Virus record (IMG/VR): IMGVR_UViG_3300009074_000029
Span: 1 to 25,127 of that record
DNA from: a virus
Strand: one strand, 5' to 3'
DNA: 25,127 nucleotides
This document shows, one piece after another, positions 1 through 25,127 of this stretch. Both the position numbers and the translations under genes were made by a program. Within the stretch, counting starts at the first letter, position 1. Each line of letters begins with the position of its first letter. The notes beneath the pieces were generated by a model that did no database searches, had not been told where the DNA came from, and saw only the letters and a program-made list of their open reading frames with translations.

Positions 1-359
1 CCACGCAAGACAGCCTGTGCGTTTGGAGACAAATAGTCAGCCTCGTCAAGTAGCACAATCTTAAAGTCGCCCCAAGGCATACTGCTACAGAAGCGGGTGA
101 TGCGGTCACGGATAAAGTCAACGCCGTTATCACGACTAGCGTTAATGTACATAAAGTCAGCTTCCTGGACGCCTAACTCATGTGCTAACACCTTAGCAAG
201 TGTTGTCTTACCAGTACCAGCGCCACCATGGAATAGCAAGTGCGGGATACTTTTATCAGCAATCCAACTCATTACTTGCTTGCGTTGCTTAGGATCCTTG
301 AAAACATAGTCCGTTACGGTTTTTGGGCGATACTTTTCAACCCACATCTCTTTAGCCAT
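1..359 (-). CDS. 44: Sliding clamp loader large subunit (T4 gp44-like), partial
   Basis: N-terminal 119 codons of an AAA+ ATPase; the rest lies beyond the left edge. It starts MAKEMWVEKYRPKTV, the usual opening of gp44/RfcS clamp loaders. Walker A is GGAGTGKTT at about residues 45-53 and Walker B is VLLDEAD at about 102-108. In T4, gp44 with gp62 uses ATP to open the gp45 sliding clamp and load it onto primer-template DNA, and the clamp also activates late transcription. The ATG at 359 overlaps the stop of the upstream gene by one base (TAATG), suggesting coupled translation. The fold and motifs make the call secure; only the truncation limits it. Confidence 0.96.
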   Translation of the reverse strand, partial: MAKEMWVEKYRPKTVTDYVFKDPKQRKQVMSWIADKSIPHLLFHGGAGTGKTTLAKVLAHELGVQEADFMYINASRDNGVDFIRDRITRFCSSMPWGDFKIVLLDEADYLSPNAQAVLR

Positions 360-568
360 TATTCACCTTTATTTTTCATATGTTCGTGTTCCCAATATTC
401 ATCATGTGTCATTTTGGGTAGTGCAGCATGGCGAGCTTCTGTTGCTAGCCTGCGCTTACGTGCTTCACGTATGCTCCACCAAAAATATACTTTCCAGAAT
501 ACACGTTTAGTCTTGCACCAGTCAAGTGTTTTATTGATCCAAGAGTTTATGAAAGGGGGCAATGTCAT
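359..568 (-). CDS. Small basic hypothetical protein
   Basis: A 69-residue protein of unknown function. It is rich in Lys, Arg and aromatic residues (WCKTKRVFWKVYFWWSIREA near residues 17-36), then a charged helix-prone stretch, and ends acidic/basic mixed. The Trp/Phe-rich segment could pack as an amphipathic helix or touch a membrane, but there is no clear signal peptide. It begins five bases after the co-chaperonin gene ends and its TAA overlaps the gp44 ATG, so it sits inside one operon with both. No family recognised. Confidence 0.7.
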   Translation of the reverse strand: MTLPPFINSWINKTLDWCKTKRVFWKVYFWWSIREARKRRLATEARHAALPKMTHDEYWEHEHMKNKGE

Positions 569-573
569 TATCT

Positions 574-894
574 TTAAGATAAGTCAAGGACATCGCTTAT
601 CATTAATAGTTCTTCATTGTCTAAAAGGAAGAACTTATCCTCTTCCTTCATCGTGCCTTTAAGGTCAATGCCTCGGCTCCAACGTCCATGTGGTACTAAC
701 ACATAATCGCCTGTTTTAACTTCGTCTTGTTCAGGACCAACATGTGTTACTTCAAACCAGCGTGGACGGATTGAATCTTCATCCAGGTTCTTTGCACGAA
801 TTATAAGTCCTGCTTTAGTAGAGCGTTCCGAACCAATCGGATCGCACATCATTCCAATAATTTTATCACCTAATGGTTTAAATTCTCGCATCAT
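574..894 (-). CDS. 31: GroES-like co-chaperonin (gp31 functional analogue)
   Basis: A 106-residue Cpn10-fold protein. Residues about 5-15 (FKPLGDKIIG) match the GroES opening beta strand, KAGLIIRAKN corresponds to the mobile-loop region, VTHVGPEQDEVKTGDYVLVP to the central strands, and DNEELLMISDVLDL to the GroES C-terminus (DNEEVLIMSESDIL in E. coli). In T4, gp31 replaces GroES on host GroEL so that the major capsid protein can fold; this protein is more plainly GroES-like than T4 gp31 itself. Two adjacent ATGs (894 and 891) are possible; the first overlaps the upstream stop as ATGA. The symbol is by analogy of role. Confidence 0.88.
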   Translation of the reverse strand: MMREFKPLGDKIIGMMCDPIGSERSTKAGLIIRAKNLDEDSIRPRWFEVTHVGPEQDEVKTGDYVLVPHGRWSRGIDLKGTMKEEDKFFLLDNEELLMISDVLDLS

Positions 895-1274
895 TTGATC
901 TCTCTTACATCCATGCTACCGTCATCGTATTCGACTTCAATGTAGCGGGTTCCGTCTTCACGTGTTTTTTCTTCTTCACGGACTATATTGGAATCAATAG
1001 GGTCCGGCTCTTTCTTTGTAACTTTCTTCTTTGGCGCAGGTTTTTGTGCGCTTGGTGCTTCACTCAACTTGCGCTTCTCTGGTGCACTGGTTGTGTTATG
1101 CTGCGCTCTTGCCTTCGCCTGTACTGTTTGAATCACGTTGCCACTCTTGTCAATGCGATCACCACGGGCGTTCATAGTTATGTTGCCGGGTGATACAGCA
1201 CGTTCTTTTTCATTTACTTTAGCAAGTGCAGCCATGTCAATAACACGACCTCTTGCTGTTCTAACTTGTTTCAT
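891..1274 (-). CDS. Hypothetical protein with Lys/Pro-rich linker
   Basis: A 127-residue protein of unknown function. The N-terminal ~45 residues (VRTARGRVIDMAALAKVN, then NARGDRIDKSGNVIQ) look folded and conserved in style. A low-complexity linker follows at about residues 58-95, rich in Ala, Pro and Lys (KPAPKKKVTKKEPDP). The C-terminus is an acidic beta-like segment (RYIEVEYDDGSMDVREIK). It overlaps the genes on both sides by four bases (ATGA), so it belongs to the gp31-gp44 operon. An RNA/DNA-binding or scaffold role is possible from composition alone, but I have no family match. Confidence 0.75.
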   Translation of the reverse strand: MKQVRTARGRVIDMAALAKVNEKERAVSPGNITMNARGDRIDKSGNVIQTVQAKARAQHNTTSAPEKRKLSEAPSAQKPAPKKKVTKKEPDPIDSNIVREEEKTREDGTRYIEVEYDDGSMDVREIK

Positions 1275-1429
1275 TTCTTTGCCGCCGCCTTTCTTTTATT
1301 CCACGGTGATATGAGCAACTCTGGGTCTGACCGTAGCCCTGCCTCAAGGGTTGTAACCTTGCCGCCATTTTTGAGGTACTCGTCAACAGCTTGTTGGTTC
1401 TCTAGCTCTTCTTTTTCACGTTCGTTCAT
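1271..1429 (-). CDS. Small conserved-looking hypothetical protein (52 aa)
   Basis: A 52-residue gene, starting MNEREKEELENQQAVDEYL and ending WNKRKAAAKK. It has an acidic N-terminal helix, a KNGGKVTTLEAG turn-rich middle and a basic tail. Both its ends use ATGA overlaps: its ATG overlaps the DnaE-fragment stop at 1426-1429, and its TGA overlaps the next ATG at 1271-1274. This perfect fit between neighbours is the main evidence that it is a real gene. I recall similar small proteins in cyanophage T4-like genomes, but function is unknown. Confidence 0.8.
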   Translation of the reverse strand: MNEREKEELENQQAVDEYLKNGGKVTTLEAGLRSDPELLISPWNKRKAAAKK

Positions 1430-1938
1430 TTTAGGAATTCCTTAATATCCAGGTCATATTCTAGTGAGTCTACACGATGTACATCTAATAGGAATAATAC
1501 ATAGCTAGCTACACTAGATCCACGTCCAACGCCCCATACCATATCGTGCTTGCGCAGAGTATCAACAAAGTATTTCATCCAACATAGAACAGTCATCATA
1601 TCTCTTGCTCTAAATTCAATCAATTCTTTCTCTACTCGTTGCCTTTGTGCATCTGTATTGCATTTACTTAGCAGATAATTATCCAGGTTGAGATCCTGGT
1701 ATTCTTGTGGCATGTGCCAATCATCTAGATTTTGATGTATAAATGTGTCAGGATCAAGATCACTCTCCTCAGCCCAGTCTGCTATACCATCAAGACCGTA
1801 TTCATTGCAGTTATAATTGAATCGTTCTATCCACTGTGGTTGATCAACAACTAGGTTGTTGATCTCATCACCACGATAAAGGACATCAACCATGTCATTT
1901 TCACTTACAATGACTTGGTGCAATGCATTAGTTTTCAT
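1426..1938 (-). CDS. Stand-alone DNA polymerase III alpha (DnaE)-like fragment
   Basis: A 170-residue protein whose last ~55 residues match part of bacterial DnaE: a helix (WMKYFVDTLRKHDMVWGV), the GRGSSVASYV motif equivalent to DnaE GRGSxxGS, and the strand/helix HRVDSLEYDLDIKEFL equivalent to DLDPLxFxLxFERFL. In DnaE the catalytic PDFDxD aspartates follow directly; here the protein stops just before them, so it cannot be a polymerase by itself. The N-terminal ~110 residues are acidic and unrecognised. I chose ATG 1938, which overlaps the upstream stop as ATGA; an in-frame GTG at 1947 is the alternative. Confidence 0.82.
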   Translation of the reverse strand: MKTNALHQVIVSENDMVDVLYRGDEINNLVVDQPQWIERFNYNCNEYGLDGIADWAEESDLDPDTFIHQNLDDWHMPQEYQDLNLDNYLLSKCNTDAQRQRVEKELIEFRARDMMTVLCWMKYFVDTLRKHDMVWGVGRGSSVASYVLFLLDVHRVDSLEYDLDIKEFLK

Positions 1939-2156
1939 ACGATCCACTGTTCTCCATCATCGTCCTTGGTGCGGTTACGCTCAAGTTCATTTTCAGTGTA
2001 TAAATCCAACTCAGTCTCTGCTATCATTCGATCGATCTGCTCACAGATCTGCCAGCTTGCGCCAGCCTGATAAGCCTGCAACCGCTTTTTAAGTAACGAT
2101 TGCAGTCTTGTATCCAGTTCTTGAATAGGTGTTGTTTTTGCGTTTTTCTTTACCAT
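1935..2156 (-). CDS. Small hypothetical protein, helical
   Basis: A 73-residue, mostly charged protein predicted by eye to form two helices (IQELDTRLQSLLKKRLQAYQ and ICEQIDRMIAETELDLYTEN), with hydrophobic residues spaced every three to four positions, so a helical hairpin or coiled coil is plausible. It lies directly upstream of the DnaE fragment and overlaps it by four bases; that pairing suggests co-translation and perhaps a shared complex. I recall similar small proteins next to the same fragment in cyanophages. No enzymatic motif is visible. Confidence 0.78.
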   Translation of the reverse strand: MVKKNAKTTPIQELDTRLQSLLKKRLQAYQAGASWQICEQIDRMIAETELDLYTENELERNRTKDDDGEQWIV

Positions 2157-2168
2157 TATGATATGTAC

Positions 2169-2573
2169 TTATATATCGCCTTCTGAGCGGTTTTCTGCGC
2201 GTTCGACACTAAATTTACCTTCTGGGTAACGAGCTTGCAGCTTGTCAACATTCTGCTTGATAACGTTGTTTGGATCAAGCTTGAGTGCGTGACATGCCAT
2301 CATCCAATAAAAGATAATGTCGCCTAGCTCTTTCGCAAGATGCGTGTGTAGTTCTTCAGTAAATGGCTTTCCGTGCCAGTTCAACTTTTTATTAAGCTCT
2401 GCAAATTCGCCTGCTTCGCCTGCTAGTCCAGTTACGGCAGTGTTGAACAGAACAGGGTTAATCCCCAAGTTTTCTAGTTCATGTAGCCGTTTAACGTAAA
2501 GGTCGAGGTTCTTGCTTACGTCGCTTGTAACTGTGTCTACAAAATGTCCGTAAAGTGATAGATCTGCTGTCAT
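2169..2573 (-). CDS. mazG: MazG-like nucleotide pyrophosphohydrolase
   Basis: A 134-residue all-alpha NTP pyrophosphatase. The metal-binding ExxE...ExxD signature is present: GEAGE (Glu53, Glu56) and KELGD (Glu82, Asp85), followed by the typical NVDKLQARYPEGKFS near residues 108-122. MazG enzymes hydrolyse (d)NTPs to (d)NMP and PPi. Phage versions are common in marine T4-like phages and are variously thought to recycle host nucleotides for phage DNA or to lower alarmone levels; neither can be told from sequence. It is the first gene after its own sigma70-like promoter, with AAGGAA as ribosome site eight bases before the ATG. Confidence 0.93.
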   Translation of the reverse strand: MTADLSLYGHFVDTVTSDVSKNLDLYVKRLHELENLGINPVLFNTAVTGLAGEAGEFAELNKKLNWHGKPFTEELHTHLAKELGDIIFYWMMACHALKLDPNNVIKQNVDKLQARYPEGKFSVERAENRSEGDI

Positions 2574-2597
2574 ATTTGGTTCCTTTGATTATAATTC

Positions 2598-2626
2598 ATT
2601 ATACATTATAACTCATTGGAAAGCAA
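2598..2626 (-). promoter_or_regulatory. Sigma70-like promoter for mazG
   Basis: Reading on the minus strand: TTGCTT, 17 bases, TATAAT, 24 bases before the mazG ATG. The region also carries TTATAAT...ATTATAA arms flanking the -10 box. The -35 box is weaker than in the other promoters of this window. Confidence 0.75.
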
Positions 2627-2634
2627 CCATTATT

Positions 2635-2982
2635 TTAGAATTTAACTGAAACACCACAGCCGCAACCTGCTGTTGCAAGTGGATTGATAATCTCAATGTG
2701 GCTGCCTGTAATGTCGGTTAGATATTCGACTGACGATCCTATCAACATCATTAAACTTGCGCCGTCAACAGCGAAAGAGAATGTGTCATAATCAGTTATG
2801 TCGTCGTCTGCGTATAGTTCAGATCGGTCGTCAAAGATTTTCCAATAATATTGGAAACCTGCGCACCCACCGCCTTCAACACCAAACTTTACGACCTTTC
2901 CTGATGCGATGCTGTCAAAATGTTTGATAGCTGCATCACTCAATGAAACTGCCTGTTTAACAGGCAATGTGAAATCGGTCAT
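2635..2982 (-). CDS. A-type iron-sulfur carrier (IscA/SufA/ErpA family)
   Basis: A 115-residue HesB/IscA-family protein. The three invariant cysteines are present: Cys40 in EGGGCAGFQYY and Cys107/Cys109 in the C-terminal AGCGCGVSVKF. Family length is usually 105-120, so it is complete. Such carriers bind a [2Fe-2S] or [4Fe-4S] cluster between subunits and hand it to apoproteins in the cytoplasm. It is third in a run with an unknown gene and a SufT-like gene, giving a phage Fe-S maturation cassette. Its ATG overlaps the upstream TAA by one base (TAATG). The client protein is unknown; phage or host Fe-S enzymes are both possible. Confidence 0.93.
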   Translation of the reverse strand: MTDFTLPVKQAVSLSDAAIKHFDSIASGKVVKFGVEGGGCAGFQYYWKIFDDRSELYADDDITDYDTFSFAVDGASLMMLIGSSVEYLTDITGSHIEIINPLATAGCGCGVSVKF

Positions 2983-3299
2983 TAGTTCTCCTGGTACTCT
3001 TCATTTTGTAGATCAAGAAATTCAGTAATTAACTGTTTCTTCTCAGTTCGGAAGTTGAGATCAACTCCAAACCGTTCTACGCTTAGTTCACAAATTGCTT
3101 GCTTAGTCATGTTGTTCAAGCTATTTCTGTTTTCTATTGGATCGCCTTCATGTGCTGGTCGTGGTTTAACAACTAGTTCTGTTGTAACATTTTCTTCCTT
3201 AATGTCATAATCATCTAGTGTCTTTGCTCCGCCGCCTACCATAATCACTCTATCCCCAATAACCATAAATGCTCGTTCAAGTTTCTCAAGTATTTCCAC
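2982..3299 (-). CDS. Hypothetical protein with SAP/HeH-like C-terminus
   Basis: A 105-residue unknown protein between the two Fe-S assembly genes. Residues about 63-95 (MTKQAICELSVERFGVDL then FRTEKKQLITEFLDL) have the helix-extended loop-helix pattern seen in SAP, HeH/LEM and Rho-N-like domains, which often contact nucleic acid; this is pattern recognition only. The N-terminal half contains short beta-like segments (AFMVIGDRVIMVGGG). The start is a GTG at 3299 with a weak GGGA upstream; an internal ATG (residue 12) is possible. It is co-transcribed with the A-type carrier gene by one-base overlap. Confidence 0.72.
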   Translation of the reverse strand: MEILEKLERAFMVIGDRVIMVGGGAKTLDDYDIKEENVTTELVVKPRPAHEGDPIENRNSLNNMTKQAICELSVERFGVDLNFRTEKKQLITEFLDLQNEEYQEN

Positions 3300-3314
3300 T
3301 GGTATCTATCCCGT

Positions 3315-3614
3315 TTAAAACAGGCCCAGTTCCAATTTTCCTTCGTCGGATATTTTGTCAGGGCCCCACTCCGGTTGGAATGTTATGTTAACCTCAACGT
3401 CCGTCGCTCCTACAGCAAACGCCGCAGCTACAATATCGCTGACAATCTCATCCCCTGCAGGGCAAAACGGACTAGTCAAAGTCATCAGTATGTCCACCTT
3501 GCCTTCTTTTGAAATATCAATATTATAAATCAAACCTAGATCGTATATATTGGTACTTACTTCGGGATCGTAGACATCCTTAAAACTATTTATTAGATCT
3601 TGTTCACTAACCAT
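3315..3614 (-). CDS. SufT/PaaD-like (MIP18/DUF59) Fe-S assembly protein
   Basis: A 99-residue MIP18-family protein. It shows the family landmarks in order: DPEVSTNIYDLGLIYNIDI (residues ~16-34), MTLTSPFCPAGDEI with the conserved Cys51 (~44-57), and the C-terminal PEWGPDKISDEGKLELGL, which resembles the SufT/PaaD ending. Bacterial SufT helps mature Fe-S proteins, and PaaD-type relatives do so for specific oxygenases. I start at ATG 3614, which gives an eight-base overlap with the upstream gene; a longer upstream extension has no family similarity. With the A-type carrier 330 bases on, it forms a probable Fe-S cluster delivery pair. Confidence 0.9.
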   Translation of the reverse strand: MVSEQDLINSFKDVYDPEVSTNIYDLGLIYNIDISKEGKVDILMTLTSPFCPAGDEIVSDIVAAAFAVGATDVEVNITFQPEWGPDKISDEGKLELGLF

Positions 3615-3933
3615 TATAATGTAACTTAAACATTGTAAAATGCTCCTCATCTCGTATTCTGATAACAGTCCGTTGCTCACCTAGAACAGGCGAAGTCATC
3701 CAGCTGCCATCTTTCATTTTTGGATTGTCATATATTGCAAATATATAATCTTCCTTGTGTTTTATACCTATCTCTTCTTCCAACTTGTCAGACACCCTTT
3801 TTCTTAGCGTCGTTCCCATAGTCCGCAGCATTACGTCATGACTATTATCGTACAAGTCACTTGTGAAGAAGTTAAGCACGACTACACGATCATATCCAGT
3901 CCCAGTGGATTCGAGCCAAGTAGACTCCATCAT
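3607..3933 (-). CDS. Small protein of the C-terminal 'MxKL' family, member 1
   Basis: An unknown protein of about 108 residues if it starts at the ATGATG at 3933; a TTG at 4029 in the same frame would extend it to 140 residues but would overlap the preceding small gene by 59 bases. The middle (YDRVVVLNFFTSDLYDN) looks like a beta strand and loop. The C-terminus TVIRIRDEEHFTMFKLHYNG carries the motif shared by about eight other small proteins here: a beta strand, two to three acidic residues, then xMxKL and an aromatic. Its stop overlaps the SufT-like gene by eight bases. Function unknown. Confidence 0.68.
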   Translation of the reverse strand: MMESTWLESTGTGYDRVVVLNFFTSDLYDNSHDVMLRTMGTTLRKRVSDKLEEEIGIKHKEDYIFAIYDNPKMKDGSWMTSPVLGEQRTVIRIRDEEHFTMFKLHYNG

Positions 3934-3970
3934 CAGTTCTAAATCATCATTCAACTGTGTGTCAACTTTA

Positions 3971-4123
3971 TCATACTGATACTTCTGATACCTTGTATTG
4001 CCATTTAAATTCTTTTTGTAAGGGTTCAATTACAGCTAATGCTTGGGTAGGCTCAACAAATTTAGCAACCTCATACCATGTTCCGTTAGTCCAACGTTCA
4101 AGTAACCAATATTTTTCTGTCAT
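3971..4123 (-). CDS. Small hypothetical protein (50 aa)
   Basis: A 50-residue gene, starting MTEKYWLLERWTNGTWYEVA and ending WQYKVSEVSV. The alternating Trp/Tyr and charged residues suggest a small beta-sheet protein. Its ATG overlaps the stop of the upstream gene as ATGA (4120-4123), which supports it. The downstream 'MxKL' gene probably begins after or inside its end. No family recognised. Confidence 0.65.
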   Translation of the reverse strand: MTEKYWLLERWTNGTWYEVAKFVEPTQALAVIEPLQKEFKWQYKVSEVSV

Positions 4124-4392
4124 TCAGAATATACCATCTTTATCATTGTAGCTATTTCTGGATCATTTACTGCTAGCGTAATTGCATTCCAGTAGGTCTT
4201 CCTTACAATTACATTTTCTGCTAAATTACCATGTGATAAATTAGATTTTAAGTCAAACATAATCTTATCGTTTAATACAGAGAGGGTGCAATGACGAAGT
4301 TCTTCATTCTTCAAGATGAAATCGAAAACATTGATTTCCCTGTCATCATCTTTAACCATGACATGGCGTGTTATGTAAAAGTCTTTAGTCAA
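4120..4392 (-). CDS. Small protein of the 'MxKL' family, member 2 (divergent)
   Basis: An unknown protein of about 90 residues. I prefer a TTG start at 4392, because it gives the same eight-base overlap with the upstream queD stop that several sibling genes use, and GAGGA precedes it; a GTG at 4425 is the alternative and would overlap queD by 41 bases. The C-terminus AITLAVNDPEIATMIKMVYSE fits the family pattern loosely (strand, Asn-Asp, then MIKM and an aromatic). The rest (DREINVFDFILKNEELRH, then FDLKSNLSHGN) shows no known motif. Confidence 0.62.
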   Translation of the reverse strand: MTKDFYITRHVMVKDDDREINVFDFILKNEELRHCTLSVLNDKIMFDLKSNLSHGNLAENVIVRKTYWNAITLAVNDPEIATMIKMVYSE

Positions 4393-4933
4393 GCAAGTCC
4401 TCGTTCCACTCACGATGGCCTTCACGATAAGCCATGTTGCTTTGTGTCTCGCGGACCTCTACTTTAAAGCACCACAAGCGTTTCGCTTCACTTTCGCCCC
4501 ACATGTCTGGGATATAAACGCCGTTGACATACTTGTAGAGCATGTCTGCGAGCGCCTCACAGCCCAAAGCGGGTAGGATAGTCAGCTTTGCTAGCTTGCG
4601 ACGTTGCATCTCTTCATAAAACTCAAGCTCTGGGTCATCTTCAGCAACCAGCGTTGTGTGATCAAACTGGTCCTTTAGTACACCCTTTAGCTCTTTTAAC
4701 CCGCCGTAGTCAGCAACCCAATTGCGGGCGTCCAATTCATTTGTGCCAAAGTAGAACTTCATGCTGAAGCTATATCCGTGGTTCATGTTGCAGTGTGAAT
4801 CTGCTTTCCACTGCCTGTACGCACATGGAAACTCGTCGATGTATTCCTTGGTGCTAACGTATTTGTATGTAATTGGTAGATTGCCCAAGCGTTGTGTTAG
4901 AGCTTCATCTAATCCTATTAAATTTTGTGTCAT
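4385..4933 (-). CDS. queD: 6-carboxytetrahydropterin synthase-like protein (QueD/PTPS family)
   Basis: A 182-residue T-fold enzyme of the QueD/6-pyruvoyltetrahydropterin synthase family. Visible landmarks: HCNMNHGYSFSMKFYFGT (residues ~47-64) with the catalytic-position Cys48 and zinc-ligand positions His47 and His52; DARNWVADYGGLKELK (~68-83); and FDHTTLVAEDDP (~90-101) with the Asp-His pair. The usual HGH is HGY, so the third zinc ligand is Tyr, a change I recall in other bacterial members. QueD makes the preQ0 precursor for queuosine in tRNA or 7-deazaguanine in phage DNA. ATG 4933 is preceded by GGAGA; the gene follows an exact late-type TATAAATA. Confidence 0.88.
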   Translation of the reverse strand: MTQNLIGLDEALTQRLGNLPITYKYVSTKEYIDEFPCAYRQWKADSHCNMNHGYSFSMKFYFGTNELDARNWVADYGGLKELKGVLKDQFDHTTLVAEDDPELEFYEEMQRRKLAKLTILPALGCEALADMLYKYVNGVYIPDMWGESEAKRLWCFKVEVRETQSNMAYREGHREWNEDLLD

Positions 4934-4989
4934 TCTCTTCTCCATTATGCGCGGAGTATTTTGAGTGGGGCGAGCAAGTCCACTGTAGG

Positions 4990-4997
4990 TATTTATA
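4990..4997 (-). promoter_or_regulatory. T4-type late promoter motif upstream of queD
   Basis: The minus strand reads TATAAATA, the exact T4 late-promoter consensus recognised by the gp55 sigma factor. It lies 57 bases before the queD ATG in one of the longer spacers of the window and overlaps the stop codon of the preceding small gene. I found no other exact copy here. Confidence 0.6.
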
Positions 4998-5163
4998 AAG
5001 TAATTGTCTTGCTGACACAAGACTTTGGTGCAGGGCTGTGCAGGATTTGTGTAAGTTCCACTTTAAAGCCCCTGTTATACAGTTCGCGTATTGAATTGTC
5101 CAACAGCCGCTTCAGTTCAATATTCGTTTTAGCTTTCATCTGCTTCAATTCTTCATCTGTCAT
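4993..5163 (-). CDS. Small hypothetical protein (56 aa)
   Basis: A 56-residue gene, starting [20 protein letters not shown] and continuing with a helical stretch (LLDNSIRELYNRGFKVEL) before a short tail with one Cys. The N-terminal helix-helix pattern could make a small helical hairpin. Its ATG overlaps the stop of the upstream membrane-protein gene as ATGA (5160-5163), supporting it as real. Its TAA lies within the late-promoter motif. No family recognised. Confidence 0.66.
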   Translation of the reverse strand: MTDEELKQMKAKTNIELKRLLDNSIRELYNRGFKVELTQILHSPAPKSCVSKTITL

Positions 5164-5372
5164 CTTAATCCTGCCTCAATCTCTCTTTTAACGTTATAGA
5201 TGTTAATCCACCAAAGGCACCATGCAGCAAGTATATACCATATGCCGCTTCCGCCACTTAGGAAAAGCATAAAACCTGCGGAGCCTAAATCGGAACAGAC
5301 ATAAATTGTTAGCCAATCCCAAAAGGTGAAGCCGTCGTAAAAACGCTTAGGTTCTTGTGGTGAGGAGCTCAT
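5160..5372 (-). CDS. Small membrane protein, two transmembrane segments
   Basis: A 70-residue, Trp-rich protein beginning [15 protein letters not shown]. Two hydrophobic spans are visible: [19 protein letters not shown] (residues ~17-35) and [16 protein letters not shown] (~41-56), followed by a charged tail ([11 protein letters not shown]), so it probably sits in the inner membrane with both ends inside. The start at 5372 overlaps the clpP end by 26 bases; a GTG at 5405 would lengthen the overlap to 59 bases. It could be a lysis, exclusion or envelope-modifying protein, but nothing in the sequence decides this. Confidence 0.7.
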
Positions 5373-5967
5373 CTGCCAATCCCCAATCAATTGCTTCTTG
5401 TGCACTAAAAAACGTGTCGTGCTTCATTGTTTCTTTGACTTCCTTTAGCTTCTTGTTCTTGCTGTTGTGCTGCACATAAAGTTCAGTCAGCCGGTCATTC
5501 AGCCTGTGGCTTTCCTTCAAATGGCGTTGTGCATCTTCCATCTCCAAGTCTTGGATATAAACTGCACCGCTTGTTCCTCGTGTGCCACTTGAAACACGGT
5601 GTATCATTGTGCGTGATTCTGTAAGAACATATCGTTTACCTGGAGCACCCGCTTGTGCAAGAAAACTTCCCATGCTAGCAGCTTGTCCTACAACCACAGT
5701 GGATACATTGTTCTTGATGTATTGCATTGTGTTATAGATACTAAGTCCTGCTGTAACCGATCCCCCCGGACTGTTAATATACATAGTGATGTCACGATCC
5801 TTGTCTTCCGCTTCTAGGAAAAGCAATTGGCTTACAATCACGTTAGCCATGTTGTCTTCAACTGGCCCATTGAGCATAATAATACGCTCCTTCAGCAGGC
5901 GGCTGAAAATGTCGTATGCTCGCTCTCCACCAGCCGTCCGTTCGACTACCATTGGTACTAATGTCAT
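5347..5967 (-). CDS. clpP: ClpP-like ATP-dependent protease subunit
   Basis: A 206-residue S14 serine protease. The catalytic triad is intact: Ser98 in GQAASMGS, His123 in MIHRVSSG and Asp184 in [10 protein letters not shown]. The oxyanion/substrate strand [19 protein letters not shown] (residues ~63-81) is also standard. Differences from bacterial ClpP are MIHRV instead of MIHQP and roughly 12 extra residues between His and Asp, in the handle region. Bacterial ClpP forms a 14-mer barrel fed by ClpX or ClpA; no unfoldase is encoded nearby, so it may use the host's, compete with host ClpP, or process a phage protein. The ATG overlaps the upstream stop as ATGA. Confidence 0.93.
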
Positions 5968-6299
5968 GTCTTTATTCCTTTTCGTTTTATGTTCATTTTT
6001 TCTCTTACATCGTTTTGCGTTGGTCCAACTTGATCAAACGCAAGTTTAGCCATAACAAGATCTTCATCATGTTTAAAGGTTAACACAGCCCAGGCAAAGC
6101 TATGAATACTTTCTGCCCAACCCGAAAAGGCATCTTCAATGATATATCGCTCTGGTGTGACACCTATATCGTATAATACATTGTGCACTTCAGGGCTAGT
6201 AAACGGTCCAGACCAGGACTCGCGGCCCACAGTGATTGACTTATCAAAGAACAAACTCACTATGTTATTATTTGGATGTGCCTCAATCAGTACCAGCAT
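5964..6299 (-). CDS. Small protein of the 'MxKL' family, member 3
   Basis: A 111-residue unknown protein. The N-terminus ([20 protein letters not shown]) begins with a beta-like strand, the middle includes [20 protein letters not shown], and the family motif [19 protein letters not shown] lies at about residues 69-87. Unlike its siblings it continues for 23 more residues with a basic tail ([13 protein letters not shown]). It is directly upstream of clpP with an ATGA overlap, and overlaps its own upstream sibling by 17 bases. Function unknown. Confidence 0.75.
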
Positions 6300-6651
6300 G
6301 ATTCATTGCCTTGTTTATGTTGTTAACATAGTCTTCGACCATTTGGCGGAAATCGCTTCCAGCATATATTAGTTTGGCATACGTGTAAGCTTCTAATGTA
6401 TTAAAGGTGAACACAGTATGGTTCCGGCTACTTTCAGTAACATTAAAATCGCCGGAAACTTGAAAACGCAACATTGATTCAGCATTTTTACTAAAGATAG
6501 TTCGGTATCCTAATCGGACTGGAGTAAGCAGCCGCCCGTTATTTTCGCTGGCATGCCAGAAGCTAGCATGCCAGACTTTCATATCACAACAAGGTCCAGC
6601 CATCGAAAATCTCACCTCTACTCCGCCGTCAGTGGTTGATGGCGTCATCAT
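6283..6651 (-). CDS. Small protein of the 'MxKL' family, member 4
   Basis: A 122-residue unknown protein. It contains WHAS-F-WHAS at about residues 27-35, made by a 15-base tandem duplication in the DNA, and a Cys pair (GPCCDMKV). The family motif HTVFTFNTLEAYTYAKLIYAG lies at about residues 78-98, with Tyr where siblings have Met. A helical tail follows (FRQMVEDYVNNINKAM). Its ATG overlaps the exonuclease stop as ATGA. No catalytic signature is visible. Confidence 0.74.
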   Translation of the reverse strand: MMTPSTTDGGVEVRFSMAGPCCDMKVWHASFWHASENNGRLLTPVRLGYRTIFSKNAESMLRFQVSGDFNVTESSRNHTVFTFNTLEAYTYAKLIYAGSDFRQMVEDYVNNINKAMNHAGTD

Positions 6652-7181
6652 TTCTTCATATTAAAGTGCTTGAACACTTTGCGCAGTGCATTGGCCTGTG
6701 CTTTTGCATCCTCTAGAGCATGGTGCTCTAGATAGCTTTCATCTTTGCGCAAATCGTAAGGCATACGCTTGAGGAATTGACGGCTGTCACCAACGTCCCA
6801 ATGTGGCCACGGAACAGGCTCGCCCATTTGATTGTACATATGTTCCATGATAGTTGTGTCCATAAAGCCCTGTTGCCAGATACCATTACAGCCAACATAC
6901 CATTTCTTAAGAGCGCGAAGCATAGTGCGGACATCTACACGATCATCGTCACTAAATGCTTCGTTCTGTGCCGCAGCGGTTTGTCGGCCCCACCAAGTTA
7001 GTGTGCCATCATCAATTACTCTGCCAAGCTTGTCTTGCTCTTCAATGTCCACACGCATATATAATTCACTATGCATTGGTGCTTCATTGAAGGGATCAAA
7101 CTTTATGCAGCCAATTGTTAGGACTTGCGCATCAGGCGAAGTCGCCATCGTCTCCAAGTCTATCATACCCCATGTTGTCAT
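6648..7181 (-). CDS. DEDDh 3'-5' exonuclease (DexA/Rv2179c-like)
   Basis: A 177-residue RNase H-fold exonuclease. The four acidic residues and the catalytic His are in the right order: MIDLETMA (Asp8, Glu10), GFMDTT (Asp108) and EHHALEDAKAQA (His153, Asp158). The block DDGTLTWWGRQ near residues 57-67 is typical of the T4 DexA and Rv2179c-like exoribonuclease group. T4 DexA degrades single-stranded DNA; the mycobacterial relative acts on RNA, so the substrate is open. It is the first gene behind a sigma70-like promoter and is followed without a gap by 'MxKL' family genes. Confidence 0.9.
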   Translation of the reverse strand: MTTWGMIDLETMATSPDAQVLTIGCIKFDPFNEAPMHSELYMRVDIEEQDKLGRVIDDGTLTWWGRQTAAAQNEAFSDDDRVDVRTMLRALKKWYVGCNGIWQQGFMDTTIMEHMYNQMGEPVPWPHWDVGDSRQFLKRMPYDLRKDESYLEHHALEDAKAQANALRKVFKHFNMKK

Positions 7182-7198
7182 TATATTTCCTTTGTATT

Positions 7199-7227
7199 AC
7201 ATTACACTATTTGCAGTGCAGTGTCAA
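7199..7227 (-). promoter_or_regulatory. Sigma70-like promoter for the exonuclease gene
   Basis: Minus strand TTGACA, 17 bases, TAATGT, with AAGGAA before the ATG at 7181. It begins in the short gap after the upstream gene. The -10 box is a weaker match than in other promoters of the window. Confidence 0.72.
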
Positions 7228-7234
7228 GTAAGTA

Positions 7235-7609
7235 TTAGGACTCATCTGTTTCAAGCCCCCAGCTTAGTTTTGCCATAACAAATGTTTCATCGTCATTGAA
7301 TGTGATAATGATACTGTCCTTCCAAAACTCAATCCCATTATCATAAGAAGGGTAATTCCAGCCTGGTATATGATAATCCACACCTCGTTCATAGCCTTTA
7401 TCTTTCATAAATTCTACAATTTGTTCTTCTGCCATGAGCCGGGTGTGTGGTTTGAAATGAAAAAAGAACTCCATAGCGCCATGCTTATATGGTCTACCAT
7501 TTGGCCACGTGTCGCGAAAGGCAGTCTTTTTGGTGTTTATGTTTCCTGTATCTGTTATTCGCCTTTTCACTGACGCACCTCCGACCATTAACACTTTTTG
7601 TTTACCCAT
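7235..7609 (-). CDS. Small protein of the 'MxKL' family, member 5
   Basis: A 124-residue unknown protein with one of the clearest copies of the family motif: SIIITFNDDETFVMAKLSWG at about residues 98-117. The N-terminus is basic (KRRITDTGNINTKK); the middle includes MEFFFHFKPHTRLMAEEQIV and EFMKDKGYERGVDYHIPGW, suggesting an alternating strand-helix-strand fold like small ferredoxin-type domains, though this is only a guess. Its ATG overlaps the previous sibling's stop by eight bases (7602-7609). Confidence 0.77.
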   Translation of the reverse strand: MGKQKVLMVGGASVKRRITDTGNINTKKTAFRDTWPNGRPYKHGAMEFFFHFKPHTRLMAEEQIVEFMKDKGYERGVDYHIPGWNYPSYDNGIEFWKDSIIITFNDDETFVMAKLSWGLETDES

Positions 7610-7910
7610 GTAAAAGTTTCACCATTATAAATTCTTCATCATCATTAAAATTGATGCGGAATGCGCATTGCTTACAGTCAAAGTCCATTGTGAGATTTTG
7701 AGAATTAATATTCCACTTATCACGTAACTCCACATGCACCAATTTAGCAAACTGTAGTTCCTGCAGTTCCGAAAATTTCTTAGGTCCGATATTCGGAAGC
7801 GCGTTACAGCTAGCATACATATGTGGACCATCAATCCAGATTACAGGTTGAAATCGAACTGGTGTCGATTTACTAAACCTCTTTTGTCGCCGAGAACCAC
7901 TGTTAGCCAT
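7602..7910 (-). CDS. Small protein of the 'MxKL' family, member 6
   Basis: A 102-residue unknown protein ending in CAFRINFNDDEEFIMVKLLHG, nearly the same C-terminal motif as the next gene. The N-terminus is basic (SRRQKRFSKSTPVRF). The central part (FSELQELQFAKLVHVELRDK) has helix-strand character, and a lone Cys pair occurs (CKQC near residues 79-82). It overlaps the topoisomerase gp52 gene by eight bases at its start and its sibling by eight at its end. No known family. Confidence 0.77.
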   Translation of the reverse strand: MANSGSRRQKRFSKSTPVRFQPVIWIDGPHMYASCNALPNIGPKKFSELQELQFAKLVHVELRDKWNINSQNLTMDFDCKQCAFRINFNDDEEFIMVKLLHG

Positions 7911-9225
7911 CTAATGCATCCAAGTCTTCTATATACTGTGAATTTGGTGTCGCTTTCTTCCAATATACAAGTGTCTTCTTTGCCTCAACAATTTCCTTGC
8001 GCAGTGCTACAACTTGCTCTTTAGTAAGGCTCATAAAGTTGAGTGCAAGCAAACGGCTGATGTCTGTATCTAGTGCAGTTGAATTTTTCAACACCTGCTC
8101 ACCAACTTGCTTGCGCGACTGGTTCTTGAACAGGATTTTGTCATCCAATACACCTTCAATGAACTCAATCTTGACTTTTAGCCAACGCAAGAGTTCAACG
8201 TTCAGTTTAATTGCAAGATCAATACGCTTTTGCAACACACCTAGGCGGAAGTCAACAAAGTCACGGATAAGGTCACGCGGGTCGTCATACTCGCGCAGTA
8301 CATCGTCAGGACCAATTACGTTGAGGTTTTCACTGTGGTTCTTAGCCAGCTTAAACTTGCGAAGGATCTCAGCGTCTTTCCATTTGGCTGACGTATTTTG
8401 CTTTAGAATGACCTCAAAGCGGAAGCCTCGGCTATCGGTTTGATCATCATAGCTAACAATCATACCATCATCTTCCAAGTCATCCAGGACTTTAATGTAG
8501 CTTTCACGATCATAGCCGTACGGGATTTCTTCGATGAACAGTTTTGTCTTGCCTGCCTTACGGAAAGTACCTGTACAAACATATCTGTCTGCTACACTGT
8601 CATAATGTGTAGTGCCACGGAAGTCTGGAAACTTGATGTTAATTTCACGACGCGGGGTCTTGCCTTCTAACAATGTGCGGATGTATGCTTTAATATCAGC
8701 TTCATCACGCGGTAGAATGTTTGTCGCAAAGCCTGTCGCAATGCCTGACGCGCCGTTGAGTAGTACAAGGGGCAACACTGGCAAGTAGAAAGCTGGTGGA
8801 GAAATCTCTGGATCCTCATGCTCAGGACTGAGGTCAATATCCTTGATGTATTTGTCGAAGTTTGAGCTTACTTTGGTGTAAACATAACGGGACGCACCAG
8901 CAGCTTGGACCTGACGTGTGCCAAAGCTACCACGTCCTTCTACAAGGCAGATGTTATTGCGCCATGTTGCAGCCATAAGCTGACCAGCACCAGCAGCACT
9001 TACTTCGCCGTGATTGTAACCGTAGTCACTCACGACACCAGAGACGGCACTGACCTTCTTAAAGTCACGCCGTGAGTTTTGCAGACTGGAATAGAGATAG
9101 AAACGTTGCACTGGCTTCATGCCGTCAATCATGTTAGGGATTGCTCGGCTGGCTACAGTGTATTGTGCGAAGTCCAACATTTCATTTAGTGCGACTTCGC
9201 TTAGTTTATATTGTTTATTTGTCAC
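7903..9225 (-). CDS. 52: DNA topoisomerase II medium subunit (T4 gp52-like)
   Basis: A 440-residue type IIA topoisomerase breakage-reunion subunit. The active-site region is QVQAAGASRYVYTKVS, with the DNA-linking Tyr at residue 114 following the conserved Arg. VASRAIPNMIDGMKPVQR at about 24-41 and LPLVLLNGASGIATGFATNI near 160 are standard GyrA/ParC/gp52 landmarks. Length matches T4 gp52 (about 440), lacking the C-terminal beta-pinwheel of GyrA. With the large subunit it relaxes supercoils ahead of phage forks. The start is a GTG at 9225 directly after the previous TAA, with GGAAGGG upstream. Confidence 0.96.
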   Translation of the reverse strand: MTNKQYKLSEVALNEMLDFAQYTVASRAIPNMIDGMKPVQRFYLYSSLQNSRRDFKKVSAVSGVVSDYGYNHGEVSAAGAGQLMAATWRNNICLVEGRGSFGTRQVQAAGASRYVYTKVSSNFDKYIKDIDLSPEHEDPEISPPAFYLPVLPLVLLNGASGIATGFATNILPRDEADIKAYIRTLLEGKTPRREINIKFPDFRGTTHYDSVADRYVCTGTFRKAGKTKLFIEEIPYGYDRESYIKVLDDLEDDGMIVSYDDQTDSRGFRFEVILKQNTSAKWKDAEILRKFKLAKNHSENLNVIGPDDVLREYDDPRDLIRDFVDFRLGVLQKRIDLAIKLNVELLRWLKVKIEFIEGVLDDKILFKNQSRKQVGEQVLKNSTALDTDISRLLALNFMSLTKEQVVALRKEIVEAKKTLVYWKKATPNSQYIEDLDALDG

Positions 9226-9444
9226 TTAGTTTTTTACCCTTCCGGTAATGCCTTGCAGCTTGCGAATCTTGGTGTGCGCAATGTCTTTTACCGCATCATA
9301 TACTTCGTTAAATTCTTTGTTGTAGATAAAAGCAACCATCCCCACATCATTTTCATCTGGGTGAGCAAACATGTTGCCCATGTAATTATGGAAATAGGCT
9401 TCTCCGGCATGAAATACAGCTTGTTTGTATGTTTTCGATCGCAT
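9226..9444 (-). CDS. Small hypothetical protein (72 aa)
   Basis: A 72-residue unknown protein, starting at ATG 9444 (MRSKTYKQAVFHAGEAY), which has GGAAG seven bases upstream; a TTG twelve bases earlier is less likely. The middle HNYMGNMFAHPDENDVGMVA is followed by an amphipathic helix (FNEVYDAVKDIAHTKIRKL). It is abutted by the gp52 GTG on one side and lies one base after the stop of the upstream gene. Its position suggests a replication operon, nothing more. Confidence 0.7.
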   Translation of the reverse strand: MRSKTYKQAVFHAGEAYFHNYMGNMFAHPDENDVGMVAFIYNKEFNEVYDAVKDIAHTKIRKLQGITGRVKN

Positions 9445-9445
9445 G

Positions 9446-9637
9446 TCAGCTTCCAATTATTACTAATTCAGGATACCTGTCTTTCAGATCATTACGGTAT
9501 TGATCAGCATCAATCCAAGTACCGTTAGCATCACGGACGACCCAATGGTCATTGTGCGGCATTTTGCTGAGTGGATTAATAGTGTGCCACTCGCGCTGCG
9601 CAGTTAGCACTCTGGGGGGCATTTCACTAAACATCAT
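9446..9637 (-). CDS. Small hypothetical protein (63 aa)
   Basis: A 63-residue unknown protein. HNDHWVVRDANGTWIDADQY near residues 28-47 reads as a beta hairpin, and the end YPELVIIGS is a hydrophobic strand. The ATG at 9637 overlaps the upstream TGA by four bases; a second ATG follows at once, so the first residue is uncertain by one codon. Unknown family. Confidence 0.66.
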   Translation of the reverse strand: MMFSEMPPRVLTAQREWHTINPLSKMPHNDHWVVRDANGTWIDADQYRNDLKDRYPELVIIGS

Positions 9638-9918
9638 GACAGGTCCTCTGCAAGCAGGTAAGTGTTGCCTTCCTGCTCTGCCTTTTCCCAGGCTTCGAAC
9701 ATGAAGAAGTCTTCGCGGGGAGCAGCGTAGTAAGTGATGCCCTTCTCCGCAGTGAACTCGCGGAAGATAGCAATACCTTCATCGCTATATTGCTCAACGT
9801 CACCAAACAGGGCTTTGCCTGCGGCACCGTAAGAAAGCTGGTAACCGTCCAGCAACTTGACTGTGCCGTGCATATTGACAACAAGCGCCTCGAGATTAAT
9901 GTGATCAAAACGTGACAT
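9634..9918 (-). CDS. Hypothetical protein (94 aa)
   Basis: A 94-residue acidic protein of unknown function. It starts MSRFDHINLEALVVNMHGTV and contains LSYGAAGKALFGDVEQYSDE and YYAAPREDFFMFEAWEKAE. Its GC content appears somewhat higher than that of the nearby small genes. Its start overlaps the upstream TAA by one base (TAATG at 9918) and its stop overlaps the next ATG. I see no catalytic or binding motif. Confidence 0.7.
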   Translation of the reverse strand: MSRFDHINLEALVVNMHGTVKLLDGYQLSYGAAGKALFGDVEQYSDEGIAIFREFTAEKGITYYAAPREDFFMFEAWEKAEQEGNTYLLAEDLS

Positions 9919-10136
9919 TATACTTCCTCTCCAACTGCGCGGCGGTCGCGTACATCGCTAACACCCCATGCTCTTCGTGCGATGCTTGGGCAAGTGCAAT
10001 GCAGAATATCGACTACAGCACCTGTTTTGGTTTCGCGTAGCAATGCCAGTACAGGATACAGTTTGCTTACGCGGCCGTTTGCCTCGTCAATTTCGCTATC
10101 ACAGTGATTTTGGATTTCAATGTAGTGCGTTGACAT
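9918..10136 (-). CDS. Small hypothetical protein (72 aa)
   Basis: A 72-residue unknown protein and first gene behind one of the shared-module promoters. Residues about 26-43 (YPVLALLRETKTGAVVDI) look like two beta strands, followed by LHCTCPSIARRAWG, which has two closely spaced cysteines, and a basic, charged end (DVRDRRAVGEEV). The CxC could bind metal but lacks the second pair usually seen in zinc knuckles. It leads the short run 10136-7903 that ends with topoisomerase gp52. Confidence 0.72.
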   Translation of the reverse strand: MSTHYIEIQNHCDSEIDEANGRVSKLYPVLALLRETKTGAVVDILHCTCPSIARRAWGVSDVRDRRAVGEEV

Positions 10137-10164
10137 GTTTTATTTCCTCTTTGCTTACAATACC

Positions 10165-10193
10165 AATATAAAGCAAAGTGCCATGCTTGTCAA
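10165..10193 (-). promoter_or_regulatory. Shared-module sigma70-like promoter (gene at 10136)
   Basis: Minus strand TTGACA, 17 bases, TATATT. An inverted repeat, CTTTGCTT then TAAGCAAAG (arms 10171-10178 and 10149-10157), straddles the -10 box. The right arm runs straight into the ribosome site AAAGAGG. Confidence 0.86.
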
Positions 10194-10196
10194 GCC

Positions 10197-10379
10197 TTAT
10201 CCACTAATATATGGACCTTTTTTGGGTCTGTACCATATTTTCTGGTGGTGGATATGTGCTAACAATGCAGCTATCTTGCGCTTCTCTGCATCGTCTGCCG
10301 TTGCTAACTGTGCATTTAATGCAGCTTCAATCAAAGCAATGTCGTGCATATCTAAGTCAAACTTACGATTGTAACCCAT
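10197..10379 (-). CDS. Small hypothetical protein (60 aa), cyanophage-like
   Basis: A 60-residue protein starting MGYNRKFDLDMHDIALIEAA, followed by a helix (LNAQLATADDAEKRKIAALL) and ending HHQKIWYRPKKGPYISG. The opening 'YNRxFDLDxxDIxLIE' and the 'HxQKxWYRPK' ending are features I recall in small conserved proteins of cyanophage T4-likes. ATG 10379 overlaps the upstream TAA by one base (TAATG), which decides the start; a longer form in the same frame would run deep into the upstream gene. Function unknown. Confidence 0.76.
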   Translation of the reverse strand: MGYNRKFDLDMHDIALIEAALNAQLATADDAEKRKIAALLAHIHHQKIWYRPKKGPYISG

Positions 10380-10540
10380 TACTTGTATGCTTGTTGTCTC
10401 TGTGCTTGTTCTTCCCAATAGCTATCAGGCTGGCGTTGGGCAGTACGGAGGATGGGATCATATTTGGTGATCTTGTCTTCTACTAGGTATTCATATCGTG
10501 CAAGTGTGGCTTTCTTGATTGTGGATGCTTCAGGGCTCAT
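10379..10540 (-). CDS. Small hypothetical protein (53 aa)
   Basis: A 53-residue protein starting MSPEASTIKKATLARYEYLV and ending in a Gln/Arg-rich segment (YWEEQAQRQQAYK). The ATG at 10540 overlaps the topoisomerase large-subunit stop as ATGA, which I used to choose this start over longer in-frame alternatives that would lie inside the topoisomerase gene. It is translationally coupled to the topoisomerase; no function can be assigned. Confidence 0.7.
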   Translation of the reverse strand: MSPEASTIKKATLARYEYLVEDKITKYDPILRTAQRQPDSYWEEQAQRQQAYK

Positions 10541-12393
10541 TTGATCATTTCCGGTGTTTCTGCTTTCAACCATTGTTTCCGCGGTTCCGAATCTTTCCCG
10601 AACATTACTGTGAACCATTTTTCATTATCAATTTCGATAACGTCAAAGCGCGGCTGGTTGATAATGACATCGTATTCTTTTTCAGTCAAGGACGCAAGTC
10701 CCTTGATGTAACGGTGATGCCAACCCGTGTTCTTGTTCTTGAACTCACGTGCCTCGTTATAGCTGTAGAACCACTTAAGGTCCTTGCCTTTGGTAGAGAT
10801 CATGATAGGAGTTCGAGTAATAGCAATGCGACCTTCTGTAAACAGACGCGGCCAAAACTTGTAGAAGAAAGATAACAACAGCCCGCTAATGTGATTTCCA
10901 TCGTGATCAGCATCAGCAAGTGTTGCTACCTTTTCATAGTCCATGTTATCAATACTGTCGGGGTCATTTATGTCGAGACCCAACACTGCGACGAGCTCGC
11001 TCAGCTCTTTGTTCTTGAGAACGTCTGCAGGCTTTTTATCGAATGTATTCATAACGACGCCGCGGAGCGGAAAACCACCAACTACCTTAGGATCACGAAC
11101 TTTGAGCAAGAAGCCCATAGCTGAGTCACCCTCGCAAAGGAACAGTGTGCTTTGTTTCGTGCTTGCTGCAACGTGCTTCTGTACCTTTACGCGGCGAAGT
11201 TTTTTCTGAGCGAGTGTAGCAGCCCGCTTGTCCGCGGCAGCCTTCCGAGCTACCTGAGCCTCGACAATAGGCTCGATGATGTCATCACATGCCATTACTT
11301 TCTTAGCAATTTGCTCGAATGTCAATGGGTCTGACGACTCATAGTGTCGACGTACATCGCTCTGTGAGCTTGTCAGCCGTTCTTTTGTCTGTGCGTCATA
11401 CTGTGGGTTCATGAAGTTACGGGCAAAGAGAACAAAGGTCAGCCCGCTCTTGATAGTGCTACGGCTAACTTCAACCTTATATTTGCGTTTAATCATACGC
11501 ACCATATCGTCAGTAACGCCGTTGATTACATAGTCGTTATACGCACCACCAAGTCGTGTGTTCACGCCGTTGATATAACCGTTTTGGCGGAAGCCGTCCT
11601 TGCTGTGGGCAATAATGAATACAACATCGTCACGTGACATAGTAACACTGCTACCATCTTCACCAGCATAGAGTTTGCTGTATTGTGTAACGTTGCGAGC
11701 TTTGACTAGCTTACCGTTCAGTTTGAATTTGATCTCAGGGAAAGCAATCTGCAAACTGTTAAGGCGATCATGAATAAGGTCATAATGATCACCTTCATCT
11801 AGATTTTTGACGCCCAATAGGCTGAAGTCAGGTCTAAAACTTACTTGCGTTCCAGAATCGTGTGTCGTCCTTTTTACTTCTTCAACTTGAGTAAAGTTAG
11901 CACCGTGTGTGCACGTCACGCGAACCTGTTGGCCCTTACTCCATGTCTCACCAATAAATTCAACACTCATAAAGTTTACACAAGCAGCGCCAACACCATT
12001 TGCGCCAATAGTAACGCGGTCATCGTCAAAGCTAGTGCCCGCACGAACTCTCGTCCATGCTGCCACAGGACGTATAAGCTTTTCGCCTGTTTCTGTGTCT
12101 GTGATTTCATCAAGTGGAATGCCTCGACCATTGTCGGTAACTGTGACTCGATTTTTCTGTACATTTACACTAACCTCGTTTGCGTATTTGAATTGAGTAC
12201 GGATGGCTTCGTCGATACTGTTGTCCAGTATTTCATCGACCATTTTAAGCAGCGCAGGAACATAGCTGACGGTTTTCCATTCGCCTAGCACAAACCGCGC
12301 CACATCTTCTTTGGCAGTGCTGCCAAGATACATGCCCGTGCGCTTTCTTACATGCTCACGGGCACTCATAATCTGAAATTCTTCTTTAGACAT
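10537..12393 (-). CDS. 39: DNA topoisomerase II large (ATPase) subunit, gp39/gp60 in one gene
   Basis: A 618-residue GyrB/gp39-type subunit. The GHKL ATPase domain shows EILDNSIDEA (~54-63), VTDNGRGIP (~85-93), GANGVGAACVNFMS (~130-143) and the QTK switch lysine near 337. The TOPRIM domain shows LCEGDSAMG (~419-427) and the metal-binding DADHDG (~494-499). In T4 this protein is split between genes 39 and 60, with a translational bypass in 60; here both parts form one continuous frame. With gp52 it makes the phage topoisomerase. It follows its own promoter. Confidence 0.96.
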   Translation of the reverse strand: MSKEEFQIMSAREHVRKRTGMYLGSTAKEDVARFVLGEWKTVSYVPALLKMVDEILDNSIDEAIRTQFKYANEVSVNVQKNRVTVTDNGRGIPLDEITDTETGEKLIRPVAAWTRVRAGTSFDDDRVTIGANGVGAACVNFMSVEFIGETWSKGQQVRVTCTHGANFTQVEEVKRTTHDSGTQVSFRPDFSLLGVKNLDEGDHYDLIHDRLNSLQIAFPEIKFKLNGKLVKARNVTQYSKLYAGEDGSSVTMSRDDVVFIIAHSKDGFRQNGYINGVNTRLGGAYNDYVINGVTDDMVRMIKRKYKVEVSRSTIKSGLTFVLFARNFMNPQYDAQTKERLTSSQSDVRRHYESSDPLTFEQIAKKVMACDDIIEPIVEAQVARKAAADKRAATLAQKKLRRVKVQKHVAASTKQSTLFLCEGDSAMGFLLKVRDPKVVGGFPLRGVVMNTFDKKPADVLKNKELSELVAVLGLDINDPDSIDNMDYEKVATLADADHDGNHISGLLLSFFYKFWPRLFTEGRIAITRTPIMISTKGKDLKWFYSYNEAREFKNKNTGWHHRYIKGLASLTEKEYDVIINQPRFDVIEIDNEKWFTVMFGKDSEPRKQWLKAETPEMIK

Positions 12394-12419
12394 TGTGATC
12401 CCAGTTTTTGTTATTCTTA

Positions 12420-12448
12420 CTTATACGGCATACAAGGAGAAATGTCAA
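12420..12448 (-). promoter_or_regulatory. Sigma70-like promoter for the topoisomerase large subunit
   Basis: Minus strand TTGACA, 17 bases, TATAAG, 27 bases before the ATG. The TGA stop codon of the upstream gene is part of the TTGACA box. The shared inverted repeat is absent here. Confidence 0.85.
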
Positions 12449-12750
12449 TACCCAGGCTCACTATAATTTCGATCTTTGCGATACGTTGCAAAGCCCGCGA
12501 AGCCAAAGCTTGGGCAAATCATAATATATTCAGGCAACCCAACATCATCTTTTTCACCACCTTCACCAGTAATGAAATAGGCGCCAGTTTCTTCAGCACG
12601 TTCATGGACAATAGCTGTTTTAACTTTGTTAAGTATCACTGCAACCTGTAGACAATCTTCATGGGAGGCGACACTAAGGTCCGCACCCATTGCTTCAGCG
12701 AGTTGTGTATACCTACGCTGGAGATCTTCATAGCTAAGTTTATTTTCCAT
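12445..12750 (-). CDS. Hypothetical protein (101 aa)
   Basis: A 101-residue unknown protein. The first 55 residues are helical (LSYEDLQRRYTQLAEAMGAD, then CLQVAVILNKVKTAIVHERA). The second half is Gly- and aromatic-rich (TGAYFITGEGGEKDD, then IMICPSFGFAGFATYRKD). It has no signal peptide and no motif I can name. Its stop codon forms part of the -35 box of the next promoter, so transcription of the topoisomerase restarts right at its end. Confidence 0.72.
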   Translation of the reverse strand: MENKLSYEDLQRRYTQLAEAMGADLSVASHEDCLQVAVILNKVKTAIVHERAEETGAYFITGEGGEKDDVGLPEYIMICPSFGFAGFATYRKDRNYSEPGY

Positions 12751-13084
12751 TATTTTTTACCTCTTCATCTACAGTTGTTATTATTTGTTCTGCGCGATCT
12801 TTTGTCGCTTCTTCAACTAGTTCATCTAAACGATATTCTTCTGGGACAGTTTGTTCCATACTAATAACACCGCTTATACGATACCATTTGCCTTTTACTT
12901 CGATAGCACATACGTCTGGATCGAAACACACAATTTGTGGTTCACTATTGAAAGCTTGGTTAACAATGGTATTGGCGTCTTTGACTTCAAGTGCAACAAA
13001 GATAGAAACGGCAGTGGGTATGATCATTAGTGCTAACATAATAGACTTGCCTAGTGCTTGCGTTGTGAGTGATTGATTATCCAT
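12740..13084 (-). CDS. Single-pass membrane-anchored hypothetical protein
   Basis: A 114-residue protein with one N-terminal transmembrane segment, GKSIMLALMIIPTAVSIFVAL at about residues 11-31, preceded by a short polar stretch (MDNQSLTTQAL). The rest is probably periplasmic: PQIVCFDPDVCAIEVKGKWY contains a Cys pair that could form a disulfide, and the C-terminus is an acidic helix (RLDELVEEATKDRAEQI). I chose ATG 13084, giving an eight-base overlap with the upstream gene. Possible roles are envelope modification or exclusion; undetermined. Confidence 0.74.
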   Translation of the reverse strand: MDNQSLTTQALGKSIMLALMIIPTAVSIFVALEVKDANTIVNQAFNSEPQIVCFDPDVCAIEVKGKWYRISGVISMEQTVPEEYRLDELVEEATKDRAEQIITTVDEEVKNNGK

Positions 13085-13394
13085 TATCCAAATTCTGACA
13101 CAATTTAAGAGCAACCTCAAGTTGTCCTAGTGCATCTTCTACTAGTGGATATTTATCTGCTAAATCATTGATTCGTGATCGCCCCCTAAGCATGTCAAGG
13201 ACACGGTCAATAGCTTCCTCTGCATCCGGCGTCATGAACGGCTGATGGTCTCCAAATTCAATCCAGGTGTCACCATCATATACCACGAGACACTGCAACC
13301 CACTATCAAACCAAACAGTTCCACTCTGCGCGTTGTCAGGCGGATTACAGTTATTGATGTACCGTCGATGTGGAGAATAGATATATTTACTCAT
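13077..13394 (-). CDS. Hypothetical protein, possible small structural-type domain
   Basis: A 105-residue unknown protein. Its first half, NPPDNAQSGTVWFDSGLQCL followed by VVYDGDTWIEFGD, resembles the short 'GxxWFDxxxxxLxVYxGxxW' beta unit often found in phage tail-fibre and baseplate-associated proteins. The second half is helical (TPDAEEAIDRVLDMLRG and VEDALGQLEVALKLCQ). Its start overlaps the metallophosphoesterase stop as ATGA, and its end overlaps the membrane-protein gene. A structural link is a guess from the motif. Confidence 0.72.
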   Translation of the reverse strand: MSKYIYSPHRRYINNCNPPDNAQSGTVWFDSGLQCLVVYDGDTWIEFGDHQPFMTPDAEEAIDRVLDMLRGRSRINDLADKYPLVEDALGQLEVALKLCQNLDNG

Positions 13395-14041
13395 ACATCT
13401 ATTACCACAGTGTCAAGTTCGCCAATGCATTGAAACATGGTACGCCCATATTTGTGCTGCATAGTCGTATGCCAATGACCAAAATACCATTCGTCAGGTT
13501 GATGAATGTCCATTAGTGTGTCAAAAAACTGACCTGTCTTTGTTGGGTAGTGTATACCTCTGAGTAAGCCACTATCAAAGAACATTTCTTTCGACACTGT
13601 CCAAGGACAATCATGTGTGACCATTACACGCGGGCGCATAACATCATATATTTCAGCAAACCGATAAAACTCCGCAGTAGAACATTCTTCATCAGCCCAC
13701 CAATCAACCTCAGGTGTACGCCGATACCAGCCTGGAGGAGCGTCAGGATTATCAATACTCCAGGCGCCGCCAATAAACATCACATCGTTTTCGATAGTGC
13801 CATCAGCAATATACCCAACCATGTCGTTTTTACACTTTGAGGGCTTGTCGTGGTTACCACGGATAAAGCGGTGACGTCCGTCAGCATGAAATTCATTTAC
13901 ACGGTCATGCCAGTAGTCACCATAAAAGCCGATGCCAAAATCACCAATTTGTACAGTTGGGCCGTCAAAATCAGCAATAGAATGTGTCTGGTAATCATCC
14001 AACTTTCCGTGAATGTCGCCGATGAGTAGTAATTTATTCAT
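13391..14041 (-). CDS. Calcineurin-like metallophosphoesterase
   Basis: A 216-residue binuclear-metal phosphoesterase with all five family blocks: GDIHG (Asp9, His11), GDFG (Asp34), GNHD (Asn63, His64), VTHD (His143) and GHWH (His189, His191). Members hydrolyse phosphomonoesters or diesters, including nucleotides, diadenosine polyphosphates, RNA ends or cyclic nucleotides, so the substrate is not set by the fold. The next gene upstream is a 2H phosphodiesterase, and this pairing suggests a nucleotide-signal or RNA-end role. It is cytoplasmic, with no signal peptide. Confidence 0.92.
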   Translation of the reverse strand: MNKLLLIGDIHGKLDDYQTHSIADFDGPTVQIGDFGIGFYGDYWHDRVNEFHADGRHRFIRGNHDKPSKCKNDMVGYIADGTIENDVMFIGGAWSIDNPDAPPGWYRRTPEVDWWADEECSTAEFYRFAEIYDVMRPRVMVTHDCPWTVSKEMFFDSGLLRGIHYPTKTGQFFDTLMDIHQPDEWYFGHWHTTMQHKYGRTMFQCIGELDTVVIDV

Positions 14042-14045
14042 TTTG

Positions 14046-14528
14046 TTATTTTTTCTGATTTTTGATGTGAAGTTTATCTACTATGATCATATCACCATCC
14101 GGAAGGTCTACTTGGGGTAGATCGTTATCCGTGTAAAGATATGATAGAGTGATGTGGGGGCGGAAGTCTGGCCATTCGTCTTCAAGGCCATACTGTTCAC
14201 CAATGGTGGATCGGATAGATCTAATTTGTTCACTGTCAATCTCCAACACTAGAGTGTTTTGCTGGTCACCAAACAAAGCAAAGCCTTTTGGCGTAATGTC
14301 GTCAACAGTTACGGCTGTTGTGCCATTACTTATCACGGCTTCATTTGAAGTAGACCAAACAGTGCTATGAAAGTCAAAAGCCATAATAGGCTGTGGCCTT
14401 CCATTGAACCGTATACTAAGATCAAATCCGTTGTCAATGCAGTAGCGACGCAAATAGTCCTGCGTCTCTTCGTCATACTGCACTTCAATATATTTTTTCA
14501 CGGCTGGTGTGATTTGTGCTTCTCTCAT
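14046..14528 (-). CDS. 2H phosphoesterase, candidate Acb1-like anti-CBASS protein
   Basis: A 160-residue protein with two H-x-T motifs, FHSTVW (His54, Thr56) and PHITLSY (His125, Thr127), the signature of 2H phosphodiesterases. Size and the 71-residue spacing resemble T4 gp57B/Acb1, which I recall as about 152 residues with the two motifs about 69 apart and which cleaves the cyclic nucleotide signals of CBASS immunity. The other reading is a 2',3'-cyclic phosphodiesterase or tRNA-repair enzyme, plausible because RNA-repair genes lie upstream. The 2H fold is well supported; the Acb1 role is inference. Confidence 0.8.
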   Translation of the reverse strand: MREAQITPAVKKYIEVQYDEETQDYLRRYCIDNGFDLSIRFNGRPQPIMAFDFHSTVWSTSNEAVISNGTTAVTVDDITPKGFALFGDQQNTLVLEIDSEQIRSIRSTIGEQYGLEDEWPDFRPHITLSYLYTDNDLPQVDLPDGDMIIVDKLHIKNQKK

Positions 14529-14539
14529 TATTTCTTCTT

Positions 14540-15022
14540 CTATGGGTGTAGCTTGAATTGGCGCAGGTAATCTAGCACCTCAGCTGGTGCGTCAAGCGGT
14601 ACAAATACATAACCGCCTGTTAGTTCCTTCGCAGTGTAAAAGTCACCCTGCCAGTTTGTAAACGGGTAAGTTGGGTCAACAACTGTGTTAGCTTGTAGCT
14701 TGAATTCGTCGCGCATTGTTGCAACTGTTTCGATGATTTCAGCTTTAGTCAGTGCAAGTGCAATCTTTGTACCAAACCCACCGCCGCCTTGCTGTCTCCA
14801 CCCATTCATAAGATTTTGCAATCCTGTCATACTTTTTGGGGAGCCAACCGACTTGGCAATATCAAGCACATCAAAAACAAACTGTGTTGCAGCATGTCCG
14901 CCATGCGCCCAACCCTTGCCAGGATTCATCTGATAGATGTCAGTACGGGCAAGCAGGTACAACCGGCTGCCTTGATGCATGAGTGGAAAAGCTGGATCGC
15001 GTTCTTGTGTAATTACAGTCAT
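14540..15022 (-). CDS. Peptidyl-tRNA hydrolase 2 (Pth2)-like protein
   Basis: A 160-residue protein with the Pth2 layout. LYLLARTDIYQMNPGKG then WAHGGHAATQFVF (residues ~21-50) matches the family's 'vRxDLxMGKGKxAAQxxHA', including Lys36 and His43 at the family spacing. KIALALTKAEIIETVATM (~86-103) and NTVVDPTYP (~112-120) match the central strand-helix and the Asp of 'DAGxT'. The ending VFVPLDAPAEVLDYLRQFKL fits 'xxIGPxxxxxxDxxTGxLKL'. Pth2 frees tRNA from stalled peptidyl-tRNA. It is divergent, with an insertion near residues 55-80. It follows its own promoter. Confidence 0.75.
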   Translation of the reverse strand: MTVITQERDPAFPLMHQGSRLYLLARTDIYQMNPGKGWAHGGHAATQFVFDVLDIAKSVGSPKSMTGLQNLMNGWRQQGGGGFGTKIALALTKAEIIETVATMRDEFKLQANTVVDPTYPFTNWQGDFYTAKELTGGYVFVPLDAPAEVLDYLRQFKLHP

Positions 15023-15047
15023 CTGTTTACCTTTTCGTTACACAACC

Positions 15048-15076
15048 AATGTAACATGGTCCTTAGTACGTGTCAA
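15048..15076 (-). promoter_or_regulatory. Sigma70-like promoter for the Pth2-like gene
   Basis: Minus strand TTGACA, 17 bases, TACATT. A different inverted repeat, GTTAC...GTAAC, covers the -10 box at about the position used by the shared module in other promoters. Confidence 0.8.
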
Positions 15077-15096
15077 GCTAAAGGACAACCAAAATG

Positions 15097-15582
15097 TTAG
15101 TTAAAGTCAATATAATCTTTGAAGTTATACTGTTTAAATCCTGCCATCTTGGCCATAACAAATGCCTCAGTAACATAGCGACGTATCACCCAACCCATCA
15201 GTCCTCTTGTGCTGTACGTTCCTAGCAGCTTGTAACGCAACAAGCTATCACCGTTTTTCCTATTAGGAGGGTTAGGACCATAGAAATTCATCCGTTCCCT
15301 ATGCTTAAACCTCCCAGCTTGTTTTAATTCACGTGTAGTATGCTTGAGAATTTCACCATTCTCAGTCATCTTCCACTCGTAAAAATGACACTCATCAATC
15401 CAAAGTTGGCATATGATATGGTTAATTCTCCTTGGGTCTTGGAGAGCGTATTCTTCCAGGAAGATAATCTTGTTTGCGTTATTGCGCAGCAGACCCGCAA
15501 TTTGATTAATGAAATATGCTGGTCTAATCAATAAGAAATAAAAGTTAAAAACGTTGATGAGTATGATGATCGTATCATACAT
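15097..15582 (-). CDS. Basic hypothetical protein with hydrophobic N-terminus ('MxKL'-related, member 7)
   Basis: A 161-residue unknown protein. The N-terminus MYDTIIILINVFNFYFLLI is strongly hydrophobic and may be a membrane anchor or signal. The middle is basic (LKQAGRFKHRERMNFYGPN). The C-terminus GWVIRRYVTEAFVMAKMAGF resembles the family motif (FVMAKM for FVMAKL). I start at ATG 15582, giving an eight-base overlap with the upstream gene; a longer in-frame version would run into that gene. Function unknown. Confidence 0.68.
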   Translation of the reverse strand: MYDTIIILINVFNFYFLLIRPAYFINQIAGLLRNNANKIIFLEEYALQDPRRINHIICQLWIDECHFYEWKMTENGEILKHTTRELKQAGRFKHRERMNFYGPNPPNRKNGDSLLRYKLLGTYSTRGLMGWVIRRYVTEAFVMAKMAGFKQYNFKDYIDFN

Positions 15583-15952
15583 AAACGCCATCCGGGCCAC
15601 GCAGGTGTGGGCCTTCCTGTGACGGTCGCCGAATACCACCTAACTTGTACATCACCAATAGTTCCTCGAGTTCTGCTCCTAACCACTGTGTATTAGGTTT
15701 ATCCAGGGCATGGATGCTCGTCTCTGCGAATTTCCATTTAATGACTCCTGCGTCATTTACATGAATCAATATGGGGATGAAAAAATCAGGCCCATCATAA
15801 AACCAGTCCTGATCTGATCCGATGCGCACTTCGTAAATGCTTCCCGAGTCAACTCCCCATTTCTCAATGATAAAGACCTCGCCGTCATGAATAGCCTTTT
15901 CAATAAGGGGTCGAAGCTTTTCTGAGTTACGTGTTTGCAGGCTCTTTGCCAT
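15575..15952 (-). CDS. Hypothetical protein ('MxKL'-related, member 8)
   Basis: A 125-residue unknown protein. It starts MAKSLQTRNSEKLRPLIEKA and contains FIIEKWGVDSGSIYEVRI and PDFFIPILIHVNDAGVIKW, suggesting a beta-rich core. WLGAELEELLVMYKLGGIR at about residues 90-108 fits the family's C-terminal motif, and a Gly/Pro-rich tail follows. The ATG at 15952 overlaps the upstream TAA (TAATG), which sets the start over a longer alternative. It lies between two similarly patterned genes, suggesting local duplication. Confidence 0.7.
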   Translation of the reverse strand: MAKSLQTRNSEKLRPLIEKAIHDGEVFIIEKWGVDSGSIYEVRIGSDQDWFYDGPDFFIPILIHVNDAGVIKWKFAETSIHALDKPNTQWLGAELEELLVMYKLGGIRRPSQEGPHLRGPDGVYV

Positions 15953-16416
15953 TATGGCGTCTTCCATCGCGCCTGTGAAAAGTTCGTAAAAGTATTCATA
16001 TCCGGAATCTTATCATCAGGCACAGCTAACTCACTCTCTAGTTTGAACATTGTAGCAATCTGTGTTGTATATTCTTCAAGGGACCGGCGCACCCACCAAT
16101 TTGGTGTGATGCTTGATGATTCATCACTACCCCATTTAATGGTACTTATCAAACAACCAGATTCTGGATTAATGTATACATATTGCTGGGATTTACCAGC
16201 AGGAAAACTAATACGAAGTTGAGCTACTACACCTATGATTTCAGAATAGGTGTCACTGTTAACACCATGTACATCATAGGTATCATTTTCCCAGGCTGCT
16301 ATAAAGTTTTTAACTGCATCCCGCTGTTCACGAAAATGCCCAAATAAAATGTAGGCCCATATAAGTGCGTAAATGCCGGCCAACGCAATTGCGATGGCCG
16401 TAATCATAATTTCCAT
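15952..16416 (-). CDS. Membrane-anchored hypothetical protein ('MxKL'-related, member 9)
   Basis: A 154-residue protein with one N-terminal transmembrane segment (MITAIAIALAGIYALIWAYI at about residues 4-23), then a charged region and a soluble domain. WWVRRSLEEYTTQIATMFKL at about residues 106-125 matches the family motif in looser form. It ends with DDKIPDMNTFTNFSQARW. I chose ATG 16416, three bases after the phosphatase stop, with GAGGA as ribosome site; the in-frame TTG directly before it is less likely. Topology predicts the bulk on one side of the inner membrane. Confidence 0.73.
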   Translation of the reverse strand: MEIMITAIAIALAGIYALIWAYILFGHFREQRDAVKNFIAAWENDTYDVHGVNSDTYSEIIGVVAQLRISFPAGKSQQYVYINPESGCLISTIKWGSDESSSITPNWWVRRSLEEYTTQIATMFKLESELAVPDDKIPDMNTFTNFSQARWKTP

Positions 16417-16419
16417 CAA

Positions 16420-16899
16420 TTAGTCCTCAGGATTTTGTAACACGTCCATTACAAATGTGCCACGTGCCTTCCACATTTCAACAACACGCTGCCGGTCCTC
16501 AAAAACCATTGCAATCGGCTCGCCGTACCGCTGCTCAATTTGATCAGCGATAGTACGCTTCTGCTCAACGTCCGGGGTGTGCTGATCGCCGCTCTTGAGG
16601 ATCATATCATCTGGCATAGGTAGATCATTGCGAGCAAACCACTGCACAGTCTCGTCCAGCGTTGCAACATCACGCCCGCTTAGGACGACAACAGTAACGT
16701 CAGGGTTAGCGACAAACTGCCGGTACAGGTAAGCAACAGGCTCAACTACACCGTCATCAACACATGCGGCGTGGAACCGGTCAAAGCGACGCTTAACCTT
16801 CTTACCCGTTACAGGGTCTACAGCGGGATTTGGGCGGATGAAGTGCATACGATGCGTAACATCAGCAATTGTTCCGTCGAGATCAAATACTACTAGCAT
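16420..16899 (-). CDS. HAD phosphatase like the PNKP 3'-phosphatase domain
   Basis: A 159-residue HAD-superfamily protein that matches the C-terminal phosphatase domain of T4 polynucleotide kinase (PseT) but lacks the kinase domain. Motif I is VVFDLDGTIAD (Asp6, Asp8), motif II VVLSGRD (Ser74), and motif IV VFEDRQRVVEMWKARG (Glu134, Asp135), close to T4's DDRTQVVEMWR. The T4 enzyme removes 3'-phosphate or 2',3'-cyclic phosphate from RNA ends so RNA ligase can seal them. An Rnl1-type ligase is encoded just upstream, so a tRNA-repair pathway is likely, with any 5'-kinase elsewhere. Confidence 0.9.
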   Translation of the reverse strand: MLVVFDLDGTIADVTHRMHFIRPNPAVDPVTGKKVKRRFDRFHAACVDDGVVEPVAYLYRQFVANPDVTVVVLSGRDVATLDETVQWFARNDLPMPDDMILKSGDQHTPDVEQKRTIADQIEQRYGEPIAMVFEDRQRVVEMWKARGTFVMDVLQNPED

Positions 16900-16905
16900 T
16901 ATTGA

Positions 16906-17094
16906 TTATACCCTTTTTGCAAGTTGGTCTTCGCGCATCCATCCACAGATGGTGCCATAATATGGCATGTTGATATTCGCAACCCAATATAACCCATGTC
17001 GACCTTCGCCACCAATCATATCAACTCTAGCAAATTCATTAGGTGAACCTAAAGGTTCACCTACAATGCGAACTTCTTCATCTACATTAAACAT
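16906..17094 (-). CDS. Small hypothetical protein (62 aa), SH3-like pattern
   Basis: A 62-residue protein, first gene behind a shared-module promoter. It looks like one small beta barrel: FNVDEEVRIVGEP, FARVDMIGGEGRHGLYWVAN and a C-terminal CGWMREDQLAKRV, a layout typical of SH3- or KOW-like domains. Its early coding region includes a perfect 22-base inverted repeat (17041-17062) that encodes GEPLGSP. It precedes the phosphatase gene by six bases. Function unknown. Confidence 0.72.
   Translation of the reverse strand: MFNVDEEVRIVGEPLGSPNEFARVDMIGGEGRHGLYWVANINMPYYGTICGWMREDQLAKRV
17041..17062 (-). repeat. Perfect 22-base inverted repeat within a coding region
   Basis: AGGTGAACCT, two bases, AGGTTCACCT: a perfect 10-base dyad, able to form a 9-base-pair hairpin with a four-base loop in mRNA. 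It starts about 33 bases after the start codon of the 62-residue gene. No T-run follows, so it is not a standard terminator. Confidence 0.85.
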
Positions 17095-17119
17095 GTTATT
17101 CTCCTTTGCTTACTCATTT

Positions 17120-17148
17120 AGTATAAGCGAAGTGTCTTGCTTTGTCAA
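17120..17148 (-). promoter_or_regulatory. Shared-module sigma70-like promoter (gene at 17094)
   Basis: Minus strand TTGACA, 17 bases, TATACT. The inverted repeat CTTCGCTTA / TAAGCAAAG (17124-17132 and 17104-17112) flanks the start region, and AAAGGAG follows as ribosome site. The TGA stop of the RNA ligase gene is inside the TTGACA box. Confidence 0.9.
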
Positions 17149-18344
17149 CTGTTTTCTTCGTCATCTTCGTTAAGGCCCAGCCAGTGAGCCAATTCGTTAT
17201 ACTTGGCAGTATTGCCAAGTCCTTTGCGAACTCGACCCATTACAAGTTCATAGAAGTCATCTATGCCGTCTGCATACCTAAACACAATCGGCCAATCATC
17301 CCTAGCAATGTAGGACTTAGGCAAAATCTTAGTAGCCAATTCCTTCTTGTTAAAGTTAGCAGCAAGCCAAGCATCACGTGCCTTGAATTCAATGTCAACA
17401 ACCTTGCGGTGTAACGCAACATGGAAGTCAGCTTCATACTTCTTAATACGGTTAAAGTCGTTCTCATCCAAGTGTGGATAGACGTCGTCCAAATCGTTCT
17501 CTAACAAGAGAGCAAGAACGTGGCGGTCGCTACGGATCTTGTCCTTTACCTTGTGGATACGCACATACCAGTCGTTCTTGATCTTGAGCATGTGTCCATC
17601 AGCAAAGCGGATGATGTCGCCTTCACGACCTTCCTTACCACGCTGCCGTGCAATATAGTCCTCAAACGAACCATCAACTGCACCGTAAGAAGGCACACGA
17701 GTAAGGCTAGCAGGAGTTGAATTCTGTTCGACCAAATAGTTGCCCGATTCGTTGTGACGAATTGCAAGCAACACAAGGTCTGGATCGTTGTATTCAATAA
17801 CAATCCGATTGTCTGGTGCAATGAATTCAAACAGTGGAGTTACCCCCATCTTGACTGCACCTTCCATCCACACAGACAACTCCGCCCAGTCTGGACGAGT
17901 GTGCAAATAATTCTCAGCAGCTATTGAAGTGTCAGTAACGCCCATTTTGGTTCCAAGCCGAAGCTTGCCATTTACCATCATCGGACGAATCATGCTGCCG
18001 TCCATCTTTTCCACAATCGCGTGATCACGCGACATGTCAATGTTGTGCAACAGAGTTTCCTCACGCTCGCCAACATTGAAGAACTTGTGGAACGGGCGCG
18101 ACATAATACGACCATCTGGATAGAAGATAAGTCCACGGCACTCACGACGCATAAGACCCTTGGGAATGAAGAACCCGTGGTTCTTCATCGTCTCCTGGAC
18201 GTCAATCGTGAAAGTGTCCTCGTAACCAACATTGTAGTTGACTACTTTGAAGCCATCGCGCTCTGCAACGACAAACTCGTCGCGGCCTTCGATAGCTGGC
18301 AACACATCATCAATGTGATGAATTATTGGAAAGTCATAGTGCAT
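17145..18344 (-). CDS. rnlA: RNA ligase (T4 Rnl1-like)
   Basis: A 399-residue ATP-dependent RNA ligase of the T4 Rnl1 family; T4 Rnl1 has 374 residues. The adenylated lysine is Lys113 in VEKMDGSMIR (T4 KEDGS). FHKFFNVGE (~85-93), LFEFIAPDNRIVIEY (motif IV, roughly 185-200) and MLKIKNDWYVRIHK (motif V) follow in order. A family-typical C-terminal helical domain completes it. T4 Rnl1 reseals tRNA cut by the host anticodon nuclease PrrC. ATG 18344, one base after the preceding stop, gives the natural N-terminus; a longer in-frame form runs into the upstream gene. Confidence 0.95.
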   Translation of the reverse strand: MHYDFPIIHHIDDVLPAIEGRDEFVVAERDGFKVVNYNVGYEDTFTIDVQETMKNHGFFIPKGLMRRECRGLIFYPDGRIMSRPFHKFFNVGEREETLLHNIDMSRDHAIVEKMDGSMIRPMMVNGKLRLGTKMGVTDTSIAAENYLHTRPDWAELSVWMEGAVKMGVTPLFEFIAPDNRIVIEYNDPDLVLLAIRHNESGNYLVEQNSTPASLTRVPSYGAVDGSFEDYIARQRGKEGREGDIIRFADGHMLKIKNDWYVRIHKVKDKIRSDRHVLALLLENDLDDVYPHLDENDFNRIKKYEADFHVALHRKVVDIEFKARDAWLAANFNKKELATKILPKSYIARDDWPIVFRYADGIDDFYELVMGRVRKGLGNTAKYNELAHWLGLNEDDEENS

Positions 18345-18345
18345 A

Positions 18346-18534
18346 TTAGAACTTCTCCACTTCACCATTAGGACCGCGCATTTCCAGTATCACAAAAGGC
18401 ACCTTTGTGCTCATTGTGCACTTACCAGCCCAGTCACAAGCATCGTTCCAGTTAACAAAACGCATAGTTTCAGTAACCGTTACACCAGCAGCAACAAGGG
18501 GTGCTAGCAAAAACTTTTCAAATTCGACTACCAT
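18346..18534 (-). CDS. Small hypothetical protein (62 aa)
   Basis: A 62-residue unknown protein. MVVEFEKFLLAPLVAAGVTV is followed by NWNDACDWAGKCTMSTKVPF and a beta-like end (VILEMRGPNGEVEKF). The two Cys (DACDWAGKC) are six residues apart with no second pair, so zinc binding is not supported. It is seven bases overlapped with the upstream gene and one base from the RNA ligase start, so it is co-translated with the ligase. Confidence 0.7.
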   Translation of the reverse strand: MVVEFEKFLLAPLVAAGVTVTETMRFVNWNDACDWAGKCTMSTKVPFVILEMRGPNGEVEKF

Positions 18535-18710
18535 TCTTTTACCTCCGAAACGGTTGTGCTGTCGGACACAAAGCCCTTTTCAACAGCATCCATTAGACAA
18601 AGGAATGCATCGTGTACTGCTACACATGCGGTCATTTCGCCCCGTTGAGCATAAAAATTGGCAGTCGTGTACATGGACTTTTCTACCAACTTTTTCATCT
18701 CTTCAGTCAT
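18528..18710 (-). CDS. Small hypothetical protein (60 aa)
   Basis: A 60-residue helical protein, starting at ATG 18710 (MTEEMKKLVEKSMYTTANFY) with AAAGGAG nine bases upstream. A longer in-frame version would include the promoter, so I reject it. It contains RGEMTACVAVHDAFLCLMDA, an Ala/Cys-rich helix, and ends SEVKEW. It is first in the transcript leading to RNA ligase. No function assigned. Confidence 0.72.
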   Translation of the reverse strand: MTEEMKKLVEKSMYTTANFYAQRGEMTACVAVHDAFLCLMDAVEKGFVSDSTTVSEVKEW

Positions 18711-18736
18711 ATCATATCTCCTTTGCTTACTCTTAC

Positions 18737-18764
18737 AGTATAGCAAAGTGTCTTGGTATGTCAA
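18737..18764 (-). promoter_or_regulatory. Shared-module sigma70-like promoter (gene at 18710)
   Basis: Minus strand TTGACA, 16 bases, TATACT. The inverted repeat is perfect here (CTTTGCT / AGCAAAG, 18742-18748 and 18721-18727), with nested TACT/AGTA. The TGA stop of the metalloprotease-like gene lies in the TTGACA box. Confidence 0.88.
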
Positions 18765-19447
18765 GCCTTAAGGTAGCGATATGTGTATTTTAATAGTGCT
18801 TTGATTTGTGGCGTATCTTTGGGAAATATGTTACGAAAACGTGCATACGTGGGCAAATCTGGCATGAAAGCATCAGGATTGCGGATTACTGCATCTGGGT
18901 CTTCTGTGTCCTGAATCTCTTGGGCCAACGTTTCGCCATACGCCATTAATTCATGTGGATCACGTAGATATGTTCGTTCCCAATCTCTGTGTGTCGTAGC
19001 GTTTGCAGCCTTCTGATAACCGCTTGACATCTTGTTCATATCAGGGATGCGGCTGTGTTGCCCTTTGTGTACGAGCTCGTGGCTCATAAGACGCATTAAC
19101 ATCTTCTTGAATGTCTTGGGACCATACACTCCAATCAAGTTACGAGCATATAGGATTATATTGAAGTCTGTTACACGCTCGCCATCATCTGTTTCGCCTG
19201 TCGTAGCTTCAGCACTCATCCACCAGTCACTCTTTGTAGGATTGTAGTTGGTGGTAAAGTCTACCCGCAGCTCTTCATCTACACTTGCGTTAAGTAGATC
19301 CTCAAGCTGGGCAATGTTATCCAGGTCATCGTTGCTTGCTAGGTACTCTTGATATTCGTCAAGGGCATCGTCCACGCCAAAGCCGAGCTCATCTAAGAAC
19401 TCGGCATCAGGTGTTACATTTGCTTCAAGTATGTCTCTGGCTCTCAT
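18761..19447 (-). CDS. Putative HExxH zinc metalloprotease
   Basis: A 228-residue protein with the zinc-protease motif MSHELVHKGQH at about residues 121-131 (His123, Glu124, His127). A downstream helix, DPHELMAYGETLAQEI (~163-178), could supply the third ligand as Glu166 or Glu172. The N-terminus is acidic and helical (PDAEFLDELGFGVDDALDEY); the C-terminus is basic (ALLKYTYRYLKA). No signal peptide is visible, so it is cytoplasmic or packaged in the head. I cannot name its family; HExxH alone can arise by chance, but its setting after a helix and before ExxA favours a gluzincin-like fold. Confidence 0.78.
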   Translation of the reverse strand: MRARDILEANVTPDAEFLDELGFGVDDALDEYQEYLASNDDLDNIAQLEDLLNASVDEELRVDFTTNYNPTKSDWWMSAEATTGETDDGERVTDFNIILYARNLIGVYGPKTFKKMLMRLMSHELVHKGQHSRIPDMNKMSSGYQKAANATTHRDWERTYLRDPHELMAYGETLAQEIQDTEDPDAVIRNPDAFMPDLPTYARFRNIFPKDTPQIKALLKYTYRYLKA

Positions 19448-19455
19448 ACCAGTAT

Positions 19456-19623
19456 TTAGCGGGGGAAGCGACCTAACATTGCCTCGCTGACCAACAGACG
19501 TGCTAGCTGCATATAATGCGGGCTGTCTTCAATAGAACCATTAAACGACAGAACAAGGTCGCGTAGGTCCTTAATAAGGTCCATACGCTCCTGTGCTGGG
19601 TCTCGATCTTTTAGTAAATCCAT
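19456..19623 (-). CDS. Small hypothetical protein (55 aa)
   Basis: A 55-residue gene, starting MDLLKDRDPAQERMDLIKDL and ending SEAMLGRFPR. It is predicted by eye to be nearly all helical, with Leu/Ile spacing suited to a short amphipathic bundle. Its ATG shares one base with the upstream TGA (TGATG), and it stops eight bases before the metalloprotease-like ATG. This tight fit is the evidence that it is real. Confidence 0.7.
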   Translation of the reverse strand: MDLLKDRDPAQERMDLIKDLRDLVLSFNGSIEDSPHYMQLARLLVSEAMLGRFPR

Positions 19624-19994
19624 CAGTCCATCCGATAGCCTGGGTTAACTTTAACGCCAGCCATTGTGAACAGCGTTTCAGCATATGCCTGCGCACCGGT
19701 AAACTTTGCGTCAATGTTTTGGCAATGTGAATTGGAAGGGTTCCACTTTTGCCACGCCTTGCCGGTGTAGTCTTTGCGGAAGCCAATCGATTCGATCAGC
19801 TTGCGTTCCAGTTTGCCTAGCTTGGTGTTGCCTTTGTGCTCAGGGTAATATGTAACCCAAGCAAAACCACATGCGCCGCCGTCTTGACCACCGTAGTGCT
19901 GGTCCAGGAACTCTTGTGCCCGACGGCCCGCGTCAATTGTTGCCAATTTATCTGCAGTGGCAAGTTGAACGTCGTTTGAATTAAAAATAGACAT
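19623..19994 (-). CDS. Hypothetical protein, probable phage-conserved
   Basis: A 123-residue protein of unknown function. The core ACGFAWVTYYPEHKGNTKLG, then GFRKDYTGKAWQKWNPSNSH and CQNIDAKFTGAQAYAETLF, is rich in aromatic, Lys and small residues, with Cys, His and Asn in patterns that look conserved rather than random. I believe similar proteins occur in several myoviruses, always as unknowns. The N-terminal 30 residues look helical (ADKLATIDAGRRAQEFLDQH). It begins after a short gap with CTCCT-complement (AGGAG) as ribosome site. Confidence 0.74.
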   Translation of the reverse strand: MSIFNSNDVQLATADKLATIDAGRRAQEFLDQHYGGQDGGACGFAWVTYYPEHKGNTKLGKLERKLIESIGFRKDYTGKAWQKWNPSNSHCQNIDAKFTGAQAYAETLFTMAGVKVNPGYRMD

Positions 19995-20003
19995 TTGTAT
20001 CTC

Positions 20004-20291
20004 CTAAGATCCCCAGTGCAGTTCATACCCAATTCCGGGTGCTGCGCAAATTGCTTCTACATAATAAAAGCGAGGAGTATGTACAGTTGACGCATATTCG
20101 TTCATCAGCATTTCAATGCCGGTAACGATGTTTACGTCCTCGTCAAACATAACGCCTACATCAGTTGGCGCAGTCATTTCGCCTTCCGTGTCATAACCCC
20201 AAGTATAGGTCATAAACAGTGAGCTGCCCTTTTTGAAGTAAACTGGCAGCTCGCTAGCGTCTAGGCTGAGGGTCCAATTTTCATTACGCAT
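20004..20291 (-). CDS. Hypothetical protein (95 aa)
   Basis: A 95-residue unknown protein and first gene of a shared-module promoter. It is beta-rich and acidic: LSLDASELPVYFKKGSSLFM, YTWGYDTEGEMTAPTDVGVM, then a helix (IVTGIEMLMNEYAS) and a hydrophobic end (YYVEAICAAPGIGYELHWG). No signal peptide, membrane segment or catalytic motif is evident. Confidence 0.72.
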   Translation of the reverse strand: MRNENWTLSLDASELPVYFKKGSSLFMTYTWGYDTEGEMTAPTDVGVMFDEDVNIVTGIEMLMNEYASTVHTPRFYYVEAICAAPGIGYELHWGS

Positions 20292-20316
20292 GTATATCTC
20301 CTTTGCTTACACCCTC

Positions 20317-20345
20317 AGTATAAGCGAAGCGTTATGGGTTGTCAA
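20317..20345 (-). promoter_or_regulatory. Shared-module sigma70-like promoter (gene at 20291)
   Basis: Minus strand TTGACA, 17 bases, TATACT, with inverted repeat CTTCGCTTA / TAAGCAAAG (20321-20329 and 20301-20309) and AAAGGAG after it. Its -35 box is inside the last codons of the lipoprotein gene. Confidence 0.88.
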
Positions 20346-20796
20346 CCTCTTTTTCCAAAATATGTTCGGTTGAGTAGTTCCAATAGAGTGCACCACATCC
20401 TGCGCCAAGGAGCAATCCAAGTGGGTGTCCTCCGCTAGCGAAGATCGCGAGATTATGACACGCTGCAACCCATCCCACAGTGTCTACAGCACGATTTGCA
20501 AATTCCGGCTCATATCCGCTTTCGATAAGTATAGCCTTACCACCATACTTCATGGCAATTAAAACAACCACGCCGAGAAGTGGATCACTTGTAGGTATTA
20601 GGGGATTTAACTCAACATATGCAGGGTTTACAAGAATCTCGTATGTGGTAAGCGCGTCTGCAATGTCGCCTGACCCGATCCTTGCTCCCTCACCAAACTT
20701 TGGTTTATCGTCAATCTTTGGGTCATCGTCAATCTTTGGCACAGAGCTACATCCTGCAATGAGCAGTAATGTGGAAATGATTAATAAAAATCTCAT
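20332..20796 (-). CDS. Putative lipoprotein with hydrophobic segments
   Basis: A 154-residue protein with a classic lipoprotein signal: MRFLLIISTLLLIAGCSS, with lipobox IAG-Cys at residues 13-16. A charged repeat follows (KIDDDPKIDDKPKF), then DALTTYEILVNPAYVELNPL, which resembles the 'DxxTTxxxxxxGxxExNP' pattern of a small family of membrane proteins (DUF5658-type), and hydrophobic stretches (LLGVVVLIAMKYGGKAILI and HPLGLLLGAGCGALYW) that may cross the membrane. Phage lipoproteins often block superinfection, but this is inference. It has its own promoter. Confidence 0.82.
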   Translation of the reverse strand: MRFLLIISTLLLIAGCSSVPKIDDDPKIDDKPKFGEGARIGSGDIADALTTYEILVNPAYVELNPLIPTSDPLLGVVVLIAMKYGGKAILIESGYEPEFANRAVDTVGWVAACHNLAIFASGGHPLGLLLGAGCGALYWNYSTEHILEKEVDNP

Positions 20797-20820
20797 TGGT
20801 ATTCCTTTGTATATCTATAC

Positions 20821-20849
20821 AGAGTAACAAAAAAATCCAATGATGTCAA
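20821..20849 (-). promoter_or_regulatory. Sigma70-like promoter for the lipoprotein gene
   Basis: Minus strand TTGACA, 17 bases, TACTCT, followed by the palindrome TGTATAGATATACA and AAAGGAA. The arm sequence differs from the shared module although it ends with the same ACAAAGGA context. Confidence 0.8.
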
Positions 20850-20856
20850 CCACTTA

Positions 20857-21039
20857 TTATACCAATAGCATTGCCAGTAAGAAGGGTATCATTTGCATGG
20901 TGGTAAGCGAAAGAAGTGCAGCGCCACCAAAAATACTTACTACTATACCAAGCCAAAATAAGAAGCCCTTATTGTCAGCATTATGGCTAGCCAGGGTGGC
21001 TCCTATAAAGGTGATAACAATTGTAATAGTTAGAATCAT
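20857..21039 (-). CDS. Small membrane protein, two to three transmembrane spans
   Basis: A 60-residue, very hydrophobic protein starting at ATG 21039 (MILTITIVITFIGATLASHN), preceded by GGAAAG. Span 1 covers residues ~2-17, a short polar turn (SHNADNKG) follows, then span 2 (FLFWLGIVVSIFGGAALLSL) and a third hydrophobic end (MIPFLLAMLLV). A longer in-frame form from an upstream ATG overlaps the tiny gene before it and has no ribosome site. It could be holin-like in layout, but lacks the charged tail common in holins. Confidence 0.74.
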   Translation of the reverse strand: MILTITIVITFIGATLASHNADNKGFLFWLGIVVSIFGGAALLSLTTMQMIPFLLAMLLV

Positions 21040-21056
21040 CTTCTTTCCTTTCCAGC

Positions 21057-21149
21057 CTAAAGGCCAATAATAAACAACAATAGTCCAACCCACCATGCGC
21101 CTGATGATGGACTAGTGAATAGCATGAGAGCGAAGCCAAAGAACCACAT
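21057..21149 (-). CDS. Trp-rich membrane micro-protein A (30 aa)
   Basis: A 30-residue gene, starting MWFFGFALMLFTSPSSGAWW and ending in a hydrophobic GLLLFIIGL. It has AAGGAAG five bases before its ATG and fits between two other genes. It is clearly related to the 33-residue protein at 21602-21703: both follow the pattern MWxFGxxxM, a polar Ser/Pro centre, then WWxGxL. Two such related micro-proteins 450 bases apart support both as real. Function unknown; likely a single membrane span or short hairpin. Confidence 0.66.
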   Translation of the reverse strand: MWFFGFALMLFTSPSSGAWWVGLLLFIIGL

Positions 21150-21158
21150 TTTTCTTCC

Positions 21159-21590
21159 TTACAGTTTGAGGGTTGGATACACTGTGTCTTTCCAAAGTTT
21201 GTATTCTTTTTCTTTCCACAATGCATATTTGTCTTCTGGGTCTTGTTCAATGTCGTTTTCTTCGCGCCACCTTTGGTCTTCTTCCCATTCTGCAATAGCC
21301 TCTTCTTTCGTGTAGAAGCGGCCTTCATCCCAGTTCCAATGATTGATGTTGTAAACTTGGAAGTTGAAGAAGAACCACAGGAGTGTTAAATTAACGCGAG
21401 GCCCTGCATGGTCTCCGCCAGTCCAACTTGTATCCACATGTAGCTCAAAGATGGATCGTAATGGCATACGCGAGATTTGCAGCTCTGTTGCCCAATTCTT
21501 ACTTAGGCGCTTGTCCCACGCGACGTAGTTTTTTTGCTCGACCTTGTCGCTAGGTTTCCAATGGTTAATACGAAAAATAAATTCAAGCAT
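21159..21590 (-). CDS. Hypothetical protein, Trp/aromatic-rich
   Basis: A 143-residue unknown protein. MLEFIFRINHWKPSDK leads into a central region, TSWTGGDHAGPRVNLTLLWF followed by FFNFQVYNINHWNWDEGRFY, which looks like several beta strands with conserved-looking Asp-His-Ala-Gly. The C-terminal third is an acidic, Trp-rich helix (EEAIAEWEEDQRWREENDIE). The GGDHAGP stretch might be a ligand site, but no family is recognised. It lies between the two related membrane micro-proteins. Confidence 0.74.
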   Translation of the reverse strand: MLEFIFRINHWKPSDKVEQKNYVAWDKRLSKNWATELQISRMPLRSIFELHVDTSWTGGDHAGPRVNLTLLWFFFNFQVYNINHWNWDEGRFYTKEEAIAEWEEDQRWREENDIEQDPEDKYALWKEKEYKLWKDTVYPTLKL

Positions 21591-21601
21591 GTTATCACCT
21601 A

Positions 21602-21703
21602 TTAAAGTAAATCAAAGCAAACTATAAGAAAGCCAATCCACCACCAAACGACAACTGGATTGCTCCAGTTAACAATCATAATAACGAGTCCAAACAGCCA
21701 CAT
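21602..21703 (-). CDS. Trp-rich membrane micro-protein B (33 aa)
   Basis: A 33-residue gene, starting MWLFGLVIMIVNWSNPVVVW and ending WWIGFLIVCFDLL. It has a strong ribosome site (AGGAGG) placed within the last codons of the ligase gene, whose stop is two bases away. It is a paralogue of micro-protein A (21057-21149) by the shared MWxFGxxxM...WWxGxL pattern. Probable inner-membrane peptide; function unknown. Confidence 0.68.
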   Translation of the reverse strand: MWLFGLVIMIVNWSNPVVVWWWIGFLIVCFDLL

Positions 21704-21704
21704 A

Positions 21705-23048
21705 TTAGCCTCCTACAGCCATTGCCATGTCTTTAGTTTCAAAGATGCGCTCCAGCGTGTCTGTGTCAGTCTTGTCGTCGCGTAGTTCCACAAAACGCGG
21801 GTGGCTTAGTGCATAATACTCGTTGCTGCGGCCACGTGTAATGTCGCTGCATGTTACAGTCATTACTTGCCCCATCAGTTCGTCGCGCCGTGCATCCATG
21901 TCATCCAGTTCAGCATCAGTAAACCCACTTGCAAAGCCTTTAACGTTGCCGTCATCTGTTGCAAACTCAATGCTACCAATTTTACCTTCGCGCTTTGTGC
22001 CAACTGTACCGGGCTTAAACCCTGTAATGCGCACATCAGCATCAATCTCTAGCTTGAGCTTTAGTTGCTGTGGGCTTGTGCCGTCGCGGAAGATAGCGTT
22101 ATGGTCTTTCCAAATAGCACCTTCGAGCCCTTGCTCCATCCATGCGGCGCAGTGTTGCAACGCTTCGGCAACAGTGTAGACGATGTGTGTTTCAATAACG
22201 CGAATATATGGGCAGTCTTCACCAATGTAGTCAACAAGTGTTTCGAAACGTCGGTGGTATGGTGTGGTGCCTTTGATTTTGTTTGCAGCGTTGGTGTATT
22301 CTTCCAGCGTTACATAGTCCCAAAGATCTAGCACAATCTCAGCGCCCGCAGGCAAGTCCATGCTTTTGATAAGTCCGTTACCTGTTGCACGATCACAAAT
22401 TGTTCCGTCTGCAAGGCGCACTGTCAATTCACCGATATAATGTCCATCTTCTAGATATTTAAGATGCGCATTAATCAACGGATAATCGTAGCTTTCACCG
22501 CTGCGGCTGTTGCAAATAACTTCATTGTTTTCAACTGTAAACTCGCGGTAAGTGCCGTCAGCCTTCAACTGCACAAAGCTATCTTCAGGATTAATTTTGC
22601 CCCGCGTCTTTTCGCTGAACAACCCGCAACGCATGTAGACGGGCTTGACAATGAGCCCTTTAAACACTTTGTTGATGTTGCTACGGCCCATGTTAATCCG
22701 CAGGTCACGAGTGAGAACTTTGGCTACAATATCTCTGTTATCGTCACTCAGATTCCAAAGAACGTCGTCCAACATGTAAAGCGCATCATTGCCTGTTGTG
22801 TTGCGATTCGCAAACTCTTTTTCCAGGACAGTCAATGCCCATTCCAAATCACCAGTAGGATTAGGATTTGATGGTCTAAGTGTGACATTCTTCATCGTAA
22901 TGCCATATGTGAACGCAACCTTGTCATATGTCATCTTGAGAACACGCTGCAACAATTCATTGTCGGCGTGTTTGCGCAGCACGTCCATTTTGTAGTTGCT
23001 GCCATTTTCCAAGTTCAGTTCTTGTATAATAAGATGAATCGGGGTCAC
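21705..23048 (-). CDS. 30: ATP-dependent DNA ligase (T4 gp30-like)
   Basis: A 447-residue ligase. The adenylated Lys162 is in VQLKADGTYREF (T4 QLKADG, Lys159). Then come NSRSGESYDYPL (motif Ia region), HYIGELTVRLADG (motif III), QGLEGAIWKD (motif IV) and LKLKLEIDADVRITGF (motif V, leading into the OB domain), ending with SHPRFVELRDDKTDTD. The N-terminal ~130 residues are helical, as in the T4 enzyme's DNA-binding domain. It seals nicks in replication and repair. The start is GTG at 23048, with AAAGGAAAA upstream, and it is first after a shared-module promoter. Confidence 0.96.
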   Translation of the reverse strand: MTPIHLIIQELNLENGSNYKMDVLRKHADNELLQRVLKMTYDKVAFTYGITMKNVTLRPSNPNPTGDLEWALTVLEKEFANRNTTGNDALYMLDDVLWNLSDDNRDIVAKVLTRDLRINMGRSNINKVFKGLIVKPVYMRCGLFSEKTRGKINPEDSFVQLKADGTYREFTVENNEVICNSRSGESYDYPLINAHLKYLEDGHYIGELTVRLADGTICDRATGNGLIKSMDLPAGAEIVLDLWDYVTLEEYTNAANKIKGTTPYHRRFETLVDYIGEDCPYIRVIETHIVYTVAEALQHCAAWMEQGLEGAIWKDHNAIFRDGTSPQQLKLKLEIDADVRITGFKPGTVGTKREGKIGSIEFATDDGNVKGFASGFTDAELDDMDARRDELMGQVMTVTCSDITRGRSNEYYALSHPRFVELRDDKTDTDTLERIFETKDMAMAVGG

Positions 23049-23074
23049 AATATTTTCCTTTTGCTTACAATACT

Positions 23075-23103
23075 ACTATAAGCGAAGTGTCTTGGTTTGT
23101 CAA
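23075..23103 (-). promoter_or_regulatory. Shared-module sigma70-like promoter for DNA ligase
   Basis: Minus strand TTGACA, 17 bases, TATAGT, with inverted repeat CTTCGCTTA / TAAGCAAAA (23079-23087 and 23059-23067), then AAAGGAAAA. It sits just after the cytochrome c' gene. Confidence 0.9.
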
Positions 23104-23125
23104 CCGTTTTCTTTGAGATTTACGA

Positions 23126-23569
23126 TTAATTGCTGATGCGATAATCTTTGTGACAAGCTAAACAGGCAGGGCCTATAATGCGCATTGCAGCCATTGTTTC
23201 CTCAGAAGATGAAACGCTAATGTCATTTAGAACAGTGGCCATTTCTGCAGCCCGTTGAGCAAACCCTTCACGGTCGTCCCAAATAGCCGGGCTTGCTTCT
23301 GACTTTGGATCGTTTGCCTGCGTTTCAAACAACGCCACAATGCGATCAGTTTCTGCTTGAAGAGCTGCAAGTGCTGTGGTGGCGGAAGTTTCGTCAAATG
23401 CCACTTCGCCTTTTGCCATTTGACCAAGTGTCTTTAGCTCGCTAGCCATTGTCATCATGCCTGCCATCCGCGCTTTGACATGCGGGTCATTAACGTCTGT
23501 GTGGGCAATCGCCACTGTTGCGGCTGTTGCAAATAATGCAACGAGTATTGTCTTATCGAGTAGCATCAT
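23126..23569 (-). CDS. Cytochrome c' (c-prime) with signal peptide
   Basis: A 147-residue class II c-type cytochrome. Residues 1-22 are a Sec signal peptide (KTILVALFATAATVAIA then cleavage near AIA-H). The mature part is a four-helix bundle: KARMAGMMTMASELKTLGQM, ALAALQAETDRIVALFE, the SEASPAIW loop, FAQRAAEMATVLNDI. The single heme site is CLACHKDYR at the C-terminus (Cys136, Cys139, His140), where cytochromes c' carry it. These periplasmic proteins bind NO or CO and protect against nitrosative stress or carry electrons. Heme attachment would need the host Ccm system. It is highly unusual in a phage. Confidence 0.9.
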   Translation of the reverse strand: MMLLDKTILVALFATAATVAIAHTDVNDPHVKARMAGMMTMASELKTLGQMAKGEVAFDETSATTALAALQAETDRIVALFETQANDPKSEASPAIWDDREGFAQRAAEMATVLNDISVSSSEETMAAMRIIGPACLACHKDYRISN

Positions 23570-23731
23570 CTATTGTTGTTCCTTGCTGCTATACATAGTC
23601 AATCCATTTTTATTTAGTTCCCACTCAGTAATAGCTAGAACATAATTGTATCCAGGATAGTCATTTGCTTTGTGCCAGTATTCGACTTCCTTACGGACTT
23701 TTTCAACATAGAGTTTTTCTGCGAGTATCAT
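23570..23731 (-). CDS. Small hypothetical protein (53 aa)
   Basis: A 53-residue protein starting at ATG 23731 (MILAEKLYVEKVRKEVEYWH), which overlaps the upstream TGA by four bases (ATGA). A helix is followed by YPGYNYVLAITEWELNKNGL, likely a strand and turn. Its stop is directly followed by the cytochrome c' ATG, so the two are translated together; whether they work together is unknown. Confidence 0.7.
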   Translation of the reverse strand: MILAEKLYVEKVRKEVEYWHKANDYPGYNYVLAITEWELNKNGLTMYSSKEQQ

Positions 23732-24018
23732 TTGCCAATATCCTCTGACCACCTATGGGTGTATCGTTTTAGGCGCTTATGATTAGGCGGATAATGCTGC
23801 ACACCAATATCAGTAAGGGCAGAGCACGAAATACATTTCATTGTCACCGCAGGGTCAATATGTACCTTAGAATCTGAATGACTGCCTGGATAGTATCGCA
23901 AATCTTCTCGATTAACTTCAAGAAGTGCGCCACAGCCGGTGTGGTTGTTACCAAAACCTGTGCAGTATATTTCTACACTCCAGTTTTCGTTACATGGCGC
24001 GGGCTTAATAATTTTCAT
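23728..24018 (-). CDS. Zinc-ribbon-like protein, phage-conserved type
   Basis: A 96-residue protein with four cysteines in a zinc-ribbon-like pattern: CTGFGNNHTGCGALLEV at about residues 19-35 and MKCISCSALTDIG near 60-72. Between them is LRYYPGSHSDSKVHIDP. The 'CTGxGNxxxGCGAxLEV...CxxC' arrangement is one I recall in unnamed phage proteins. It would bind zinc; the partner is unknown. The start is ATG 24018, chosen because GGAG lies seven bases upstream; an ATG twelve bases earlier overlaps that site. It is the first gene after its promoter. Confidence 0.78.
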   Translation of the reverse strand: MKIIKPAPCNENWSVEIYCTGFGNNHTGCGALLEVNREDLRYYPGSHSDSKVHIDPAVTMKCISCSALTDIGVQHYPPNHKRLKRYTHRWSEDIGK

Positions 24019-24042
24019 ATTGAACTCCATTGTTACACTTTT

Positions 24043-24071
24043 ATTATAGCCGATAGTGACTGATTAGTCAA
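24043..24071 (-). promoter_or_regulatory. Sigma70-like promoter for the zinc-ribbon/cytochrome c' cluster
   Basis: Minus strand TTGACT, 17 bases, TATAAT, 24 bases before the start codon chosen. The -35 box overlaps the stop codon of the upstream gene. The shared inverted repeat is not present. Confidence 0.85.
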
Positions 24072-24777
24072 CTGCTACATAAGCAGTAATCCAAGTATTT
24101 TCACGCTCGGTGTAATTAGACCAAAACTTACGGTGTTCGTCTTCGTTGTCCTGTAAACTGAATTTGTAACTGATGACCCCCAGCCGATTCGGCTCTATAA
24201 CGTGTGTCTTGTACAGAGCATCTGCCCACCTGAAAAATAGTTCGCCTGTGTAATAAAGATTACGTTCTATTGATACGTTAGCAAGAGCTTCTTCTTCACC
24301 ATTCAAAACAATGCGATCGCGCCATGGCACATTGTTGCCTGACCAGCCATATTTTAGTTCATTTTTGTATTCATGGTCCATACCTTCGTCCCATTTCGCA
24401 TTAACCCATTGTGATTGTGCGATACGAACCTCTTGATAGAACTTCATGATCTCATGGATATTGAACTGATATTCGCGCTCTTTTGCGTGGGTCCAACGCG
24501 GCGTTCTATCATTATTATATTGTGGAGGAAATTCAGGAACCTCCACCACACTAAGAACACAATCTTTCCACGTGTCTACCTCCCAATCGCACGGGATTTT
24601 GATCTCAGGCGTGTAGCGCATCTCACCAACAGCATGCCAGCCAGAGGTGGTTGCATGATTGTTTTTGACTAGATGCCTGCGCTGCAATGCATTAACGATT
24701 CGCCCGTCAAGCTTTTCAGTTGTACCTAGCACCATTTTGCGCAGTGTTTTCAATTGGTTTGGTGTTAGCGATACCAT
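24064..24777 (-). CDS. Hypothetical protein with N-terminal winged-helix-like pattern
   Basis: A 237-residue unknown protein. The first ~50 residues (LTPNQLKTLRKMVLGTTEKL, then DGRIVNALQRRHLVKNNHAT) read like a winged-helix unit, helix-helix-helix then a wing, which would suggest DNA or RNA binding. The remainder is Trp/Tyr-rich and acidic (AKEREYQFNIHEIMKFYQEV, MDHEYKNELKYGWSGNNV) and ends ENTWITAYVAVD. It overlaps the primase gene by 13 bases. No catalytic motif is visible, and the winged-helix idea is only a pattern match. Confidence 0.75.
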   Translation of the reverse strand: MVSLTPNQLKTLRKMVLGTTEKLDGRIVNALQRRHLVKNNHATTSGWHAVGEMRYTPEIKIPCDWEVDTWKDCVLSVVEVPEFPPQYNNDRTPRWTHAKEREYQFNIHEIMKFYQEVRIAQSQWVNAKWDEGMDHEYKNELKYGWSGNNVPWRDRIVLNGEEEALANVSIERNLYYTGELFFRWADALYKTHVIEPNRLGVISYKFSLQDNEDEHRKFWSNYTERENTWITAYVAVD

Positions 24778-25127
24778 TCTACTAGCTTCCTAACATATTC
24801 AGGACTCGCATCACCTAGATCTGCGCCCTCAGAGCCTGCTACGCTTACTGTGTGCGCCTTGTGCGCTGTCTTTGCCAGCTTACGTCCAGCAGCACCTGGG
24901 TCACAAACGGCTACTGTAGGGCGCTGTGTGCGCACAAAACTCAACCAATTCAATGTGCTAGTGTTTGGATCGTTAGAAAGCACTGCAATCGCGCTGTAGC
25001 CGAGCTGTGTAAGCCGTGCAGCGTCGAAGATGCCTTCTGTGATAAACAGTACAGTAGACAAATACCAGCTTTCTAGCCCCCACACTGCAACGTGTTTAAC
25101 GTGCTTCTGGATTAGCTTTTTGCCACG
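24765..25127 (-). CDS. 61: DNA primase (T4 gp61-like), C-terminal part only
   Basis: The last 120 codons of a primase; the start lies beyond the right edge. The TOPRIM domain shows VLFITEGIFDAARLTQLGYS with the catalytic-type Glu, then AIAVLSNDPNT, TVAVCDPGAAGRKLAKTAHK and GADLGDASPEYV. These blocks match gp61 of T4-like phages, which makes RNA primers with the gp41 helicase at the fork. The usual D-x-D pair in this metal site reads D-P-G, so the second Asp is missing at its normal spot; a nearby acidic residue may substitute. Placed with ligase, topoisomerase and gp44, it fits the replication set. Confidence 0.9.
   Translation of the reverse strand, partial: RGKKLIQKHVKHVAVWGLESWYLSTVLFITEGIFDAARLTQLGYSAIAVLSNDPNTSTLNWLSFVRTQRPTVAVCDPGAAGRKLAKTAHKAHTVSVAGSEGADLGDASPEYVRKLVEWYR

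Follow-up and report, generated by a model that had tools for sequence, protein, structure and literature searches.

Background

Through photosynthesis genes, phages take over the electron transport of cyanobacteria; to our knowledge, comparable soluble carriers have hardly been described in phages of heterotrophic marine bacteria. The ccoP and SoxD products carry heme c. Respiratory auxiliary genes reported on virome contigs include ccoP, soxCD, cydAB, norB and cbb3 oxidase subunits (PMC12713726; cbb3 oxidase in PMC3474794). These genes likewise represent phage-encoded electron transport, but they belong to other protein families than the gene described here and none of them encodes a soluble class II cytochrome. 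The class II cytochromes of bacteria include the cytochromes c', in which a distal Leu or Phe does not coordinate the iron and leaves a five-coordinate heme which binds NO and CO, and c-556 of Rhodopseudomonas palustris, in which a Met is the distal heme ligand.

The gene under study lies at positions 23126..23569 on the minus strand of a 25,127-nucleotide stretch of viral DNA (IMG/VR record IMGVR_UViG_3300009074_000029, positions 1 to 25,127), which is called the window below. Its 147-aa product was assigned to the class II cytochromes c as a c-556-like member of PF01322, based on the family profile, an AF2 model and matches in the PDB. Like the phage protein, the c-556 of R. palustris (1s05; about 27% identity, VIA Z 15.7 across 121 residues) is a four-helix bundle with a C-terminal CxxCH and with Met where the alignment puts the distal residue, but it is the product of a bacterial (cellular) gene and Thr replaces the equivalent of Arg34. 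The cytochromes c' of R. sphaeroides (1gqa), R. palustris (1a7v) and Alcaligenes (1e83) share PF01322 and the fold (Z 14.4-17.1) but have Leu or Phe as the distal residue and fall into a separate clade. The Met-type class II cytochromes of Rhodobacterales (Maritimibacter, Pseudooceanicola, Primorskyibacter, Marivivens) have at most 46% identity to the phage protein and a common style of signal peptide, Met, Trp and CxxCH residues with it; unlike the phage gene they are cellular, have high GC and are mostly found in multicopper-oxidase or AdhC neighbourhoods.

Sequence and predicted structure of the gene product

A preliminary description of this DNA had placed the open reading frame at exactly these coordinates, with no strand given, and had read from it a Sec signal peptide, a four-helix class II cytochrome pattern and a C-terminal CLACH heme site followed by KDYR. 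All of these features were borne out. The N-terminus, MMLLDKTILVALFATAATVAIA followed by HTD, is positively charged, then hydrophobic, and ends in an AxA-type site, and a Sec signal peptide was predicted at residues 1-22 (23504..23569, minus strand) with cleavage after AIA and before HTD, on the basis of the sequence and its homologues. The homologues have signal peptides of a common style and a mature start of the form AH(x)2V in the alignment, and A22 is nearly invariant among the 68 aligned sequences. The mature part is helical and the C-terminus is CLACHKDYRISN. The CLACH heme c attachment motif, in which His140 is the predicted proximal ligand, occupies residues 136-140 (23150..23164, minus strand) and is followed by KDYR; C136, C139 and H140 are invariant in the 68 aligned homologues and R144 is nearly invariant.

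The cytochrome c' family profile PF01322, proposed earlier as a check, matched the phage protein with 83.4 bits (E 3.2e-23; curated cut-off 26.5 bits) over profile positions 3-121 of 121, and cytochromes c' and c-556 ranked first in a phmmer search of the PDB. AF2 modelling from the 68-sequence alignment, which contained 67 bacterial homologues, gave a four-helix bundle without heme at a mean pLDDT of 90.8 (helices at residues 29-52, 60-75/77-80, 100-116 and 122-143), and this model superseded one made from the phage sequence by itself (pLDDT 53). Comparison of the model with known structures by Foldseek and VIA-align returned 1gqa, 1s05 and 1a7v (best Z 17.1, 1a7v), with unrelated helical structures beginning at about Z 12, below the cytochrome matches; the best Foldseek match was the R. 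sphaeroides cytochrome c'. Profile and model together confirmed, at a strength far above chance, that the phage protein is a member of the class II cytochrome c family with predicted heme binding.

Heme pocket and type of cytochrome

The codon of Met38 (23456..23458, minus strand) specifies the predicted sixth (distal) heme ligand, as judged by alignment with c-556 1s05, where Met12 is the equivalent residue. Solved cytochromes c' carry Leu or Phe at this position, the aligned residue being Leu16 in the Alcaligenes cytochrome c' and Phe in the Rhodobacter cytochromes c' (two reference sequences of this alignment were checked against the PDB). Met was present in 80 of 83 aligned sequences and was nearly invariant in the 68-sequence alignment.

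Twelve Rhodobacterales genomes were examined and contained one to three PF01322 genes each. In a tree with these paralogues, a 100/100 branch parted the phage protein from the Phe/Leu-type cytochromes c', some of which come from the same bacterial genomes as the homologues with which it was compared. The Phe-type clade was made up of Phe-type genes of Rhodobacterales together with the cytochromes c' of R. sphaeroides and Alcaligenes. Some Met-bearing Rhodobacterales proteins also fell beyond this branch, with the cytochromes c', so the distal residue and the clade are overlapping yet separate arguments, and a distal Met predicts ligation strongly but not with certainty. The phage protein neither has the distal Leu or Phe of a cytochrome c' nor groups with the Phe/Leu-type cytochromes c', and its helix A does supply, as in c-556, a Met at the site of the distal ligand. 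Of the initial identification as cytochrome c', the PF01322 superfamily was supported and the c' type proper was not.

Two roles had been put forward at the outset, protection of the infected cell from NO and the tuning of electron flow. A true five-coordinate cytochrome c' which binds NO (or CO) in the periplasm and shields the infected cell from NO would have PF01322 and the fold in common with the phage protein, and both the best Foldseek match and the conserved Arg after CxxCH are in keeping with it. However, Met38 occupies the site at which solved NO-binding cytochromes c' carry Leu or Phe, as it does in c-556, the Phe/Leu-type cytochromes c' lie across the 100/100 branch, and no NO-related gene was seen beside the phage cytochrome. 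We consider this explanation unlikely, and NO detoxification was ruled out as the main reading by Met38 and the tree position. These same two observations favour a low-spin electron carrier with a six-coordinate heme over an NO trap, as far as the sequence can be read, and the tuning of electron flow appears the better of the two earlier roles.

Location within a phage genome

The preliminary description had also placed the gene inside a phage genome. This was supported, and a join between phage and host DNA refuted, by a second IMG/VR contig, 3300009426_000008 (G001, 49,969 bp). All of the window recurs in this contig (99.9% identity, 24 mismatches and 0 gaps over 25,127 bases), where the cytochrome gene is flanked by phage genes on either side and its product is 100% identical to that of the window. 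Beyond the window G001 carries large structural or tail-fibre-like ORFs. The T4-type genes of the window include an ATP-dependent DNA ligase (T4 gp30 type; 21705..23048, minus strand; PHROG 114, E 2.4e-97), which is the downstream neighbour of the cytochrome, an RNA ligase/tail fibre attachment catalyst (T4 Rnl1 type; 17145..18368, minus strand; PHROG 562, E 2.2e-69), both subunits of topoisomerase II (the large one of T4 gp39 type; 10537..12393, minus strand; PHROG 543, E 3.3e-202), a clamp loader, an exonuclease and an ORF resembling DNA primase. The window contained no tRNA and no Rfam match. The phage ligase and topoisomerase were closest to those of Vibrio T4-like phages at about 50% identity, and we therefore assign the phage to a lineage to which nothing in the searched collection is closely related. 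A related phage was found in IMG/VR record IMGVR_UViG_3300009026_001128 (17,143 bp), with a topoisomerase II which is 88% identical; this contig is collinear with window positions 2119-15060 and stops before the cytochrome site.

The GC3 of the cytochrome gene was 0.41, equal to the phage mean of 0.41 (sd 0.06), and the mean GC3 of 23 Rhodobacterales homologues was 0.76. As the two contigs agree and the GC3 is phage-like, we take the cytochrome to be a long-resident phage gene and no host fragment. An assembly chimera or cellular contamination could be suspected because each of the two records comes from a metagenome and covers an incomplete genome, but the gap-free agreement of the contigs, the flanking phage genes and the phage-like GC3 make such an origin extremely improbable; the second contig and the GC3 in particular ruled it out. 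The locus is a host-type metabolic gene within a bona fide phage genome, with T4-type neighbours in two contigs, as is expected of an auxiliary metabolic gene.

Putative operon and sigma-70-like promoters

The DNA ligase on one side of the cytochrome gene had been recognized earlier, together with a zinc-ribbon gene on the other side. The ligase was confirmed; the other side begins with a short phage ORF of 60 aa (23570..23752, minus strand), directly upstream of the cytochrome and with a stop codon which abuts the cytochrome ATG, and a 100-aa ORF with Cys-pair (zinc-ribbon-like) motifs follows (23728..24030, minus strand). Neither ORF had a Pfam or PHROG match, so for the 100-aa ORF the term zinc ribbon describes Cys spacing only. 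The cytochrome is the last gene of this tightly packed putative three-gene operon, in which the Cys-pair ORF is the first, and an AAGGA Shine-Dalgarno-like site was located 10 nt before its ATG (23580..23584, minus strand).

A sigma-70-like promoter, TTGACT-17-TATAAT (24043..24071, minus strand; 11/12 consensus matches), precedes the operon. Another, TTGACA-17-TATAGT (23075..23103, minus strand; 11/12 consensus matches), lies between cytochrome and ligase, so the ligase probably opens a new unit. Seven such near-consensus promoters were found on the coding strand of the window, as compared with 0-1 in shuffled sequences, the remaining five being at 10165-10193, 12420-12448, 17120-17148, 18737-18764 and 20317-20345 (all minus strand). 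Several of the seven precede a conserved leader like GTAAGCAAAGGAG, right before the start codon. The T4-type late promoter TATAAATA occurred at one site in the window, which is chance level, away from the cytochrome gene. Since the operon sits behind a sigma-70-like promoter, early expression is likely, and the polymerase which would transcribe it early is likely that of the host.

Bacterial relatives and probable host

The best bacterial relatives of the phage cytochrome were all from Rhodobacterales, with identities up to 46%, and a homologue was present in 82 of 100 genomes sampled from one Rhodobacterales family (best 46% identity). When paralogues were left out of the tree, the phage protein was placed within a Rhodobacterales group associated with multicopper oxidases (support 96/91). 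A multicopper oxidase match was found within 3 kb in 13 of the 15 bacterial loci of this group, and 14 of the 15 had either a multicopper oxidase or the cytochrome c of the operon; some loci had two class I cytochromes c and one had CueR. The sister Rhodobacterales group adjoins AdhC (glutathione-dependent formaldehyde dehydrogenase) and did not form one clade in the tree with paralogues. Once paralogues were added the same placement of the phage protein had a support of only 30/30, and its firm assignment to the copper-operon group was given up. The Rhodobacterales Met-type class II cytochromes examined (loci L020-L051) divide by neighbourhood into those in a multicopper-oxidase/CueR/cytochrome c operon and those next to AdhC.

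These loci bear on a narrower form of the electron-carrier reading, in which the phage protein would be a copper-handling cytochrome, a partner of a CopA/CueO-like multicopper oxidase of the host, for the oxidation or tolerance of periplasmic Cu(I) during infection. The 13 loci with a multicopper oxidase, the one with CueR and the 96/91 placement speak for such a role. The fall to 30/30 speaks against it, no multicopper oxidase or copper regulator was recognised in the 50 kb of the phage, and the context is not fixed, since the sister group adjoins AdhC. We judge this narrower role to be rather unlikely.

On sequence grounds, the ancestry of the phage cytochrome was shown to lie among the Rhodobacterales Met-type class II cytochromes. 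A phylogeny against bacterial cytochromes c' had been called for; it gave Rhodobacterales Met-type proteins as nearest kin, and the grouping with cytochromes c' themselves was not obtained. Similarity of a second redox protein provides independent support for a Rhodobacterales host. G001 encodes, outside the window, an FdxA ferredoxin of 7Fe type (L013:19092-19427; NF045490, 162 bits, cut-off 135) which is 80% identical to that of Pseudorhodobacter turbinis. Its six best matches in a plasmid collection were all from Rhodobacterales (Pseudorhodobacter, Paracoccus, Salipiger), and only five matches, of at most 54% identity, were found among 50,697 phage records. The host is probably a member of Rhodobacterales, which supports and narrows the proteobacterial host suggested earlier by means of both the nearest kin of the cytochrome and FdxA.

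Occurrence in other phages

With the phage cytochrome protein as query, tblastn found no match in the 50,697 phage records, and with a homologue as query it gave one weak match, MW462191.1, which was left out of the viral count because the region looks bacterial. This record is labelled Bacteriophage sp., and the region concerned (82470-88793) carries AmpR/AmpC, Tet(X4), SsuA and a diheme cytochrome, with two cytochromes in all. Pattern scans of IMG/VR with three alignments returned nothing besides the sister contig G001; such scans depend on short conserved peptides and may miss distant copies. No class II cytochrome was present in 71 related phage contigs, many of them longer than 100 kb, and a BFVD fold search with the phage cytochrome gave no match at E 0.001 or better. 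In the open-licence PMC literature we found no paper on a phage class II cytochrome. Within the phage-record, IMG/VR, related-contig and BFVD searches, the rarity that had been claimed for phage cytochromes was supported. A PHROGs family of unknown function, phrog_31311, did match the phage cytochrome (E 2.5e-9) and matched bacterial class II cytochromes with E-values up to 4e-14, but it is annotated without a cytochrome name. It is evidently a class II cytochrome family, which means that unnamed phage or prophage copies have already been clustered. The gene adds to the electron-transport auxiliary genes of phages a family which, as far as the open literature shows, had not been described in them. 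G001 also encodes a 114-aa protein with a CYSCH motif and without a signal peptide (L013:16111-16455), for which no Pfam, NCBIfam or PHROG match was found.

The presence of the cytochrome in one phage lineage only, in the searches run, and the ordinary nature of the nearest bacterial copies would be consistent with a neutral or non-functional passenger, a captured host gene of no use to the phage. Yet the frame is intact, all heme-binding residues have been kept despite an identity of at most about 46% to bacterial copies, the phage-like GC3 indicates long residence, the protein is 100% identical in two contigs and the gene is coupled into a promoter-driven operon. We regard a passenger as highly improbable.

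Proposed role and significance

From sequence comparison and modelling, it is fairly probable that a T4-like marine phage, whose host is probably a member of Rhodobacterales, carries the gene as an auxiliary metabolic gene for a periplasmic c-556-type class II cytochrome c. The host sigma-70 polymerase would transcribe the operon early in infection, Sec would export the cytochrome to the periplasm and the Ccm machinery of the host would attach heme to CLACH. Ligation of the iron by His140 and Met38 would create a low-spin center, and the cytochrome could then shuttle electrons among periplasmic donors and acceptors such as c-type cytochromes, terminal oxidases or a multicopper oxidase. In this way it may sustain host respiration or periplasmic redox balance during the shut-off of host gene expression.

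The phage also encodes an A-type Fe-S carrier (SufA/ErpA-like, TIGR00049; window 2635-2982, minus strand) and, near it, a SufT/MIP18-type Fe-S assembly protein (PF01883, with TIGR02945 below its cut-off; window 3315-3680, minus strand). The presence of FdxA and these two Fe-S assembly proteins alongside the cytochrome suggests redox maintenance as a theme of this phage. We offer more tentatively the wider idea, possible but rather doubtful, that a lytic T4-like phage rewires the periplasmic respiratory chain of Rhodobacterales early in infection, with its own soluble low-spin cytochrome c, FdxA and Fe-S assembly factors forming a coordinated redox module that acts on either face of the inner membrane.

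For annotation, a PF01322 match by itself is insufficient to name an NO-binding cytochrome c'. The type of heme pocket in this protein suggests that the phage controls the electron flow of its host, in place of protecting it from NO. Rhodobacterales are genetically tractable, which makes the role of respiration in infection directly testable. A phage cytochrome which depends on export and on the Ccm system of the host for its maturation would show that phages invest in periplasmic respiration.
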